A stretch of 64,000 bases of DNA, taken from contig NZ_CP063458.1 of assembly GCF_015169395.1 (NCBI RefSeq), forward strand, positions 1,922,001 to 1,986,000, given 5' to 3'. The notes under the pieces are model-generated. The model ran no database searches. It saw only the letters and a program-made list of their open reading frames with translations, and had not been told where the DNA came from. Shown here one piece after another: positions 1-64,000 of this stretch. The first letter of the stretch is position 1; every line of letters starts with the position of its first letter. The position numbers and the translations under genes were made by a program. Source of the stretch: Humisphaera borealis (GTDB lineage Bacteria; Planctomycetota; Phycisphaerae; Tepidisphaerales; Tepidisphaeraceae).

Positions 1-714
1 GGCACCGGGAAGGACGCCATAAAGACCGGCACCGGCGAAGATGCGATCGCCGAGGACTCCACCAACCTGAAGGAAGTCAAAGACCGCGGCGACGCTGATG
101 CCGACTACACCCTCGGTGAACTCACCGAGGAACTCTCCGAACTGCACGAAATGGTCGTCCCCGGCAGCACGGTCTTCCGCTGCGAACTTGCCGACGGCCT
201 CATGACGCTCTACTACCGCTTCGGCGAGGACCCGACGGCTTATAAGACGGTGCTGGACGTGAGTAATGTAGCCGACGGCGCCCCGCTGAGGGACAACGTC
301 AATCTCGTCAGCCGCGAAGTGAGCACTTCAGAACTGCGCGACTCGGCCGTCGCGGTGTTCAACGCCCGAGTGCCGAACCTGGGCATCCTGTCGTTCAAGT
401 CGGTCGGCAATGGCTACTCCGGAACGCTGGGGGAAGGCGCCGAGGAGATTCGCTACCGCGACATCTACGGAACGATTCAACTGATGTCGACCGACGATAT
501 CGTCTGGACGCTCGACGAGGCGGAGGAAGACCTGGACAACGACGGCATCTTCGATAACTACGGCCAGCAGAACGAGGGCGGCATCCCTCTCGACCCGTCG
601 TGGACGCCCTTCCCGTCCGGCGACGGACGGACGCTCTATCAGGACTTGCAGGGCAACTGGTTCGAGCCGGGGAATGACGGACTGTTCTACCCGCATTTCA
701 GCGGCGGGCAGTAA
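1..714 (+). CDS. C-terminal part of an unknown protein (5' end outside window)
   Basis: The frame is open from base 1 to the stop at 712-714, so the window holds the last 237 residues of a longer protein. The first visible residues are a low-complexity stretch with the repeat-like pieces GTGKDAIKTGTGEDAIAED. The middle is a mixed beta-rich segment with no motif I recognise. Near the end, DLDNDGIFDNYG resembles the Asp-rich loops of extracellular calcium-binding repeats in planctomycete surface proteins. The last 40 residues are rich in G, P and W. A secreted or surface protein is possible, but the signal peptide would lie outside the window. An ATG at 151 is in frame, but nothing favours it as the true start. 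Confidence 0.6.
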   Translation, partial: GTGKDAIKTGTGEDAIAEDSTNLKEVKDRGDADADYTLGELTEELSELHEMVVPGSTVFRCELADGLMTLYYRFGEDPTAYKTVLDVSNVADGAPLRDNVNLVSREVSTSELRDSAVAVFNARVPNLGILSFKSVGNGYSGTLGEGAEEIRYRDIYGTIQLMSTDDIVWTLDEAEEDLDNDGIFDNYGQQNEGGIPLDPSWTPFPSGDGRTLYQDLQGNWFEPGNDGLFYPHFSGGQ

Positions 715-770
715 GCGACGAAGCAATCGCCTGTGAACCAACGTTGCTGCACTTTCGTGCCTGCCTGGGA

Positions 771-1181
771 CTACGCTACTTCGAGGACCGTGGCACGCTT
801 AGGTTTGTTCGGATCGACAAGGACAAGTACCTGAGAGCCGACAGTGTACTTGTCAGCATACATCGTGGGCGTGTCACGACGCATCGTGTACTCGACGCCG
901 TTCACGCTGTAAGCATAGGTGACCGGCCGAGAACCGCCCTTGCTCAAAGGGCTAATCGATCTGACCTGCCCTTGCACTTCAGTTCCGTGGCGGATCAGCC
1001 AGACGAAGTTGCGGACGGCGAAGAAAAGGATAGGCGGCGCGGCAAGCGTCGCCACCAGTGCCATCGCCAGCCAAACGTACGAACTAGACCAGACCGAAGC
1101 GCCCTTTGCGGGCACTTCCTGTCCGGACACGTAAAAGTAGCCGATCCACAAACCCGCCGTCACCAGCGCTTCCAAAGCCAT
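771..1181 (-). CDS. Small membrane protein, DUF3592-like
   Basis: This 136-residue protein has two predicted membrane segments (about residues 5-20 and 32-58). A soluble tail follows with GTEVQGQVRSISPLSKGG, a YSVNG-containing strand, VGSQVLVLVDPNKPKRATV and the end of the chain. A membrane hairpin followed by a short beta domain with a 'V-D-P-x-x-P' ending is the pattern of DUF3592 proteins, whose function is unknown. It is read convergently with the gene before it and lies 79 bases downstream of the cupin gene on the same strand. It could be co-transcribed with that gene, but no functional link is visible. Confidence 0.7.
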   Translation of the reverse strand: MALEALVTAGLWIGYFYVSGQEVPAKGASVWSSSYVWLAMALVATLAAPPILFFAVRNFVWLIRHGTEVQGQVRSISPLSKGGSRPVTYAYSVNGVEYTMRRDTPTMYADKYTVGSQVLVLVDPNKPKRATVLEVA

Positions 1182-1260
1182 TCAGATCGGAACGAGAGTG
1201 CGAAGCCTCTTGTCAATTTCCGGACGTTTCGGATGCATATAGAGCCCCCCTGAGAGCAAG

Positions 1261-2529
1261 TTACAGCTTTACGCCGCCCTGATACTTGATGACCGGAGCA
1301 TCCGGATTCACCTCCGGCCCGAAGTAACGAAGGACGACAAGGTCCTCGGTGCCGCTGGTGTTCTCGTACGTCACACCGGCCTTGGCGGCGGCTTCGGTCA
1401 CGAACACTTCGTCTTCCGTCAGGTCGTGGAAGCGGATCAGCTTCGGGCAGTTCAGCCGGAGCTTGTTGATCTTGCCTTCACCGGCGACCACGATGATGCT
1501 GTTCGCCCCGCCGTCCTTGACCGTCACCTTCTGGCCCGGCTTGACGGTCAGTTCCTTGGCCGTGAAGAGCTGCTCGCCGTAAACCTTGCCGTAGACGATC
1601 CACTTATCGACATACCCTTCGGCGGCGCTGCCGGCGGCGACGATGGGTTCGAGGAAGTGGTTAGCCTTGAAGTGCGGGTCGACGTTGGCTTCCCAGTCGA
1701 GCTGCTCGACGATGAAGTCCAGGTCTTTGTGCTTCTCCTTGGGCATGTCCTTGACGAGCAGCGCCCAGGGCACCTCGCGGCCTTCGACCAGGCTCTGGTA
1801 CATGCCGAAGACGTCGGAGCCCCACTGCGGCTCGTAGGTGCAGAGCGAGCCGGGGGCGTGGAGGATCGCCGGGTGAATGAGCCAGCCGGTGCCCGGCTTC
1901 AGGCGGTACGCCTTGGACAGGTCGAGGATGCCGTTGTCGCCCTTGTTCCAGTCTTCGAGGGTCTTGCGGACCTGGGCCTTGGTGGTCCCGGGCTCGAAAC
2001 CCATGAACGTGTAGGGGAAGTTGTTGCCGACATTGTTGTGCTGCGGCGGGAAGTAGTAGCTCTCGGGCTTGCCTTCCTGGCCGACCAGTGCAGCCTGCTG
2101 CTTGGTCTGGTGCATGTGGTGCGGGATCGGCCCCATGTTGTCGAAGAACTTGGAGTAGACCGGCCACTTTTTGTACTTGTTCCAGATCGCGTCGCCGATG
2201 ATCTTGCCGCCCAGTTCCGCAACAGCATCGGCGAGGGTGAACCGCTGGCCGTTGGAGACGACATAGCTCAGGCCTTCATCGGGCGTGCGGTTGTCGTTCG
2301 CGGCCGGCGTGGTGCTGCCGAACCAGCGCTCGTCGATACCGCCGCGGTTCAGGCCGAACGCGTAGAGGTCATCGGGATGAAGCTTAAGACGCTTGCCCGG
2401 CTGAAGGAACGACCGCGGCACCCAGGTGGGCGAGAGGCGGAGCAATCCGCCCCCATCGGCCAAAGCCGCTTCGGCGGCGGATTTCACGTTGCTGGAAAGG
2501 GTCTTCAACTCTTTGACATTGGTCGGCAT
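1261..2529 (-). CDS. Cupin protein, mannose-6-phosphate isomerase-like
   Basis: A 422-residue cytosolic protein with no signal peptide. The middle carries metal-cupin features: a His-rich stretch PHHMHQTKQQ (about residue 137), HPAILHAPGS (about 216) and a C-terminal cupin strand pattern around VKPGQKVTVKDGG. These resemble class I/III phosphomannose isomerases and related sugar-binding cupins, which isomerise mannose-6-phosphate and fructose-6-phosphate or act on other sugars. The exact substrate cannot be told. The start at 2529 is preceded by a GAGGAG ribosome-binding site. It is divergent from the NIPSNAP gene. Confidence 0.65.
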   Translation of the reverse strand: MPTNVKELKTLSSNVKSAAEAALADGGGLLRLSPTWVPRSFLQPGKRLKLHPDDLYAFGLNRGGIDERWFGSTTPAANDNRTPDEGLSYVVSNGQRFTLADAVAELGGKIIGDAIWNKYKKWPVYSKFFDNMGPIPHHMHQTKQQAALVGQEGKPESYYFPPQHNNVGNNFPYTFMGFEPGTTKAQVRKTLEDWNKGDNGILDLSKAYRLKPGTGWLIHPAILHAPGSLCTYEPQWGSDVFGMYQSLVEGREVPWALLVKDMPKEKHKDLDFIVEQLDWEANVDPHFKANHFLEPIVAAGSAAEGYVDKWIVYGKVYGEQLFTAKELTVKPGQKVTVKDGGANSIIVVAGEGKINKLRLNCPKLIRFHDLTEDEVFVTEAAAKAGVTYENTSGTEDLVVLRYFGPEVNPDAPVIKYQGGVKL

Positions 2530-2559
2530 AGGGGCAGATCTCCTCGTTTCGGGACGGAC

Positions 2560-2587
2560 AGTATAGTGACCGGACGATTCACGGAAA
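2560..2587 (-). promoter_or_regulatory. Possible sigma-70 promoter of the cupin gene
   Basis: On the minus strand a TATACT -10 box lies at 2560-2565, about 30 bases upstream of the cupin start. A poor -35 candidate (TTTCCG, 2582-2587) sits 16 bases further upstream. Only the -10 is convincing. Confidence 0.35.
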
Positions 2588-2764
2588 GGGGCAGCGTGTC
2601 GCCACTATTTTCCCGTATCCCGACGCGGGCAGCATTTTCGGTGGTAGATCGGGGCCGGATGAAGCATCTTCCGGGTTCGATATCCAACATCGTCCTGTCG
2701 ATTCGGTAGCATGTGCGAGCCGGGGTATATCGCCCCGGACAGCCACTTCAACTCGGAGGACTTC

Positions 2765-3184
2765 ATGTTGGTCAAGTTCGCACTGGCGGTTGCCGCCATC
2801 GTTACGTTTGCCATGGTTACCGCCCGTCCGGCGGTGGCCGCCGACGCGCCCAAGGGCAAGTATTACGAGCTTCGGATCTACACCGCCGCCCCCGGCAAGC
2901 TCGATGCACTCAACGCCCGTTTCCGCGACCACACGATCAATCTGTTCAAGAAGCACGGGATTGAAAACATTGGTTACTGGGTCGCCGTCGACGAGAAGAA
3001 CGTCGGCAAGCTCTTTTACGTCGTCGCGTACCCCGACAAGGAAGCCCGCGATAAGTCATGGGCCGCGTTCGGCAAGGACCCCGAGTGGATCGCCGCCAAG
3101 ACCGCATCGGAAAAGGACGGCAAGCTGGTCGAGAAGGTGGAGCAGGTGTTCATGACATCGACCGATTACTCGCCGATCAAATAA
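2765..3184 (+). CDS. NIPSNAP family protein, exported
   Basis: A 139-residue protein. I chose the ATG at 2765 because GGAGGA lies four bases upstream and because translation from it gives a signal peptide (MLVKFALAVAAIVTFAMVTA, cleavage after AVA near residue 26). The mature part starts with YYELRIYTAAPGKLDAL and contains FRDHTINLFKKHGIENIGYW, the typical NIPSNAP/dimeric alpha-beta barrel pattern. Members are small ferredoxin-fold proteins of uncertain function, common as secreted proteins in planctomycetes. A long hairpin follows the stop codon. The next gene, an aldo/keto reductase, may share the transcript if that hairpin is only a partial terminator. Confidence 0.85.
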   Translation: MLVKFALAVAAIVTFAMVTARPAVAADAPKGKYYELRIYTAAPGKLDALNARFRDHTINLFKKHGIENIGYWVAVDEKNVGKLFYVVAYPDKEARDKSWAAFGKDPEWIAAKTASEKDGKLVEKVEQVFMTSTDYSPIK

Positions 3185-3207
3185 GTGCGCTCCTAAAGTT
3201 GGCAAGA

Positions 3208-3275
3208 TGCAGTAAGCAGTACGAAGGGAAGAAGGAGTTCGTCCATTCCTTCTTTGCTCCGTGCTGCTTATTGCA
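3208..3275 (+). repeat. Long imperfect hairpin between NIPSNAP and aldo/keto reductase genes
   Basis: Two 29-base arms (3208-3236 and 3247-3275) are inverted copies of each other, with 24 of 29 positions identical. Three of the five differences would be G-U pairs in RNA. The loop is ten bases. There is no U-tract, so it may be a processing or stability element, a repetitive palindrome or a terminator. Confidence 0.6.
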
Positions 3276-3307
3276 TACTGCCTGCTCAACTTAAGGAGTT
3301 CAATCTC

Positions 3308-4345
3308 ATGGAATACCGCAGACTCGGCGCCTCTGGTTTCAAGGTTCCCGCCCTCACCTTCGGCACCGGCACGTTCGGCGGCAAAAGCGAGATGTTCAAA
3401 GCCTGGGGTGAAACCGATGCCGCCGGCGCGACGCGGCTGGTCGATGTCTGCCTCGACGGCGGCCTCACCATGTTCGACACCGCCGATGTCTACTCTGGCG
3501 GGACGTCTGAAGAGATTCTCGGCGTCGCGATCAAGGGGCGGCGCGATAAGGTGCTGATCTCGACCAAGGGCACCTTCCCGATGAACCAGGAGCCCAACAG
3601 CGTCGGCTCGTCGCGGTTTCACCTCACCAACGCCGTCAATGCAAGCCTCAAACGCCTCGGCACGGATTACATCGACCTCTACCAGCTTCACGGCTACGAC
3701 GCCCTGACCCCGCCCGAAGAAGTCCTCGGCACGCTCGACCAGCTCGTCCGCGCCGGGAAGATTCGCTACATCGGCGTTTCAAACTTCTCCGGCTGGCACA
3801 TCATGAAGGCGCTCGCCGTCGCCGAGAAGTACGGCTTTCCGCGGTACGTGGCCAACCAGACTTATTACTCGCTCATCGGCCGGGATTACGAATGGGAACT
3901 GATGCCGCTCGGTGCCGACCAGGGGATCGGCGCGGTCGTCTGGAGTCCACTGGGTTGGGGACGGCTGACCGGCAAGATTCGCAGGGGAGCAGCCAAGCCA
4001 GACGTCAGCCGATTGAACTCGCAGGTCGCGGTCGACAAGGGGCCACCGGTGGACGACGAGTACGTCTACAAGGTCGTGGACGCGATCGACGCGATCGCGA
4101 AGGAAACCGGAAAGTCGGTGCCGCAGATCGCGCTCAACTGGCTGCTGCAGCGGCCGACGGTTGCGACCGTCATCATCGGCGCGCGTACCGAAGAGCAGCT
4201 CAAGCAAAACCTGGGCGCGGTAGGCTGGAATCTGACGCCAGAACAAGTTGCGAGGCTCGACGCCGCGAGCAAAGTGACGCCGGCGTATCCGTACTGGCAT
4301 CAAGTACAGTTTGCTGATCGCAATCCGCCGCCGGTAGTGTGGTGA
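3308..4345 (+). CDS. Aldo/keto reductase
   Basis: A 345-residue NADPH-dependent oxidoreductase of the AKR fold. The expected catalytic tetrad is present: Asp57 (in MFDTADVYSGG), Tyr62, Lys87 (VLISTKGTF) and His128 (LYQLHGYD). The C-terminal part has the cofactor-binding pattern VIIGARTEEQLKQNLGA. The length fits the YajO/Tas-like branch. I took the ATG at 3308 because an AAGGAG box lies eight bases upstream; the open frame extends further back through the hairpin without a plausible start. The aldehyde or ketone substrate is unknown. Confidence 0.92.
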   Translation: MEYRRLGASGFKVPALTFGTGTFGGKSEMFKAWGETDAAGATRLVDVCLDGGLTMFDTADVYSGGTSEEILGVAIKGRRDKVLISTKGTFPMNQEPNSVGSSRFHLTNAVNASLKRLGTDYIDLYQLHGYDALTPPEEVLGTLDQLVRAGKIRYIGVSNFSGWHIMKALAVAEKYGFPRYVANQTYYSLIGRDYEWELMPLGADQGIGAVVWSPLGWGRLTGKIRRGAAKPDVSRLNSQVAVDKGPPVDDEYVYKVVDAIDAIAKETGKSVPQIALNWLLQRPTVATVIIGARTEEQLKQNLGAVGWNLTPEQVARLDAASKVTPAYPYWHQVQFADRNPPPVVW

Positions 4346-4403
4346 GTATGGTGGTGGCTACGTTTTCCAAGTACCTCTGACTACAATCTGCGCACGAGGA
4401 ATT

Positions 4404-4673
4404 ATGCTGAAAGCGTACAAAGCGACATTGGACGGCGACCGACTGGAGTGGGAGGCCGGCAAGCGGCCCTACCTTCGATCAGGCGCAAAAGTCATCGTCA
4501 CAATTCTGGACGAGCCTAGTCCTCCGGTAATACCTCCTTCCAATCCTACCGCGGTCGCTGAAGCTCTGGACAAGATCGCAAAAATGGGCGGCATTCACTC
4601 TTTCGGGGATCCACTCGAGTGGCAGCGTGACGTCCGCAAGGACCGGCCTTTACCCGGGCGCGATGATGAGTGA
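4404..4673 (+). CDS. Antitoxin-like protein of a VapBC-type pair
   Basis: An 89-residue protein. The N-terminal part (MLKAYKATLDGDRLEW, then a strand with VIVTILDE) looks like the short beta domain found in several antitoxins that accompany PIN toxins. The C-terminal half is charged and probably disordered until it wraps the toxin. Its stop codon overlaps the start of the following PIN gene, the usual antitoxin-first arrangement that keeps the two products coupled. No DNA-binding fold can be confirmed by eye. Such modules usually repress their own promoter; no operator was identified. Confidence 0.7.
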   Translation: MLKAYKATLDGDRLEWEAGKRPYLRSGAKVIVTILDEPSPPVIPPSNPTAVAEALDKIAKMGGIHSFGDPLEWQRDVRKDRPLPGRDDE

Positions 4674-5049
4674 CCGGCGCGTCGTCATTGACAGCAACAT
4701 CATCATTTACGCCGCCAAGGATCCTGGCGGCGTTTTTGGCAAGTTCCTGGCAACTGCTTCGTTTGCGTTCTCAGTCGTCACCCGCATCGAAGTTCTAGGG
4801 TTCCCGAAGCTCACCGAGGCGGAGCGCGATGCTCTGCAGCAGTTACTGCAAAGCGGATCCGAACTCCCGCTGTCTGAAGATATCGCCGATCGAGCGATCG
4901 CACTCAGGCAATCCCGAAGCATGTCGCTCGGCGACAGTATCGTTGCGGCAACCGCATTGTCGCACGGTCTGACTCTTGCGACGCGAAATCTCGGGGATTT
5001 TCATTGGATTGTCGAACTTACGATCGATCCAGTGCTGCCATCACCTTGA
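4663..5049 (+). CDS. PIN-domain toxin, VapC-like ribonuclease
   Basis: A 128-residue PIN domain. The acidic residues expected for two-metal RNase activity are visible: Asp in VVIDSNIIIYAAKD, Glu in TRIEVLGF, Asp in MSLGDSIVAATA and Asp in ATRNLGDF. PIN toxins cleave tRNA or rRNA when the antitoxin is degraded. Two ATG codons (4663, 4666) overlap the antitoxin stop and either is a good start; an ATG at 4627 is possible but would add a non-PIN extension. The gene ends 13 bases before the convergent mfd gene. Confidence 0.88.
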   Translation: MMSDRRVVIDSNIIIYAAKDPGGVFGKFLATASFAFSVVTRIEVLGFPKLTEAERDALQQLLQSGSELPLSEDIADRAIALRQSRSMSLGDSIVAATALSHGLTLATRNLGDFHWIVELTIDPVLPSP

Positions 5050-5062
5050 TCCCGCCGGGGGG

Positions 5063-8000
5063 TTACTTTCTTGTCAGCAACCTCGCCCGCGCCAGTTCAA
5101 ACTCCGAATCCGTCAAAACGCCGATCTCCCGCAGCGAATGCAGCTTCTCCAAATCCGCCATCTGCTTCGGCGTGATGGGCGGGAACTCTGTCTCGGTCGG
5201 ACGCAATCCTGGCGCTTCGGCGGGCTGCGACTTCTTCCCGGCTTTGCCTGGCTTGCCTGTCGCCGCCGGCTTGGCCGCGACTGGTGCGGGTGCCGGGACG
5301 GGTTTCTTCACCGGCTCCGGCGGTTTCTCCGGCGCGGTGCCCGGCACCACCGCTGCCTCCCCCTTCTTCTCCTTGTCCCACGCCTGCCGCATCAGGTTCT
5401 TCATCACCATCAGCGCCGCTTCAGGCTCAACAAACGTCGGGGGCATGCGCAGGTAGATCGTCTTGTCGTCGATCACGCGCAGCGTGCCCGGCGCGCCGGT
5501 CATGGCGTAGCTCGCCCGCGTGCCGTCGTTCACCTTCAGCACGATGTCCGGCACTTGTCGGATGATGCTGTCGATGCCGAACAACTGCGCCAGCAGCCGA
5601 ACCTCGGTCAGCGCGAAGAAGATCACCGCCTGCCGTGGCGGCTCGCCGAAGGCGTCCTTCACGTCCTTCTCCAGCTCGGCGAGCATCTCCAGGCTCTCGC
5701 ACCGCGTCAGCCGGCGGTAGATGTCCATGCGCTGGCGGTCGCCGGGGATGTACGTCTTGGGGATGTACGCCGTCACGTTCAACTCGACGTGCGCTTCCGG
5801 CCGCGCCGCCCTCGGCTCTTTCTTCAGTTGCCGCGTCGCCTCTTCCAGCAACTGGCAATACATCTCGTAACCCACCGTCGCGATGTGGCCGCTCTGCTCG
5901 GGGCCGAGGATGTTACCGGCCCCACGCAGCTCCAGATCGCGCATCGCGATCTTGAAGCCCGCGCCCAGATGGCTGTATTCCTCGATTGCTTTCAGCCGCT
6001 TGCTCGCCACCTGTGTCACCGGCCGGTCGGCCGGCAGCAGCAGATAGCAGTACGCCCGGTGCTTCCACCGGCCGACGCGCCCGCGCAGCTGGTGCAACTC
6101 GCTCAGCCCGAAGCGGTCGGCGTTGTCGATGATGATCGTGTTGGCGTTCGGGATATCCAGGCCGCTCTCGATGATCGTCGTCGACACCAGGATGTCGGCC
6201 TCATGGCGGATGAACTTCATCATCGCCGCCTCCATCTCCCCTTCTTCCATCTGCCCGTGACCGATGACGATCCGGGCATCGGGCACCATCTGCTGAATGT
6301 TGTCAGCGAACTCGATGATGTCCCCCACGCGATTGTGTACGAAGTAGATTTGCCCCTCACGCTGCAGCTCACGCAACATCGCCAGCTTCACCCGGTTCCG
6401 GTCGAACGGCATGACCTCCGTCACCACGCTGCGGCGGTCCTGCGGCGCGGTCGTCAGACTGCTGATATCCCGCAGCCCCAGCATCGACATGTGCAGCGTT
6501 CGCGGGATCGGCGTTGCCGACATGGTCAGCACATCCACCATCTTGCGCATCTGCTTCAGCCGCTCTTTATGCGTCACACCAAACCGCTGCTCTTCGTCGA
6601 CGATGACCAGCCCCAGGTCGGCGAACTTCACGTCCTTCGATAGCAGGCGGTGGGTGCCGATGAGAATGTCGACCTCACCCGTCGCCGCCCGGGTCAGGAT
6701 GTCTTTGGCTTCCTTCGAGCTCTTGAACCGGCTGATCGACTCGATCGAGAACGGGTAGTTCGCCATCCGCTCGCGGAACGAGCGGTAATGCTGCTCAGCG
6801 AGCACGGTGGTCGGCACCAGCACGGCGACCTGTTTTCCGAACTCAGCCGCCTTGAACGCCGCCCGCATCGCCAGTTCCGTTTTGCCATAGCCGACGTCGC
6901 CGCACAGCAGGCGGTCCATCGGCCGGCGTTTCATCATGTCGCCCTTGATCTCTTCATTGCCGGTAACCTGGTCCTGCGTGGGCTCGTACGGAAACTCGGC
7001 CTCGAACTCCTGCTGCCATTCGGTATCGGGCCCAAAGGCATGGCCGACCTCTGCCGCCCGCGCCGCCTGCACATCGAGCAACTCCGCCGCCATATCCATG
7101 ACGGCGTCGGCAACCTTCGCCTTCTGCTTCTCCCAACTGCCCGAACCCAGCCGCGACAGCGTCGGATGCCCGCTGAAGCCACCGACGTACTTCTGGATCA
7201 GGTTGATCTTGCTCGCCGGGACGTGCAGCGTCGCGTTGTCGGCGAAGCGCAGCGAAAGGTACTCCTCGCTCTTGCCGTCCTTGGCGATCGTCTGCATGCC
7301 GACGAACTTGGCGATGCCGTGGGCGACATGAACGACGTAGTCGCCAGACTTCAGATCGAGGAACGAATCGACCGGGCGTGACGCGATCGACTTCTTTACC
7401 CGCCGGCGCTGCTCGTAGCGGTGGAAGAGTTCGTGGTGTCCCAGCAGGGCGAGAGGCTGCCTTTGTGCCGCCGTGCCTTCGCGGCTGCCTTCCTCATCCC
7501 ACACAAACCCACGATGCAGATACCCGAGCGCGACGGTCATCTTCTTGCCGATGCCCGGCTGTTCCATCTCGGCCAGCTCGACGAATCGCTTCTCTTCGCC
7601 CTCGTTCTCACAAAAAACCGTGACTTCGTGGGTTTCCGTCAGTTCGGCCAGCTCGCGGATCGCCTTCTTCGCCTCGGTTTCAAATCGCTGCAGCGACTGT
7701 ATCGGCAGCGCCGCCCGCGGTACTTCGCCGGCACCCATCAGCGTGACATTGCCCTGGTCGAACTGGCTCAGCTCCAGCCTTGGGAACGGCTGCATCTGCT
7801 TGAGAAGTGCGTTTAGCGGATAGATCCCCTTCATGTCCGGCAGCCGTTCCTGATACGCCTTGGACTGCTCGGCGATCTCCAACGGCGCCCAGAGCACGAC
7901 AATCGTCTCATCCGGCAGGTAACGAAACAGGCTCACCGAATCGCCGACATCGGGCAGGCTCCCCTTCAGGTCGAGCAGCTTGACCTCTTTCAGCGGGGCC

Positions 8001-8680
8001 TTGGAGCCGAGCGAATCGAGGTCGAAGGTCTTGATCGATTCGATCTGGTCGCCGAAGAAATCGAACCGGGCACACAGGCCGACCTGCTCGATCGACTCGG
8101 GGTGCTCGCCGGGCAGGTAGACATCAATAATGCCGCCGCGAACGGCGAAGTCGCCGGGGATCTCGACCTGCTCCAGGCGGTTGTAGCCATGATCGCTGAG
8201 CCAGACGATGAGCTTCTCCGGCTCCATGTCGTCGCCGGGCTTCAGGGTGCGGATCAGGTGTTTGAGCTGGTCCTTGCTCGGCACGGATTGCATGAGCGCC
8301 TGCACGGGCGCGACGATCACCGCATCCTGGGCAATACCGCCGGCGTAGCGGGCCAGCAGTTGCAGGCGGTTGGAGACCTGCTCTTCGCTGACGCGGCCAA
8401 GGCTGCCGCCGAGTTCGAGTGCAGGTAAGGCATCGGGATGAACGCCGGTAAAGAGGTGAATGTCGTCGGAAAGATCGTCGGCCTCATCAAGGTGGCCACA
8501 GACAAGCAGAATGGGCCGGCGCAGCTCGGCGCGCATGGCAGCGATGACGGCAGCGACCGACGAGCCCCACAGACCCGAAGCCGTCGCGGCACCCTTATCG
8601 ATCAGGAGCCGGGCAAGTTCAGTGAGCGGGCGCGCAGCAACGAGCCGCCCGATCGCCGCGGGAGGGGTGGGATTCGCCAT
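5063..8680 (-). CDS. mfd: Transcription-repair coupling factor Mfd, with extra C-terminal SHOCT-like tail
   Basis: A 1205-residue ATPase that removes stalled RNA polymerase and recruits UvrA. In order: UvrB-like N-terminal modules (residues 1-340), the polymerase-interaction domain (about 440-525, SGDYVVHVAHGIAKFVGM), the helicase core with Walker A GDVGYGKTE (594-602) and DEEQRFG (695), the RecG-like motif region (RGRVGRWKHRAYCYLL) and the TRCF domain. After about residue 1110 a Pro/Ala/Lys-rich linker leads to a final 29 residues (ADLEKLHSLREIG... ELARARLL) that look like a SHOCT domain, which is not part of standard Mfd. The start at 8680 (MANPTPP) was chosen over an upstream in-frame codon because the extra 35 residues look like intergenic translation. 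Confidence 0.95.
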   Translation of the reverse strand: MANPTPPAAIGRLVAARPLTELARLLIDKGAATASGLWGSSVAAVIAAMRAELRRPILLVCGHLDEADDLSDDIHLFTGVHPDALPALELGGSLGRVSEEQVSNRLQLLARYAGGIAQDAVIVAPVQALMQSVPSKDQLKHLIRTLKPGDDMEPEKLIVWLSDHGYNRLEQVEIPGDFAVRGGIIDVYLPGEHPESIEQVGLCARFDFFGDQIESIKTFDLDSLGSKAPLKEVKLLDLKGSLPDVGDSVSLFRYLPDETIVVLWAPLEIAEQSKAYQERLPDMKGIYPLNALLKQMQPFPRLELSQFDQGNVTLMGAGEVPRAALPIQSLQRFETEAKKAIRELAELTETHEVTVFCENEGEEKRFVELAEMEQPGIGKKMTVALGYLHRGFVWDEEGSREGTAAQRQPLALLGHHELFHRYEQRRRVKKSIASRPVDSFLDLKSGDYVVHVAHGIAKFVGMQTIAKDGKSEEYLSLRFADNATLHVPASKINLIQKYVGGFSGHPTLSRLGSGSWEKQKAKVADAVMDMAAELLDVQAARAAEVGHAFGPDTEWQQEFEAEFPYEPTQDQVTGNEEIKGDMMKRRPMDRLLCGDVGYGKTELAMRAAFKAAEFGKQVAVLVPTTVLAEQHYRSFRERMANYPFSIESISRFKSSKEAKDILTRAATGEVDILIGTHRLLSKDVKFADLGLVIVDEEQRFGVTHKERLKQMRKMVDVLTMSATPIPRTLHMSMLGLRDISSLTTAPQDRRSVVTEVMPFDRNRVKLAMLRELQREGQIYFVHNRVGDIIEFADNIQQMVPDARIVIGHGQMEEGEMEAAMMKFIRHEADILVSTTIIESGLDIPNANTIIIDNADRFGLSELHQLRGRVGRWKHRAYCYLLLPADRPVTQVASKRLKAIEEYSHLGAGFKIAMRDLELRGAGNILGPEQSGHIATVGYEMYCQLLEEATRQLKKEPRAARPEAHVELNVTAYIPKTYIPGDRQRMDIYRRLTRCESLEMLAELEKDVKDAFGEPPRQAVIFFALTEVRLLAQLFGIDSIIRQVPDIVLKVNDGTRASYAMTGAPGTLRVIDDKTIYLRMPPTFVEPEAALMVMKNLMRQAWDKEKKGEAAVVPGTAPEKPPEPVKKPVPAPAPVAAKPAATGKPGKAGKKSQPAEAPGLRPTETEFPPITPKQMADLEKLHSLREIGVLTDSEFELARARLLTRK

Positions 8681-8787
8681 AAGTGCTGGTATCGTAGGTG
8701 GCCTTGAGTCGGGGGTAAAGGTGGTGGCGGCGTAACGTGGACATTGTCCGCCGAACCGCCTGCTGACCGTCGTGCAACGTGTCATTT

Positions 8788-8804
8788 GGCGGGCAGTGCC
8801 CGCC
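8788..8804. promoter_or_regulatory. Palindrome in the mfd-ridA divergent region
   Basis: Eight-base arms (GGCGGGCA / TGCCCGCC) separated by one base lie 15 bases upstream of the ridA-like start, between divergent genes. It could be an operator or a small repetitive palindrome. No regulator is identified. Confidence 0.35.
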
Positions 8805-8818
8805 CAACCGAAAGCTCT

Positions 8819-9286
8819 ATGTCCATCCGCAACGCACTCTCCCGTCTCGGTCTTGAACTTCCGCCCGCGCCTGAACCCGCAGGGTCGTACGTCCCGGCCA
8901 AGCGTGTCGGCGATCTCGTTTTCGTCGCGGGCCAGTTGCCGATGCGCGAAGGCAAGCTCATCGCCACCGGCAAGGTGCCCTCGGCGTGCTCAATAGAACA
9001 GGCCCAGGAGGGCGCCAGGCAATGCGTCCTGAACGCGCTCGCGGCCGTGAAGTCGCTGGACGTCAATCTCGACCGCCTGGCCGGCGTGGTGCGGGTAGGC
9101 GTGTTCGTCTGCTCAGAGGACGGCTTCACCGAGCAGCCCAAGGTCGCCAACGGTGCCAGCGACTTGCTCGTCGAGTTGCTCGGCCCGACCGGCCAGCATG
9201 TCCGGGCTGCGGTCGGCACGAACGTCCTTCCGCTGGGGGCGGCAGTCGAGGTGGAGTTTGTTTTCGCGGTGATGGCCGATCCGTGA
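8819..9286 (+). CDS. RidA/YjgF family protein
   Basis: A 155-residue protein of the trimeric chorismate-mutase-like RidA fold. Conserved stretches are GDLVFVAGQLPMREGKL, QCVLNALAAVKS (a helix), RLAGVVRVGVFVCSEDGF and VRAAVGTNVLPLGAAVEVEFVFAV. RidA proteins hydrolyse reactive enamine/imine intermediates such as 2-aminoacrylate. This one is of the longer YoaB/TdcF-like type, in which the catalytic Arg near the C-terminus is replaced (the sequence has VRAAVGT rather than a clear R-x-C motif), so deaminase activity is uncertain. The ATG at 8819 gives the normal family N-terminus. Confidence 0.88.
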   Translation: MSIRNALSRLGLELPPAPEPAGSYVPAKRVGDLVFVAGQLPMREGKLIATGKVPSACSIEQAQEGARQCVLNALAAVKSLDVNLDRLAGVVRVGVFVCSEDGFTEQPKVANGASDLLVELLGPTGQHVRAAVGTNVLPLGAAVEVEFVFAVMADP

Positions 9287-9360
9287 TGTGCTTTGGGGGC
9301 GGTCACTGGCGGTTGCTGCCATCGCTCATGTTTCACGGCAGAATCGTCCGATAATCCAAT

Positions 9361-11118
9361 GTGGCGACTTCTTCCCTGATCGAACCATCGTCGCTTCACG
9401 AGAGCGCTGTACCCGCCGTGCCTGTCGCGCCAGGGCCTTCGGCCGGGGAGGTCGCCCGGGTCAACCTGACGACCAACCTGGCTGCCGCGGCGCACTCGCA
9501 ACCGACGCTCACCGTGGCCTTCCGCGGGCAAGCAGCTGAAAGGGATTGGACGTTCGCCCGCGACGGCTCCCTTACGCTTCAAATCGACGGCAAATGGTGG
9601 CACGGCTGTTCGCTGCCTCTTCGCGCCGCTCGGCAACAGCTCAAAACGATGGACGTCGCCGGCCCGGTGGCATGCCTGCTCGACCCACTGCATGGGGCCC
9701 ATCTTCGTGCGGCACTTGATCACCTCAAGCCGACGCAGGCGGTGCTCGCGATCGTCCTGGATGCTGGGTCGTTGCCGGTACTTCTCTCCACATTCGACTT
9801 CTCGGCCGACTTCGCCGCACATCGTCTCTGGTTTGCCGCGGGCGATGACTGGTCAGCCGATCTGCGTCGTCTGTTCGCCGAGCAGCCGGGACTGGCGGCG
9901 CCAATGCAGTTCGTGCGATTGGCCCTGCCCGACGCGGCACGGCTTGACCCGGTGATCGCCGAGGCACAGCGGGTCTTTGCCGCAGTGAGCGACGCCCGCT
10001 CGGAGCAGATGCGGCAGATTAAGGCGGATTGGAAGCAGGCCCTTCCCGACCACCGGCGACTAGCCGTCCTGACCGGGAGCCAGTTCCGCCTGTGGGATGA
10101 CGCCGGAGTGGCGATCGCAGAACTCGCAGGCGGCGCAGACGGACGGCAGCGAGGCGATCCCGAAGGCTCGGCCCGTTCCTGCGTCCCGGTCAACGCTGAC
10201 GACCCGGCTACAGGTTCGACCGTCGCGCTGGTCCAGACCGCCCTCGACTGCGGCGCGGTGTTGCTTGCCGATGTGGGCCGGGCCGATCTGCCGGAATTGC
10301 TTCCTGCGAACCTGCCATGGTTCACCTGGGTGACAACACCACGAATTCCTCCGGCGGCGCCTGCCGGTCCGAACGACCGCCTGCTGATCGCCGACCCCCA
10401 GTGGATGCCAACCGCCCTGGCCGCAGGATGGAAACAGTCATCGGTAATCGTCGCAGGCTGGCCGACGCCATCGCTATCGGCGTTGCCACCGATGAAGCCG
10501 ACTGCTACGGCGGCGATCATCGCCGATACCGTCCCGCTCGATCCACCTGAGAAGCTGGAAGAGTTCTCCAGCCACCTGTTGCTGTGGAACTCGATCCGGG
10601 AGGAGCTACAGGCCGATCCGCTAGCGGTCGGAATCGATGCAGACGCCTTCGTGAAAAGTCGAATGCGGCGTTACGGAATTGAAGACCCTTCGCTCGACCG
10701 GCGCCTGTTCGTGACTTCGTTGATCTGGCCGGCTGTCATGCAGGGCCTGGCGCGAAAGATTCTTGTCGAGGGGCTGCCGCTGAAACTCTACGGCAAGGGA
10801 TGGTCGCAGATCGCCGGCCTGGCGCAATCCAGCGGCGGCGAAGTGACGTCGCGTCAGCACCTGGCGGAAGTCGCCGGTCGCGTGTCGGCAATCATCGACG
10901 CCCGTCCGGCCACCTGGCGCAACGGCATGTATTCTCTGGCGCGCGCCAGCCAGCCCGGGGGGCAAGAACTGATCCCCGTCATCCGCACGGCCGGCCGGAC
11001 GTTTGGTGCTATTCGGCACGATGTGGTGCAGGCCCTGGCCGGGAAGTGGGTTCCGCAGACACCGGTGCCGAGCCTGGATTTGGGATTACTGGTGCGGCAG
11101 TTGCGCGGGTCGCCGTAG
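9361..11118 (+). CDS. Unknown protein, weakly like CgeB/family-1 glycosyltransferase-like proteins
   Basis: A 585-residue protein starting at a GTG codon. No strong catalytic motif is visible. The N-terminal third has a segment (PVACLLDPLHGAHLRAALDHL, then VLAIVLDAG) that resembles the Rossmann-like 'home-domain' of CgeB-type proteins. The C-terminal third (FVTSLIWPAVMQGLARKILVEG, LPLKLYGKGW, IDARPATWRNGMYSLARA) resembles their glycosyltransferase-like second half. A role in modifying surface glycans is possible but only inferred. Its last 110 bases overlap the convergent gene on the other strand. Confidence 0.55.
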   Translation: MATSSLIEPSSLHESAVPAVPVAPGPSAGEVARVNLTTNLAAAAHSQPTLTVAFRGQAAERDWTFARDGSLTLQIDGKWWHGCSLPLRAARQQLKTMDVAGPVACLLDPLHGAHLRAALDHLKPTQAVLAIVLDAGSLPVLLSTFDFSADFAAHRLWFAAGDDWSADLRRLFAEQPGLAAPMQFVRLALPDAARLDPVIAEAQRVFAAVSDARSEQMRQIKADWKQALPDHRRLAVLTGSQFRLWDDAGVAIAELAGGADGRQRGDPEGSARSCVPVNADDPATGSTVALVQTALDCGAVLLADVGRADLPELLPANLPWFTWVTTPRIPPAAPAGPNDRLLIADPQWMPTALAAGWKQSSVIVAGWPTPSLSALPPMKPTATAAIIADTVPLDPPEKLEEFSSHLLLWNSIREELQADPLAVGIDADAFVKSRMRRYGIEDPSLDRRLFVTSLIWPAVMQGLARKILVEGLPLKLYGKGWSQIAGLAQSSGGEVTSRQHLAEVAGRVSAIIDARPATWRNGMYSLARASQPGGQELIPVIRTAGRTFGAIRHDVVQALAGKWVPQTPVPSLDLGLLVRQLRGSP

Positions 11119-11863
11119 GGGCCGCATCGCGGGCTGCGGGCTCGGCCCCTAAGGAAAACGCAACACCCACGGGCGCGTCCTGGCGTTTCAAGAACGTCAG
11201 TCCCTCTGTACTGCCGTCATTTAGATCCACGATCCACTTCCCGCCGATCCGCCCCGCCGTCAGCACCACGGGCGTCGCGCCGCCCACCCAAGCCTTTGGA
11301 TGAGCAGCCGGCGAAGGCGGCAGTGGTGCATCGTCCAGCGCGATGCATCGGACGCGCATCGCCCGATTCTCAACCACCATGACCGTCTCCACGCCCACGG
11401 AGCGTCGATCGATACGCATAGGCGTACCTTCGAAGAGGCCGTGCTTCGAAAGGATACAGACGCCGATCTTTTCGCGGCTGGCCAGGCTCGCCTGCGATCT
11501 CTGAAAGAGTTCAGCGTGGTAGGACCGCTCCATGCCGAACGCTTCGATTACCGGCGGCACCAAAGACGATTCAATGTCGACGAGCACGAGCAGATCCGGC
11601 GACTCGGCCAGTCGGCGGATCGCCGAGGTGATCGATTGTGGCGACGCCCCATAGGGCCGGCAGTCCAACAGAACGCCTGCGATTGGCGGATTAGGCAAAC
11701 CGTTGGTGATGCCGCCAGGCGCACTCGGCGCGTGGCTCTTGGGCGACAGGTACAAGCCGCCGAGCACCGCGAACCCCAGCACGAAAATCGCGACGATGGT
11801 CCAGACGCCCCGACGGGAGCCGGGATGTCTGTGCTGCGGCGGTGTTGACGGAGCGGCGGTCAT
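11009..11863 (-). CDS. Membrane-anchored unknown protein with a possible degenerate EEP-like domain
   Basis: A 284-residue protein. From the chosen ATG (11863) a membrane anchor follows a basic stretch (RGVWTIVAIFVLGFAVLGGL). The domain after it has PDLLVLVDIE, REKIGVCILSKHGLF and VENRAMRVRCIAL. In order and spacing these recall the first half of endonuclease/exonuclease/phosphatase proteins, but the catalytic Glu, Asp and His are not convincing. The C-terminus is Ala/Pro-rich and overlaps the convergent neighbour by 110 bases. It is divergent from the DUF502 gene. Confidence 0.5.
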   Translation of the reverse strand: MTAAPSTPPQHRHPGSRRGVWTIVAIFVLGFAVLGGLYLSPKSHAPSAPGGITNGLPNPPIAGVLLDCRPYGASPQSITSAIRRLAESPDLLVLVDIESSLVPPVIEAFGMERSYHAELFQRSQASLASREKIGVCILSKHGLFEGTPMRIDRRSVGVETVMVVENRAMRVRCIALDDAPLPPSPAAHPKAWVGGATPVVLTAGRIGGKWIVDLNDGSTEGLTFLKRQDAPVGVAFSLGAEPAARDAAPTATRATAAPVIPNPGSAPVSAEPTSRPGPAPHRAE

Positions 11864-11946
11864 GTTGAAGCGGATTGTACGCGCATCGGTGCCGCAACAC
11901 CGGATGACGTTGCCGTCCCGCAATTCCCCGGCACAATGGGCCATCA

Positions 11947-12555
11947 ATGGACAAGATTGGCGCACACCTTCGCAAGGCATTTTTAGCCGGTATTCTCGCC
12001 GTCGCCCCGGTCGCGGTGACGATCTTTGTCGTCATTTATGTCGAGAGCGAGACCCGATCGGCCGTCGAGAAGGCGATCGGGCGCGATATCGCGCCGTTCG
12101 TCGGCATCCTGCTGGTCGTCGCAGTCATTTACGTCGTCGGCGTGATCGTCTCGAGCCTGATCGGCAAGCTGCTGCTTCGCCTCGCCGATAAGGCACTCAG
12201 CCGGCTACCGGTCGTGAAATCGGTCTACTCCGCTTGGAAGCAGATCGCGCTGACACCCGGCGGCGGCGAAGGGATGTACGCCAAGGTCGTCATGATCGAG
12301 GCCGAAGGCGCCGTCGGAACCGCGGCCGAGCCGGCGATGCAGATGGGATTCACCAGTGCCGAAAGCGTCCCCGGCAACGCCGACCTCTGGCCGGTCTTCG
12401 TTCCGCAATGCCCGAATCCGCTCAACGGCCGACTGCTGTTCGTGCCGAAGAGCAAGTGCCGTGTGACGAACATCAGCGCCGAAGACGCGTTCAAGATGCT
12501 GCTTTCGACGGGGAACTTCATTCCGGCGGGAGTCGGATCGAACTCGACACCCTGA
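11947..12555 (+). CDS. DUF502 family membrane protein
   Basis: A 202-residue inner-membrane protein with two membrane spans (about residues 9-30 and 50-72). The conserved DUF502 core follows: LSRLPVVKSVYSAWKQI, then WPVFVPQCPNPLNGRLLFVP and ISAEDAFKMLLSTG. The family is widespread in Gram-negative bacteria and plants (COV proteins) and has no settled biochemical role. The gene is nearly abutting the convergent HrpA-like gene. Confidence 0.9.
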   Translation: MDKIGAHLRKAFLAGILAVAPVAVTIFVVIYVESETRSAVEKAIGRDIAPFVGILLVVAVIYVVGVIVSSLIGKLLLRLADKALSRLPVVKSVYSAWKQIALTPGGGEGMYAKVVMIEAEGAVGTAAEPAMQMGFTSAESVPGNADLWPVFVPQCPNPLNGRLLFVPKSKCRVTNISAEDAFKMLLSTGNFIPAGVGSNSTP

Positions 12556-12557
12556 CG

Positions 12558-14696
12558 CTACTTCACCTCGGCAAACAACTGCTCCAATCGCTTCACCGAA
12601 ACCGGGAACGCCGTCTTCAGTTCCTGCGCGAACAGCGACACGCGAAGCTCTTCGAGCAGCCATCGGTACTGCGACAGGTTGGGGTCGGAAACGCCTTGAA
12701 ACTCGTGCAGTTCGGCGCGATCGACGTACTTCTTCCAGAGCGGCCGGACCTGGCTCATCGCCTGGGTGTCGCGATTGGCACCGGCGTTCAGGAGCTTGGT
12801 CAGCCGCAGGTCAAGTGCCTTGAGGTAACGGGGGAAGTGCTTCAGCCAGGGCCATGGCGTCGATGCGACAAAGCCCCTGGGCAGCAGTGCTTTGAGGTGC
12901 TCGCGAATGTCATTAGTGTTGGTCGCGAGTAACGGCGGCACCGGCTGGCCGAGACGACGGGACAGGGACTGGTACAGCTCCAGCGACTGCCCGACCGCCT
13001 CGCAGATGTCGCGCGACGATTCGCTGAGCCGCTGCCAGGCGGTTTCGGCCCGGGTGACGAAGTCTTCGCGTTTTCGGATGACGACCTGCGCCTCGCCGAA
13101 CAGCGCGCGGTCGGCCGAGAGGTTCAGAAGATCGCGCTTCAGCTCCTCGCTCGGGCCGAGGGTCGCGTACTGAAGCGACATCCGGTCGATGCCCGGCAGA
13201 TGCCGCTGGAGGTGCTTGACGCGATCCCCGCCTAGTTGCAGCAGGAACAGCCGTCGCAAACCGACAAGGTTTGCCCGGGCGGCAAGTTCGGCGGAATCGA
13301 GCAGGCGGAGGCCTACGCTACCGCCGGGCGACGCCTTGTCCCCGTCCTTCTCGACGATCGCCGGGTAGCCGCGAACGACCATGCCCGGCCGCTTGATCTC
13401 CACCATTTCCGGCAGGTCGTCGAAATCCCACCGGGTGATGCCGTCGCGGTGCCATTGGCTTTTGGGCAGCTCTTCGAACGTCTGCTTCAGCTCGACGCGT
13501 AGCTTGCGGCGGATCGTTTCCAGGTCGCGCCCGATCGCGAGTGTTTTGCCGACCTCGTCGACGATGCGGAAGTTCATCCGGAGATAGTCCGGCAGGTAGT
13601 CGGAACAGAACGCCTGTGGCGAGATCGCCTTGCCGGCAAACTTTCCCAGTTGCCAGGCGAGTTGCTCATACAGCGAACCGTCGCCGAAACGGATCAGCGG
13701 CAAAACGGACTTGACGGTGTCGGGAACCGGGACGAACTGTACGCGAACGTCCTTGGGCATCGTGCGGATCAGTTCGGTCAGCTTCTCGGCGAGATGGCCG
13801 GGCACGAGCCAGTCGAACGGCTCCTGGGGAAGCTGGTTCAGTAAAGCGACCGGCACCGTCGCGGTAACGCCGTCGAACTCGTTTCCGGGGTCGAACACGT
13901 AGCCGAGGGTGATGCGGACTGAATCGTTGACGACGACGCGCTCGGGGAACAGCTCGGCCGGCGCTTCGGGTCCGGGAACGATCAGGTCCTCGCGCTTCAT
14001 GAAGAGCGCCCGGCGATCGGCCTGCTCGGCCTTTTGGCGCCATTTCTCGAACAGCGGGCCGTTGTAGATTCCCGCCGGGACGCGGACGTCATAAAACGCG
14101 AATCGGCTCTGGGCATCGACCAGCAGATCGCGCCGGCGCAGCTTCGCCTCGGCCAGTTCGACGTCGCGGATCAATTGCCGGTTGTTACGGGCCCAGGGTG
14201 CTTCGGAATGATATTCCCCTTCGACCAGCCCCTGGCGGATGAAGATATCGCGGCTGGCTTTGGGATCGATTGGGCCGTAGTGAACGCGTCGCCGCGGCAC
14301 GACGACCAAGCCGAAGAGCGAGACCTTTTCTGAAGCCAGAACATGAGCCGACTCGCGGTGGTAGTATGGCTCGGAGTATTCCTTGTGCAGGAGATGCTCG
14401 CCGACGTTCTCGATCCACTCAGGTTCGATCCGGGCGACGGTGCGGGCGTACAGCTTGGTCGTCTCGGTCAGCTCGGCCGACATCACCCACGGCGGCTTAC
14501 GGCTGAAGAGGGAAGACCCCGGGAACAGGTGAAACTTGCGCCCGCGCGTCCCGTTGTACTCGAACTGTTCCTTCTTGAATCCGACGTTTCCGAGCAGGCC
14601 CGACAACAGCGCGCGATGCACCGCGGCAAAACGCTCGGGCGTAATGCCACGATGTTGGGCAGTCGGTTCGGAAGTTTCGCCGGCGGCCTGGGCCAT
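12558..14696 (-). CDS. HrpA C-terminal half (OB-fold plus DUF3418) without helicase domain
   Basis: A 712-residue protein that matches only the second half of the RNA helicase HrpA. The OB-type region is at about 28-110 (FAAVHRALLSGLLGNVGFKK, FPGSSLFSRKPPWVM, EWIENVGEHLLHKEYSEPYY). The DUF3418 region runs from about 120 to the end (RRRVHYGPIDP, IFIRQGLVEGEY, RRRDLLVDAQ, YRWLLEELRVSLFAQEL). No DEAH box, Walker A or helicase C domain is present: the upstream frame meets a stop (TGA) after about 23 codons, and no helicase lies nearby. Full HrpA is about 1300 residues. Either the gene is split with the helicase elsewhere, or this is a remnant that is still an intact frame. Confidence 0.88.
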   Translation of the reverse strand: MAQAAGETSEPTAQHRGITPERFAAVHRALLSGLLGNVGFKKEQFEYNGTRGRKFHLFPGSSLFSRKPPWVMSAELTETTKLYARTVARIEPEWIENVGEHLLHKEYSEPYYHRESAHVLASEKVSLFGLVVVPRRRVHYGPIDPKASRDIFIRQGLVEGEYHSEAPWARNNRQLIRDVELAEAKLRRRDLLVDAQSRFAFYDVRVPAGIYNGPLFEKWRQKAEQADRRALFMKREDLIVPGPEAPAELFPERVVVNDSVRITLGYVFDPGNEFDGVTATVPVALLNQLPQEPFDWLVPGHLAEKLTELIRTMPKDVRVQFVPVPDTVKSVLPLIRFGDGSLYEQLAWQLGKFAGKAISPQAFCSDYLPDYLRMNFRIVDEVGKTLAIGRDLETIRRKLRVELKQTFEELPKSQWHRDGITRWDFDDLPEMVEIKRPGMVVRGYPAIVEKDGDKASPGGSVGLRLLDSAELAARANLVGLRRLFLLQLGGDRVKHLQRHLPGIDRMSLQYATLGPSEELKRDLLNLSADRALFGEAQVVIRKREDFVTRAETAWQRLSESSRDICEAVGQSLELYQSLSRRLGQPVPPLLATNTNDIREHLKALLPRGFVASTPWPWLKHFPRYLKALDLRLTKLLNAGANRDTQAMSQVRPLWKKYVDRAELHEFQGVSDPNLSQYRWLLEELRVSLFAQELKTAFPVSVKRLEQLFAEVK

Positions 14697-14794
14697 GACG
14701 CGATTAAAGGCGCAATCGACACCGAGAGCAAACGTGTCGCGTGGAGTCCAGCGGCGAGTACATCACGACCGGCATCCAAGCAGCAGGGCTGCGA

Positions 14795-15118
14795 CTACTG
14801 CCTGATCTGGCGTCGATCGGACCTTGCCGCCGGCGATACTCCGGGCGGCATGCCAGAACGTCGCGGCGGTACTGAAGACGCCAGGTATTCCTGAACGACC
14901 TGAGTCTGCTGGCTGTCGTTCATCTGCAGGAAGGCATGGATTGCTGCAGCCAGCAGCAATCGGGGGCTAGCGGTGCGGCATTTTTCGAGGTGCGTGAGCA
15001 TCTCGGCAATGTCGCCGCCCAGGCCGAACGCCTCCTTGGCCTCCTGCCAGGCCTTGGGGCGAAGAAAACCCTCGTCGTCGTGCGGAGCGGGTCGGACAAT
15101 TTCGAATGAATGTGACAT
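14795..15118 (-). CDS. Small unknown protein
   Basis: A 107-residue protein starting at MSHSFEIVRP (15118). It has a helical middle (WQEAKEAFGLGGDIAEMLTH, then PRLLLAAAIHAFLQMNDSQQ) and a basic, proline-containing tail. It lies upstream of the HrpA-like gene on the same strand, 98 bases away, so they could be co-transcribed. I do not recognise the family. An earlier in-frame start at 15334 would overlap the divergent RnfC-like gene and is less likely. Confidence 0.45.
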   Translation of the reverse strand: MSHSFEIVRPAPHDDEGFLRPKAWQEAKEAFGLGGDIAEMLTHLEKCRTASPRLLLAAAIHAFLQMNDSQQTQVVQEYLASSVPPRRSGMPPGVSPAARSDRRQIRQ

Positions 15119-15248
15119 GTCGCCCAACGGTGAAGTGAATGGAATCGAACCAGCCGTTGCGAGGTTCTGATGCATATGCGAGATCCGCTTGGATCGAACG
15201 CCAAGATTGCCGATAACGACGACGATGCGTCGGCGGTGATAAGCCGAT

Positions 15249-16589
15249 ATGCTGAGACCGACGACAGCACCTTCGACTATGCCTGCCAGCCGCGACGATA
15301 GATCCTCCCCACCGGCGCTCCCGCTGCTCCCCACTCCAGACTGTCTGAGCGTCCCTTCGGACCTGTCCTTCGATACGGCTCATCCTTCGATGGAGTGGCT
15401 TGCACCGGGTTCGGTGGTCTCGCAAGGCGCGCCGCTGCTTGCAAAGTCTCTGGAATCGCATCGGACCCCTGTCGCGCCGGTTGACGGAATCGTCGGTGAG
15501 CAAGTTCCGGTGCGGCTGATCGGCGGCCGCGAGGTGCTTGGCGTGCGATTTACACCGGCCCACCCCGGCCCCACCGTGCGGCCAAACGCCAGCCGGGGCG
15601 ATCACCGTGAAGCGGCACGGCGGCTCGACGAGGTAGACACATCGGCCTTCGGCGAATGGCTCACCCGGATCCAACTTGCCGGGATTGCGGCCGATCGCTG
15701 GACCTGCCCCGACCTGCTGAAGCAACTTCGCGATGCCCTGACCCGCCCGATCGACACACTGGTCTGCAATCTCCTGGACAGTGACCCCTGGCTCCCGCTG
15801 TCGCGCACGGCTTGCCAGTCATACCCCCGGGAACTGGCGGCCGGGCTGGGGTTACTCGGACGACTGACCGGCGCCAAAGACTGGTGGGCACTGGTGGACC
15901 AGGCCGACGACTGCTCGGGACCGATCCGCGAAGCCGCAAGCGACTTGGCCAGCGCGCTGCGCATCGCACCACTGGAAAACGACTACCCCCAGCTCGATCC
16001 GACACTCCTGGTCCATTCCATAACCGGTCGGCGTCTCCGGCCCGGTCGTCTTCCGAGTACTCACGGGGTGATCCTGATCGACGGGCCGGCGGCGGCGGCC
16101 ATCGGTCGGCTGCTGCTCGATGATTCGCCCATGACCCACGTCCCGATCGCAGTTTACGATCAACCGACGGACGTCATCTCCTGCCTGTCGGTCCCCCTCG
16201 GCGTGCATGCCCGCGCAGTTTTCAGCCTGCTGGGCATTCCCTGGGCTTCCCGCGACGTCTTTGCCGGCGGACCGCTGCGTCAGTTGCGGGTGGGTGATGA
16301 TGAAGTGATCGGCCCCGGCGAGTTGACGCTCTTTTCCGCCCCGCAGCATCCGGCAATGCCGCCGGAGCCGTGCGTGCGTTGCGGGTGGTGCGTGGAAGCA
16401 TGCCCGACGCGATGCCGCCCGGCCGGGCTGCTGGAAGCGGCCCAGCGCCGGGACGCGGAGTGGGCGCGCGGCAACGGCCTGGATGCGTGCATCGAATGCG
16501 GACTGTGCACGTTCGTCTGCCCCTCAAAGCTTCCGCTGCTTGAGGGTATTCGATTCCTAAAGCGAGGAATCGCGGCCGAAGAGTTCTGA
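15249..16589 (+). CDS. RnfC-like iron-sulfur protein, orphan
   Basis: A 446-residue soluble protein that resembles the RnfC subunit of ion-pumping ferredoxin:NAD oxidoreductase. The N-terminal part has the barrel-sandwich segment (MEWLAPGSVVSQGAPLL through PVDGIVGEQVPV). A middle region contains an FAGGPLRQLRVGDDEVIGPG segment. Two 4Fe-4S motifs end the protein: Cys375, 378, 381, 385 and Cys414, 417, 420, 424. The FMN/NADH-binding glycine loops of true RnfC are weak. No rnfA, B, D, E or G genes are adjacent, so it probably serves another electron-transfer partner. An ATG at 15279 is an alternative start. Confidence 0.75.
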   Translation: MLRPTTAPSTMPASRDDRSSPPALPLLPTPDCLSVPSDLSFDTAHPSMEWLAPGSVVSQGAPLLAKSLESHRTPVAPVDGIVGEQVPVRLIGGREVLGVRFTPAHPGPTVRPNASRGDHREAARRLDEVDTSAFGEWLTRIQLAGIAADRWTCPDLLKQLRDALTRPIDTLVCNLLDSDPWLPLSRTACQSYPRELAAGLGLLGRLTGAKDWWALVDQADDCSGPIREAASDLASALRIAPLENDYPQLDPTLLVHSITGRRLRPGRLPSTHGVILIDGPAAAAIGRLLLDDSPMTHVPIAVYDQPTDVISCLSVPLGVHARAVFSLLGIPWASRDVFAGGPLRQLRVGDDEVIGPGELTLFSAPQHPAMPPEPCVRCGWCVEACPTRCRPAGLLEAAQRRDAEWARGNGLDACIECGLCTFVCPSKLPLLEGIRFLKRGIAAEEF

Positions 16590-16648
16590 CGATCAGTCCA
16601 CTACAGCGCGCGTTGCGACCCGCTAGCACCAGCGTTTTGCTGCCGATG

Positions 16649-17575
16649 CTATTTCTTCTTCTCATCCTTCTTCTTGTCGCCGCCGAGGAGTCCCTTGAAC
16701 GCGTCGCCGGGCTTCTGTTCGCCGCCGATGAGATCACCGATCGCCTTGGCGGGATTGGTCGTTGCCCCGCCGGTGGCTCCTTCGAGTGCGGTGAGGGCGG
16801 CTTTACCGGGGTCTTTCAGCGTGTCGGGATTCAGAAGCGAACCGACGATCTTTCCGGCCTCGCCGGGAATGTACTTCTGCGCGATGGCGTTCAGGTCGCC
16901 GTCCAACAGTGCCTTCAACTGCGAAGGGATGCCGCCGGAACTGCTGGCCTTGGCCGCCAGTTCGCTGACGATCTGGGTGACCACCTGTTTCACGGCCACG
17001 CCGGTCTCGGCGCCGTCGGCGTTGCCGACATTCTTCATTTCGTAGGTGCCAAGTTTCAGAGGAATCTCTTCCGGCAGCCCGGGCAGACCGGGTCGCAGCG
17101 TGACCTGCGGCTCCTTGATCATGATGGAATCAATGATCAACTTCATCTTCTCGCCTTCGGCGGTTGGTTCGGTCGGTTTGCCGGGAGGCAAGTTCTCCGT
17201 CATCGCCTTGATGTTAAACTTGCCGTCCTTTTGCTCGAGAAGCATTTTCGGGCGGTCAATTGTGATGGACTGGATTCGCACCGGCGTGGACCGCAGCTGA
17301 CCGTAACTTACCTTGACGTCGAGCCCGCCGATTTCGAGCATCGGCCGTGCCGAGAATCCTGGCGGCGAAGCGATGGAATAGTCTTGCAGGCTGAGCTGTC
17401 CGCCGAACGGGGCGATCGTGGCACCGCCGAGGGTGGTTGGGAGATTGAGCGACTTGGAGGACTGCTGCTCGACCTGGCTCCTGATGATGCCGCCGAGGGA
17501 GAAGTAGAGCACGACACCGCCCACGACCAGCAGGACGACCACCAGCAGGACAATTCGCTTGATCCACTTCAACAT
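16649..17575 (-). CDS. AsmA/DUF748-like envelope protein
   Basis: A 308-residue protein with an N-terminal membrane anchor (residues 7-29, IVLLVVVLLVVGGVVLYFSL). The periplasmic part has AsmA-like features: IIRSQVEQQSSKSLNLPTTL, GGLDVKVSYGQL and TPVRIQSITIDRPKMLLEQK, with beta repeats that hold lipid in the family. The C-terminus is a Lys/Glu/Asp tail (GDKKKDEKKK). Such proteins help phospholipid transport or outer-membrane homeostasis. I chose the ATG at 17575 because the hydrophobic anchor follows directly. Confidence 0.75.
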   Translation of the reverse strand: MLKWIKRIVLLVVVLLVVGGVVLYFSLGGIIRSQVEQQSSKSLNLPTTLGGATIAPFGGQLSLQDYSIASPPGFSARPMLEIGGLDVKVSYGQLRSTPVRIQSITIDRPKMLLEQKDGKFNIKAMTENLPPGKPTEPTAEGEKMKLIIDSIMIKEPQVTLRPGLPGLPEEIPLKLGTYEMKNVGNADGAETGVAVKQVVTQIVSELAAKASSSGGIPSQLKALLDGDLNAIAQKYIPGEAGKIVGSLLNPDTLKDPGKAALTALEGATGGATTNPAKAIGDLIGGEQKPGDAFKGLLGGDKKKDEKKK

Positions 17576-17769
17576 GGCTGTTCCTCCAGGACACGATCCG
17601 TTCCATGATCTCATCCATCTCGCCGACAGATATTATCGGTCCATTGTCGATGGGGGTGGCGGGTTTATCAACTAACTTCCCTATCGGTTTGACTATAACG
17701 CCCTGTAGTGCATGATTCGGCGACAGCCGGCGACCGTTCGGCGAACCCAGTTCACTCGGAGAAGGATCC

Positions 17770-18087
17770 ATGCTACTGACGAAGCACGAGAATCAGACTT
17801 TCATCAACCAGACCGTATACATCAGCGGACAGGCATTCATCGGATGCACCTTTACGGCGTGCACGCTGATCCTTCGCGAGACTGTCTATCACCTTCAGAA
17901 CTGCACGTTCGAACGCTGCAACTGGCATGTTGACTGGGTGTTGATGTGGGGCAGCCCCGAATCGCTTCGGGAGATCAAGGCCCTGGTCAGCCTGATCGAG
18001 CAGGCGCAGCAGCAGGCGGAACAGCAGGCGGGTGCCGGGGCGACCGAAGCGCCGGTCGGCGGCTCGAGCTCGCCGTTCGCCAGCTAA
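17770..18087 (+). CDS. Small unknown protein with a pentapeptide-like N-terminal half
   Basis: A 105-residue protein with a good ribosome-binding site (GGAGAAGG, six bases upstream). Residues 8-52 alternate small, Cys/Thr-rich strands (FIGCTFTACTLILRET, LQNCTFERCNW) in the manner of a short pentapeptide-repeat coil. A helix with Gln-rich coiled-coil character follows (LVSLIEQAQQQAEQQAG), then a low-complexity tail. A strong hairpin directly follows the gene. The function is unknown. Confidence 0.65.
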   Translation: MLLTKHENQTFINQTVYISGQAFIGCTFTACTLILRETVYHLQNCTFERCNWHVDWVLMWGSPESLREIKALVSLIEQAQQQAEQQAGAGATEAPVGGSSSPFAS

Positions 18088-18122
18088 CGTCGTCTGGCCG
18101 ACGGCCCAACTCAGTATTGTTT

Positions 18123-18166
18123 ACAATGCCGGTCTAGCCGCTTTCCAGCGGCTAGACCGGCATTGT
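18123..18166. terminator. Perfect 20-bp hairpin after the small unknown gene
   Basis: The arms at 18123-18142 and 18147-18166 are exact inverted copies with a TTCC loop. The hairpin lies 35 bases after the stop codon, and TTTAG follows. It is probably a terminator, with a weak U-tract. Confidence 0.75.
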
Positions 18167-18212
18167 TTAGATTCGGATGTGCCAATACGACTTGTCCGCG
18201 TAGAATCCCGAC

Positions 18213-19940
18213 ATGCTGAATGAGCCCGCAATCCGGCGGTTCGTATGTTGCACCGTGCTGGCAATCGTTCTGGGCACAATAGGGGTCGAGCCGTGCGCGG
18301 GTGATGTCTCCCCATCAAAGCTGACGGCCGAGAACCTGCTGCTTATTGTCAACCGCAACGAACCGGCCGGCCGCCGGCTCGCGGACTATTACATCAATCA
18401 GCGCAAAGTGCCCGACGGCCGGATACTTGCACTGGACCTGCCCAAAGGCGATGAAATCTCCGCGTTGCAGTTTCAGACCGAAGTCGTACCGGCCGTCAGA
18501 GCCTTTCTTCGCGACAACAAGCTGGAAGAGCAGGTCACCTGCCTGGTGACGTTTTTCGGCGTTCCGCTGCGGGTGGGGCAGCGGGTCAATCTGCCGGAAG
18601 AATCGGCCGAGTATCGTAGCGTCGATCAGCAGTACAAGGCATCGCTCGCCGCGGCGGCGCAGGCCGTCGTCACGGCCGAGGAAGTCGCGACCGAGGCCCA
18701 GTCGGACTTCAAGCGTGCGAGCGAAGGGCAGGAATTCCCCGCGATGGCAATGCGGGCCGACGCGGCCGTTCGCTCTGCGATCGAAACACTCGCCACCGAC
18801 GGCAACGCCGAGCGACGCAGCCAGCGTTTCAGCCGGCTCATGACAGCCGTCGAAAAACTCTACGGTCCCCTTGAGACGCAGGAACGGCTTGCCCTGCCCG
18901 CTTACCAGAAACTGGCCCCCAAGCCGGTTACTGAAGAGGAGCAGACGACCCGTCGCGCCGCGACACAGAAGCTGATCACCGAGATCCAGACGCTCAACCC
19001 GCAGGCGGTTAACAGTGCCGACGCGCGGGCGAAGCTTCGCGATCTGTTTCTCACCCACCTCGGCCAGCTCCGCTCGATTCAGGTGCTCACCGATCACAGG
19101 GTCCGCCTGGAGACCAGTGAAACCCAGGCGGCATTCGATTCGGAACTGGCCTGCCTCTGGTGGCCGGACACCATGCTTCGGTACCGGTGGCTCGACAATC
19201 CCTTGAACTACAAAGTCCGCTACGGCGGCGTAACTTCCCGCCCTACCGCCCGCGTGCCGCGTACGCTCATGGTCGCGCGCCTGGACGCGCCGACGGAGCA
19301 GATCGTTCACGACATGATCGAGACGTCGGTCAAGGTCGAGTCCGAAGGGCTCAAGGGTATCGCGGCGTTGGACGCCCGCGGAAAATCCCCGAGCGACGCC
19401 TACGGCAAATACGACGAGAAGCTGCGTGAAGCCGCTGCGGAACTCAAAACCAAGTCGCGGACGACCGTCAGGATCGAGAACACCGAACCCGTTTTTCCGC
19501 CACAGTCGGTGGATAACGTCGCGCTATACTGCGGCTGGTATAGCCTGCGAAACTACGTCCCCGGAATGAAGTTCAACCCCGGTGCCGTCGCCTATCACGT
19601 CGCCAGCGGAGAGATGATCTCGCTTCACGCGGCCGGCGAGAAGGGCTGGTGCGCGAACTTACTGAAGTCCGGCGTCGTTGCGACCCTGGGACCCGTCGCC
19701 GAGCCCTACCTGCACTCGTTTCCGCTGCCCACGGAGTTTTTCCCGCTCCTGATGACCGGCAAGCTGAAGCTTGCCGAGGTGTACTGGCTCACCAATCCAC
19801 TGGTGAGCTGGATGAATGCTTTAGTCGGCGATCCCCTCTACACCCCCTACGCCAAAGAGCCGTCGATGAAGGACGTGGACGTCTCCTATCAATTAAGGGC
19901 GATCTTTGCGAGTTCCCCCGTGCCGGCACCGAACCCGTAG
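18213..19940 (+). CDS. TIGR03790 family secreted protein
   Basis: A 575-residue protein with an N-terminal signal peptide (hydrophobic residues 9-25, cleavage near CAGDV). The mature start, LLLIVNRNEPAGRRLADYYI then NQRKVPDGRILALDLPKGDE, is the hallmark of the TIGR03790 family, found in planctomycetes and some other bacteria and of unknown function. Further conserved-looking stretches are VTCLVTFFGVPLRVG, the Trp-rich WYSLRNYVPGMKFNPGAVAYH and LVSWMNALVGDPLYTPYA. The middle (about 130-260) has an Ala/Glu-rich, probably helical insertion. It appears monocistronic, with a hairpin before it and 197 bases after it. Confidence 0.85.
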   Translation: MLNEPAIRRFVCCTVLAIVLGTIGVEPCAGDVSPSKLTAENLLLIVNRNEPAGRRLADYYINQRKVPDGRILALDLPKGDEISALQFQTEVVPAVRAFLRDNKLEEQVTCLVTFFGVPLRVGQRVNLPEESAEYRSVDQQYKASLAAAAQAVVTAEEVATEAQSDFKRASEGQEFPAMAMRADAAVRSAIETLATDGNAERRSQRFSRLMTAVEKLYGPLETQERLALPAYQKLAPKPVTEEEQTTRRAATQKLITEIQTLNPQAVNSADARAKLRDLFLTHLGQLRSIQVLTDHRVRLETSETQAAFDSELACLWWPDTMLRYRWLDNPLNYKVRYGGVTSRPTARVPRTLMVARLDAPTEQIVHDMIETSVKVESEGLKGIAALDARGKSPSDAYGKYDEKLREAAAELKTKSRTTVRIENTEPVFPPQSVDNVALYCGWYSLRNYVPGMKFNPGAVAYHVASGEMISLHAAGEKGWCANLLKSGVVATLGPVAEPYLHSFPLPTEFFPLLMTGKLKLAEVYWLTNPLVSWMNALVGDPLYTPYAKEPSMKDVDVSYQLRAIFASSPVPAPNP

Positions 19941-20137
19941 TGGCGCGGGCAGTGAACTGTCAGGGCGGTCGAGGCCGGTGGTGCCCCGCGGTTGGGGTTT
20001 CATCGGTGAGACGCCTGCTCAAGCGGACGTCTATGATCGAACGTCGTCGATGCGGTGTCGCCGGAATCTAGAAACAAAGCATCGGGACGGCCGGTATTGA
20101 ATTCGACGTAACGCCTTTTGCAGAAAGCCTTCAGAGC

Positions 20138-21475
20138 ATGGAGCTTCCCACCCTCACGCCCGACGCCCCGGCGCAGCCGGCACCCAAGACCGAAGTCGGC
20201 AGTTACTTCGTTGCCAACTATCCGCCGTTCTCGGTCTGGTCGCAGAACCACCTGCCGGCGATTCAGCAGGCGTTGGATGCCAAGCCCGACCCTGACACCA
20301 AGCTCGGCCTGTACCTGCACATCCCTTTCTGCCGCAAGCGATGCAAGTTCTGTTATTTCCGCGTCTACACTGACAAGAACGCCAACGACATCGAAACCTA
20401 CCTGTCGGCCCTGTCACGGGAGATCGATCTTTATGCCGATCGTCCAGGGCTTCAGGGGCGTCAGTTCGAGTTCGTTTACTTCGGCGGTGGAACGCCGTCT
20501 TACCTGTCCAATGCGCAGCTCGAACGACTGATTGAGCGGATTAATGTCCGTTGGAACTGGGATGCGGCCAAGGAAGTGACCTTCGAGTGTGAACCGGGAA
20601 CGCTGAAGGAATCCAAGCTCGAGACGATCAAGAAGATCGGGGTTACGCGGCTTAGCCTAGGCGTTGAACACTTCGACGACGAGATCCTGAGCGTTAACGG
20701 CCGGGCTCATAAGTCACCGGAAATCCTGCGGGCGTGGGAGTGGATTCGCAACGTCGGCTTCCCCCAGGTGAATATCGATCTGATCGCCGGCATGCTCGGC
20801 GAGACCGAGGACAAGTGGAAAGCCTGCGTCGAGAAGGCCATTGCGCTCGACGCCGACAGCGTGACCATCTATCAGATGGAAGTGCCTTACAACACGGGTA
20901 TCGCCAAGGATGCCCGCGATCATGGCGGGGTGTCCGAGGTCGCGAGCTGGGCTCAGAAGCGCGCCTGGGTTGACTACGCTTTCAAGCAGTTTGAGGCGGC
21001 GGGCTACGTCGTCAGCAGTGGATACACGTTGGTGAAGCCCAGCCGTCATGCGGGCTTTGTCTATCGAGACTCCCTATGGCGCGGCGCGGACCTGGTCGCG
21101 ACCGGGGTGGCTTCGTTCGGTCACTTCCAGGGCGTCCACTATCAGAACCTGGATAAGTGGGAAACCTACATCGACTCGATCGAACGAGGCGAGTTGCCGA
21201 TCAACCGCGCATTACCGGTTAACGACCACCAGCGACTCATCCGCGAGATGATCCTGCTTTTGAAGACAGGTTCGCTCGACGCCGCCTACTTCCGGCGGAA
21301 GTTCGGACAAGACATCCTGAAAGTATTCGATGAAGGGTTCAAGAGCCTCGTGGAAGAGGGATGGGCGACCGTTACCGGCGATCAGGTTCTCCTGAACCGC
21401 AAGGGACTGCTTCAGGTGGACACCCTGCTGCCCCGTTTCTTTGAGCCGGAGCACCGGGGTATTCGATACACGTAG
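20138..21475 (+). CDS. HemW/HemN-like radical SAM protein
   Basis: A 445-residue radical SAM enzyme. The iron-sulfur motif is HIPFC-RKRC-KFC (Cys65, 69, 72), followed by the SAM-binding FVYFGGGTPSYLS and the FECEPGTL strand. The C-terminal region resembles the HemN-type helical domain. In HemN the sequence after the third Cys carries a fourth Cys; here it is FCYFRVY, so an oxygen-independent coproporphyrinogen oxidase role is doubtful. Relatives include heme chaperones (HemW) and class C methyltransferases. It is the first of three co-oriented genes with gaps of 82 and 52 bases, which suggests one pathway. Confidence 0.85.
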   Translation: MELPTLTPDAPAQPAPKTEVGSYFVANYPPFSVWSQNHLPAIQQALDAKPDPDTKLGLYLHIPFCRKRCKFCYFRVYTDKNANDIETYLSALSREIDLYADRPGLQGRQFEFVYFGGGTPSYLSNAQLERLIERINVRWNWDAAKEVTFECEPGTLKESKLETIKKIGVTRLSLGVEHFDDEILSVNGRAHKSPEILRAWEWIRNVGFPQVNIDLIAGMLGETEDKWKACVEKAIALDADSVTIYQMEVPYNTGIAKDARDHGGVSEVASWAQKRAWVDYAFKQFEAAGYVVSSGYTLVKPSRHAGFVYRDSLWRGADLVATGVASFGHFQGVHYQNLDKWETYIDSIERGELPINRALPVNDHQRLIREMILLLKTGSLDAAYFRRKFGQDILKVFDEGFKSLVEEGWATVTGDQVLLNRKGLLQVDTLLPRFFEPEHRGIRYT

Positions 21476-21557
21476 GGTCCGCCTTGGCGGACGACCGGCC
21501 TCGCGCCCAACCCTGACGCCGGCACACGGCACCTTTCCATTCAGCTTCGCCAATCCC

Positions 21558-22133
21558 ATGCCCATCCCCGTCAGCAAGCTCTCCGATCATCCGGTTGCCG
21601 AAGCAGCACTACTCGATCTGTGTCGGCCGTTCGTGCAACGCGACTTTGTGCCGGAGTGCACGATTGTTCAGCCGGACCAGATTCCGTTTCCGGAAGACCA
21701 GTTGCTGGTTCATCACGGTCACATGACGGAGGTCCTGGAGAAGTTTCACGGCGCGCCGGTGGACGTGGAAGTGATGGAAGAGTCTGTCGAGGGGGACGTT
21801 TACACTCGGAAAATCAAGCTGACCCCCCACGGCCAGCCCGGCAAGGTCGTAGAACTTGGCATTGCCCGGCTCGACCTGCGCTATCTTTCACAAGACGTGA
21901 AAGCCGAGATCCTGGCTAAGAAGCTACCGTTAGGGGCAGTATTGATTAAGCACAACGTGCTTCGCCGGGTTAAGCCGAGATGGTTTATGCGGTTTCCCGG
22001 TGCCGGACCGGTGATGTCGCTGTTCGGTGAGTCCCGGCATCAGGGCGTCGCCTTCGGACGCATCGGGACGATTTACTGCGACGGTCAGCCGGCGATCGAA
22101 GTGATGGAAATCGTTCTGAACGTCCGGTCCTAG
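21558..22133 (+). CDS. Chorismate-lyase-like (UbiC fold) protein
   Basis: A 191-residue protein with no signal peptide. The pattern is that of chorismate lyase: LLVHHGHMTEVLEKF (48-62), YTRKIKL with Arg84, LPLGAVLIKHNVLRR and a late Glu184 in IEVMEIVL. In UbiC, Arg76 and Glu155 hold chorismate; Arg84 and Glu184 are plausible counterparts. A true lyase would give 4-hydroxybenzoate and pyruvate. Similar folds also occur as effector-binding UTRA domains, but there is no DNA-binding part here. Position between a radical SAM and a halogenase-like gene favours an aromatic pathway. Confidence 0.7.
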   Translation: MPIPVSKLSDHPVAEAALLDLCRPFVQRDFVPECTIVQPDQIPFPEDQLLVHHGHMTEVLEKFHGAPVDVEVMEESVEGDVYTRKIKLTPHGQPGKVVELGIARLDLRYLSQDVKAEILAKKLPLGAVLIKHNVLRRVKPRWFMRFPGAGPVMSLFGESRHQGVAFGRIGTIYCDGQPAIEVMEIVLNVRS

Positions 22134-22185
22134 GTGTCGCCGTGCCGCCGGACGTTCAAGAAGTTTTGCCCTTACCGAGCGAACC

Positions 22186-23505
22186 ATGCCACAAACATTG
22201 ACCCAGACATTTGACGAGACGTATGACGTGGTCGTGATCGGTGGCGGGCCGGCCGGGTCCACCACCGGCGCACTGACCGCCGAGGCGGGCAACAAGACAC
22301 TGGTCATCGAGCGGAGCAAGTTCCCCCGGTTCCACATCGGCGAATCGCTGATGCCCGAAACGTACTGGGTCTTCAAGCGGCTCGGCATGCTCCCGAAACT
22401 GCGCGATTCGAACTTCGTCAAGAAGTACAGCGTGCAGTTCGTGACGGCGACGGGCAAGGAAAGTCAGCCGTTCTATTTCGACGAACGAGACCCGCACGAG
22501 CGAAGCCAGACATGGCAGGTGCTGCGGAGCCAATTCGACGAAATGATGTTGGACAACGCAGCCGACAAGGGTGCCACGGTATGGCAGGAGACCAACGTCA
22601 ATGAAGTGATCATGGAGCCCAGCGACACCGACGACCTTCCCAAGGCGGTGGGCGTGGTGGTGACGCGGCCGGGTGAAGCGCCCAGGCGGATCGGCGCGAA
22701 GGTCGTCGTCGATGCGACAGGCCTTAATGCGCTGCTGTCCAAGCGGCTGGGTATTCGCAAGATCGACCCGAAGCTGAAGAAGGCTTCGTACTTCGCGCAT
22801 TACAAGAACTGCACGCGTGACCCGGGCAAGAACGGCGGTGCCACCCTCGTGCTGGCGAATCAAGAGAACGACGGGTGGTTCTGGTACATCCCCCTGCCCG
22901 ACGACATCACCAGCGTCGGCATTGTCGGAGATCTCAAGCGGCTGAGTCAGTACCAGGGAACGCCGCAAGAGATTCTTGAAGCCGAGATCGCCAAGTGCCC
23001 CGGACTTCTGCCGCGGCTGGCCAATGCCGAGCGGGTTGGCGACGTTCACGTGCTTAGCGATTTCAGCTACCGCGCCACTCGCTGCGCCGGAGACGGCTGG
23101 GTGCTGGTCGGCGACGCGTTCGGATTCCTGGACCCCATGTATTCGTCCGGGGTGTTCCTTGCGCTCAAGTCCGGCGAGATGGCAGCCGACGCGATCAATG
23201 CCGCGATCGCTTCGGGCCAGCCCGACGCGATGAACCTCAGCAAATGGGGTGACGAGCTGTCGTCCGGCATGCAGACCATTCGCAAGCTCGTCTACGCCTT
23301 TTACACGCCCGACTTCTCGTTCGGGAAGTTTGTCAAGCAGTATCCGCACCACCAGGACGATGTCACCGCGCTTCTGGTGGGTGAAGTATTCAGGCCAGGT
23401 GCCGAAGACCTCTTCGAACCGATGAGCACGATGGCGCCCATCCCAAGCAGCATTCCCCTGGATCAACCCCGGGCCATGCGTAGAGAACCGGTTGCAGTCG
23501 GCTAG
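22186..23505 (+). CDS. Flavin-dependent halogenase-like FAD oxidoreductase
   Basis: A 439-residue FAD protein. The dinucleotide motif VVVIGGGPAGS is at 15-25 and the second FAD motif WVLVGDAFGFLDPMYSSG at 305-322. Two halogenase features are present: WFWYIP (231-236) matches the W-x-W-x-I-P signature, and Lys79/Lys80 after GESLMP lies where halogenases keep the lysine that forms the active halogen species. The overall form also fits geranylgeranyl-reductase-like and other phenol-acting members, and many planctomycete paralogues have no known halogenase activity. A hairpin with a T-rich tail follows the gene. Confidence 0.82.
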   Translation: MPQTLTQTFDETYDVVVIGGGPAGSTTGALTAEAGNKTLVIERSKFPRFHIGESLMPETYWVFKRLGMLPKLRDSNFVKKYSVQFVTATGKESQPFYFDERDPHERSQTWQVLRSQFDEMMLDNAADKGATVWQETNVNEVIMEPSDTDDLPKAVGVVVTRPGEAPRRIGAKVVVDATGLNALLSKRLGIRKIDPKLKKASYFAHYKNCTRDPGKNGGATLVLANQENDGWFWYIPLPDDITSVGIVGDLKRLSQYQGTPQEILEAEIAKCPGLLPRLANAERVGDVHVLSDFSYRATRCAGDGWVLVGDAFGFLDPMYSSGVFLALKSGEMAADAINAAIASGQPDAMNLSKWGDELSSGMQTIRKLVYAFYTPDFSFGKFVKQYPHHQDDVTALLVGEVFRPGAEDLFEPMSTMAPIPSSIPLDQPRAMRREPVAVG

Positions 23506-23539
23506 GCGCTGCGGGCGAGACGTTTGAGAAAACAAGAGA

Positions 23540-23577
23540 ACCCTTCCGCCGTGGCAGTGGAAGGGTCCTTTTCGTTT
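23540..23577 (+). terminator. Rho-independent terminator after the halogenase-like gene
   Basis: The arms ACCCTTCC (23540-23547) and GGAAGGGT (23559-23566) are followed by CCTTTTCGTTT. The stop codon is 35 bases upstream. It would end the three-gene radical SAM/chorismate-lyase-like/halogenase-like unit. Confidence 0.7.
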
Positions 23578-23731
23578 CGCGACCCGCAGTTTGGAGCCCG
23601 GGTCGCAAAATCCTTGGTTTATAAGGGCCGGCCTCCGCTTGGAGCCACTTGGCCGGTTGAACAACTCATTTACACAGTCACGAGAAAAGACTCAGAGCGA
23701 TGGGGCCACGATGAGTGGCGACCCAACAGGC

Positions 23732-23845
23732 TTACTTCTTCTTCGTGGTGGCCTTCTTGGCGGCGGGCTTCTTGGCGGCCGCTTTCTTCGCAGCCGGCTT
23801 GGCAGCCGTCGTCTTCTTGGCCGTGGCAGCTTTCTTCGTAGCCAT
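23732..23845 (-). CDS. Histone H1-like lysine/alanine-rich mini-protein
   Basis: A 37-residue protein made almost only of Lys, Ala, Thr and Pro, in repeats such as AAKKAAAKKPAAKKA. This is the composition of the C-terminal tail of eukaryotic histone H1 and of bacterial H1-like proteins (Hc1/Hc2 type), which bind DNA through charge. The gene has an AAGGAGGAA ribosome-binding site nine bases upstream and a good sigma-70 promoter further up, so it is likely expressed. It is too short to show a fold. Nucleoid binding is inferred from composition. The opposite strand also reads as an open frame rich in Pro/Arg, which I consider a shadow. Confidence 0.75.
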   Translation of the reverse strand: MATKKAATAKKTTAAKPAAKKAAAKKPAAKKATTKKK

Positions 23846-23873
23846 AAAACGTGTTCCTCCTTTCTTTCGCCCA

Positions 23874-23902
23874 ACTCTACGAATGCCGGCGCGACCGGTC
23901 AA
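23874..23902 (-). promoter_or_regulatory. Sigma-70 promoter of the histone H1-like gene
   Basis: On the minus strand TTGACC (-35, 23897-23902) is followed after exactly 17 bases by TAGAGT (-10, 23874-23879). The ATG is 28 bases further on. The flanking upstream DNA is unusually AT-rich for the window, which fits an UP-element-like region. Confidence 0.6.
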
Positions 23903-24097
23903 CGACTTTTTTCAACTGTTATTTGTATTGTTGTAGTGGACATATCTCACGTGCGACCGATAAGTAGCGGAGTCGCACGAGTCGATGCCGCGCACCCTCG
24001 GCCGCGACGACGCGTGCGGCGCGCCGCGCCGTCGCGAGCCCGGGTCTTCGCCGGCATTGCATCTTCCGGACGAACGGGCACACTCTGGCGCAATCCC

Positions 24098-24676
24098 ATG
24101 GACTTCCTCCAAGCGTTCATCCCGTTGTTCGTCTCGATCGACTCGATCGGGTTGGTTCCCATCTTCCTGGCCGTCACCGCCCCTCTGACGGAAGCCAGGC
24201 GACGCCGTGCGGCGTTTCACTCGGTGTTCGCCGCTACGGCGCTCACCATCTCGTTCATGTTCCTCGGCGAACTGCTGTTCCAGTTTCTCGGGATCAGGGA
24301 CAGCGATTTCCGGATCGGCGGCGGTGTTATCCTGCTGGTCCTTGCCGTGACCGACCTCTGCATGAAAGGAAAGCCGGCCGTCGCAGAAGACGACGACGAT
24401 GTCGGTCTTTTCCCCCTGGCGATGCCGATGATCGCCGGCCCGGCCACGCTGACGACGATCCTGGTGATCCGCGGGAAGTACGGAACCCCGACTACTATGC
24501 TGGCGCTGTCGGCGAATCTGCTGGTGCTGCTGGCTGTCCTGCTATTGAGTTCACGATTCGCCCGGCTGCTCGGTCCCGGCGTGCTCCGTGCGCTCAGCAA
24601 ACTGGTGATGGTTTTTCTCGCCGCGATCGCCGTAAACTTCATCCGGACCGGAATCGCCGAGACAATCGGGAAATAG
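24098..24676 (+). CDS. MarC family integral membrane protein
   Basis: A 192-residue inner-membrane protein with six predicted spans. MarC/UPF0056 features are the start MDFLQAFIPLFVSIDSIGLVP, RIGGGVILLVLAVTDL in the middle and PLAMPMIAGPATLTTILV before the fourth span. The family has no proven substrate; the old link to multiple antibiotic resistance was not upheld in E. coli. The ATG at 24098 was chosen because the family start falls exactly there, although the open frame begins far upstream. Confidence 0.9.
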   Translation: MDFLQAFIPLFVSIDSIGLVPIFLAVTAPLTEARRRRAAFHSVFAATALTISFMFLGELLFQFLGIRDSDFRIGGGVILLVLAVTDLCMKGKPAVAEDDDDVGLFPLAMPMIAGPATLTTILVIRGKYGTPTTMLALSANLLVLLAVLLLSSRFARLLGPGVLRALSKLVMVFLAAIAVNFIRTGIAETIGK

Positions 24677-24750
24677 ATCGCGTAGATGCCGCTGCGCCGG
24701 CACCGCGCGACCGAACCGAAAAACTATGTCGCTATTAGAAGAGGAATCGC

Positions 24751-27700
24751 ATGCACGTTACGATCGGCGATCCCCAACTCCCCTCCGTATGCTCACATCA
24801 CGTCAGCGACACCGAGACACGCACCCAGGCCATCGGGCACGATCTACTGAGGGACGCACGCAGACGCGGTAGCGGCGAACCCTGGCTCGACCGGCTGCTT
24901 ATGTATCAGGGGATGAAGGATGAGCAGGTGAAGGCCGAGCTGTTTCGCTTCGTCGACGTGCTGCCGACGCTGACGCACGATCGCCAGATCACCGCTCACC
25001 TGAAGGAGTATCTGGGCACCGTCGCGACGAGGCTGCCGCCGTTCGCGGCAACCGCACTGCGAATGTTGCCCGACGGTGGAATGCTTGGCGGGATCGTCGC
25101 CGACGTGGCCCGCCTGGGTGCCACGCGCATGGCCAGGCGGTTCATCGCCGCCAGTGATCTCCCGGGCGCCATTGAGGCGGTCGAGTCGCTTCGAGCCAGG
25201 AATCTGGCATTCACAATCGATCTGCTCGGCGAAGCCGTGCTTTCGATCGTCGAAGCAAGGCGATACCAGGGGCTCTACCTCAAGCTGATCGAAGGCCTCT
25301 CCGCGGCAAGCAAGTCGTGGCCGCACAATGCTTTGGTCGACGAGGACCCTTCGGCGGGGCCGGCGGCGAACGGCAAATCCTCCGGCGCCGCAGGTGTCAT
25401 GCCGCCGGTCAATGTGTCTGTGAAGCTCTCTTCACTGTACAGCCAGTTCGACCCCATCGACCCCGACGGCACCAGCCGTGAAGTGCGCGACCAGCTCAGG
25501 CCGATCCTGCGGCTTGCCCGCAACTGCGGCGTGTTCGTCAACATCGACATGGAGCAGTTCAGCTACAAGGACGTCACGCTCCAGATCTTCAAGGAAGTGT
25601 TCGAAGAACCCGAGTTCCGCGACTGGCCGCATGTCGGCATCGCGATACAGGCGTACCTGACCTCCAGCGGCGACGACCTTCGTGACCTTGCGAACTGGGC
25701 CGAACGCCGTGGAACCCCGGTCTGGGTGAGGCTGGTCAAGGGCGCGTACTGGGACTACGAAACGGTCATCGCCGCGCAGAACGACTGGCCGATTCCCGTC
25801 TTCACCGAGAAAGCCGCGACCGATGCCAACTTCGAAAAACTTACGACCTTCCTGTTCGACCACCATCAATGGCTGCGACCGGCGATCGCGAGCCACAACA
25901 TCCGATCGATCGCACACGCCTTGGCCGAAGCGGAGGCACGCGAGCTTCCGCCGGGGAGTTTCGAGTTTCAGATGCTGTTCGGGATGGCCGAGCCCATCAA
26001 GGCCACGCTCATCGAGCTCGGCCATCGCGTACGCGTCTACACCCCTTTCGGACAGCTTCTGCCGGGGATGGCTTACCTTGTTCGTCGCCTGCTGGAGAAC
26101 ACTAGTAACGAGTCGTTTCTGAAGGCGGGATTCGCCGACAATGTTTCCGAAGAGAGGCTGCTGATGAATCCGACCAACGTCAAATCGGGAGCCCGCACGT
26201 CCACATCCGCATCGAGCCTTCGGCACGAGGCGGGCGGAACGACACCCAGGTTCCGCAACGAACCGCTCACCGACTTTACGCGTCCCGAGAACCGCACGGC
26301 GATGCGTTCCGCATTGGACGCCGCCCGAAGGCGACTGGGGGAGACGCTGCCGATCGTCATTGGCGGACGGCGAATTGAGACCGGTCGCTGGGTCGATTCG
26401 GTGAACCCCGCCTGGCGAGGCGAAATCGTCGCCCGTGGCGCAGCAGCGACCGCGGAGATCGCCACCTCAGCGATAGACATCGCCCGAGACGCATTTCCCG
26501 CCTGGCGCGACACGCCGGCCGGACAACGGGCCGACTTGCTGCGGAAAGTCGCCCTGATTCTGCGACGTGACAAGTTCGCGCTGGCGGCGCTGGAAGTCTT
26601 TGAAACCGGCAAGCAATGGCGCGAGGCCGACGCCGACATCGCCGAAGCGATTGATTTCTGCCACTTTTGCGCCGACGAGATGCAACGGCTGACCCGCCCC
26701 CACCGCCGCGATATTCCCGGCGAGGACAACGAGTACTTTTACGAACCCCGCGGTGTCGCGGTGGTGATCGCCCCCTGGAACTTCCCGCTCGCGATCCTGT
26801 GCGGCATGACGGCGGCAGCGCTGGTCGCCGGCAATACCGTGATCATGAAGCCCGCCGAGCAGTCTCCGGCAGTCTCCGCCCGACTGATGGACGCGTTTGA
26901 AGAAGCCGGCGTACCAAAAGGCGTCGTCAACTATCTGCCGGGCATCGGTGAAGAAGTCGGCCCGGTACTGGTGAAGCACCCCGACACCTCGTTGATCGCG
27001 TTCACCGGCAGTCGCGCCGTCGGCATGCTGATTGCGCGTCAGGCAGCGGAACTGGCCGAGGGACAGGAGCAGATCAAGCGTGTCATCGCAGAGCTCGGCG
27101 GCAAGAACGCCGTGATCGTCGACGACGACGCCGACCTGGACGAAGCCGTTCACGGCGTGGTCGCGAGCGCATTCGGTTACTCGGGGCAGAAGTGCTCCGC
27201 CTGCTCGCGTGTCATTGTCCTGGACAGTGTCTACGAGACATTCCTTTCGCGGCTCGTCGAATCGACACGCAGCCTGGAGATCGGCCCCGCGGAGAATCCC
27301 GGCTACTACCTCGGGCCGGTGATTGATGATGAAGCTCAGAGGCGCATCCTCGCGATGATCGACCGGGCCAGGCGGCAGTCGCGTCTTGCGTATCAGGCAG
27401 ACGTCAGCGCGCTTGCCAGCGAGGGCAGCTATGTGCCGCCGACGATCTTCGCAGATGTTTCGCCGTCAGCCTCCATCGCACAGGAAGAAGTGTTCGGTCC
27501 GGTGCTGGCGGTGATCCGCGCCGCGGATTTGACCGATGCGCTTCGTATCGCCAACGGGACAAAGTATGCCCTGACCGGCGGCCTGTTCTCGCGAAGTCCG
27601 GCGAACATCGATCGGGTGCGACGCGAGTTCCGTGTCGGCAACCTCTACATCAACCGCAAGATCACCGGCGCGCTGGTCGACCGACAGCCCTTCGGCGGAT

Positions 27701-27822
27701 TCAAGTTGAGCGGTGTCGGCAGCAAAGCCGGCGGGCCGGACTACCTGCAGCAGTTCTTGATCCCAAGAGTCATCACGGAAAACACCCTGCGCCGAGGCTT
27801 TGCGCCGGCGGTTGACGAGTAG
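24751..27822 (+). CDS. putA: Bifunctional proline dehydrogenase / glutamate-semialdehyde dehydrogenase
   Basis: A 1023-residue fused enzyme that oxidises proline to glutamate. The FAD-dependent proline dehydrogenase barrel is at about 90-480 (VNVSVKLSSLYSQFDP, NCGVFVNIDMEQFSYKD, WVRLVKGAYWDYE, ASHNIRSIAHA). The NAD-dependent aldehyde dehydrogenase fills about 500-1015, with Glu781 in ELGGKNAVIV and catalytic Cys815 in YSGQKCSAC. Intermediate channelling between the two sites is known for the family. The N-terminal DNA-binding ribbon-helix-helix of E. coli PutA is absent, so it should not regulate its own transcription. Confidence 0.97.
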   Translation: MHVTIGDPQLPSVCSHHVSDTETRTQAIGHDLLRDARRRGSGEPWLDRLLMYQGMKDEQVKAELFRFVDVLPTLTHDRQITAHLKEYLGTVATRLPPFAATALRMLPDGGMLGGIVADVARLGATRMARRFIAASDLPGAIEAVESLRARNLAFTIDLLGEAVLSIVEARRYQGLYLKLIEGLSAASKSWPHNALVDEDPSAGPAANGKSSGAAGVMPPVNVSVKLSSLYSQFDPIDPDGTSREVRDQLRPILRLARNCGVFVNIDMEQFSYKDVTLQIFKEVFEEPEFRDWPHVGIAIQAYLTSSGDDLRDLANWAERRGTPVWVRLVKGAYWDYETVIAAQNDWPIPVFTEKAATDANFEKLTTFLFDHHQWLRPAIASHNIRSIAHALAEAEARELPPGSFEFQMLFGMAEPIKATLIELGHRVRVYTPFGQLLPGMAYLVRRLLENTSNESFLKAGFADNVSEERLLMNPTNVKSGARTSTSASSLRHEAGGTTPRFRNEPLTDFTRPENRTAMRSALDAARRRLGETLPIVIGGRRIETGRWVDSVNPAWRGEIVARGAAATAEIATSAIDIARDAFPAWRDTPAGQRADLLRKVALILRRDKFALAALEVFETGKQWREADADIAEAIDFCHFCADEMQRLTRPHRRDIPGEDNEYFYEPRGVAVVIAPWNFPLAILCGMTAAALVAGNTVIMKPAEQSPAVSARLMDAFEEAGVPKGVVNYLPGIGEEVGPVLVKHPDTSLIAFTGSRAVGMLIARQAAELAEGQEQIKRVIAELGGKNAVIVDDDADLDEAVHGVVASAFGYSGQKCSACSRVIVLDSVYETFLSRLVESTRSLEIGPAENPGYYLGPVIDDEAQRRILAMIDRARRQSRLAYQADVSALASEGSYVPPTIFADVSPSASIAQEEVFGPVLAVIRAADLTDALRIANGTKYALTGGLFSRSPANIDRVRREFRVGNLYINRKITGALVDRQPFGGFKLSGVGSKAGGPDYLQQFLIPRVITENTLRRGFAPAVDE

Positions 27823-27858
27823 GTCTGTCGGCCATGAAGCAGGATCGACCGAATCGGG

Positions 27859-29925
27859 TTACTTCCCCTTCGCGACGTATACGCCATCCCACCCCTCGCC
27901 GGGCGGATGTGACTTCAGTTCATTAACCCGCGCCAGCAGCATGGCCGCTGGAATGTCGGTCGGATGCCTGCTTAGCAGATCCTGAAGGACCGCCTCGGCG
28001 TCTTCCCAGTTCTGAAGCCGATACAACGCCCACGATGCCTCGTACCGTTGAGCGCGGTCCAGGAACGCAGATTCATCCGGCGACTTGCCGATCTCCGCCA
28101 TCAGCTCATAGACAGGCATCGGCTTCTTCTTGCCCTTAACCTGCAGCAGGTCGAGACGGCGGACGATAAACCGGTCTTTCACGAGCACGGCCGTCGATTC
28201 GGCGATCAGGATCCTGGATCCGTAGAACTTGTTTGCTCCTTCCAGCCGAGCGCCCAGGTTCACTGAATCTCCCAGCACCGTGTAGTTGAAGCGACTCCGT
28301 GAGCCCATGTCGCCGACAACCATCGGCCCGGTGTTGATGCCGATGCGCGTGATGCAACGGTCGGCACCCATCCGCACCAATTCGGGCTGGATGTTTCGCT
28401 CCCGCTGTTCCATCTCCAGTGCAGTTCTGCAGGCGCGAAACGCGTGGTCGGACTGCGGCAGAGGCGCATTCCAGAAGCCCATGATCGCGTCGCCGATATA
28501 CTTATCGAGCGTACCGTCCTCGGCGAAGATCAGCGGCTCCATCTCGTCGAAGTAGTAGTTGAGCAATTCGGTCAGCCGCTCGTCCTCCAGCTTTTCGCTC
28601 AGACTGGTGAACCCCTCGATATCGGTAAACAGCACCGTCATCACGTGCCGATCGCCGGTCAGCCGGATGCGCGCCGGGTCCTTCTCAATCTCCGCGACCA
28701 CTGCCGGCGAGACGTACTGTCCGAACGCCTTGACGATGAGACGGCGATTGCGGTCTTCGGTGTAGTAACTCCAGGCGAACGCCCCGATCGTGGCCGCAAG
28801 AAGCGCGGTCAGCGGCGATGCCAGCGGCAGCCACAGGATGGTTCCCCCGCGGAACATCAATATCGCCGAGCCGACCAGTACGGCAGCCGCGACGATCACA
28901 CCGACCAGTTTGTGCAGTGTCTTGCGGGGGATCAGCACCAACGTCGCGGCGAGCAGTGCGCCGGCGAATGCCGCCAGCGCCGTTGTCGACAGGCCGGCCT
29001 GGACGACTCGTTGGTCGTGTAGCAGGTTGTCGATCGCGGTCGCCTGCACCTCGACACCGGGATAGATCTCCGACAATGGAGCGCTCTTCAAATCGTAAGT
29101 GCCGGCAGAGATCGCGCCCAGGAGCACGATCTTGTCTTTGAACAGGTTCGGATCAACGCCGCTGGCCTGCATTTGCTCGGGCGTTTTTGCTTTGCTCGCA
29201 GCGAAGATGCTGATCGCGGACAGATAGGTGTAGGTGCGCTTTCCGTCGGCCTGCTGGTGCGGGCCGTAGTAGTGCAGTCGGAAGGGCTCCGTCGCCCAGG
29301 GCGGAACGGCTTTGCCGGCAGCCTCGAGCGTGCGAACCGCGAGGCTCGGCTGCGATCGCACGGTCGGTTCGTAGACCCGCAGCGTTTTGCCGATCCTGAG
29401 ATTCACCGCCCCCAATCGATACTTCGCCGGATCGGCTTTGGGCGCAAATGGCCCCGCCCGGCCATCCCCGGTCGCAAGTGTCGCGATCACCAGCGGTACC
29501 TTCGCGTCGTTGATCGCCGTGGCAAACGCCTCGTCGTCGCCAACGTACTTTTCATACCCGCTTGGCGTTTCGAACAGGATATCGAACGCAATAACCTTCG
29601 CCCCGCTGCGCTCCAGAAACCCGACCGTCCGACCCCATAGATCGCGCGGGAAAGGCCATGACACGCCACGCTCGGCCAGTTCATGAATGCTGCGGTCGTC
29701 AACGACAACCAGGATCACATCGCCCGACGCACGGCTTTCGACAGGGCGGATACGATAGAAGGTGTCATAGAGCGTGTCGTCGAGCAGAACTGCCGCGGTG
29801 CTGAGACCGGGAACATGACGGGCCGTTGTTGACAGCAGCGCCGCCAGCAACGCAATCGCCCCGGCCGCAAGCCACTTGCGGCCCGGGTGCTGTGCATGAA
29901 GCTTTCCGAGGCGAAGTCGACGCAT
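27859..29925 (-). CDS. Adenylate/guanylate cyclase with CHASE2 sensor
   Basis: A 688-residue membrane signalling enzyme. It has an N-terminal span (18-33), an extracellular CHASE2 domain (about 45-305, including VILVVVDDRSIHEL and VIAFDILFETP), three further spans (about 313-390) and a class III cyclase domain (425-600). The metal-binding Asp435 (VLFTDIEGF) and Asp479 (YIGDAIMGFW) are present. The remaining motif GINTGPMVVGDMGS is intact. A short TPR-like tail (RYEASWALYRLQNWEDAEAVL) follows. It probably makes cAMP in response to an unknown periplasmic signal. Confidence 0.93.
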   Translation of the reverse strand: MRRLRLGKLHAQHPGRKWLAAGAIALLAALLSTTARHVPGLSTAAVLLDDTLYDTFYRIRPVESRASGDVILVVVDDRSIHELAERGVSWPFPRDLWGRTVGFLERSGAKVIAFDILFETPSGYEKYVGDDEAFATAINDAKVPLVIATLATGDGRAGPFAPKADPAKYRLGAVNLRIGKTLRVYEPTVRSQPSLAVRTLEAAGKAVPPWATEPFRLHYYGPHQQADGKRTYTYLSAISIFAASKAKTPEQMQASGVDPNLFKDKIVLLGAISAGTYDLKSAPLSEIYPGVEVQATAIDNLLHDQRVVQAGLSTTALAAFAGALLAATLVLIPRKTLHKLVGVIVAAAVLVGSAILMFRGGTILWLPLASPLTALLAATIGAFAWSYYTEDRNRRLIVKAFGQYVSPAVVAEIEKDPARIRLTGDRHVMTVLFTDIEGFTSLSEKLEDERLTELLNYYFDEMEPLIFAEDGTLDKYIGDAIMGFWNAPLPQSDHAFRACRTALEMEQRERNIQPELVRMGADRCITRIGINTGPMVVGDMGSRSRFNYTVLGDSVNLGARLEGANKFYGSRILIAESTAVLVKDRFIVRRLDLLQVKGKKKPMPVYELMAEIGKSPDESAFLDRAQRYEASWALYRLQNWEDAEAVLQDLLSRHPTDIPAAMLLARVNELKSHPPGEGWDGVYVAKGK

Positions 29926-30031
29926 GGCAGATCGAAGGGTACCCCATCATCGGTCAATCCGTAGCACACGCTTGCGGACAGATGTGCGCCGGACGCATAC
30001 GGGGCGGACGGACCGCATGCTGCTGTAAACG

Positions 30032-30063
30032 CAGACACCGCGGCAGGTTTGCCGCGGTGTCTG
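30032..30063 (-). terminator. Hairpin after the porin gene
   Basis: Perfect 14-bp arms (30032-30045 and 30050-30063) with a four-base loop lie 39 bases after the porin stop codon. No clear U-tract follows on the minus strand. Probable terminator. Confidence 0.65.
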
Positions 30064-30101
30064 AAGTCGTTGCAGGTGTCAGTCGCAAGGTCAGGCGACC
30101 A

Positions 30102-31343
30102 TCAGAAGCTGAAGATCGCGTCGATCGCGGCCGTCAGCTGGTAGCGATCGGTCGCGCCGTCGAAGAACTTCTTCTCGGCGTAGTCGAACCGGATTTCCGG
30201 ACGAATGACCAGGTTCTGGCCCAGAGCGTCGTGGGCGAACGGGCGAATCGAAAGACCCGCGGTCGCCCCGTACAGGCTGGTGCCACCGACGCCGCCGGTC
30301 AGACGGGCGCCGTCCTGATCGTTGAAGTACTCGAGGCGGGTGTTCAGCGTAACCATGTCCGACATCTTGACGCCAAGATATCCGGCCACGCCGAACCACT
30401 GGGCGTCCGATCCGCCGACGGCCGTAGCACTGTTGGCTTCGTAGGCGTAGTCGGCATTGAGCGCGACGGTTACGTTGTCGCCAAGCGAGCGGGTGTAGAT
30501 CAGGTCCACCAGCGTGCGCCAGTTGTCGTTGTCGCCGGCCTGATCGGCGCCGGAGATGACCGTCAGGTACAGGTTGGCTTCGCCTTTGGGGAAGGCGTAG
30601 GCGATCTGGCCCATGAAGTCGACGGTGTCGTTGTTGTCTTCGGTGCTGGTGTCCCAGCCGCGGGTCACGCCGACCATCAACGCCGTGTCCTCATTGAGCT
30701 TGAACGTCGCCGTCACGCCGGTATGCGTGAACGGAATCGCATAGCCGAACATGAAGCTGTGGCTGTACAGCGCGTTGCCGGTTGGATCGATCACTTCGTA
30801 ACCTACCGGCGTGTTGAACTTACCGACGCGCACCTTTGCCACGCTCGGGAAGTTGATGTCAAGGTAAGCCTGGTTGAGATCCCACTGGTTGGCGGGGCTG
30901 CTCGAATCGTAGTGGTCGAACAGGCCGACCGAGTGAATGAGCCGGCTGTCCGAGCCCCAGATCACTTCCACTCGACCGCCGACATCGAACGCGTCTGACT
31001 TAACCTGCTTGTCTAAAACGAAAGCAAGCTGGTTGAGCGTCAGGTCCTGATTCTCGAAATCGAAGACGCGACCGGTGATGACATTCCCCGGAGGCGAGCT
31101 GAAGCTGTAGGTGTAGCTGCCTTCGACACGGCCACCAACGGTCAGACCGATGTCGTCCATTCCCTTGGCAAAGCCGGCCTTGTCGAGAAGGGCCATCAGG
31201 GGCTTGCGGGCCGGCGCTTCATCAACGAGCAGGGCATAGGGCTGAAACGATGGAGCAGCCGGGGCGACTTCATCTGCCCGAGCCAGGCCGGACATTCCAA
31301 GGACCGCACAAGCAGCCGCACTCAAGAGCTTTCGATTCGACAT
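30102..31343 (-). CDS. Outer-membrane beta-barrel porin (BBP2-like)
   Basis: A 413-residue protein with a signal peptide (MSNRKLLSAAACAVLGMSGLA, cleavage after ARA). The mature chain has the alternating beta pattern of a barrel, with Gly/aromatic turns such as VGGRVEGSYTYSFSSP, LNQAYLDINFPSVAKVRVGK, FNTPVGYEVIDPTGNALYSH and the C-terminal AAIDAIFSF ending in Phe. It fits the putative beta-barrel porin-2 family. The start at 31343 has an AAGGAG box nine bases upstream. The upstream in-frame extension is not porin-like. Confidence 0.85.
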   Translation of the reverse strand: MSNRKLLSAAACAVLGMSGLARADEVAPAAPSFQPYALLVDEAPARKPLMALLDKAGFAKGMDDIGLTVGGRVEGSYTYSFSSPPGNVITGRVFDFENQDLTLNQLAFVLDKQVKSDAFDVGGRVEVIWGSDSRLIHSVGLFDHYDSSSPANQWDLNQAYLDINFPSVAKVRVGKFNTPVGYEVIDPTGNALYSHSFMFGYAIPFTHTGVTATFKLNEDTALMVGVTRGWDTSTEDNNDTVDFMGQIAYAFPKGEANLYLTVISGADQAGDNDNWRTLVDLIYTRSLGDNVTVALNADYAYEANSATAVGGSDAQWFGVAGYLGVKMSDMVTLNTRLEYFNDQDGARLTGGVGGTSLYGATAGLSIRPFAHDALGQNLVIRPEIRFDYAEKKFFDGATDRYQLTAAIDAIFSF

Positions 31344-31808
31344 AAGGACTCCTTCCCGATGATGGGAGTGATAAGACCGAGGAAAACAGGGCACTCGCAT
31401 TGCGGGGCGGTCTCGTTCCTCCCGCCAGCAATTATGAGGATCACGTGAAGGTTTATTCGGCAATTCCGTCACGTTCGCTACAGACCATTTGTAAACCGGG
31501 TTGCCAGTTCACTTGCCTGCGAACATGCCCACCACATATCGCCGTGGGCCCTCCACTTTGTGCAGTTTCTGCCGACATTACCGGCTGGAAACGCCTCCTG
31601 AGAGTGATCGCCGTCGATTCTGGTAGGCCAAACCGCTGTCATCACTTGGTTTACAGAACCGCGCCGCCGGCGGCTTATCGGACCCTTATTGGCCTTGTCG
31701 GGTCGGCCGCCGGGCGTAAGAACCCGGCTTCCACATCGTTCAGTGGTGTCGAGTGTGGTCGTGTTCCCGGAATACCTCGGGACGCGTTCTTTCTGAGCGG
31801 GACCAAAA
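31344..31808. other. Divergent intergenic region between porin and hydrolase genes
   Basis: 465 bases without a supported gene. It must carry promoters for both the porin and the hydrolase. I found ribosome-binding sequence for the porin but no convincing -35/-10 pair on either strand. Frames here are fragments continuing from antisense shadows. Confidence 0.5.
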
Positions 31809-32810
31809 ATGAACTTCACAACGCTGCCGGGGCTCCTGGTGCTCGTCATCGTCGTCAACAGCCTGGCCGTTAGAGCCATCGCTGCGCCCGCCGAAGGGTA
31901 CGACCCGCTCCAGGTCGCCAAGACATTAAAACCGCACACGCTCGACCTGGTCGTGAAAGACGTCGACCGCAATCGCGAGATTCCGCTTCGCGTCTACCTT
32001 CCGACGGCGGCGTCGCCGGCACCAGTGGTGTTGTTCAGCCACGGGCTCGGCGGATCGCGCGAGAATAACCCGTATCTCGGCGAACACTGGTCGGGCCGCG
32101 GGTACGTCGTTGTCGTGATGCAGCATATCGGCAGCGACATCTCCGTCTGGAAAGACGTCCCGATGGCGCAACGACTGACATCCCTCAAGCAGGCCGCCAA
32201 CCTTCAGAACACGCTCCTGCGTCTGCGCGATGTTCCGGCGGTGATCGATCAATTGGAGCGATGGAACAAATCCAGCGATTCGCCGCTGGCCGGCAGGCTC
32301 GATCTCAGGCGGATCGGCATGTCCGGGCACTCGTTCGGCGCGATCACAACGCAGGGCGTGAGCGGACAACGCACCGCCCGCGGCGACGCCACCTTCACCG
32401 ACAAACGCATCAAAGCCGCCATCGCGATGAGCCCCGACTCCCCGAAGAACGGCGACCTGTCAAAGCTCTTCGGGGGTGTGCAGATCCCCTGGCTGCTCAT
32501 GACCGGCACCAACGACGTCGCCATGGTCGGTACCGCCGATGTCGCCTCCCGCACGGCCGTGTTCCCGGCGCTGCCACCGGGCGGCAAGTACGAGATCGTT
32601 CTCGACGGCGGCGAGCACGATGCGTTTGGCGATCGCGATCTGCCCGGCAGCAACAACAAGCGGAACCCTAACCATCACCGCGTCATTCTCGCGCTCAGCA
32701 CCGCGTTCTGGGACGCCTACCTTCGCGAAGACGCCCAGGCCAAGGCATGGCTCGACGGCAGCGGTCCTTCCACGGTTCTCGAAAAGCAGGACCGGTGGCA
32801 GAAGAAGTAG
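31809..32810 (+). CDS. Secreted alpha/beta hydrolase, chlorophyllase/lipase-like
   Basis: A 333-residue protein with an N-terminal signal peptide ending near AIA. The hydrolase core has the oxyanion strand PVVLFSHGLGGSREN (about 74-88), the nucleophile elbow GMSGHSFGA with Ser in G-H-S-F-G, a late Asp in LMTGTNDVAMV and a His-containing DGGEHDAF. This fits PAF-acetylhydrolase/dienelactone-type enzymes. The ester substrate is unknown. The next gene begins 62 bases downstream on the same strand. Confidence 0.85.
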   Translation: MNFTTLPGLLVLVIVVNSLAVRAIAAPAEGYDPLQVAKTLKPHTLDLVVKDVDRNREIPLRVYLPTAASPAPVVLFSHGLGGSRENNPYLGEHWSGRGYVVVVMQHIGSDISVWKDVPMAQRLTSLKQAANLQNTLLRLRDVPAVIDQLERWNKSSDSPLAGRLDLRRIGMSGHSFGAITTQGVSGQRTARGDATFTDKRIKAAIAMSPDSPKNGDLSKLFGGVQIPWLLMTGTNDVAMVGTADVASRTAVFPALPPGGKYEIVLDGGEHDAFGDRDLPGSNNKRNPNHHRVILALSTAFWDAYLREDAQAKAWLDGSGPSTVLEKQDRWQKK

Positions 32811-32871
32811 CCTTCGCACAGGGACACCTCGCACCCGGCGACTTCGACGGCCATTCAGTACACTTCAACTC

Positions 32872-33825
32872 ATGCACGTTCGGCAGCCACTCCGGATTCT
32901 CAACCTTTGTCCGGATATCCCGCCCCCGGCACGCTTGGATCTCCTCGCTCGCCTCGTCCAGGTACTTCTTGTCCCGGTTCTGCTCGTCCTGGTACCGGCG
33001 TCCGGGTGCTCGCGGGACCTAGGCGATCTACCACCGGGCGTGACGATGTCCTCGGCCGATCGCGCCGACTACGAACGAAACAAGGCCTGGCAGCGACAAC
33101 GCACGGCCGACGCAACACTATCGCAGTCCGCCCCGGCAGCGCCGCCGGACGTGGGCGTCTACATCGACGCCGGAGTTTGGCATCTGGGCGCTCGCTCGAT
33201 CGTCGAAGCGGTCGAATCGTCAGGCGTGCGGTGTCGCCTCCTGGATCACTCCGACCTTTCGCCTGGGGGACTACAGGGACTTAGGGCTGTCATCTTTCCC
33301 GGCGGATGGGCCCCGCTTCAGCGCGACGTCAATTCGCCGGCGGCTTGGACTGAGATCCGTCGGTTTGTCGCCGATGGCGGACGTTACATCGGTGTCTGTG
33401 CCGGCGCGTATCTGGCTTCAACCTCCGTCACCTGGTACGGCCAATCGTACCGCTACCCACTGAACCTGTTCGACGGCAACGCCGACGGCCCTCTGCGCGG
33501 CCTGTCTCCCTACCCGACACCCGGCGGCGTTCGCCTGTCCGTCACCGAGGCCGGACGCGAACGCGGCTTGGCAGCATTGGGCGAAGCAGACGTCTACTAC
33601 AACGGCGGCTCCTGTTTCGTCGGGCGAGGTACCGGCGAAAACGCGATGACCACCCTGGCCACCTACCCCGATGGTTCAGCGGCTGTCATCACGCAACGGC
33701 TCGGGCAAGGTGAGATCGTGCTGATCGGCGCCCACCCGGAACGCCCCTCGCCTGCGATTGCCGGCCCCGCGTCGCCGGTTCCGGCGCATGCGATCACGTT
33801 CTACGGCTCTCTCGTAAAGAGATGA
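32872..33825 (+). CDS. Lipoprotein with BPL-N/glutamine-amidotransferase-like domain
   Basis: A 317-residue protein. A hydrophobic stretch ends in the lipobox-like VPASGC (Cys46), so a lipid-anchored envelope protein is likely; the long N-terminus before it makes the start uncertain. The domain (about 95-310) has DVGVYIDAGVWHLGARSIVEA, a turn VIFPGGWAP, the nucleophile-like GGRYIGVCAGAYLAS and VYYNGGSCFVG. These match the class-I-amidotransferase-like N-terminal domain named after biotin protein ligases. The triad Cys is present (GVCAGA). Similar planctomycete genes are of unknown function. Confidence 0.7.
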   Translation: MHVRQPLRILNLCPDIPPPARLDLLARLVQVLLVPVLLVLVPASGCSRDLGDLPPGVTMSSADRADYERNKAWQRQRTADATLSQSAPAAPPDVGVYIDAGVWHLGARSIVEAVESSGVRCRLLDHSDLSPGGLQGLRAVIFPGGWAPLQRDVNSPAAWTEIRRFVADGGRYIGVCAGAYLASTSVTWYGQSYRYPLNLFDGNADGPLRGLSPYPTPGGVRLSVTEAGRERGLAALGEADVYYNGGSCFVGRGTGENAMTTLATYPDGSAAVITQRLGQGEIVLIGAHPERPSPAIAGPASPVPAHAITFYGSLVKR

Positions 33826-33995
33826 CGCCTGCCTCCAAAGGCAGCCCGACCGCGAAACCGACGACACCTCCCCAAACCTCGTGAATCTCTTCACAAGCGC
33901 GCCGCCACGTGGGACTCGGGGCAGCATTGGCATAGAATGTCGCGAGCGGCAGAACATTGCCGAACGGACGTCATCGCCTGCTTACGAAACCACCC

Positions 33996-35177
33996 ATGAC
34001 CAAGGTCTGGCAACTTCCCATCCCTCCGATCTACCGAAAACTCCCCGAGCCGGAGCTGCGCACCCGCATCGCCGCCGCCAAGGCGACGCTCGGTTCGCGA
34101 CTGGCGATCCTCGGGCACCACTACCAGCAGGACGCGATCATCGACTTCGCCGATTTCACCGGCGACAGCTTCGAACTGTCCCGGCGTGCCGCCGATCAGA
34201 AAGGCGTCGAGTACGTCGTCTTCTGCGGCGTGCACTTCATGGCCGAGAGCGCCGACATCCTGACCGACGAATCCGTCCGCGTGATCCTCCCCGATATGGG
34301 TGCCGGCTGCTCCATGGCCGACATGGCCAACCTCGACCAGACGCTCGACGCCTGGGCACAGCTGAAGGAAGTCTCCGGGGACCAGCCGATCATCCCCATC
34401 ACGTACATGAACAGCTCGGCGGCGATCAAGGCCTTTGTCGGCGAGCATGGCGGCGCCGTCTGCACCAGCAGCAACTGCCGCAACGTCCTCGAGTGGGCGT
34501 TCAAAGGCGGCGAGTTGCCGGAAGGGCCTGCAGGCTCGGTTACACCGAAGATCCTGTTCTTTCCTGACCAGCACCTTGGCCGCAATACCGCTTACGCCAT
34601 GGGCGTTCCTCTCGATCGGATGATCGTGTGGGATCCAAAGCAGGACCTCGGTGGAAACACTGAAGAGCAGGTCCGCAACGCAATCGTGGTGCTCTGGAAA
34701 GGCCACTGCTCGGTCCACGCATTGTTCCGCCCCGAGCACATCGATGACGTTCGACGCAATCACCCCAACATGAAGGTGATCGTCCACCCCGAGTGCAAAT
34801 GGGAGGTCGTGCAGAAGGCTGACATGGCCGGCAGCACCGCGTACATCGTCAAGCAGGTGGAGGCCGCCCCGCCAGGCACCGAATGGGCGATCGGCACCGA
34901 GGTGCACCTGGTGAACCGCCTGAAGCAGCAGCACCCGGATCAGAAGATCGTCGTGCTGAGCGACTGCCAGTGCCTCTGCACGACCATGTACCGCATCGAC
35001 CTGCCGCACCTCTGCTGGGTGCTGGAGAACCTGGTAGACGGCAAGGTCGTCAACGAGATTCGGGTCGATGCCCACACCCGCAAGTGGGCGACCGTGGCAC
35101 TGCAGCGAATGCTGGCGATCAAGGGAACCGGCAACCCCATCGGCAAGCAGCAACCTGCTGGCACGACCGTGGATTGA
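33996..35177 (+). CDS. nadA: Quinolinate synthase NadA
   Basis: A 393-residue 4Fe-4S enzyme that condenses iminoaspartate with dihydroxyacetone phosphate to make quinolinate for NAD synthesis. Key stretches are AILGHHYQQDAIIDFADFTGDS near the N-terminus, VVFCGVHFMAESADIL with the first cluster Cys, VIVHPECKWEVV with the second and SDCQCLCTTMYRIDL with the third. MTKVWQLPIPP (33996) is the preferred start; an upstream in-frame ATG would add 13 residues with no family likeness. It is monocistronic here; nadB and nadC are not seen. Confidence 0.95.
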   Translation: MTKVWQLPIPPIYRKLPEPELRTRIAAAKATLGSRLAILGHHYQQDAIIDFADFTGDSFELSRRAADQKGVEYVVFCGVHFMAESADILTDESVRVILPDMGAGCSMADMANLDQTLDAWAQLKEVSGDQPIIPITYMNSSAAIKAFVGEHGGAVCTSSNCRNVLEWAFKGGELPEGPAGSVTPKILFFPDQHLGRNTAYAMGVPLDRMIVWDPKQDLGGNTEEQVRNAIVVLWKGHCSVHALFRPEHIDDVRRNHPNMKVIVHPECKWEVVQKADMAGSTAYIVKQVEAAPPGTEWAIGTEVHLVNRLKQQHPDQKIVVLSDCQCLCTTMYRIDLPHLCWVLENLVDGKVVNEIRVDAHTRKWATVALQRMLAIKGTGNPIGKQQPAGTTVD

Positions 35178-35195
35178 TCGGCCTGTGTTTGCTGC

Positions 35196-38081
35196 TCAAG
35201 GCCCGATCGGCCGGACTGCCGGTTCCGGCGAGTTTGGTTGCGTGAAGGGCATTCGCCCGCGGCCCTGCTCGTCGAGCGTTCGGTCAAACTCACCGGGTCG
35301 GATGGCCTTGGGTGCCACCTTCAGACCCTGCTGGAGGTCGCCAGTCGAGCCTTCCATCTGCTCCGGCTGCTGCGCGACATGCGGCGTCAGGAAGATAAGC
35401 AGTTCCGTCTTACTCTTGGCGATCTGTGTCCGGGCGAAGATCGACCCGATGATCGGAATGTCTCCGAGGATGGGAATCTTCGCGATCGTGCTCGTCTTTC
35501 GATCTTCCATCAACCCGCCGATCACAATCGTCTGCCCCGTACGAACCGCGACGCGGCTTTCCGCCGACCGCTTGGCGATCACCGGCGCGCTCACGCCGTC
35601 GCTGATCGGCACCGTGGTCCCGGTGAGCTGGCTGATCTCCGGGATCACGTCCATGATCACCAGGCCGTCGGGATTCACGTGTGGCGTTACATTCAGGATG
35701 ATGCCGACGTCCTGGTACTGGATCGTATTGATCTGCTGTCCATTGTCGGTGATGCGCGTGTTGGTGATGAACGGCACTTCGTTGCCCACCGTGATACTCG
35801 CAAGCTGGTTGTCGCTCGCCAGGATGTACGGCCGCGATAGCACGTCGAGTTTGCCCGCCGTCGCCAGCGCGTGCAGCGTCACATTGAGCTTGTCCTCGAG
35901 CAGGCTCACGACCAGGCCCGTCGCCTGGCTGGCGTTGCCGAAGTTGCCGCCGACGGTCGTGCCCTGCCCATTGGCCCGGCGGTTGACGATCGAGAAGTCG
36001 ACGCCGAAGTCCGCGCCGTCGTCGTGAGTCACCTCCGCGACCAGCACCTTGATTAGCACCTGCGGCACCGGGCGGTCCAGTTCGCCGATGATCTGCTTCA
36101 CCCGCTCCTGGTGCTTGGTCTTGGTGGTCACCAGCAGCGCGTTGGTGTCGCGGTCGGCGACAACAAAGACCTCGCCGGACAGCTCGGTCAGGAATCGCGC
36201 CGACGCCGGAGACAGTGGCTGGCCGCCGGGCGACTGATTGCGGTCGTCGCGTCGCGATCGGCCCGATGAACGGCCGGTGCCGCTGCCGTTATCGCTCCGC
36301 CCACCCCCGCCGCCACCAGAGCCCTGCTGCTGGCGCATCATCGCCTGCTGGTTGGGGTCCTGCTGCTGGTTCTGGCCGCCCCGGTTTTCGTAGTTGCCGA
36401 AGAGCGTATTCAGAACCACTTCCAGCCGCGCCGCCTGCCCGTTCCGCAGCCGGTAGATAAACATCGCCTCCTCGGCGATGGGATTGGCGTCCATCTTCTG
36501 CACGAGGTCTTCGACGACCTTTATCATCTCCGTCGGCGCGGTGACGATGATGGAGTTCGTCCGGTCGTCGCTTGAAACGATCACCCTGGGCTTGGCCTTG
36601 GATGACGATCCGCCGCCCATACCGATGAACAGGATGCCGAACGGATTGCTCTTGTCTTTCTCGTCGGGATCGAACGTCTGTCGCAGAAGCTTGGCGGTGG
36701 TCCAGGCGTCGGCGTACTTCAGTTGAAACACTTTCAGTTCGGCTGTTGACGCGGGGTTGGCGTCGAGCGACTTGATCAGGTCTTCCACACCTTTGAGCAC
36801 TTCCGCCGGCGCCGAAACAATCACGCTATTCGTTCGCTGGTCGTGAGTGACGTTGATTTTCGGCTTCTCGCCACCACCGGACGATCGGCTGAAGCGACCG
36901 TAGTACCCCATGTCGTCGAAGGGGGACGACCGGTTTTCCTCTCCCTTGATGACGCTGGCGATCAACTTCGCGGTGGTTTCGGCGTCGGCAAACTTCAGAG
37001 GGAAGGCTTTGAGCTGCGACGCCGGGATCGGGTTGTTGTCCAAGTCCTTGATGATGCCTTCGATCAGTTTGAGCGCTTCGCCGGGCCCGATGACGAACAG
37101 CGTGTTGGTGCGCTCATCGGCGACAGCGCTGATCTTGGACTTCAGTGCCTGCTCCACTGCCCCGCCAGGAATCAGGCCCCCGGGGCCGCCGGATGGGGGC
37201 ATCATGGGGATCGGTTGCCCCTGCTGCTGCATCATCTGTATTTGCTGCGGCGTGAGCTGTCCCCCGCCGCCACCCCCGGGGAACATCGTCGTCAGCAGTG
37301 TCGCCGTTCGCTGGGCGTCGGCGTACTTGAGGACAAAAGCCTTGAGGTTCATGCTCGCGGCTTCGCGGATATCCAGGGCCGCGATCACCCGCGCCACCCG
37401 GCGGATGTTGTCGCCGGTGTCGGTGATCACGATCGCGTTACTCAAGCTGCTCGCGGTGACGTCGGCATCCGTCGGCAGCAGTGGCGTCAGATCCTGCCGG
37501 AGCTTGAGGGCATCGACATTCTTGATCGGAATCACCTGGGTGATGAGCATCTGCCCGGCGACGATCTGCTCGGGGTCGGAACCGATGTGAACCGGCAGGT
37601 CCCCCTTCTTGGCTTTCTCGCGCGGGCGAATCCTGAGCACCTTTTCGTTGATGCTCGCCGTGTAACCGCTCGATTGCAGAACGGTACTGATAAGAGAAGC
37701 CGCCTCGGTCATGTTCACCGGGGCCTTGCTGATGACCGTCAGTCGGGCATCCAGTGTTCCCTCTTTAACCACCGTGAGTCCGGCCGACTCGGCCAGAAAG
37801 TCGAGGATGACATCAACCGGCGTGTCCTTGAAGTTCAGGCTGATCTGACCGGCTGGCAGTGTTGCCGGCGACGTTGCGGCAGCGCTCGCCGGGCGTGTTG
37901 CCGCCGTCGTGGGCGGGTCCGCGGGGCCGCCGGGAACGACTGACGGCGCGGTGGCAGGCACCGTGGCGGGAGTTGTCGCCTGTCCGCGCAGTCCGGCCGG
38001 AATCGAAACCGACGCCGCAGCGGCGAGCAGGGCCAGGGTGGTCTGTCGCAAGGCGCATCGGCCGATGGTGATTCGGGGCAT
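35196..38081 (-). CDS. gspD: Type II secretion secretin GspD with expanded N-domains
   Basis: A 961-residue outer-membrane channel protein with a signal peptide. N0 is at about 65-150 (FKDTPVDVILDFLAESAGLT). The next domains are secretin N repeats marked by similar strands: DALKLRQDL, KYADAQRTATLL, KFADAETTAKLI, KYADAWTTAKLL and GQAARLEVVL. That makes five where three are usual. Two low-complexity inserts occur, one Gln/Met/Pro/Gly-rich after the second repeat and one Gln/Gly/Ser/Arg-rich before the last part. The secretin barrel begins near PQVLIKVLVAEV and ends in GQTIVIGGLMED and ELLIFLTPHV. It follows the gspC-like gene by 55 bases. Confidence 0.9.
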   Translation of the reverse strand: MPRITIGRCALRQTTLALLAAAASVSIPAGLRGQATTPATVPATAPSVVPGGPADPPTTAATRPASAAATSPATLPAGQISLNFKDTPVDVILDFLAESAGLTVVKEGTLDARLTVISKAPVNMTEAASLISTVLQSSGYTASINEKVLRIRPREKAKKGDLPVHIGSDPEQIVAGQMLITQVIPIKNVDALKLRQDLTPLLPTDADVTASSLSNAIVITDTGDNIRRVARVIAALDIREAASMNLKAFVLKYADAQRTATLLTTMFPGGGGGGQLTPQQIQMMQQQGQPIPMMPPSGGPGGLIPGGAVEQALKSKISAVADERTNTLFVIGPGEALKLIEGIIKDLDNNPIPASQLKAFPLKFADAETTAKLIASVIKGEENRSSPFDDMGYYGRFSRSSGGGEKPKINVTHDQRTNSVIVSAPAEVLKGVEDLIKSLDANPASTAELKVFQLKYADAWTTAKLLRQTFDPDEKDKSNPFGILFIGMGGGSSSKAKPRVIVSSDDRTNSIIVTAPTEMIKVVEDLVQKMDANPIAEEAMFIYRLRNGQAARLEVVLNTLFGNYENRGGQNQQQDPNQQAMMRQQQGSGGGGGGRSDNGSGTGRSSGRSRRDDRNQSPGGQPLSPASARFLTELSGEVFVVADRDTNALLVTTKTKHQERVKQIIGELDRPVPQVLIKVLVAEVTHDDGADFGVDFSIVNRRANGQGTTVGGNFGNASQATGLVVSLLEDKLNVTLHALATAGKLDVLSRPYILASDNQLASITVGNEVPFITNTRITDNGQQINTIQYQDVGIILNVTPHVNPDGLVIMDVIPEISQLTGTTVPISDGVSAPVIAKRSAESRVAVRTGQTIVIGGLMEDRKTSTIAKIPILGDIPIIGSIFARTQIAKSKTELLIFLTPHVAQQPEQMEGSTGDLQQGLKVAPKAIRPGEFDRTLDEQGRGRMPFTQPNSPEPAVRPIGP

Positions 38082-38136
38082 GGGGGTTCCAATGGGAGGC
38101 TGCAAGCCACTTGCGCGAAACGTACGGTCGATTCAC

Positions 38137-38937
38137 TTACGGCGAAGCATCCGATGATGTCGAACCGCCGAGGAACAAGGTCATCCCGGTTTGGTTCGGC
38201 GCGGCAAAGATCTGCTCCGCTGCCACCGGTGGCGCAGACGGTTGACCGCCGGGCTGCGGCTTGCCCGCAGGATTCCCGGCTGGCTGAGACGTGGGCGTTG
38301 TCGGCACCGCGACCGACTGCCCGAACAGGTTCTGCCCCGGCCTTACCGTCGTGAGCATGGAGCCTGACTCGAACGTCAACTGATCAATACTGACGCTCCC
38401 CAGTCGACCGCCGGCCAGCGAATCGCCTTGCCGATGCCGAGTAATCTGTCGAGTGCTCATGTCTTCGACGAACGCCGTGCGCACGCCGTCGGTCACTCCG
38501 ACCCCGCGCAGCACCAGTACCGCCGCAGGTCCTGAGGCAGGCACAGACCGATCGGCTGTAGCGGCCGTTCCCCGCCGCGGATCGGAAAACAGGCTGCGAC
38601 CCAGGAGCGCGCGATAAACCTGAGGCAATGGAGGCGCCGCAGCGATCTGGAATGTCGCGGCCGGCTGAGATGCGGCGACCGGGGCAGTGGCCGACGTCTC
38701 GACATGATTCCAACGTAAGACTTCTCCCCATGAGGTGCCGGGCCTTGTCATCGTCGAATCGGCGGGTGCCGCCGTTGCCGTCAGATGGCCGTGCGCCTCC
38801 GCGGCGGCCGCTCGCGCGAGACGCGCCGGTGCAGGGCCGATTGCGACAAACGCCGCGACGATCGCGCACGCCACCGACAAAGCAAGCAGCAATCGTCTTC
38901 GTATTCTCGCCACCACACCCTCGGCGCAAAAGGACAT
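38137..38937 (-). CDS. GspC-like type II secretion protein
   Basis: A 266-residue inner-membrane protein with an N-terminal span (about 13-37). A Pro/Ala/Thr-rich linker follows, then a homology-region-like domain: YRALLGRSLFSDPR, VLVLRGVGVTDGVRTAFVED, RHRQGDSLAGGRLGSVSIDQ. This is the order seen in GspC, which connects the secretin to the inner platform. A PDZ domain is not evident and the tail is Gln/Pro/Gly-rich. Being directly upstream of gspD supports the call. The ATG at 38937 is preferred because an earlier in-frame start lies inside a repetitive palindrome. Confidence 0.72.
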   Translation of the reverse strand: MSFCAEGVVARIRRRLLLALSVACAIVAAFVAIGPAPARLARAAAAEAHGHLTATAAPADSTMTRPGTSWGEVLRWNHVETSATAPVAASQPAATFQIAAAPPLPQVYRALLGRSLFSDPRRGTAATADRSVPASGPAAVLVLRGVGVTDGVRTAFVEDMSTRQITRHRQGDSLAGGRLGSVSIDQLTFESGSMLTTVRPGQNLFGQSVAVPTTPTSQPAGNPAGKPQPGGQPSAPPVAAEQIFAAPNQTGMTLFLGGSTSSDASP

Positions 38938-38978
38938 TATTAATTCGATTCTCACGACGGCGTAGCGGGTTGCCGCAT

Positions 38979-39034
38979 TTGTGGTGCGGGCTTTAGCCTG
39001 CATCCGAATGTGCAGGCTAAAGCCCGCACCACAA
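38979..39034. repeat. Perfect 24-bp inverted repeat, REP-like
   Basis: The arms at 38979-39002 and 39011-39034 are exact inverted copies with an eight-base loop. The core GCGGGCTTTAGCCTGC is like known repetitive extragenic palindromes. Both strands read 'MQAKARTT' from it, which explains spurious starts of long frames on either side. Confidence 0.8.
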
Positions 39035-39299
39035 CAAGCCCGCTACACCGACCCGAGATCCGGTCTCGTTCGGTCGAAAAACCACCGCCACTCACCAGAG
39101 ACGCGCGAACCATCCTCGAGTTTCAGCAACTCACAATCAGATCGAAACAACCAGCTGCCTTATCGATAAAGAACGTCAACCCCTGGACATCGGCGCGCTC
39201 AATCACCCACCATGATCCTCCGCTCGTCACGAGCATAGCAGGTCATCCAGATCGCCAACAAACTTGCCTCTCTCCGGCGACAAACCTGCTCCGAGGGCA
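39035..39299. other. Intergenic stretch, no gene seen
   Basis: 265 bases between the REP-like palindrome and the end of the DUF2231 gene. I saw no terminator, promoter or RNA that I can defend. Confidence 0.5.
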
Positions 39300-40613
39300 T
39301 CACTTCGCCGTCGTCACCTCGGCGGGGTTGAACTTCAGAATGCTGCCTGCGGGCGTGTCGAGCGTCATCAGAATGCCGAGCCAGATCTGCACGCCCAGGA
39401 CGGCGACCAGTACGACCGAGAGCATCGACAGAATCCACTTTCGCCGGGGAGCCCAACGCGCCAGCGCCGCCATCAGCAATGGCAGGACGATGATCGCTAA
39501 GCCGCCGACGACGTGGGCGAGTCGGCGATTAAGATTCAGCGGATTCTCAGCTGCCGGTGCCGTGGGGTCGAGAGGTGCCGCGGGCGTCTTGATCGTTTCC
39601 CAGAGGACCACGGCGATCGAGCGGTTGTCGTGCGAAGCGCGACTGCCGGCGTCGGTCTGGCCGGCGAGAAACCACAGCCCCAGCGCCGACGACACCACCG
39701 CCAGCAGGCAGGTCAGCAGCCAGAATCGCGCCGCCGGCGCGTTCTCGCGCACCACCGACATCGCCGCCGCGGGTTTGAAGCTTCGCAGCATCGCCAAGTC
39801 GTGCGGAACAGCAGGCCGGACACCGGGCTCGGCAACGCCGGTCAGAAGTTTCTCTTCGTCTTCGGCAGACAGCGGCACGTCAACGCTTGCGGCATTCCTG
39901 AACGCCAGCGCCATCGCCGCCAGTGCGGCGGCGATCGCCAGTCCGGCGACGACAATGTGCGTCTGCAAAGGTGGCACGACGTCGATGATCGATCCAGCCG
40001 TCCGAGCCTCGGTCATCTCCCGCGCCGCGCCGGGCTGGGTGGTGGGGAACATCGCCGCCGGCAGGTTGCGCCGCTGATCCATCTGGACAGCCGTTCCATG
40101 TCGGTACACCGCTTCGCCGCCCATCCAGGCACCCCAGAGCATCACGGCGGTCGCGCCGATCAGCAGGATGCCGCTGGGAATGTAAAGATTGCGCCGCAAG
40201 CGGTCAGACGAACCCATCCAGATCAGGACGACAAGGACGGCCAATGCAGTCGCCGGGCCGGCACGCCAGATATGCCCGGAAACCATGCGCCATTGGTCGC
40301 CTTCGGCATCGGATGCGCCGGTTTTGCCATTGTGGAGATCGGTCCTGCTCAATACGTCGACCCACGAAGTGTCCACCTTTGCACCCGGCGGCATCGACCG
40401 GCGAGCGGTATCTGACAGGGCATACACGCCACTCGCCGCTACCGGGATCATGGACAGCGCCCCGATCCCGATCATCCACCGGGCGGCGGTACGGGCATTG
40501 CTTCCGCGGTACAGAAAGCTGAACAGCTCGATCAGCAATCCGACGACCAACAGCCCGATCGGGATGTGGATCAGCGCGATATGGAGATTCGGTTGAATCA
40601 ATGGAGCACCCAC
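39300..40613 (-). CDS. DUF2231-type multi-span membrane protein
   Basis: A 437-residue inner-membrane protein starting at a GTG codon. About eight spans are visible. The N-terminal LHIALIHIPIGLLVVGLLIE and the later HIVVAGLAIAAALAAMALAF and AHVVGGLAIIVLPLLMAALA place His residues near span starts, the pattern of DUF2231 and related cytochrome-like proteins. An approximate internal duplication is suggested. A heme or copper role is possible but not shown. It lies upstream of the gspC/gspD pair with a REP-like palindrome between, so co-transcription is uncertain. Confidence 0.7.
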   Translation of the reverse strand: MGAPLIQPNLHIALIHIPIGLLVVGLLIELFSFLYRGSNARTAARWMIGIGALSMIPVAASGVYALSDTARRSMPPGAKVDTSWVDVLSRTDLHNGKTGASDAEGDQWRMVSGHIWRAGPATALAVLVVLIWMGSSDRLRRNLYIPSGILLIGATAVMLWGAWMGGEAVYRHGTAVQMDQRRNLPAAMFPTTQPGAAREMTEARTAGSIIDVVPPLQTHIVVAGLAIAAALAAMALAFRNAASVDVPLSAEDEEKLLTGVAEPGVRPAVPHDLAMLRSFKPAAAMSVVRENAPAARFWLLTCLLAVVSSALGLWFLAGQTDAGSRASHDNRSIAVVLWETIKTPAAPLDPTAPAAENPLNLNRRLAHVVGGLAIIVLPLLMAALARWAPRRKWILSMLSVVLVAVLGVQIWLGILMTLDTPAGSILKFNPAEVTTAK

Positions 40614-41108
40614 AGAGTAGGAAAAGATTCAGTGGTTCGCGGACGGTCCTTATCTGAAATTAGTCGTCTCCATGTCAAGGCAGGAACTTTGCCACACGAT
40701 GTGTATCTCAGAACACATTCGATTTGTGATAGAGCCAACTCTGATCCAGGCAAAATGGTCTGGTATGACGCGAACCTCGACGAATTGTCGCCCGTTTCAC
40801 GCTGCCACATGAAGCTGCTGTTCTGACCAGACGATAAGAAAGATTGCGCGGATAAGGGGTCTTCCCCTTGCGAGCAGATGGACATTGCAAATAGGTTGCC
40901 TGAAGCGGATATTGGACCTGTTTGGCCGTCGCGCGGGCCATAGGCCCCCGCCACTAGCCCCCTTGGAGTGCACTGACTTGTTCAGGGCTATCCTTACTCC
41001 GGAGGGAATCGCGACTCTATTGGATGTACCTGCTGCAGGATGGTTTAACGCTGTCGAGTTCGACGCCGCCCGAGCACCCTGACGGGCACCTGCGGCGCAT
41101 ATGAATGG
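40614..41108. other. Long region upstream of the exopolysaccharide locus
   Basis: About 495 bases between the divergent DUF2231 and WecG-like genes with no supported gene. The DNA is clearly lower in GC than the flanking genes. It holds one sigma-54-like site and probably the main promoter region of the exopolysaccharide operon. Confidence 0.55.
40678..40693 (+). promoter_or_regulatory. Weak sigma-54-like promoter upstream of the exopolysaccharide locus
   Basis: AGGCAG-N5-TTGC: the GG at 40679-40680 and GC at 40691-40692 have the exact -24/-12 spacing. Two of the usual bases differ (T to A, C to G). It is 415 bases before the first gene, so this is only a candidate. Confidence 0.3.
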
Positions 41109-43157
41109 ATGTGTATGTTCCGACGTTATGGCGAACAGTTCTGGGAAAACGAGTCGGCGAACCTGCCCGACAAACAAGCATCGCGCCGCTCGGCGCGACG
41201 CCAGGCCGTCCAGTCCCCGCGTGCCCGCGAGCTCCCGGTCGTTGAGATCGCCGGTGTCGAACTCCACGCCATCACCGAACAGCAGACCATCGATCACATC
41301 ATCGCCGAACTGAATGACGGTCGCGGCGGCGTTGTGGTTACGCCCAATGTCGATCACATCCGCCGGTGCACGCGGGATCTTCAGTTTCACGCAATGGTTT
41401 CCGAGGCCGACCTGGCCGTTCCCGACGGCATGCCGGTGATCTGGGCGAGCAAGATCGCCGGCACGCCCCTGCCGCAGCGCGTCGCCGGGTCCAGCCTGGT
41501 CTCCACCCTGTCGGGCGCGGCCGCCAAGGCGGGCAAATCGATCTTCCTTCTAGGCGGAGACCCCGGCGCGGCCGAGGGTGCCGCTAACGTTCTTCAGGAA
41601 CGCTTTCCGGGCATCAAGATCGCCGGTATCCACTTTCCGCCGTTCGGTTTCGAGAAAAACCGCGCGATGTGGAAGGAGCTCACCGACGCCCTCGAAGCGG
41701 CCAAGCCGGACATCGTGTATGTCGCGCTGGGTGCGCCCAAGCAGGAAATCACGATCTACAAGCTTCGATCGCTGCTCCCGAACGCCTGGTTCCTGGGTGT
41801 GGGTGTGTCGTTCAGCTTTCTGGCCGGGATGGTTTCGCGCGCACCGAAGTGGATGCAGAAGACCGGCCTGGAGTGGACGCACCGGCTGTTCCAGGAGCCG
41901 GGCAAGCTCTGGAAGCGGTACATCGTCGCCGGCATTCCGTTCGCGATCGGCCTGCTGAGCAGTTCGGCGATGCAGGGCGTGCCGAATCGGTTCCGTCGCT
42001 GGCGTTACGGGTCGCCCGACCGCGTCGTCGCTGCCCCCGTTTCCACTTTGCCGCCGGACGGCTCGGACCCCGCTCGATCCTCGTCCCTGACGGGCACCGG
42101 CACACCAACGGCCACTACGAGCCCCTCGTCCGCGGCAGGCGGTACCCCGTCGGAACAGACCACTGCAACGGCGAGCACGCCTTCCGTCCCACCGCCGCCG
42201 ACGACCCGCGTCGGCCGGCCTGTCACCCACAGCGTCGAAGACATTCTCAAGCGGCTGAGGGCGGTCATCCTGCTCGGCGGGTCGGTGCGGCCGAGCCCGT
42301 TGTCGGCCGCCGCCAGCCGATCGGTCCTCGACCTTCCGCTGGACGAAAACGGTTCGCTGCTGAACTTCTGGCTCGGCCAGTGTGCCGAGGTGGCGAAGCT
42401 CGCCGCCCTGGAAAAGCTGCCGATCCGCGTGCTCGTCAACCACGCCGCCCGCGAGCCGGTCAGCGCCGGCGAAAAGTACATGGGGCTCTTCCGGGTCGAA
42501 CGCGACCTGTCCGAATACCGCGGCACCGGCGGCGTGCTCCGCGACGTGACGGCCGAGTACGCCGAGGAAGATTTCGTCCTCGTCGCCAACGCCTGTCAGA
42601 TCCTGCTCGACCCGTTGTCGGCGATCACGCTGGCGCTGGCCCGCCAGGGCGGCGACGTCAACCTGCTGTCGCACGACGACGGGACGCCCAGCGGCGTACA
42701 GTTGCTTCAGTGCAAGACCGTCCGGCACATCAGCGAGGCCGGCTACCACGATATGAAGGAGCAGGCCCTTCCGGGCATCTCCGCGACGTACGACGTCAAG
42801 ATCATGCGCCACCGGCGGCCGACCGGCCTGCCCATCCGCACGCTCGAAGACTACATGATGGGCCTGCGGCTTTATCACCGCCGAAAGGCCGGCAAGCCTA
42901 TGGTGACCGATCCCCTGGCCGAAGACTGGACGCCGGCGTTTTCGCTGGTTGAGGCCGGGGCCAACGTGTCTCCGGCGGCCCGCATTCACGACTCGGTCGT
43001 GCTCGCCGGCGCCACCGTCGAGAGCAACGCCGTCGTCGTCCGCTCGCTCGTCTGCGGCGACGCGACGGTGCGGACGGAGCGGACGCTCGTCGATCAATAC
43101 GTCACCGCCGCGCCCAAGAACTTCCCGAACCCGGTTCCGGTGGCGGCGACGTGGTAA
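41109..43157 (+). CDS. WecG/TagA/CpsF glycosyltransferase fused to a nucleotidyltransferase-like domain
   Basis: A 682-residue two-part protein. Residues 40-290 are a WecG/TagA-type glycosyltransferase (ELHAITEQQTIDHIIAEL, VVTPNVDHIRRC, FLLGGDPGAAEGAANVLQE, VALGAPKQEITIYKLRS), which adds a sugar to a lipid-linked carrier. A Pro/Thr/Ser linker (about 305-370) leads to a second domain starting RLRAVILLGGSVRPSPL with LPLDENGSLLNFWL, GTGGVLRDVTAEYAEEDFVLV and, at the end, short hexapeptide-like steps (SPAARIHDSVVLAGATVESNAVV). That resembles mannose-1-phosphate guanylyltransferases with a left-handed helix. The canonical GGxGTR loop is absent, so activity is uncertain. It opens the five-gene exopolysaccharide/exosortase locus. 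Confidence 0.85.
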   Translation: MCMFRRYGEQFWENESANLPDKQASRRSARRQAVQSPRARELPVVEIAGVELHAITEQQTIDHIIAELNDGRGGVVVTPNVDHIRRCTRDLQFHAMVSEADLAVPDGMPVIWASKIAGTPLPQRVAGSSLVSTLSGAAAKAGKSIFLLGGDPGAAEGAANVLQERFPGIKIAGIHFPPFGFEKNRAMWKELTDALEAAKPDIVYVALGAPKQEITIYKLRSLLPNAWFLGVGVSFSFLAGMVSRAPKWMQKTGLEWTHRLFQEPGKLWKRYIVAGIPFAIGLLSSSAMQGVPNRFRRWRYGSPDRVVAAPVSTLPPDGSDPARSSSLTGTGTPTATTSPSSAAGGTPSEQTTATASTPSVPPPPTTRVGRPVTHSVEDILKRLRAVILLGGSVRPSPLSAAASRSVLDLPLDENGSLLNFWLGQCAEVAKLAALEKLPIRVLVNHAAREPVSAGEKYMGLFRVERDLSEYRGTGGVLRDVTAEYAEEDFVLVANACQILLDPLSAITLALARQGGDVNLLSHDDGTPSGVQLLQCKTVRHISEAGYHDMKEQALPGISATYDVKIMRHRRPTGLPIRTLEDYMMGLRLYHRRKAGKPMVTDPLAEDWTPAFSLVEAGANVSPAARIHDSVVLAGATVESNAVVVRSLVCGDATVRTERTLVDQYVTAAPKNFPNPVPVAATW

Positions 43158-43258
43158 GGTGCGTCTGTTAAGATGGGTCATGAGCAGGCCCCACGGATGG
43201 AGCCCGCTTTTCCGGGTCGCCTGACGGGCCCGGCCGCCCCCGACTGTTTGCCATTCCA

Positions 43259-44200
43259 ATGTCCACGGCATCGCCCAACCTCCTGTCGTACGCTTCGGCC
43301 TCGGTCAAACGCGGACCGCGGTTCCATCCGCTGCGTCGGCTGCGCATCGAACGGTGGACCTATTCCCACGCCGCCATGGCCGTCCTGATGGGCGCCCTTG
43401 GCGTCGGCGCGACCCTCGAAGCCTGGAAGGACATCTACGGGCTGGCGACCAAGGACTCGGAATACAGCCACATTTTCCTGGTGCCCATCGTCTCGCTCTG
43501 GATGATCTTTTCCCGCCGCATGCGCATCCGGCACTGCAAGCCGATCGGAACGCTCTTCGGCGTGCTGATCGCCGCCCTGGGGTGGGGCCTTTACACCTAC
43601 GGCTACTACAACGGCTACCAGACCATCTGGCACTGTGGCGCGGTGGTCGTCGTGATCGGCTGCATTCTGTCGGTCCTGGGCAAACACGCGCTATTCAGGT
43701 TTTTCCCGGCGATTGTCGTGCTCGTGTTTCTCATCCCCGTCCCGCCCCACCATCGCCTGACGATCGCTCAGCCGATGCAGGTCTGGACCGCGGAAGTTTC
43801 CGAAGCCGTGCTGACTCTATTCGGCGTACAGGTACAACGCTCGGGCAGCAACCTCCTGGTCAATAACGTTCCGGTCCTGATCATCGAAGCGTGCAACGGG
43901 CTTCGTGGCGTGTTCTCGCTGATCCTCGTCTCCTACGCGTTCAGCTTCGGACTGCCGCTGCGGAACTCCGTCCGCTTTATCGTTCTGCTCGCCAGCCCGG
44001 TCAGCGCCATCCTGTGCAACGTCATCCGCGTCGTACCGACCGCGTACATCTACGGCTACGCGTCGAGCCAGACCGGCTACTACCTTCACGAAGTGCTCGG
44101 CTGGCTGATGCTCCCGATCTCATTCATGATTCTGCTGGGTGTCATTCGCTTGCTCCGATGGGCGATGGTGCCCGTGATGAAGTACTCGTTAGCGGCGTAG
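43259..44200 (+). CDS. Exosortase
   Basis: A 313-residue inner-membrane protein with about eight spans. The exosortase catalytic residues are all present: Cys212 in IIEACNGLRGV, Arg257 in CNVIRVVPTAY and His277 in YYLHEVLGW. Exosortases are transpeptidase-like enzymes that process proteins with a C-terminal PEP-CTERM-like signal and usually sit in exopolysaccharide loci. It begins 101 bases after the WecG-fusion gene and is followed by epsI. Subtype cannot be fixed by eye. Confidence 0.95.
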   Translation: MSTASPNLLSYASASVKRGPRFHPLRRLRIERWTYSHAAMAVLMGALGVGATLEAWKDIYGLATKDSEYSHIFLVPIVSLWMIFSRRMRIRHCKPIGTLFGVLIAALGWGLYTYGYYNGYQTIWHCGAVVVVIGCILSVLGKHALFRFFPAIVVLVFLIPVPPHHRLTIAQPMQVWTAEVSEAVLTLFGVQVQRSGSNLLVNNVPVLIIEACNGLRGVFSLILVSYAFSFGLPLRNSVRFIVLLASPVSAILCNVIRVVPTAYIYGYASSQTGYYLHEVLGWLMLPISFMILLGVIRLLRWAMVPVMKYSLAA

Positions 44201-44250
44201 GCAGCAGGCAGAAGACAATGACTGACTCCCGACGACTGACTTCGTAAAAC

Positions 44251-44943
44251 ATGCGTTCCTTTCTCTCCATCATCGCCGGTCCGGGACTTTGCCTGGGGAT
44301 TCTGTCAGGCATCGTCTGGGAGAACGGTCGGCACACGAAGCCGGCGGATGCCGAGCCGTTCCACGCCGCCGCCAGGTCGGCAGTGGACGCCTGGCCGCGG
44401 ACGGTCGGCGACTGGACCGGGCGCGACGTCGAACTGCCGCGGGCCGCGATTCAGCTGCTCAAGCCCAACGCCCACTTTTGCCGCACCTTCTACAACACCC
44501 GCGAACGCAACCGGCCGCCCGTCAGTCTCCTGGTCGTCCAATGCCGCGACCCGATCGACATGAGCGGCCACTACCCGCCCAACTGCTACCCCAACAACGG
44601 CAAGCCCCAGGTCTGGGAAGCGGAGCGCAAATGGACCATCCCCGGCGAGGACAAGCCCATCCGCGGGATGGAATACCACTTCGAATCCGGCAGCATGCTC
44701 CACCCGCAGCGGACCGTCGTGTACAACTTTTTCGTCCTGCCGGGCAAGGGCGTCGTCGCCGACATGCAACAGGTTCGCGACGCCAGCGGCGACTTCCAGC
44801 GACGCCACTTCGGCGCCGCGCAGGTCCAGGTGGTGTTCGAGCAAGGCGACGTCCTGGAGCAATCGCGTCGCGACGAGATATTCACGACCCTGATCGGGGC
44901 GAACCCGGGTGTCCTGTCGGCTTTGTCCTCTGTGACGAAATGA
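44251..44943 (+). CDS. EpsI-type exosortase-associated protein (DUF3485)
   Basis: A 230-residue protein with an N-terminal signal anchor (RSFLSIIAGPGLCLGILSGI) and a periplasmic domain. The conserved order is AWPRTVGDWTGRDVELP, a Cys/Tyr-rich turn with SLLVVQCRDPIDMSGHYPPN, then PQVWEAERKWTIPGEDKPIR and VVYNFFVLPGKGV. This is the EpsI domain, often fused to or next to exosortase; here it is a separate gene 50 bases downstream. Its biochemical role is unknown. Confidence 0.9.
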   Translation: MRSFLSIIAGPGLCLGILSGIVWENGRHTKPADAEPFHAAARSAVDAWPRTVGDWTGRDVELPRAAIQLLKPNAHFCRTFYNTRERNRPPVSLLVVQCRDPIDMSGHYPPNCYPNNGKPQVWEAERKWTIPGEDKPIRGMEYHFESGSMLHPQRTVVYNFFVLPGKGVVADMQQVRDASGDFQRRHFGAAQVQVVFEQGDVLEQSRRDEIFTTLIGANPGVLSALSSVTK

Positions 44944-44944
44944 C

Positions 44945-44972
44945 TTGACGCGGACACTTTACGCTGTAAAGT
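44945..44972 (+). promoter_or_regulatory. Internal sigma-70-like promoter before the chain-length gene
   Basis: TTGACG (44945-44950) and TAAAGT (44967-44972) are 16 bases apart, directly after the epsI stop. It would give the chain-length and sugar-transferase genes their own transcript. Confidence 0.45.
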
Positions 44973-45203
44973 ACGCGGGTCGGAAGTTTCCGGCCCGCCA
45001 GCCCTTTCGGTCTTGACCTTCAGACCCGCTCCCGCGCTACTGCGGTGGGTTAGATCGACCGAAAGAGGAAGAAGCGGCGGTCGCTTCCGCCTGAAGGTGA
45101 AGGCACGTCCGACAGGCACCGGGGTTTTACCGGTGCCCGGAAACGCGCCGCCAAACCGGGCCGCGGTGCTCGCGGCCGCCTTCGGAACGTCACGAAAGAC
45201 CTC
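44973..45203 (+). other. Structured 5' leader of the chain-length gene
   Basis: 231 untranslated bases with three inverted repeats: 44975-44985/44988-44998, GGCACCGG at 45115-45122 with CCGGTGCC at 45130-45137, and GGCCGCG at 45159-45165 with CGCGGCC at 45171-45177. The last is 27 bases before the ATG. No riboswitch class I know matches. Confidence 0.4.
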
Positions 45204-47480
45204 ATGAGCAACGAGATCCAAGTCTCCTCGTTCGGCGGCGCAGGCCTGCCAATGCAACCGGGAATGCCCGGTATCGGCGGCGGGCTGGGCGGCTACTACG
45301 GCGGCACCCAGACCCCACCGACCGACGACAGCCCCTTCAAGAAGCTGCATCGCCTACTGCGCGGTCGCTACCTGCTGGCGTTCGTGCTCGGCTTTCTCGG
45401 TGCCGCTGCCGGCGCCGTCGCCGGCTACATTAGCCAGAAGCCGGCGTTCAAGGCCGAGGGCATGATCGAGATCAAGCCCATTATCAGCAGTGCCGACCCG
45501 ACCAAAAACGAGAGCGTCATGGTGATGTTCTCGTCCTACGTGAACTCGCAGATGGCCCGCCTGCAGAGCGACGTCATCGTCAAGCAGGCGATGAAGGACC
45601 CGCGCTGGCAAGCCGTCCGCCCCGGCCCGGTGACCGATGCCGCAGTCGCCGCGTTCGCCGAAAAACTCACGATCGCGCTGCCGCCCCGCAGCAACACGAT
45701 CATCGTCGTTGGCTACGCCGACAACGCGCCCGACACTCAGAAAGTCGCCCCCGCCGCCATCCAGTCGCTGCTCGACGCCTATTACGGCGAGTACAACAAG
45801 GACGACACCCTCAAGATCGAAGCCCGTATCAAGAACGCCGAGAACAACGACCGCGACATCAACAACCAGATCGCCGCCAAGCGCGCCCTGATCCAGAACC
45901 TTTCGAAGGTCAGCGACGGCGACCCGACCCAGCTCCGGTACTACGAGCAGGAACTGGTCGAGAAGGAAAAGGAACTGTCGCTGCTCCGTGAGGCGATCGC
46001 CGCCGTCAAACAGGCCGGCTCCGGCACGTTCGCCAAGCCCGCGGTGGAGGACTGGGCCCGTGTCGATGGCACGATGGCGAGCAAGGTCAAACTGCGCGAC
46101 GACCTGGCGCTGATCATCGGCAACCTCGCCGCCCAGCTCGGACCGAACCACCCGCAGGTCCTGAGCCGCAAGCGCGAACTCGACGCACTGGTCGCGTACA
46201 TCGACCAGATGGCCGCCACCCTCGAAACCCGCTACGTCATCCGTCTGAATGTTGACGGCTCCGGTCACCTGGTGCCCAAGGACATCACCGCGATGACCGA
46301 GATGGAAAAGCGGCTGGCCGCGGAAATCCAGAAGAAGCAGACCGGCGTGCAGAACCTCCGCGAAGTCGCCGCCCAGATCGAGTCGGCGAAGTTCGAAATC
46401 CGCTCGCTCGGCGGGCGCAGCGAACAGATCGCCCAGGACCTGCGCGATCTGCGATTCGTCCAGCAGAACACGGTGCTGGCAAAGGTGCTGAACACCGGCT
46501 CGGTCGCCAAGCCCGACAAGGACCGCCGACCCGTCTTCGCCGCCATCGGCTTCATGGGTGGCGCGTGCATCCCCATCGGCCTGCTGCTGCTGTTCGGGCT
46601 GCTCGACACCCGCTACCGCTACAGTGACGAGACGTCGGCGAGCGTCGGCGGGACCGGCCCCGGCGGGCTCACGCTGCTGGGCATCCTGCCGAACCTGCCC
46701 GACCGCCTGAGCGACCCCGAGCAGGCCGCGATCGCCGCCCACTGCGTCCACCAGATCCGCACCATGCTGCAGATCAACGCCGGCATGGAAGACCGCCGGG
46801 TCTTCGCGGTCACCAGCGCCAGCCCCGGCGACGGCAAGACGAGCCTGTGCCTGGCGCTGGGCCTGAGCTACGCCGCCTGCGGCACCCGCACCCTGCTGAT
46901 CGACTGCGACCTGATCGGCTCCGGCCTGAGCAGCCGCATGAACGTCAACGCCCCCGAAGGCGTGCTCGAAGCGATCACCAACCGCACGCTGCTGCCGTAC
47001 GTCCGTCAGACCGACGTCAACGACGTCTCGATTCTGCCTTGCGGATCGGCGAGCAATCTTCATGCGAGCACCCTTTCGCCGCAGTCGCTGCGCCGGCTCA
47101 TCGAAGAAGCCGAACAGCACTACGAAGTGATCCTGATCGATACCGGCCCGATCCTGGGCAGCATCGAAGCCTCGCTGGTCTGCGCCGCCGCCGATGCCGT
47201 CATCCTGACCGTCGCCCGTGGCCAGCAGCGGCCGATGGTCGAACGCTCGCTCGGACACCTGCAGGCGATCGGCGCCAAGCTGGCCGGCGTGGTGTTCAAC
47301 CGTGCCCAGGCCCAGGACTTCGAACGCAGCATCAGCGGCGTGTCGATCCGGTCGGTCGGCGTCCCGGGAATGCCCCGCGGCGCACGCCCCACCGGCCCGC
47401 GCCTCGGACCCGTCGCCCGCGCCGTCCAGGGACAGCCCAACGAAGCCCCGTCGGAAGAAACCAACGGAGACGGACATTGA
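45204..47480 (+). CDS. Wzz/Wzc-like chain-length regulator with BY-kinase-like ATPase
   Basis: A 758-residue inner-membrane protein. A Gly/Pro-rich N-terminus precedes span 1 (about 52-73). A periplasmic region with two coiled-coil segments (about 85-430) and span 2 (about 447-470) follows. The cytoplasmic part has Walker A SASPGDGKT (539-547), Walker A' LLIDCDLIGS and Walker B VILIDTGPI. This is the Wzc/CpsD-fusion layout that controls polysaccharide chain length. The C-terminal Tyr cluster of true tyrosine kinases is absent; the tail is Pro/Arg-rich, so kinase activity is doubtful. Confidence 0.9.
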   Translation: MSNEIQVSSFGGAGLPMQPGMPGIGGGLGGYYGGTQTPPTDDSPFKKLHRLLRGRYLLAFVLGFLGAAAGAVAGYISQKPAFKAEGMIEIKPIISSADPTKNESVMVMFSSYVNSQMARLQSDVIVKQAMKDPRWQAVRPGPVTDAAVAAFAEKLTIALPPRSNTIIVVGYADNAPDTQKVAPAAIQSLLDAYYGEYNKDDTLKIEARIKNAENNDRDINNQIAAKRALIQNLSKVSDGDPTQLRYYEQELVEKEKELSLLREAIAAVKQAGSGTFAKPAVEDWARVDGTMASKVKLRDDLALIIGNLAAQLGPNHPQVLSRKRELDALVAYIDQMAATLETRYVIRLNVDGSGHLVPKDITAMTEMEKRLAAEIQKKQTGVQNLREVAAQIESAKFEIRSLGGRSEQIAQDLRDLRFVQQNTVLAKVLNTGSVAKPDKDRRPVFAAIGFMGGACIPIGLLLLFGLLDTRYRYSDETSASVGGTGPGGLTLLGILPNLPDRLSDPEQAAIAAHCVHQIRTMLQINAGMEDRRVFAVTSASPGDGKTSLCLALGLSYAACGTRTLLIDCDLIGSGLSSRMNVNAPEGVLEAITNRTLLPYVRQTDVNDVSILPCGSASNLHASTLSPQSLRRLIEEAEQHYEVILIDTGPILGSIEASLVCAAADAVILTVARGQQRPMVERSLGHLQAIGAKLAGVVFNRAQAQDFERSISGVSIRSVGVPGMPRGARPTGPRLGPVARAVQGQPNEAPSEETNGDGH

Positions 47481-47632
47481 GTGGCCGCTGAAGCGGCCGA
47501 AGTCGGGAGTCGGAAGTCGGAAGTCTGAATTGATCGACCCACGGGGTTCTGACTCCCGACTTCCGACTTCAGGCCGCCGACGGCGGCCTTGCCGTTGGAC
47601 TTTCGTGCGGTCACAGGCGAAAGTGTTTCACA
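47481..47632. repeat. Hairpin-rich spacer in the exopolysaccharide locus
   Basis: Three inverted repeats in 106 bases: 47483-47489/47492-47498, a 20-base imperfect pair (47499-47518 with 47551-47570, 18 of 20 matching) built from GTCGGAAGT-type repeats, and 47572-47578/47582-47588. A related GACTCCCGAC run occurs in the 44200-44250 spacer. Confidence 0.6.
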
Positions 47633-49153
47633 GTGAGTAGTCACGCGACGCATATGAGGCTCGTCGATCCCAAACCCGCCGCGCTCCCCGTCCGGGCGGC
47701 CCTCGCCGAGCCGGACCTGGTGCCGGCAGGCCAAGCCCTGCCCGGCAACGCCGCCGGCCGCACCATCTGGGGTTTTGACGCGCTTCAGCTTCATAACCGT
47801 TACTGGGCAAGTTTCGGCGTGCAGGTCGTCCGCCAGGGCGAACCGAGCGAGATCGTCACCCACGCCGAGCTCTACCTCCTCACCGACCCGAACACGCTCA
47901 CGCTTTTCCGCCTGTCCCGGCTGATGGACACCCTGAACTGGGTCGAACCGACAGCGTTGTTCGTCCGGCTGCATGACGCCAATGAGCGCGGCTACCGCGA
48001 GAACACCGTCGTCGATGCCGACGGCAAGTTCGTCCGCTTCCAGCGCGTCTACGCCGCGTCGCGCAGCCAGACGCGCATCGTCCTGACACCCGATCGCGAA
48101 GTAGCCCAGCTCTGGCAGTCGTCGCCCGATCCGCAGACCGCCTGGCGTCGGCTCCGCCGGTTCGCCAAGCGCATCGAGCGGGCCACCTCCAGCATCGACG
48201 GCAACGTCTACGACCGGCACGACGAGCGCGACACCACCTGGTTCGTGCACGACCTCCTTCAGGTCTGGAAACACCCGGATACCACGGTCATGCGTGCCCG
48301 CAAGGTCGAGGTCAGCCGCGGGGCGACCGTCTGGCGCGACGCCCAGTGCAAGGTCGATCCCGGCGCGACATTCATCGGCCCGGTCTGGGTCGGTGCTGGC
48401 CGCATCGTCCCGGCCGGCCAGACCGTGATCGGCCCCGCCGTCGTCTGGGACGACCCCTCGCGCCGCCCGGTCAACGATGTCATCTCCTGGCTGAACATCG
48501 AGCCGCGCGACATCCCCGAAGACCCGCAGGTGCGTGATTCCTCCCTCTTCGGCAAGGCGGTCAAGCGAACGTTCGACATCATCCTGGCCCTGATCGGCAT
48601 GATCTGCTCGGCACCGATATACCCGTTCGTCCTGCTGGCGATCTGGCTCGAAGACGGCCGGCCTTTCTTCTTCGGGCACACCCGTGAGACGCTGCATTCG
48701 CGTGAGTTCAAGTGCTGGAAGTTCCGCTCCATGCGGAAAGACGCCGAGAAGATGAAGGCCGAGCTCAAAGCCAAGAACCAGGCCGACGGTCCGCAGTTCT
48801 TCATGGAGAACGACCCGCGTCTGACCCGCGTCGGGCGGTTCCTCCGCAAGTACAACCTCGACGAGTTCCCGCAGTTCTGGAACGTGCTGGTCGGCGACAT
48901 GAGCTTCGTCGGCCCGCGCCCCAGCCCGCGCGCCGAAAACCAGTACTGCCCCGCGTGGCGCGAAGCCCGCTTGAGCGTCCGCCCCGGCATCACCGGCTTG
49001 TGGCAGGTCAACCGCACCCGCCGCGCCGGAACCGACTTCCAGGAGTGGATCAAGTTCGACATCGAGTACGTCGAACGCCGCAGCTTCTGGCTCGACATCG
49101 TCATCATCTGGAAGACCTTCGCGAACGTGTTCTTCAAGATCAGCCGCAAGTAG
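47633..49153 (+). CDS. Priming sugar-phosphate transferase with a nucleotidyltransferase/helix-like N-terminus
   Basis: A 506-residue membrane protein starting at GTG (an in-frame ATG is at 47654). Residues 310-505 are a bacterial sugar transferase of the WcaJ/PglC class: KRTFDIILALIGMICSAPIY (one span), KCWKFRSMRKDAEKMKAEL, NDPRLTRVGRFLRKYNLDEF, PQFWNVLVGDMSFVGPRPSP, RPGITGLWQVNRTR. It would load the first sugar-phosphate onto undecaprenyl phosphate. The N-terminal 300 residues lack the usual multi-span region. Instead they have a soluble domain ending in hexapeptide-like steps (VSRGATVWRDAQCKVDPGAT, FIGPVWVGAG), much like the tail of the WecG fusion. Confidence 0.9.
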   Translation: MSSHATHMRLVDPKPAALPVRAALAEPDLVPAGQALPGNAAGRTIWGFDALQLHNRYWASFGVQVVRQGEPSEIVTHAELYLLTDPNTLTLFRLSRLMDTLNWVEPTALFVRLHDANERGYRENTVVDADGKFVRFQRVYAASRSQTRIVLTPDREVAQLWQSSPDPQTAWRRLRRFAKRIERATSSIDGNVYDRHDERDTTWFVHDLLQVWKHPDTTVMRARKVEVSRGATVWRDAQCKVDPGATFIGPVWVGAGRIVPAGQTVIGPAVVWDDPSRRPVNDVISWLNIEPRDIPEDPQVRDSSLFGKAVKRTFDIILALIGMICSAPIYPFVLLAIWLEDGRPFFFGHTRETLHSREFKCWKFRSMRKDAEKMKAELKAKNQADGPQFFMENDPRLTRVGRFLRKYNLDEFPQFWNVLVGDMSFVGPRPSPRAENQYCPAWREARLSVRPGITGLWQVNRTRRAGTDFQEWIKFDIEYVERRSFWLDIVIIWKTFANVFFKISRK

Positions 49154-49571
49154 GGGCACACGGCGTGTGCCCGCGGCAGCGCCGTTCGATCACACCAAAT
49201 GAACCCGAGAGCGCAATTGAGCGAGAGAGCGCAATCGAGCGTAAGTGCTCTGTCAAAGCTAGGAACTGCGATTGGGTGCCATGGGCTGGCGTACTCGCCT
49301 GCCCGTGGTTTCGCGCAAGGAATGTCGTACCACGGGCAGCGGAGTACCGCAGCCCATGGCACCCGAACCATCCCAAAAGCAAGGTGTGACAGAGCACTAG
49401 AGCGCAATCGAACGGGACCTAAGCCGGATCGAATGCGACATCACCGGCAGCGTCGTAGGACCTGCTTAGGAACGGTTGAGCGCTCCGCTCCGCGTCGCGG
49501 CTAACCGGGTCTGCACTTTCAACGAAGATCCCCGCGAGAATCCCGCGAGAGAATTTCGCGCGGATCCATGG
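49154..49571. other. Repeat-dense intergenic region
   Basis: 418 bases between the sugar transferase and an unknown gene, holding the 155-bp palindrome and the left arm of the 26-bp inverted repeat. No gene supported. Confidence 0.7.
49209..49411. repeat. 155-bp palindromic element flanked by short direct repeats
   Basis: The palindrome 49244-49398 has three nested arms: 49244-49255/49387-49398, 49274-49288/49350-49364 and 49291-49309 with 49329-49347 (one or two mismatches). The direct repeat GAGCGCAATCGA stands at 49227-49238 and 49400-49411, with a variant at 49209-49220. This is the look of a MITE-like or REP-type mobile repeat inserted into a short tandem array. Confidence 0.7.
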
Positions 49572-49595
49572 TTAGCCGCGACGCGAAGCGGAGCG
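49481..49595. repeat. 26-bp inverted repeat reaching into a coding end
   Basis: The arms at 49481-49506 and 49570-49595 match at 25 of 26 positions. They enclose 63 bases. The right arm contains the stop codon and last codons of the minus-strand gene that ends at 49572, so the repeat has probably changed that gene's C-terminus. Confidence 0.7.
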
Positions 49596-50642
49596 TCCCC
49601 TGCCGTAATGGTCGCACTGAACCGGCGCGACTCGACCGCGCAACCCTTCCGCCGAACGAACCCGAGAACAGACATCCGCCGGCACCAGGTCGTCGGGATG
49701 GAAAGTCGCCGACCCAGTGGTCGGCGCAACGGGACTTACGACGGTCGCCGTCGCCACCCCTTTCGATTCCGCCGAACGAACCCGAGATTCGTCCACGACC
49801 GCCGCCGCTGCTTCGTCGGTTTGGGATGTCGCCGGCGCGGTTGGTGTTGCTGAGACGGGTTCAGTCGCGATCGCCGTCTCCGTCGCCAGCGTCACGCCCG
49901 GCGTCGAATCGCCCAGCAGTTCGGGTGCCCGCGCCGCCGCCCCGCGACTGCCGCCTTGCAGGATGCGCAGTTCGCGCAGCGCCGCCTGCATGGACCGTTC
50001 GACCTGGCACTCATACCGTTGCAGCAGCAGGACGATCCCGCCGTTGACGTCGGCTTGGCGCAGTTCGGACACGATGTCTCCCAACGTATCCATTCCGCCG
50101 AACCCGCCGTCGGCGGCGCATTGCTTGTCGCGCCGCGAGCAGAGCACCGCCGACCGCACGACCGGCATGCGCTGGAGTTTCCAGGCCATCTCGGCGACGC
50201 GCTCGGCGAGCATCGCCTGGCACGGGCCGACGGCGCCCAGGTCATCCCGATACGACGCGACAAACGCATCGAACACGGCAGGATCCTCGTCGGGCAGCAA
50301 CTGGCCGCGGGCACGCAGGCCATGGTTCCACGCATTCTGCGACGCCACGGATTTGCCCGCGTCGGACGTCGGCCCGCACGATTTGGCGCCATTGATGCGC
50401 GACTGCTCGGCGCGGGAGTGGCGCGGTGCTTCAGCGGCACGGCTGTTCACCGACGCCGCCACCGCGCCACCGACGTCAACGCCAACACCTAAATCCGCCG
50501 GCGTATCCGTGACCACGCCATCCGAGGCATTCAATCCCAAATCAACGACCTGCATAGGGACCCCTTTCGCGGCCGAAAAGCCGCTGTGAATGACTGGCAA
50601 TCCGAGGCGCAGTCGCCCGATTTTCAGGTTGACGACGCCCAT
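49572..50642 (-). CDS. Unknown protein of the 'AKS-GP... KHGL' family
   Basis: A 356-residue protein; an alternative start is 50555 (MQVVDLGLNAS), which has a better-placed G-rich site. The core SRINGAKSCGPTSDAGKSVA, SQNAWNHGLRARGQLL, DEDPAVFDAFVASYRDD, CQAMLAERVAEMAWKLQRMP is a conserved pattern seen in many planctomycete proteins of unknown function. The region after residue 240 is low-complexity Ala/Thr/Val-rich. A 21-base direct repeat (49647-49667, 49767-49787) codes SRVRSAE twice. The last residues come from an inverted-repeat arm, so the C-terminus may be recent. Confidence 0.6.
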   Translation of the reverse strand: MGVVNLKIGRLRLGLPVIHSGFSAAKGVPMQVVDLGLNASDGVVTDTPADLGVGVDVGGAVAASVNSRAAEAPRHSRAEQSRINGAKSCGPTSDAGKSVASQNAWNHGLRARGQLLPDEDPAVFDAFVASYRDDLGAVGPCQAMLAERVAEMAWKLQRMPVVRSAVLCSRRDKQCAADGGFGGMDTLGDIVSELRQADVNGGIVLLLQRYECQVERSMQAALRELRILQGGSRGAAARAPELLGDSTPGVTLATETAIATEPVSATPTAPATSQTDEAAAAVVDESRVRSAESKGVATATVVSPVAPTTGSATFHPDDLVPADVCSRVRSAEGLRGRVAPVQCDHYGRGRSASRRG

Positions 50643-50737
50643 TCCATTGATACGCTGTTCGTATATTGTACGGTATCGCCAGAGTCGTGCAAGTAGAATC
50701 CGGGAGAAGCCGATCCTAAGGTCGCTCCAAACTGCTT

Positions 50738-51025
50738 ATGCACCGCACCACCATTCATCTTGAGGCGTTCGACAAGCCCTTCTCGGTGATCGTAGAGCCA
50801 TGGGCAGCGCCGTTGTTTGAGATTCAGCCTGGGGAGCGGTGCGAGATCGTCGTAGAGCATCCATCGATCGAGCCAACCGTTACAGCCGGAGTGCTTAACG
50901 GAACGATGTATCTCACCGTGTACGAATCGGGCAGCACGTTCAGATTCGTTCGGCAGGGCGAGGTCGAGTTTGAAATGCCCATTGCGATCCCGATGCTCAC
51001 CGGCCGGCTTCCCGGCGAGGCATGA
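50738..51025 (+). CDS. Small unknown protein
   Basis: A 95-residue, mostly beta protein without a signal peptide: MHRTTIHLEAFDKPFSVIVE, then EIQPGERCEIVVEHPS and a late FRFVRQGEVEFEMP. I do not recognise it. It is divergent from the repeat-associated gene. No clear ribosome-binding site was seen. Confidence 0.5.
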   Translation: MHRTTIHLEAFDKPFSVIVEPWAAPLFEIQPGERCEIVVEHPSIEPTVTAGVLNGTMYLTVYESGSTFRFVRQGEVEFEMPIAIPMLTGRLPGEA

Positions 51026-51168
51026 TTGAAACCTGTATGAGGTCAGTGCGGGCGGCGCCGCGAGGTTCAGTTCAGAATCCGGGTCTTCGCGGAGTACCGC
51101 TCAGACTCGGCGTGGGGAAAACCATCGATATCGATTGTTTAGATGAGTTTCGCGATGGATGAATCTCG

Positions 51169-51777
51169 CTACAGCCGAATCCCCGCACGCTGCATCTCGA
51201 TGATCCATGTCGGCGTCTGGGCGAGGTAGGCACGGAGGTACCTCGGGCGGGTGTAGTAGTACAACGCCATCCCGCCCTGGGCGACGACCGCGATCGCGAT
51301 CAGCCCGGCGTAGAAGTAGACCGTCATCTGCCGGGTGAGATCGTCGATCGGGACGAGCATCTTGCCCAGCTCGGGATCGGCGGCGATGTAGTCGGCGTAG
51401 GCGCTGGGGGCGCTGCGGGAGGCGATCAGTCGGCTGACGGCGTACAGGATGAGCACCGCCGCCAGGGCCAACTGGTTGATCGCCAGCGTACGCGGGGCGA
51501 GCAGTTCGAGTCGTCGAAGCTGGTTGCCGGCGCGAATCTCGACGAAAGCCACCACCGCCATCACGATGCCGAGCAGCAGCGCCGATGAATCGGTCAGGCC
51601 GGTCAGCAGCGTCACGACGGCGAACGCACCGATCGCGTAGCCATCAAACGTGGCGACGGCGATCGCCCGGCGGACCTTCTTCGACAAATCCCGCGCCGTG
51701 ACGAGCTGCGCCAGATGCTCGGGGGTCAGCATCGGCGGAGGTTGGCGCGGGACGGGTAATGGAGGCGGCGGCACCAC
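51169..51777 (-). CDS. Unknown membrane protein with three to four spans
   Basis: A 202-residue protein with a Pro-rich N-terminus, a short helix (LTPEHLAQLVTARDLSKKVR) and then hydrophobic segments at about 39-60, 64-80, 100-118 and 150-172. The start is GTG at 51777; an ATG at 51732 would remove the Pro-rich part. It ends with TPTWIIEMQRAGIRL. No family recognised. Confidence 0.6.
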   Translation of the reverse strand: MVPPPPLPVPRQPPPMLTPEHLAQLVTARDLSKKVRRAIAVATFDGYAIGAFAVVTLLTGLTDSSALLLGIVMAVVAFVEIRAGNQLRRLELLAPRTLAINQLALAAVLILYAVSRLIASRSAPSAYADYIAADPELGKMLVPIDDLTRQMTVYFYAGLIAIAVVAQGGMALYYYTRPRYLRAYLAQTPTWIIEMQRAGIRL

Positions 51778-51963
51778 GAAAGTTATCGGCCGGGATACAA
51801 CAGAGGGTAAGCGCGTCGGTGACGGCCAGCAGCCGTCAGTTCAATCGTATCGCAGGACGGGTCCCATAGGTGGCCCTGACGGCACAATTGTGCCCGGCCA
51901 AAGACAGGATTTCCGGCGATCTTTTGCGCTCCGCGCGTCTCACCCTGGCAAAAGGAAACGTTC

Positions 51964-53262
51964 ATGAACAATCCCATCCGGCTTCTCGTGCGATCGGCCC
52001 TGCTGATCGCCGTCTCCGTCTTCAGCGGCGGCGCGCTCGCCGATACGGCACTGACGCCCAAGGCCAATGACATCTGGGTCATGGCCGGCGACAGCATCAC
52101 CGCGCAGCGCCAGCACTCCAACTTCATCGAGACGTTCTATCGCACCCGCCACCCGGAACTGAACCTGCAATTCCGCAATTCCGGCATCGGCGGCAACCGC
52201 ACCGGCAGCATCCTGGCGCGGTTCGATTACGACGTTGCCGCCTGGAAGCCGACCATCGTCAGCATCGAACTGGGCATGAACGACGTCAGCGCCGGCGACG
52301 ACCCGGCCGGCTACATCAAGGGCATGCGCGATCTGCTCAAGCGAATCCGCGACATTAAGGCGACGCCGGTCTTCATCTCGTCGAGCCCCGTCAACGACGG
52401 CAGCCTGCCCGGCAACTGGAAGAGCGATCGATGCCGCCGTATTGATCCATACACCGTCGCACTCAAGAAGCTGGCCGAAGAGGAAGGCGTGGCGTTCGTT
52501 GACCAGTATCACCCGCTGCTGGAGATGTGGGGCAAGAACAACCCGCAGGAAGACGCCCCGGCCCCCGCTGCGGCGCCGGCTGCCAATGTTCCGCCCGCCG
52601 CCGGCGGCCCTGCCGCGGCGAAGCCCCCGGTGAAGAAGCCTTCGACCGGCAAGATTCCTCTCGGCGGAGACGCGGTCCATCCCGGCCCGGTCGGTCAGTA
52701 CACGATGGCAGCCACGATCCTGGCATCGCTGAAGGTCGATCGCGATGTCAGCTCGGCGACGCTGAAGGCCGACGGCTCGGTCGTCGATGCCAGGCGATGC
52801 AAGATCACCGACGCCGCCGCCAATAACGGCAAGCTGTCGTTCACACGGCTGGACGAGCGGCTGCCGTGGCCGGTGGACCCCAAGGCAAAAACGGCTGTCG
52901 ACCTGATGCCGTCGATCGCCGACCTGTCGCAGTACCTGTTGACGGTGAAGGATCTGCCGTCGGGCAAGTACGACGTCACCATCGAAGGCAAACCCGCCGC
53001 AACGGTGACGGCCGAGCAACTCGCCGCCGGCTGGAACATGAGCACGGTCTTCGAGGGCGCGATCGGCGAGCGGTCGACGAAGGTCCTTGGCCTGCTTTCA
53101 ACCCTGCAGGGCAAGTTGAACAACGACTGGCGTGCGGCGAGCAAGGAGAAGAACGTCGAGAAGCTGGCGGCGGCGCAGAAGGCGATCGACGAGCTCGAAC
53201 AGCAGATTCAGGCCGCGTGTAAGCCGGCGGCGCTGAAGTTCGAGATTCAGCCTGTGAAGTAG
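51964..53262 (+). CDS. Secreted SGNH/GDSL-type hydrolase
   Basis: A 432-residue protein with a signal peptide (cleavage near ALA, residue 26). The GDSL block is VMAGDSITAQRQ with Ser44. Gly is in FRNSGIGGNRTG (block II), Asn in ELGMNDVSAGD (block III) and the Asp-His pair in GGDAVHPGPVGQ (block V). This is a lipase/acylhydrolase fold, often an esterase acting on acetylated polysaccharide. A Pro/Ala insertion interrupts the segment before block V. The last 170 residues form an additional domain ending in a helical hairpin (LNNDWRAASKEKNVEKLAAA). Confidence 0.9.
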   Translation: MNNPIRLLVRSALLIAVSVFSGGALADTALTPKANDIWVMAGDSITAQRQHSNFIETFYRTRHPELNLQFRNSGIGGNRTGSILARFDYDVAAWKPTIVSIELGMNDVSAGDDPAGYIKGMRDLLKRIRDIKATPVFISSSPVNDGSLPGNWKSDRCRRIDPYTVALKKLAEEEGVAFVDQYHPLLEMWGKNNPQEDAPAPAAAPAANVPPAAGGPAAAKPPVKKPSTGKIPLGGDAVHPGPVGQYTMAATILASLKVDRDVSSATLKADGSVVDARRCKITDAAANNGKLSFTRLDERLPWPVDPKAKTAVDLMPSIADLSQYLLTVKDLPSGKYDVTIEGKPAATVTAEQLAAGWNMSTVFEGAIGERSTKVLGLLSTLQGKLNNDWRAASKEKNVEKLAAAQKAIDELEQQIQAACKPAALKFEIQPVK

Positions 53263-53278
53263 GTAGTGGAAACTGAAA

Positions 53279-53557
53279 ATGAGCACGAAGCCAGACGATT
53301 CCACCTCTGAACCACGCGAACGATCCTGGTTGATCGCGCTCCTGCTCGTCGCAATTTGCATTGCGATCATTCCGCTCGGGCTCGGTCTCCTTTTCCTGTA
53401 CTACGCACTTGTCATTGGCATGGAGGGTTCAACGGGAGCATTAAAACTAGGACTCGTTCTCGTTGCGGCATCAATCGTTTGGGCCATCTTTTTCGGTTGG
53501 CTGAAGCAATGGCTGGCAGCGCGAGGCAGCCTTGGTTCTGACCACCGTATTCTGTAG
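53279..53557 (+). CDS. Small membrane protein, unknown
   Basis: A 92-residue protein with two spans (about 18-42 and 55-75) and charged termini. It begins 16 bases after the SGNH hydrolase stop, so the two may be co-transcribed. No family recognised. Confidence 0.55.
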   Translation: MSTKPDDSTSEPRERSWLIALLLVAICIAIIPLGLGLLFLYYALVIGMEGSTGALKLGLVLVAASIVWAIFFGWLKQWLAARGSLGSDHRIL

Positions 53558-53578
53558 GAACTCCTCCCACAATCGCCT

Positions 53579-53610
53579 TCCCGCGCGCCGGCAAATACCG
53601 GCGCGCGGGA
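53579..53610. terminator. Bidirectional terminator between convergent genes
   Basis: Perfect 13-bp GC-rich arms (53579-53591, 53598-53610) with a six-base A/T loop lie between the ends of a plus and a minus gene. No U-tract. Confidence 0.7.
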
Positions 53611-53622
53611 CGCGACTTGCCA

Positions 53623-55008
53623 TCAATACTCCCGCGTCTTCGTGCCCGGCTGGGGCTGCGGGTACATGCCCTTGGCGTCGGCGACCACCGGGGCCGGCGA
53701 ATCCTTGGTCAGGGCGTCGATACCCGGGGCGAACTCGTGCTCGGAATTGAGCATCTGGTCGAACGTCACTTCCAGTCCGGTGTGCGCCGCCATGCGGCCC
53801 ATGCTGGTGACCAGGCTCGCCTCGACGCCGCGCTTCACCTCGTTGTACGGCTTGTCCTGAAGGATCGCCTCCATCAGGTCGTCCCATTCGTTCTGGTACG
53901 GGTGGGTCTTGTCGGTCGATCGCCAGATGAGGTTGTCATCGTCCGGCGTCTGGCCCTTGAAGAGGCTGGCCGGCAGGCCGCAGTCGCCGCTCTTGCTGGC
54001 GATCGCCGATCCCTTCGTGCCGTGGATAAAGCTGTGGTAGATCGTCGGGCACTTGTCGATATACCGCCCGTCGAAAATCATCTTCGCGCCATCGGCGAAG
54101 GTGTATTCGATGCCGTAGGAGTCAAAGTTCTGGTCGATGTACGGCGTGCCGTCGTCGGCCGCCTTGACGTGCCGCCCGCCGACGCCGATCGCCTTGACCG
54201 GCCAGGCGTTCTTCATCCAGCTCAGGTGGTCGATGATGTGAATGTTAAAGTCGCTGAAGCATCCGCCGCTGGCCCACAGGAAGCTGTGGAACCGGCGGAC
54301 CTGGAACTCCAGCTCGCTCATGTTGGCGGGTTTGGGGGTGGAGCGCATCGAGCCGACCGGTGCGTGCATGCGGTAGCCGCGCATGAGCAGGATGTCGCCG
54401 ATCGCGCCGTCGGTGATCCGCTTGTTCAGTTCCTGGAGGTGCCGGGCGTGGCGCGACATCAGGCCGACGCCGACCTTCAGGTTCTTGGCCGAGGCTTCCT
54501 CGGCGAGTTTCAGCAGCCGGCGGCTCTGGGCGCCGTCCGACGACAGCGGCTTTTCCATGAACACGTTGAGCTTCTTCTCGATCGCATAGGCGAAGTGCGT
54601 GGCGCGGAACGCCAGCGGCGTCGCGAAGATCGCCACGTCGCCGGGGCGGAGCGTGTCGAGGGCGGCCTTATAGGCGTCCCAGCCGATGAACTTGCGGTCG
54701 TTGGTGATCTTCACCTTGTCGGCGACGCTGCCTTCGCCATTGAGCCGCTTGAGCGAGCCCTCCAGGCGGTCGGAAAACGCGTCGGCCATCGCGACGAGGC
54801 GGGGGTTCATGCCCTTGGATTTGAGGGCGTCCATCGCCGCGCCGGTGCCGCGGCCGCCGCAGCCGACCAGCGCGATCTGCACGTTGGAGTCGCCCGCCGC
54901 ATGAACGGCCGGCACGATCATGCCGGCGACCGCCGACGCGACGGCGAACTGGCCGACCTTAATGCCGAGTTGCCGGCGGGAAAGTTGCGCGTTCTCGTTG
55001 ATGTTCAT
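53623..55008 (-). CDS. Tat-exported Gfo/Idh/MocA-family oxidoreductase
   Basis: A 461-residue NAD(P)-dependent sugar oxidoreductase. The start at 55008 has GGAGGA eight bases upstream. Residues 10-35 form a twin-arginine signal (LSRRQLGIKVGQFAVASAVA). The Rossmann motif is IALVGCGGRGTGA, and the cofactor/catalytic helix is NVFMEKPLSSDG with the EKP motif. Then come DFNIHIIDHLSWMKNAWP and YGIEYTFADGAKMIFDGRYI. Such exported members, expanded in planctomycetes, probably act on complex sugars in the periplasm. It is divergent from the sulfatase gene. Confidence 0.9.
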   Translation of the reverse strand: MNINENAQLSRRQLGIKVGQFAVASAVAGMIVPAVHAAGDSNVQIALVGCGGRGTGAAMDALKSKGMNPRLVAMADAFSDRLEGSLKRLNGEGSVADKVKITNDRKFIGWDAYKAALDTLRPGDVAIFATPLAFRATHFAYAIEKKLNVFMEKPLSSDGAQSRRLLKLAEEASAKNLKVGVGLMSRHARHLQELNKRITDGAIGDILLMRGYRMHAPVGSMRSTPKPANMSELEFQVRRFHSFLWASGGCFSDFNIHIIDHLSWMKNAWPVKAIGVGGRHVKAADDGTPYIDQNFDSYGIEYTFADGAKMIFDGRYIDKCPTIYHSFIHGTKGSAIASKSGDCGLPASLFKGQTPDDDNLIWRSTDKTHPYQNEWDDLMEAILQDKPYNEVKRGVEASLVTSMGRMAAHTGLEVTFDQMLNSEHEFAPGIDALTKDSPAPVVADAKGMYPQPQPGTKTREY

Positions 55009-55214
55009 CGAATCCTCCGAAAATCGAACTGAGTGAGATGACGTTTGGACGACCGCTAATCTACCGCGAGCCGCAAGCGGATGCACCAACCGCCGCGTAC
55101 GCCGACCGCAACAGACATTCGCCGTCGGCAAGACGTGACGGCACGCCGGCGGCGTTCATGCATCATGCCGTCATCATGCAAAACATTGGCAGGCCTGCGG
55201 CGTTGAAGTGACGC

Positions 55215-57095
55215 ATGAACGGACTTCACCCCATCGGAACGCAAACCCTGCCCCGCTTCGCCCTGCTGCTGGGGTTCGTCGTATGTCTGGCCGCGTCGGC
55301 CCGGGCGGCCGATGCGCCGCCCAATATCTTGCTCATCTATTCCGACGACCACGGCTGGGCCGATCTGGGTGCCCAGGGCGTCAACGGTGACATCCGCACG
55401 CCGAATCTCGATCAGTTCGCCAAAGACGGCGTCCGGTTCGCCCGCGGGTATGTGACCGCACCGCAGTGCGTGCCGTCGCGGGCGGGCGTTTTGACGGGGC
55501 GATACCAGCAGCGGTTTGGTGTCGAGGACAACAACAAGGGGCCGCTTCCACTGGCAGAGGTGACGATCGCCGAGCGGCTCAAGGCGGCGGGTTACATCAG
55601 TGGCCAGGTCGGCAAGTGGCACCTGGATCATGGTGGTGAAAAAGGTGCCGGCGAGAAGGGAGCCGCCGGCAAAGCTGCCGGCATGCTTCGCGAGCACATG
55701 CCGCACGGCCAGGGGTTTGACGAATACTTCCGTGGCGAACGCGGCCAGTACTACGCCTCGCACGATCTCAAGGGACAGCCGCTGGCCGATGCGCCGCAGT
55801 TGATCACCGACAACCGGTTTCGGGTGGTCGTGCAGACGGACGCGGCGATCTCGTTTCTGGATCGCCGGTCGGCCAAGCCGCAGCAGCCGTGGTTTCTTTA
55901 CCTGGCGTGGTTCGCGCCGCACGTTCCGCTGGAGTCGGCCGAGCCCTGGTTCAGCAAAACGCCGGAAAGGCTGCCGCTGGTGCGGCGGCAGGCACTGTCG
56001 ATGATCGCCGGGATGGATGACGGCCTGGGCCGTATTCGCCGAAAGCTTGCCGAGATGGGCGTGGAAAAGAATACGCTGATCTTTTTCATCGGGGATAACG
56101 GCGCGCCGCTCAAAACCGGGGCGTGGAACGGATCGGTGAACCTTCCGCTGATCGGGGAGAAGGGCATGCTGACCGACGGCGGCATCCGTACGCCATTTGT
56201 CGCGGCGTGGCCGGGCAAGCTCGCGGCCGGACAGGTGTATGAGCACCCCGTCAGCAGCCTGGATGTCGCCGCCACCGCGGCAGCGCTCGCGGGGCTACCG
56301 AAGGACGACAAGCTGGACGGCGTCAACCTGATTCCGTACCTGACCGGGCAGAACAAAGCCGCGCCGCACGAGGCGCTGTATTGGCGCTGGCGCTCCCAAG
56401 CCGCCGTGCTCGAGATGCCATGGAAGCTGGTCGCACTGGGTCCGACCGAGCGGTATCTCTTTGACGTCACTCAGCCGGATGGCGAAACGAAGAACCTGCT
56501 GAAGGACAAACCCGAGGTCGCTTCGCGACTGGAGGCCAAGCTTAAAGCTTGGAGCGCCGGTTTGAATCCGCCGGGCCTTCCGACCGAGGTTCATCCGCAG
56601 GATCAGTTCTTTTTCGAAGACCACCGGCTTTCTCCCAAGCCCGCCGGTGCAGCCGTACCGACTGCCAAACCCGCCGACGACTGGCTGTGCCGCAACGGCA
56701 CCCTTGCCGTTCGCGACGGGGCGATGTCGATCACGCCCGATACGAACGCCGCCAAGAACGCCCGCGTGTTCATCGCCAAGGCAGGCCTGGAAGTTCCCGG
56801 CCCGGTGACGATGAAACTGCTCGCCCGCGCCAAGCGAGGCGGCGCCAGCAATGTCACCTGGCGTCTGAACGGCCAGAAGGATTTCCTTCCGGAGCAGTCG
56901 GCGTCGTTCGACTGGCCGGCCGGCGACCAGTGGCGGGAGGTCAAGGTGGAGTTGCCCGCTTCGGGCAAGCTGATCCACCTGCGCATCACCCCAGACAAAG
57001 ACGCGAGCGGCCTGGAGATCCGGTCGATCGAGTTGGTCGGCAAAGACGGCGCGCGTAAGATCTGGTCGTTCGGACCGGCGAACCCCGCCGAATGA
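55215..57095 (+). CDS. Secreted type I sulfatase
   Basis: A 626-residue protein with a signal peptide (cleavage near ARA, residue 31). Asp44/Asp45 (IYSDDHGWADLG) bind calcium. The formylglycine site is Cys85 in QCVPSRAGVLTGRYQ, matching C-x-P-S-R, so an FGE maturase is needed. Other sulfatase stretches are GKWHLDHGGEKG and LIFFIGDNGAP. The chain after about residue 480 is a separate beta domain (DDWLCRNGTLAVRDGAMS) that may bind sugar. The substrate, probably a sulfated polysaccharide, cannot be named. The next gene overlaps its stop by four bases. Confidence 0.93.
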   Translation: MNGLHPIGTQTLPRFALLLGFVVCLAASARAADAPPNILLIYSDDHGWADLGAQGVNGDIRTPNLDQFAKDGVRFARGYVTAPQCVPSRAGVLTGRYQQRFGVEDNNKGPLPLAEVTIAERLKAAGYISGQVGKWHLDHGGEKGAGEKGAAGKAAGMLREHMPHGQGFDEYFRGERGQYYASHDLKGQPLADAPQLITDNRFRVVVQTDAAISFLDRRSAKPQQPWFLYLAWFAPHVPLESAEPWFSKTPERLPLVRRQALSMIAGMDDGLGRIRRKLAEMGVEKNTLIFFIGDNGAPLKTGAWNGSVNLPLIGEKGMLTDGGIRTPFVAAWPGKLAAGQVYEHPVSSLDVAATAAALAGLPKDDKLDGVNLIPYLTGQNKAAPHEALYWRWRSQAAVLEMPWKLVALGPTERYLFDVTQPDGETKNLLKDKPEVASRLEAKLKAWSAGLNPPGLPTEVHPQDQFFFEDHRLSPKPAGAAVPTAKPADDWLCRNGTLAVRDGAMSITPDTNAAKNARVFIAKAGLEVPGPVTMKLLARAKRGGASNVTWRLNGQKDFLPEQSASFDWPAGDQWREVKVELPASGKLIHLRITPDKDASGLEIRSIELVGKDGARKIWSFGPANPAE

Positions 57096-57943
57096 TCCGC
57101 GAATGGCTTCGATCGATCGCAGGAGGCGTTTTGCAAACCGACCCTCGCAACCCCGTCACGTCGCGGCGAACTGCACTGCGGGGAATGGCGGCGCTCGCCG
57201 CCGGTGCCGGTCACGTTTGGCCGGCGTTGCTCGCAGCCGAAACGCCACCCCAGGTCGAACTGCCGACCCTGACGGACAAGGTCGATCCGCAGCCGGGAAG
57301 CCTGCACCTGTGGCACCTGTACGAGTTTCCCTTCGAAAACGCGCGCGTGGGCGAACGGATCAACATCGTCGCCCGGAGCAAGGCCGGAACAAACGACTTG
57401 GCGCTCCTCAGCCCGCCGTGGGTGACGGTCAGCTTCGACCGCCAGCCCCCCGCCGGTGGCGAGCGTGGAGCGACGTATCAGGCATTCGGCTTTGCCGCCG
57501 AGGCGATCAAGGGCATCGACGACGACGGATTGGTCGGCGTCAGCGGGGTCATCGAGGTGAATCGTCCCGAGCTTTCCACCGACGAAAAGACCGCCAAAGA
57601 CCTCCACATCTTTCGGCTGTCCGAGGTTCGCGGCGGACCCATCCGGCTGAAACGATCGATCCGGCAGATGAACGATGACGTTCCGGGAATCGTCCGGGCG
57701 TCGGAGGGCCGTCTGATCGACCTGTGCAAACGGCACTCGCTGAAGTACGACTACGACCCCAAGTCGCTGGCGTGGTCGTGGTACGCCGGTCGGCTGGCAT
57801 TCACGACGATCTGCACGAAACACCCCGTGTTCAGCTTCAAGCCGGTGCCGTACGCGACGCTGAGCGTGCTGTTCGACCCCGCCAAGGGCACGGCGGTCGA
57901 GTTGATCTTCATGCGTCGCACCTGGCAGGACCCGCGCGATTAA
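57092..57943 (+). CDS. Tat-exported unknown protein coupled to the sulfatase
   Basis: A 283-residue protein whose ATGA start overlaps the sulfatase stop codon, so the two are translationally coupled. Residues 24-40 form a twin-arginine signal (SRRTALRGMAALAAGAG). The mature chain has LWHLYEFPFENARVGERINI, LLSPPWVTVSFDRQPP and WSWYAGRLAFTTICTKHPVF, and looks beta-rich. I do not recognise the family. Coupling suggests it helps the sulfatase work or act on the same polysaccharide. An alternative start is further in, but the signal would be lost. Confidence 0.65.
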   Translation: MIREWLRSIAGGVLQTDPRNPVTSRRTALRGMAALAAGAGHVWPALLAAETPPQVELPTLTDKVDPQPGSLHLWHLYEFPFENARVGERINIVARSKAGTNDLALLSPPWVTVSFDRQPPAGGERGATYQAFGFAAEAIKGIDDDGLVGVSGVIEVNRPELSTDEKTAKDLHIFRLSEVRGGPIRLKRSIRQMNDDVPGIVRASEGRLIDLCKRHSLKYDYDPKSLAWSWYAGRLAFTTICTKHPVFSFKPVPYATLSVLFDPAKGTAVELIFMRRTWQDPRD

Positions 57944-57972
57944 CACCACCCGCCGGCACGATTCCGGCCGTT

Positions 57973-58000
57973 GCCGTGCGCGGGTCCCGCGCGGCTTTTT
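57973..58000 (+). terminator. Terminator after the sulfatase unit
   Basis: A palindrome GCGCGGG-T-CCCGCGC inside a wider stem GCC...GGC is followed by five T. It lies 29 bases after the stop of the Tat-exported gene. Confidence 0.6.
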
Positions 58001-58125
58001 CCCCCCGCCTAACGCATCTCGACCAAACGTCCGATAAACTATCAAGCGACGTGTGGAGACGGTCTGCGCCTCTCTCGCGCCTGGATGGAACCACGGACGG
58101 ACCTGCAGTTTAATTGCTGATCAAC

Positions 58126-61100
58126 ATGAGCCTTCGAGCCAAGACCAAACGCCGTCTCCTGCTGCTTATCGGGGTTTGCCTGCTGGCGGGAGCGGCGGCA
58201 TTCTGGATCTTCCGCAATCCCGGCATGGCAAACGCCGCCCAGACCGCCGAACTGCGCCGTTCCGCGATGGCCGACTATGCGAAGAAGGACTACCTGACGG
58301 CGATGCCAAAGCTCAGTCAGTACCTGTCCGAGATCAAGATCAACCAGAAGGAGCCATCGGACGAAGAGCTCGAGGCGTTGTTCGCATTCGGGGACTGCCG
58401 GAGCCGGATCACCATGCCCCGGCAACAGCATTTGCGGGAGGCGAACCAGGCCTTTGAGCGATACCTCAGCTACCGCCCCAACGACGCGGCGGCGCAACTG
58501 GCCCACCTGAAGGTCCTGAGCAAGACGCCACAATTCAACGACGCCAAGAGCCTGGCCGAACGCATCCTGGAACGCGACCCGAAACACGTCGAAGCACTGT
58601 TCATTCGGGCGTACAGCATCTATCGCCTGCCCAAGCCCAAGCTCGACGATGTCGAAAGCGCTATCACCGACCTGCTGAAGGTTGACCCCGGTCATGTGAA
58701 CGGCTTGCTGCTGTCGCAGCAGATCCAGTTGCAGCGCGGCGCTTCTCCTAGGCAACTGATCGATCGGATCGAGCCGCTCGCCCGGGCCGACGACAAGGAC
58801 CCGAGATTCGAGCTGGTCGCCGCCGAAACCTATCACATGCTCGCGCTGAGCGACGCCGGCAAGGCTGACCCCGTCATGCGGGCCGAGTGGGACAAGAAGG
58901 GCCGGGAGTGGCTCCTGAAGGTGGTGGAACTGCCGCCGACGAACGCCGAGTTCGCGATTATGGTCGGCTCGTCGCTCGACCGGGTGATGATGGTCTCGCG
59001 GACGCTGCGCTATCTCATGACGGCGGTCGACGCGGCCCGCCCTGACGACGAGAACCAGGAACGGCTCCGCGAGTCGCTGATCCGCCGGCTCTGGCAGAAC
59101 AACGTCTACGCCGAGGTCATCCAGCGGACCCAGGGCCTGGACCCGGCCGACAACCACACCGATGCCGACCTGCTGGCGTATCGGGCGATCACGCTGACGG
59201 CGCAGGCGGCGTCGCCGTCGGCGGGCGAAGACCGCACCCGGCTGCTGAACGAAGCCGATGCGATCACCCGCGCCCTTCGCGCCCGGACCGCCAGCCACGA
59301 GGCCCAGGCCTGGGCAATCCTGCTGAAGCTCGACAGTGGCGAGCCCAAGGCCGCGTCCGAAGTTGTCCGCCGTTGCCTGGAAGCCCGCGAAAAGAACCCA
59401 GACAACGCCGTCGTCGCCGTCCGCCTGGCCGACGCCTACGCGCAGCAGGGGGAAACCGAAGCCGCCGTGCAGATGTGGACCTGGGCCGCCCGGATGTCGC
59501 CGGACTGGGGCTACCCTTACGCCCGCATCGCGGCGCTGCGGTTCGAAGAAGGACGGCTCGAAGAGGCCGAGCGGCTGGCCGACCGGGCGCGGCTGCTCGC
59601 GCCGACGAACCGTCAGTTCGTCGCGCTGCTGGCGCAGACGCGGTACGCGGCAATCCCGAAGAATGCGAACCCGGCCACGCTCGCGACACAGTTGGAGGAC
59701 ATCGAACGCGTGCAGAGCGCGTATCCGTTCGAGTCCGGCACGCTTCCGCTTCAGGTGACGCTGCTGGCCCGCATCAAGGGACTCGACGCGGCAAAGGCTC
59801 GCCTGGCCGAGGCGCTGGCGGCGAAGCCGCCGCTGTCGGTCGAGACGCTCCTGCGGCTCAGGACCACCAGCGACACCGAGAAGCTCGCGATGGACGAGCA
59901 GATCATCGCGGCGATCGGCACCCGCGACGGCGCCGCCCTGCCGATGGCCGCGCACCAGGCCCGAAAACTGCTGACTGATGGCAAGGCCGCCGAGGGGCTC
60001 AAGGCCCTGACCGACGCCCGCAAAGCCGCCGGCGGCGAGACCGACCCGCGCTGGCTGCTGGCGATCGCCGCCTACCAGGAAGAGGCCGCCGACCCGCGGG
60101 CCCCGCAGGCTTGGGCCGAACTCGCCGCCCGCACCCCCGACGACCTGTACTACCAGACGCAGATCCTCCGATCTCAGACCCGCTACCGCGATCGCGATCT
60201 CTGGCGGGTGACCATCGACCGTGTCCGAACCCTGACCGGCGACGAAGGCACGCTCTGGAAGCTCGAACGCGCCCGCTGGCTGCTTGCCGGCACCGAATCC
60301 GACAAGGACCGCTCTGAAGCGATCGCACTGCTCACCGAGCTCACCCAGCGCAACCGCGACTCGGCGGAGGCCCGTCGTCTCCTGGGGTTGGCGTTGGCCG
60401 GCGACCGCAAGTTCTCCCGCGCCGCCGAAGAACTTGCCGGCGCACTGCAGATGGCCCCCTCGCGCGGCGACATCGGCCTGGAACTGATCGACGCGCTGCG
60501 TAAGGCCGGCGATCTGGCCGGTGCGCGGACGCGCATCCGCGAAGTCGCCGCGATCCCGTCGCTTACCCCGGCCCAGCGCCTGCGCATCGCCGCCGCCCAC
60601 GAAGACCTCGGCCAGCAGCCCGAGGCAATCAAGGTGCTGCAGTCGTTGCCCGAAGGCGGCGAGCGCGACGCCCGGCTCGGCTCGTTGTTCCGCGCAAACG
60701 GTCAACTGGACGAAGCGATCCTCGCTTACAAGCGCGTGCTCAATGACGTGACGGCCAACCCGGAGCACATCTTCGCCGGCGCCGATTTCTTCGCCGCCAC
60801 CGGTGATTTGAAGCAGTCGCAGTACTTCCTGGATCGGCTCCAGACGATGCCGCAGTCGCGTGCGACGACGGAGATGCTGCTCGGCCAATTCGCCGAGAAG
60901 TACGACCGCGCCGACGACGCACTGGTCCACCTGAAGAAAGCGACCGAGCTGGAACCGAAGAATCCGCTGGCATGGAAGGCGCTGGGCGGGTTTTCGCTGC
61001 GGTCGCGGAAGTATGACGCGGCGATGTCGGCGGTCGATGCGGGCCTTGCTGTCGCCCCGGCAGACCCCGATCTGACGGCGCTCAAGCCGCTGATCACGAC

Positions 61101-62478
61101 CGTGCGCAAGCTGTTTGACGTCGAACCGGTCCGGCTGCTGGTGGACTTTCTCAGCCGCCAGCCCACCCACCCCGCCGCCAACGCCACGCTCAAAGTGCTC
61201 GCCGAAGGACAGGCGGCACTGATGGTGACACCTCAGGAGAAGCAGTCCGCCGTCGCCCTGGCGACAATGCAGAAGCTCGCTACGCTCGCCGAGGAGTACC
61301 GGGACTTCTGGCCGCTCCAGGAACGCGTGATCCACTTCTATCTCACGCAGAAGCGTCCGGACAAGGCGGCGGAACTCGCCGAGCGCGGGACCGCGCTCTC
61401 CCCTGCCCTGGCCGATCCGCCTCGACTTGCGTCCGAGTGCTACATGCGGCTGGGCCGCTGGGACAAGGTGGCCGAGGCCGCGACCATCTGGCGGCAGCGG
61501 GCGGCGGGCGACCCGATGCCCGCCGACCTGATGATCGCCGGCGCGATGCTCGCCAAGCGCCAGCCCGCCGTCGCGTCGCGTGCGCTCGAGCCGCACGTCC
61601 TTGCGCGTCCCCTGCCGGCAACCTACTCGGAGAAGTCTCCGCTGGACGTCCGCGTGCTGACGCTCTACCAGACCTACGGGCGAGCCCTGATCGAACAGGG
61701 CCGCGCCGCCGAAGCCGCCGAACGCCTGGCGCCGCTCCTTAAGCTCAACGACGACTGCCGCAGCATCTGGCTTTCCCTGGCCGTCACGTTCAAGGACGAA
61801 AAGTCGGCACAGGAATGGATCGACCGGGGCGCTGCGGCGTTCCCGGCGCTGCCGACGATCGTCGATCAGCTCTCCCTCGCCGAGGCGTGCCTCGCCGCCG
61901 GCCGGCCGACCGGATCGGCCGAACTGCTCGGCCGCGCCGCCAAGGTGCTGCAACCGCTGGCTACGGCTCCCAAGCCGCTGCCCGAGGCGCTGCGACTGGC
62001 CGCGTTGACCGCACACTTTCAAGGGGACTACATTCGTTCCGAACAGTTCTGGCGTGCGCTGCGAAAAACTCAGAACTCGCCGGAAGTAGCGAACAACCTC
62101 GCGTATGTGCTGCTCCTGTCGGGCCGGTCGCAGGTGCTTGCCGAGGCGCACCAGCTGGCTGTCGAAGCAACCACCGCCGACCCGGAGAATCCGGTGTACC
62201 TCGGTACGCTCGCCCGTTCGCACGCACGTCAGGGGGCTCGGGCGGCGGCGATCGAGGCATTCCGAAAGGTCCTGGCGCGCGACAGCCAGAATGTCGAATC
62301 GATGCTCGGCCTGGCCGAGCAGATTGCCGGCTCGACGCCGGCCGAGCGTTCGGAAGCGCGGAAGTTGTTGAGCGAGGCGAGGACGATCATGGCGACGAAC
62401 CCGCAAATGTCCGACCCCGAACTCAAGCGGCAGGCCGACAGTCTTGGGGCGCTGGTCGAGCCTGGCGGCAGTCGCTGA
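58126..62478 (+). CDS. Very large TPR-repeat protein, membrane-anchored
   Basis: A 1450-residue protein with a span at about 11-32 (RRLLLLIGVCLLAGAAAFWI) and then tetratricopeptide-like helical repeats almost to the end. Typical units are VVAVRLADAYAQQGETEAAV, YARIAALRFEEGRLEEAERL and YIRSEQFWRALRKTQNSPEV. This resembles the PrsT-like and other giant TPR scaffold proteins of exopolysaccharide systems, which help assemble the export apparatus. No catalytic motif was seen. The start at 58126 is ATG; a TTG at 58114 is also in frame. A long antisense frame covering this gene is rejected. Confidence 0.85.
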   Translation: MSLRAKTKRRLLLLIGVCLLAGAAAFWIFRNPGMANAAQTAELRRSAMADYAKKDYLTAMPKLSQYLSEIKINQKEPSDEELEALFAFGDCRSRITMPRQQHLREANQAFERYLSYRPNDAAAQLAHLKVLSKTPQFNDAKSLAERILERDPKHVEALFIRAYSIYRLPKPKLDDVESAITDLLKVDPGHVNGLLLSQQIQLQRGASPRQLIDRIEPLARADDKDPRFELVAAETYHMLALSDAGKADPVMRAEWDKKGREWLLKVVELPPTNAEFAIMVGSSLDRVMMVSRTLRYLMTAVDAARPDDENQERLRESLIRRLWQNNVYAEVIQRTQGLDPADNHTDADLLAYRAITLTAQAASPSAGEDRTRLLNEADAITRALRARTASHEAQAWAILLKLDSGEPKAASEVVRRCLEAREKNPDNAVVAVRLADAYAQQGETEAAVQMWTWAARMSPDWGYPYARIAALRFEEGRLEEAERLADRARLLAPTNRQFVALLAQTRYAAIPKNANPATLATQLEDIERVQSAYPFESGTLPLQVTLLARIKGLDAAKARLAEALAAKPPLSVETLLRLRTTSDTEKLAMDEQIIAAIGTRDGAALPMAAHQARKLLTDGKAAEGLKALTDARKAAGGETDPRWLLAIAAYQEEAADPRAPQAWAELAARTPDDLYYQTQILRSQTRYRDRDLWRVTIDRVRTLTGDEGTLWKLERARWLLAGTESDKDRSEAIALLTELTQRNRDSAEARRLLGLALAGDRKFSRAAEELAGALQMAPSRGDIGLELIDALRKAGDLAGARTRIREVAAIPSLTPAQRLRIAAAHEDLGQQPEAIKVLQSLPEGGERDARLGSLFRANGQLDEAILAYKRVLNDVTANPEHIFAGADFFAATGDLKQSQYFLDRLQTMPQSRATTEMLLGQFAEKYDRADDALVHLKKATELEPKNPLAWKALGGFSLRSRKYDAAMSAVDAGLAVAPADPDLTALKPLITTVRKLFDVEPVRLLVDFLSRQPTHPAANATLKVLAEGQAALMVTPQEKQSAVALATMQKLATLAEEYRDFWPLQERVIHFYLTQKRPDKAAELAERGTALSPALADPPRLASECYMRLGRWDKVAEAATIWRQRAAGDPMPADLMIAGAMLAKRQPAVASRALEPHVLARPLPATYSEKSPLDVRVLTLYQTYGRALIEQGRAAEAAERLAPLLKLNDDCRSIWLSLAVTFKDEKSAQEWIDRGAAAFPALPTIVDQLSLAEACLAAGRPTGSAELLGRAAKVLQPLATAPKPLPEALRLAALTAHFQGDYIRSEQFWRALRKTQNSPEVANNLAYVLLLSGRSQVLAEAHQLAVEATTADPENPVYLGTLARSHARQGARAAAIEAFRKVLARDSQNVESMLGLAEQIAGSTPAERSEARKLLSEARTIMATNPQMSDPELKRQADSLGALVEPGGSR

Positions 62479-63025
62479 AATGGGCCTGTCGTTTTCCCCC
62501 GCAATGCCCGATTGGTGCTTACCGGACGGCAAAATACCCGGTTTCCGCCCAGTTCCTACGCTCGCGCGAGCCTAACGCAACTAGGCGATGGCCATCAGGC
62601 GGGCGTTAATTCCCTGTAAAAGCGACAGTAACGCGGTTTTTCGCATTCCCGCAAGATTCATTCAAGCCGGCACCCGATTTGCTCCCCGTCTAATGCAAAG
62701 ATTTCGTGACCGACGAACATTACGTGTGGCAACGGATGCAAACTTGGTTTACGATTATCGGGACATCTGAAGTTTTAAGGTTGTCGCGAAAGCAGGTCGG
62801 CATATTGCAATGACGTGGGTCGCAGTGATGCTCGGACGCAAAACTGCGTAAGTCGTTGCCGGATTCTGACACGAAAGGGTGCGAGCAATCCAGCATTTTG
62901 CGATGCGTGGTGGTTCGCCAACGTGTTTCTTGTGTGAACTCGACAACAGTCGATTGCCGTCGACCTATGTCGATTTTTGTTGTACGGCCCTCTCGGGCCT
63001 ATTCGGAAGGGAGTTGATCGACGCG
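62479..63025. other. Long regulatory region before a small secreted protein
   Basis: 547 bases without a supported gene. A sigma-54-type promoter lies in the first half. Close to the next ATG a five-base GGCCC/GGGCC hairpin precedes the GGAAGGGAG ribosome-binding site and could influence translation. Confidence 0.55.
62668..62683 (+). promoter_or_regulatory. Sigma-54 promoter of the candidate exosortase substrate
   Basis: CGGCAC-CCGAT-TTGCT fits the consensus TGGCAC-N5-TTGCT at all but the first base, with GG at 62669-62670 and GC at 62681-62682. PEP-CTERM/exosortase genes are commonly under sigma-54 with the PrsK/PrsR pair. The leader would be about 330 bases long. Confidence 0.6.
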
Positions 63026-63421
63026 ATGGTGCGCCTGATCGACAAGAAAATGGACGTTTCTTACTCCACTAGATTCGCGATTGTCATCGCGTGGCTCGTT
63101 CTCCTATTCGTTGTTCCTGCCGTCGCTGTTGCCGACGCCGCTCCTTCGATCTCGCCTCTTAACGATGAGCCTGCTTCCCTCGTAGACCCGGTGATCGCCC
63201 CGATCGATGAAACGCCTGTCGTCGTCGACGGTACACTTCTGGACGACCTGGCACTTCAGACCGCGTTCCTGCCGGATACGCAGGCGGGCGAATCGATCAC
63301 CCCAGTACTCCAAACCACCTCGGCCCCGGTACTGATCGCCGCCCGACCGGCTTTCTGGTCGGCCCTGCCGCTGCTGTTTGTCGTGCTGCTGCTCCCCAAA
63401 CTCCGTCGCATCCTCGCCTGA
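63026..63421 (+). CDS. Small secreted protein with exosortase-like C-terminal anchor
   Basis: A 131-residue protein. From ATG 63026 (GGAAGGGAG 13 bases upstream) residues 1-9 are basic-polar, 16-35 are hydrophobic (AIVIAWLVLLFVVPAVAV) and cleavage is likely near ADA. A low-complexity Pro/Asp/Thr/Val segment (about 40-105) follows. The end is a hydrophobic stretch after ARPAFWSALPLL, closed by KLRRILA. A signal peptide, linker, C-terminal span and basic tail is the PEP-CTERM architecture, though the exact VPEP motif is replaced. An exosortase is in the same window. It has no other likeness I can name. Confidence 0.65.
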   Translation: MVRLIDKKMDVSYSTRFAIVIAWLVLLFVVPAVAVADAAPSISPLNDEPASLVDPVIAPIDETPVVVDGTLLDDLALQTAFLPDTQAGESITPVLQTTSAPVLIAARPAFWSALPLLFVVLLLPKLRRILA

Positions 63422-63520
63422 TCCGTCGAGACGGTCGCGACTCCGGTAAAGCTCCGACTGCACGACGTCGAGTTGTCGTTTCCTCGCTGCAGAAAGTACG
63501 TCACCGTGCCCTCGGCGGAT

Positions 63521-64000
63521 TCACTTTCCTATGCAGAATCGCGAGAAAACCTCGTCCAGGATTTCATCGGGCGTGACCTGCCCCAGCACCCTGCCGGTCT
63601 GAGCAAGCACTTCCCACAGTTCCGCCGCCACGAGTTCGACCGCCCCACCGGCCTCGACCAGATCTCTCACCTGCACAAGGGCCTGATCGGCAGCCAGGAT
63701 CGCCGCTTCGTGCCGGGCGTTGAGGGTGAGCGTAGCAGCCTCATCGCGGCCGAAGGCCTGCTCGTCCAGCCGCCGGCGCAGCGCGTCCATCCCCTGACCG
63801 GTCAGTGCGCTGACGGCCACCGTCGGGATCGGGCCTGGCGGACTGGCCAGGCGCTGGCTCGCATCGGCCGCAACGGCCGGCACCGTGTCGCACTTGGTGC
63901 GGACGACCAGATCCGCCACCCGCCCGGCGTCCACCGGCAGAGCGGCGTCATCAACGGGAACCACCAGGATCACTCGATCGGCACGGGCAATCTCGTCCAG
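63521..64000 (-). CDS. mnmE: tRNA-modification GTPase MnmE, C-terminal part (5' end outside window)
   Basis: The frame is open to the right edge, giving the last 159 residues. The end is FCIGK, the MnmE C-terminal C-[ILVM]-G-K motif that takes part in catalysis, preceded by helical segments (AELWEVLAQTGRVLGQVTPDEI). Upstream stretches LDEIARADRVILVVP and VAVSALTGQGMDALRRRLDEQ are the end of the GTPase domain. MnmE with MnmG makes the cmnm5-type change at wobble uridine in tRNA. A GTG at 63973 is internal, not the start. Confidence 0.93.
   Translation of the reverse strand: MDEIARADRVILVVPVDDAALPVDAGRVADLVVRTKCDTVPAVAADASQRLASPPGPIPTVAVSALTGQGMDALRRRLDEQAFGRDEAATLTLNARHEAAILAADQALVQVRDLVEAGGAVELVAAELWEVLAQTGRVLGQVTPDEILDEVFSRFCIGK

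Follow-up and report, generated by a model that had tools for sequence, protein, structure and literature searches.

The 155-bp palindrome at 49244-49398 of the analysed window (64,000 nt, C1:1922001-1986000 of the Humisphaera borealis genome G000, a single contig of 7,189,892 bases) is probably made up of two nested non-autonomous elements, a REPIN core that would be moved in trans by the RAYT P0001 and an IS630-type MITE shell, the core having been captured by the shell and the two then multiplied together. REPINs and MITEs are known kinds of element; their combination is unusual. 'MITE or REP-type' was the kind of mobile, non-autonomous palindrome suggested in the initial annotation, and on the evidence of the copies and of a RAYT with matching REPs both terms appear to apply, a REP-type core lying within MITE-type arms, for which we infer mobility.

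Architecture of the palindrome and its surroundings

The palindrome was recovered with the three nested levels of arms first attributed to it. The inner arms (49274-49309 and 49329-49364) are 36 nt long and 89% complementary, the outer arms (49244-49260 and 49382-49398) are 17 nt long and 88% complementary, and the innermost level, read from the sequence, is a hairpin within each inner arm, the left one consisting of the head GGGTGC followed by CATGGGCTGGCG/CGCCTGCCCGTG. Coordinates are collected in table 1. In a palindrome scan of the whole window, 49274-49364 was the joint best hit with a score of 24, and the best scores of five windows simulated under an order-1 Markov model were 13-14. With these values and with 41 distinct copies in the genome, the probability of a chance palindrome in GC-rich DNA is negligible.

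Table 1. Positions of the palindrome, its parts and related features (window coordinates unless a contig is named).
Feature	Position	Strand	Remarks
Upstream neighbour gene, bacterial sugar transferase (PF02397)	47633..49153	+	palindrome lies past its stop codon
Tandem-array units, two (18 + 17 bp)	49209..49243	+	left of palindrome; GAGCGCAATTGAGCGAGA 49209-49226, GAGCGCAATCGAGCGTA 49227-49243
Left outer arm, MITE-like terminal inverted repeat	49244..49273	+	GTGCTCTGTCA... from 49245; AA = outer 2 nt
A-family REPIN (91 bp)	49274..49364	.	two head-out REPs + 21-nt spacer
Left REP	49274..49308	+	head GGGTGC + imperfect hairpin; 89% identity to RAYT-adjacent REP
Right REP	49330..49364	-	35 nt identical to the REPs either side of the cognate RAYT
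Right outer arm, MITE-like terminal inverted repeat	49365..49398	-	GTGCTCTGTCACACC inward from 49397; outer TA at 49398-49399
Third tandem-array unit	49400..49417	+	GAGCGCAATCGAACGGGA; right of palindrome
Second REPIN, other family	49481..49595	.	REPs of Y1 gene G000:C1:6662698, 100% and 93% over 27 nt
Third REPIN	38979..39034	.	REPs of Y1 gene G000:C1:4684131, 96% and 100% over 25 nt
Cognate RAYT P0001	G000:C1:1060208-1060789	-	PF01797 match 1060493-1060708; outside window
REPIN-free shells, terminus to terminus			L348 34 bp, L359 39, L351 44, L350 45, L347 47
REPIN-free shells, terminus to terminus			L350, L352 127 bp; L346, L361, L363 267-268 bp

Folded as ssDNA, the 162 nt at 49240-49401 gave -56.9 kcal/mol (z = -11.4), a value equalled by none of 200 shuffled sequences. 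Such a fold, albeit calculated with DNA parameters, and the position after the sugar-transferase gene would suit a long structured RNA, or a double terminator, kept for its RNA fold, which the initial annotation had given as its alternative. This reading drew no support from the remaining data and is very improbable: no Rfam match was obtained in the window at gathering score, the palindrome is nearly strand-symmetric, the flanks of the 41 copies differ, and its two layers may be present or absent and occur apart.

The arms translate, as first noted, to similar peptides on both strands, 'CHGL...' and '...SAARG' recurring in several overlapping ORFs and also at the N-terminus of the RAYT ORF, in what looks like an extension of it. 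For annotation this is a warning that these arms yield repeated false ORFs and false N-terminal extensions.

The palindrome splits an 18-bp tandem array, and the short repeats reported on both of its sides are real. The array 12-mer (≤2 mismatches) was found 15 times across the window against 13.7 expected, which is not above chance, so that only the clustering of the units is notable. They look like an older imperfect array that is now split by the palindrome. A target duplication was considered and rejected for these units, given that the repeats are not exact and are unevenly placed, two to the left of the palindrome and one to the right.

Relatives were searched with 48100-50600 as the query. 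Among 25 other genomes of the family, the matches of 23 fell in the gene for the sugar transferase or in one of its paralogues, with identities of 65-79% among the rows listed, the same-genus genome G001 matched in the palindromic element only, its A-like matches lying on other, small contigs, and G025 gave no match. Among the matches listed for these 25 genomes, none extends from the sugar-transferase gene into the element, and their divergence is too great for an unoccupied site to be aligned to the base.

The REPIN core and its RAYT

The identification of the inner 91 bp as a REPIN with a cognate RAYT is strong. A single copy in the genome had been named at the outset as half of the grounds for giving up a mobile element; BLAST of 49200-49420 against the own genome, in which 40 of 79 candidates were scored, returned at least 82 alignments on the two strands together. 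A search with the arm pattern TGCCATGGGCTGGCGTACTCGC (≤3 mismatches) gave 81 matches in the genome and 0 for the reversed control, part of the 81 being contributed by a sister family, B (TGGCATGGGCAAGCGTACTCGC), with the head GGGTGG. Doublets of the A family were read out as 46 rows, from which four reverse-strand duplicates and one B-type row were dropped to give 41 distinct copies of 89-110 bp. The common A unit starts with GGGTG and finishes with CACCC. By their flanks the copies were assigned, using arm scores and inspection, to F1 (10 copies, the window type, with arms GTGCTCTGTCA...), to F2 (14 copies, GGGTGTAGCGCAG..., some of them weak cases) or to a class without shared arms (17 copies); L007, L016 and L018 have kept a shell arm on one side only.

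A RAYT had also been recommended as a target of search, and P0001 was found, its gene lying between two single A-REPs of the window type that are inverted, head-out and identical over 37 nt. P0001 scored 89.4 bits against NF047646, 'REP-associated tyrosine transposase' (cut-off 80), and 24.6 bits against PF01797 (cut-off 23). Its Y1 domain has the HUH motif and the catalytic Tyr: no variation was seen at HxH (H72, H74) or at Y152, the Tyr within YIHxNP, across 29 aligned sequences including P0001 (alignment A1, from which L116 was omitted owing to an internal stop). The best PDB match for the profile of the aligned RAYTs was TnpA-REP 4er8 (E 1.8e-12). The core therefore has the make-up of a REPIN, with two inverted REPs and a spacer, many copies in the genome and matching REPs beside a RAYT. 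The tag of the GTAG REP superfamily (GTAG/GTRG) is absent from it, and as the tag is GTGC in the window (GTGS in most relatives), the element is not filed under that superfamily. Pfam identifies the neighbours of the P0001 gene as DnaA on one side and Dus on the other (L081 467-3907).

P0001 is one of a set. PF01797 gave 12 Y1 matches in the own genome, 11 of them over the cut-off; 11 of the 12 have inverted flanks scoring 20-41 and the twelfth scores 14, where shuffled sequences reached at most 15 in the 12 tests. Three Y1 genes have the common flank type GGGGACATCA, so that about ten palindrome families are counted. Each of the three strongest palindromes in the window corresponds to the flanks of a different Y1 gene (table 1), and about ten Y1-palindrome pairs thus stand side by side in one genome, three of them visible within 64 kb.

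Several further observations were made on this set and on the palindromes of the window. For the REPIN at 49481-49595, to the right of the array, 129 genome alignments were listed (both strands), with short matches in G016 and G019. A near-perfect 44-bp palindrome lies at 18123-18166, in which none of 12 tested REP strings was reported, and an intergenic palindrome at 47499-47568 is composed of GAAGTCGGAAGTC-like repeats. At G000:C1:3416068 (L075) a Y1 domain lies in frame within a 935-aa DinG-like helicase (Helicase_C_2, DEAD; frame L075:1726-4530, minus strand) and has flanking inverted repeats of its own (score 32), which suggest an inserted RAYT with its REPs. Excerpts of PMC11981726 mention in passing that the DinG of H. 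borealis has an additional domain resembling a transposase, with 4ER8 as the closest match. At G000:C1:930440 (L082) a Y1 domain, which at 20.1 bits is below the cut-off of 23, follows ThiD2 and thiamine monophosphate synthase domains in a single fused frame (L082:947-2728, plus strand, 594 aa).

The 150 genomes searched include 49 with homologues of P0001 (E ≤ 1e-10), the own genome being one of the 49. Thirty homologue loci were fetched, and 27 have flanking inverted repeats scoring ≥16 (largest shuffled value 13), with GTGSC on one strand in 26 of these 27 arms; the inverted flanks of L122, L134 and L136 score below 16. A second set consisted of 80 named loci, mostly from Planctomycetota, with Armatimonadota, Acidobacteriota, Zixibacteria and others, and in places with several loci per genome. 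One locus was excluded for too short a flank. The two sets overlap at one contig at least, L110 and L184 being at the same place on contigs of equal length. Of the 79 loci scored, 62 reach ≥16 (largest shuffled value 13) and 17 have no strong inverted flanks (score <16). GTGSC occurs in 54 of the 62 (52 as read, two on the other strand), some of these arms being doubtful as heads (e.g. L204, L216 and L218, with GTGSC at the inner end), compared with 575 (18.5%) of 3100 length-matched random segments; it is absent from the other eight. At the 53 loci that were long enough, segments 1.6 kb from the gene scored ≥16 in no case, against 44 of 53 near the gene.

Among RAYT homologues, then, the REP head GTGSC is mostly kept and the hairpin behind it varies by locus; several acidobacterial arms are GGGTGCCCCA, and planctomycete arms are often GGGTGSCAY. 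A deep clade with a mostly constant tag and a variable hairpin is a natural data set for the co-evolution of transposase and palindrome. In G001, A-like doublets were found (L094, L098, L100/L101), and a P0001 homologue was not found in its assembly (65% complete), a result that neither supports nor refutes the pairing of REPIN and RAYT.

The outer shell and the assembly of the composite

The F1 and F2 arms were joined without the core and searched against the own genome. Twenty-four of the 26 matches lie at REPIN copies, one of which (L158) has an incomplete REPIN, and the remaining two match F2 only weakly (E 1.7 and 3.1); at the sensitivity of this search no REPIN-free F1 shell was found in the own genome. 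The association would be expected if the whole 155 bp were one enlarged REPIN, with a RAYT that uses the outer arms and moves core and arms together and with no second transposase. The ends of the arms, GTGC in F1 and GGGTG in F2, resemble the REP head GGGTGC, and the cores group by shell type in the tree described below, both of which would suit such an element. Other genomes of the class argue against it, since there termini of the GTGCTCTGTCAC type are multi-copy without a REPIN and have TA outside 22 of 31 ends, and we consider an enlarged REPIN unlikely.

With one mismatch, GTGCTCTGTCA occurs 75 times in the own genome against 51 for the control; this excess is modest, and a longer terminus was therefore adopted. 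With ≤2 mismatches the longer F1 terminus was found in 60 of 150 genomes, mostly one to four times per genome (control 0-3), and it is clearly multiple in G000 (12 against 0 for the control), G061 (19 against 0) and G118 (15 against 1). REPIN-free palindromes of 34-268 bp (table 1) are formed by GTGCTCTGTCAC... termini in G061 and G118 and in other members of their family, which belongs to the class of the window. The two layers are thus separable, 17 of the 41 REPIN copies being classed as without shared outer arms and shells occurring without a REPIN in relatives. The longest shells, L346, L361 and L363 from three genomes of one family, are MITE-like; their ends are of the GTGCTCTGTCACACCT type, and they enclose a GC-rich palindrome.

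The TA found outside 22 of the 31 shell ends in relatives compares with a TA frequency of 0.03 in those loci, and CTA is found outside 18 of the 31. A smaller share of shell ends, 6 of 16, is bordered by TA in the own genome, and one of the two ends of the window copy has AA instead. IS630 reportedly prefers TA within CTAG, to go by the title of one study. The shell has the features of a MITE, with short TIRs, several copies and no transposase gene inside. Beside the REPIN-free shells no transposase was recognised by eye at the 9 of 20 fetched loci for which ORFs were listed. Elements of the IS630 family insert into TA, which is duplicated (excerpts of PMC2170065), and taken together with the TA bias of the ends this makes the shell probably an IS630-type MITE, the transposase of which would belong to the IS630-type family. 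The F2 arm gave six matches in the own genome among the 150 genomes, and one match with three mismatches in each of two others; no relatives are known for the F2 shell, which 14 of the 41 copies carry.

A tree of the 41 cores, of weak support and unsettled bootstrap, was compared with the flank classes. F1 required 3 changes on it (shuffled mean 9.1; none of 500 shuffles as low) and all three groups required 8 (shuffled mean 19.0). Eight F1 cores have nearly one spacer, L016 and L018 make up a second group, and L010, classed as F2, is placed among the F1 cores. The tree is consistent with the core having been captured once or twice and then multiplied along with the shell.

The following course of events is proposed from these comparisons. 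The core, two head-out inverted REPs (GGGTGC and an imperfect hairpin) with a 21-nt spacer, would be mobilized as ssDNA by P0001, an HUH/Y1 enzyme acting in trans. The shell, a MITE with terminal repeats GTGCTCTGTCAC..., would be acted on as dsDNA by an IS630/Tc1-mariner-type transposase with TA targets. A REPIN would have landed in the middle of the MITE once or twice, the composite would have multiplied after this capture, and the tandem array next to the gene for the sugar transferase would have received one copy. The order 'MITE first, REPIN later' rests on the genomes of another family, since a REPIN-free F1 shell was not found in the own genome.

Whether the composite as a whole is a doll-in-doll passenger, movable in trans by both the HUH/Y1 machinery (ssDNA) and the DDE machinery (dsDNA), is a more tentative proposal that we consider rather doubtful; if true, selfish palindromes would gain a second route of spreading. 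A REPIN-in-MITE composite does suggest that two unrelated transposition machineries can share one passenger. The arm of one F1 copy, L031, contains a further composite palindrome, whose REPIN core (GTGTGCCATGCCCACGC) is a different one. Independent composites (F1, F2 and this third one) would mean that the centres of palindromes are preferred landing sites of REPINs.

Comparison with known systems

By title and start of abstract, the open-licence literature on REPIN/RAYT, planctomycete RAYTs and nested MITE/REP elements contained no description of a REPIN-in-MITE composite. The shells resemble the IS630/Tc1-mariner MITEs (ISY100) described in excerpts of PMC2170065 in being short TIR palindromes with TA (22/31) and CTA (18/31) beside their ends, and differ from them in that a REPIN occupies the shell centre in this genome and that no transposase was found at the nine loci examined.

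REP-associated transposases are described in excerpts of PMC8266576 as largely gamma-proteobacterial. The TnpA Y1 subclasses 2.x and class 3 (excerpts of PMC6006769) are like the system found here in their HUH-Y core, REPtron organization and 5' tetranucleotide before the hairpin, and class 3 is noted there in Planctomycetes; the motifs of the P0001 type (EHVH, FWQ and YIHxNP) copy no row in the part of the table that was compared. The TIRtrons and TIRYT genes of PMC3733652 (excerpts) are likewise tyrosine transposases flanked by non-GTAG inverted repeats, with Acidobacteria among the hosts. The same excerpts report 'a plethora' of TIRYT-type genes and repeats in R. baltica and mention odd double palindromes. 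Some TIRYT systems have the motif GGGGWSAS, and neither GTGC nor GGGTG starts a word in the main text of that paper, which gives its TIR sequences in figures.

The closest description of the core is that of REPINs with RAYTs by Bertels and Rainey (2011, PMC3116915, excerpts), which also consist of inverted REPs and a spacer forming a hairpin, have intragenomic copies and belong to a specific RAYT. The size is similar, 71 bp between the first residues of the 16-mers there and 89-110 bp in all here. Our elements differ in the head, GGGTGC (GTGS across relatives) in place of GTAG, and in the phylum of the host, and, unlike those REPINs, 24 of the 41 copies bear one or both of two further types of outer arm.

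Follow-up and report, generated by a model that had tools for sequence, protein, structure and literature searches.

P0001, a candidate sigma-54-transcribed exosortase substrate with a divergent PLPxAxW-type tail, encoded beside a prsT-like gene in Humisphaera borealis

The 64,000-nt stretch of the H. borealis genome analysed here (the window) contains an exosortase locus and a small gene, P0001 (63026..63421, + strand), whose 131-aa product combines a signal peptide-like N-terminus and a low-complexity middle with a tripartite C-terminal tail. Is this protein a substrate of the window exosortase, and if so, by what signal would it be recognised and how would its gene be transcribed? A first-pass annotation made from the sequence alone had proposed a sigma-54-driven substrate with ARPAFW as a variant sorting signal, a proposal whose general idea proved largely correct but whose details proved wrong.

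The gene itself is as first described, a 131-residue frame that opens like a signal peptide and ends in an ARPAFW-span-KLRR tail. Its ATG is preceded by a purine-rich, ribosome-site-like stretch (GGAAGGGAG), and the frame uses codons in a coding-like manner (+0.11 bits/codon, where the highest of 1000 shuffles reached −0.44 and all other frames were negative), with a weaker codon bias in the N-terminal half. A longer start (GTG at 62879) was rejected, as the in-frame upstream extension is non-coding in codon usage (−0.51). By inspection, the N-terminus resembles a signal peptide (KKMDVSYSTRF, a hydrophobic stretch and AVAVA-DAAPS), and the C-terminal signal (LIAARPAFWSALPLLFVVLLLPKLRRILA including the stop; 63332..63421, + strand) reads ARPAFW-SALPLLFVVLLLP-KLRRILA, with the motif, the transmembrane span and the basic C-terminus all present. 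P0001 returned no match to PEP-CTERM (TIGR02595/PF07589), either in a genome scan at E<=10 or in Pfam and NCBIfam scans, and none to VPLPA-CTERM (TIGR03370). Full-length homologues were found neither in its taxonomic family, including one same-genus genome (65 % complete), nor in GTDB genome contigs, where the prsT-like query likewise returned no match.

The genes of interest upstream of P0001 all lie on the + strand. The exosortase locus encodes a WecB/TagA/CpsF glycosyltransferase (41109..43157), the 313-aa window exosortase (43259..44200), an EpsI-like protein (44251..44943; TIGR02914 27.7 bits, below the cut-off of 42.8), a chain-length/tyrosine autokinase protein (45204..47480) and an undecaprenyl-phosphate sugar phosphotransferase (47633..49153). 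Directly upstream of P0001 lies the gene for a 1454-aa PrsT-like TPR protein (58114..62478; TIGR02917 124 bits, below the cut-off of 312), a gene that is linked to the exosortase in relatives; the end of mnmE lies downstream, on the opposite strand. The exosortase scores over the cut-off only for the superfamily signature exo_archaeo (TIGR04178, 45.7 bits vs 23); with no model of a named type does it reach the cut-off (e.g. the XrtA model TIGR03109, 115 bits, cut-off 208). Cys212, Arg257 and His277 of the enzyme are conserved in four aligned sequences. In the interval from the sugar phosphotransferase gene to the prsT-like gene (49500-58000), translations read by eye indicated esterase-, oxidoreductase- and sulfatase-like genes; in most relatives, just 7-10 kb separate the exosortase from the prsT-like gene.

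Eight relatives encode, directly after the prsT-like gene, a signal-peptide protein ending in a [VI]PLPxAxW-span-basic tail. Within the family of P0001 these prsT-adjacent tails are of VPLPPAVW-, VPLPTTFW-, VPVAPAAW-, VPLPAGAW- or IPLPSAA- type, and several of the proteins are small like P0001 (114-183 aa) and carry no recognisable domain. A profile of these tails revealed more prsT-adjacent genes in three genomes (G010, G011 and G012) as well as dispersed genes elsewhere. The first-pass annotation had named the absence of any other such C-terminus from the genome as refuting its proposal; searches of the genome with profiles and patterns instead yielded tail relatives at four other, dispersed loci. 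One PLPxAxW protein of this genome is encoded at 3647113-3647208. We define the class as [VI]P[LV]P-x-A-x-[WY], followed by a span and basic residues. All tested tails stay below the curated thresholds of NCBIfam and Pfam; [VI]PLPxAxW is apparently an uncatalogued sorting tag. We also noted, in genome G003 (L190 on C8, minus strand 826-491), a 111-aa protein that looks like the N-terminus of the PrsT-like protein followed by a VPLPPAVW tail, such as a deletion fusing prsT with the adjacent tail gene might leave.

Against this family motif, ARPAFW itself is not supported as the signal: P0001 is an outlier without VPLP. Its tail (PAFW...LRR) aligns with the family (LIAARPAFWSAL over LVPLPPAVWQGL) such that it retains Pro-Ala-x-Trp and the basic LRR end but has lost VPLP. 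That VPLP might be encoded in another frame of P0001 was ruled out by eye. With the main profile, built from 42 tails and excluding P0001, the protein ranks best among all window frames (E 0.003; next unrelated frame 1.5); its score of ~12-12.7 bits falls within the range of the PEP tails of the same genome, which reach 16.5 bits, and its assignment therefore depends on position, promoter and tail pattern in combination. Judged on these sequence features, P0001 is probably a divergent member of the PLPxAxW class, the most divergent of the locus-linked ones, and is perhaps decaying.

The closest catalogued pairing is that of VPLPA-CTERM (TIGR03370) with XrtD (TIGR04152), which shares with the PLPxAxW tails a VPLP motif, a transmembrane span, a basic end and an exosortase partner. 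However, the best of ten PLPxAxW tails scores 13.1 bits against TIGR03370 (cut-off 25.35), the PLPxAxW-x-G-L pattern is distinguished by a conserved Trp, P0001 itself lacks VPLP, and the window exosortase reaches 95 bits against TIGR04152 (cut-off 400). PEP-CTERM (TIGR02595/PF07589) has the tripartite C-terminal design in common with these tails; yet their best score against PF07589 is 17.9, below the Pfam cut-off of 20.7, and the phylogenetic profiles of the two differ.

Does the tail class follow the exosortase? A genome counted as window-type if its top match to the window exosortase had E<=1e-45 (next best genome, 1e-31). Matches to the main tail profile (E<=1e-4) occur in 27 of 198 genomes of the taxonomic class, and all fall among those with a window-type exosortase (27/53 vs 0/145, p 7e-19), the genomes being non-independent samples. 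As the profile was derived from family f1, the independent part of this count is the genomes outside f1, where tails occur in 11/35 with a window-type exosortase and in 0/142 without (p=4e-9); within family f5 alone the figures are 7/9 and 0/13. The remaining 26 window-type genomes have no detectable PLP tails, and the pairing is thus incomplete; genomes such as G144 and G190 carry the window type alone and still show no PLPxAxW tails. The suggestion that the window exosortase reads a variant signal is supported as far as a non-PEP class tied to exosortase type is concerned, but not for ARPAFW as its motif.

The genome of P0001 has two exosortase systems, and the second exosortase is longer than that of the window. 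The second locus (G000:C1:4120633-4122753; L120:8633-10753) encodes a 706-aa exosortase, a 315-aa partner, a 1564-aa TPR protein and a chain-length protein. The same genome encodes ~44 canonical PEP-CTERM proteins, P0001 not among them, which are probably served by this second locus. In three genomes with the second exosortase type only (G002, G004 and G007), PLP tails are absent but canonical PEP-CTERM hits number 35-99; such abundance of PEP-CTERM alongside the second exosortase alone points to two signals for two exosortases, and the PLPxAxW and PEP signals probably belong to different enzymes. A pair of open frames, each of 4032 residues and ending in the same PEP-CTERM tail, lie 3.25 Mb apart (G000:C1:781284 and 4032537; L022 and L023) and are probably a recent duplication.

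Upstream of P0001, the promoter read in the first pass as one base off TGGCAC-N5-TTGCT was recovered at 62668..62683 (+ strand; CGGCACCCGATTTGCT, CGGCAC-N5-TTGCT), with one mismatch to TGGCACN5TTGCW and the correct GG-N10-GC spacing. It is the only site with <=1 mismatch in the whole window, where shuffles give 1.77, and this chance-level count makes it unconvincing from the window alone. Over the 7.19-Mb genome there are six perfect consensus sites, a number that we estimate from base composition to be about chance level. The sequence-based case for sigma-54 control becomes credible only by comparison with relatives, four of which carry a site at the equivalent position between prsT and the tail gene. 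Counting that of P0001, 5/9 prsT-to-tail intergenic regions have a -24/-12 site at <=1 mismatch (expected, 0.08; never above two in 2000 simulations), and two of the five, both in relatives, are perfect (TGGCACCTCGGTTGCT and TGGCACCGCGGTTGCT). The other 4/9 prsT-adjacent tail genes lack a site. Distal tail genes show no -24/-12 enrichment, nearly all being without a site (one weak exception). Those PEP-CTERM genes of the same genome that could be checked have none upstream. Among tail genes, the putative sigma-54-type site is seen for the prsT-adjacent gene only.

The statement that exosortase substrates are known to be under sigma-54 holds for Proteobacteria, to which the literature we found is confined: -24/-12 sites precede 99/167 proteobacterial PEP-CTERM genes (Haft et al., PMC1569441), and in Aquincola tertiaricarbonis, pepA, an exosortase substrate gene that adjoins prsT and has a -24/-12 promoter, as proposed for P0001, depends on RpoN and has had its start site mapped (PMC9850573). 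Aquincola pepA differs from P0001 in being proteobacterial, in encoding a true PEP-CTERM protein, in lying upstream of prsT and in the presence of PrsK/PrsR (PMC9850573), whereas P0001 lies downstream of its prsT-like gene. The genome encodes RpoN (TIGR02395 372 bits, cut-off 277) and seven enhancer-binding proteins, none near the P0001 locus; in a scan of six of the seven against PrsR (TIGR02915), the best scored 374 bits, below the cut-off of 502.6. A search of the regions preceding the -24/-12 sites found no enhancer motif in common. From the -12 element to the P0001 ATG there are ~342 nt, compared with a reported 23-221 nt in proteobacterial PEP-CTERM genes (PMC1569441), and the predicted 5′ leader (62695..63025, + strand, ~331 nt, its start placed from the -12 element) is longer than in those genes and in Aquincola pepA (PMC9850573). 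It matched no family in an Rfam scan and folds only mildly more strongly than shuffles (z −1.6).

Taken as a whole, with a probability of roughly 0.6, we read P0001 as a prsT-adjacent, locus-encoded substrate of the window exosortase that would be transcribed by sigma-54 polymerase. The sequences show the gene, the site, the tail, the locus, the conserved catalytic residues, the recurrence of site and tail class in relatives and the joint occurrence of tail class and exosortase type. We counted in its favour the tail protein after prsT in eight relatives, the sites at 5/9, the split of 27/53 vs 0/145, the first rank of P0001 among window frames, the presence of RpoN and the Aquincola precedent (PMC9850573); against it, we counted the low profile score, the loss of VPLP, the lack of an ortholog in the searched genomes, the long leader, the lack of a PrsR-level regulator or shared enhancer site, and the sites missing at 4/9 and at distal genes. 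Under this reading, sigma-54 RNA polymerase, presumably activated by an enhancer-binding protein encoded elsewhere, would transcribe P0001 while the exopolysaccharide system is in operation. The signal peptide would export the product, and the C-terminal helix and basic tail would hold it in the inner membrane, where the window exosortase may cleave at the PLPxAxW-type motif, the divergent ARPAFW version presumably still being recognised, and transfer the product to the envelope or to the exopolysaccharide layer.

The loss of VPLP, the weak tail-profile score and the weaker codon bias in the N-terminal half would also fit a former substrate, i.e. a decayed prsT-adjacent gene, now a small bitopic membrane protein that still uses the old promoter; we consider this unlikely, however, as the frame is unbroken, its codon usage is coding-like and the sigma-54-type site, PAxW and basic end are retained. 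Less probable again, P0001 is simply a small protein that spans the inner membrane with two helices and has no sorting role, its tail likeness and promoter being coincidental: a hydrophobic C-terminus with basic residues is a common topology and the -24/-12 site is at chance level in the window, but several relatives share the locus position and are similar in length and tail pattern, and the sites recur. That the second exosortase (4120633-4122753), rather than that of the window, handles P0001 and the PLPxAxW proteins is very improbable; the best NCBIfam match of that enzyme is indeed the VPLPA-specific XrtD, albeit far below cut-off, but the tails are missing from all genomes with only that type, including G002, G004 and G007.

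The planctomycetes of the class to which H. borealis belongs may, in a broader view that we lean towards, run two parallel exosortase systems, with PEP-CTERM for one and the uncatalogued PLPxAxW for the exopolysaccharide-linked window type, the latter with a sigma-54-controlled prsT-adjacent substrate, and P0001 marking the extent of signal drift. Little is understood about exosortases, whose specificity is approached mainly through pairs of signal and enzyme; a tail class, apparently uncatalogued, that goes with one of two exosortases present together would allow specificity to be tested directly in one cell. On the sites reported here, control of exosortase substrates by sigma-54 would extend from Proteobacteria to planctomycetes.

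Sites of the -24/-12 type were also noticed before other genes in relatives. In G016 (L135:3224), the prsT-like gene is followed by a dnaK-like gene with a perfect site 61 bp upstream. In G020 and G021, a TGGCGCN5TTGCA site is conserved before the glycosyltransferase heading the exosortase locus (L123:3652 and L143:6662), and a block ~60 nt upstream of it (TTTTGCCTTGTTT) is conserved in both.
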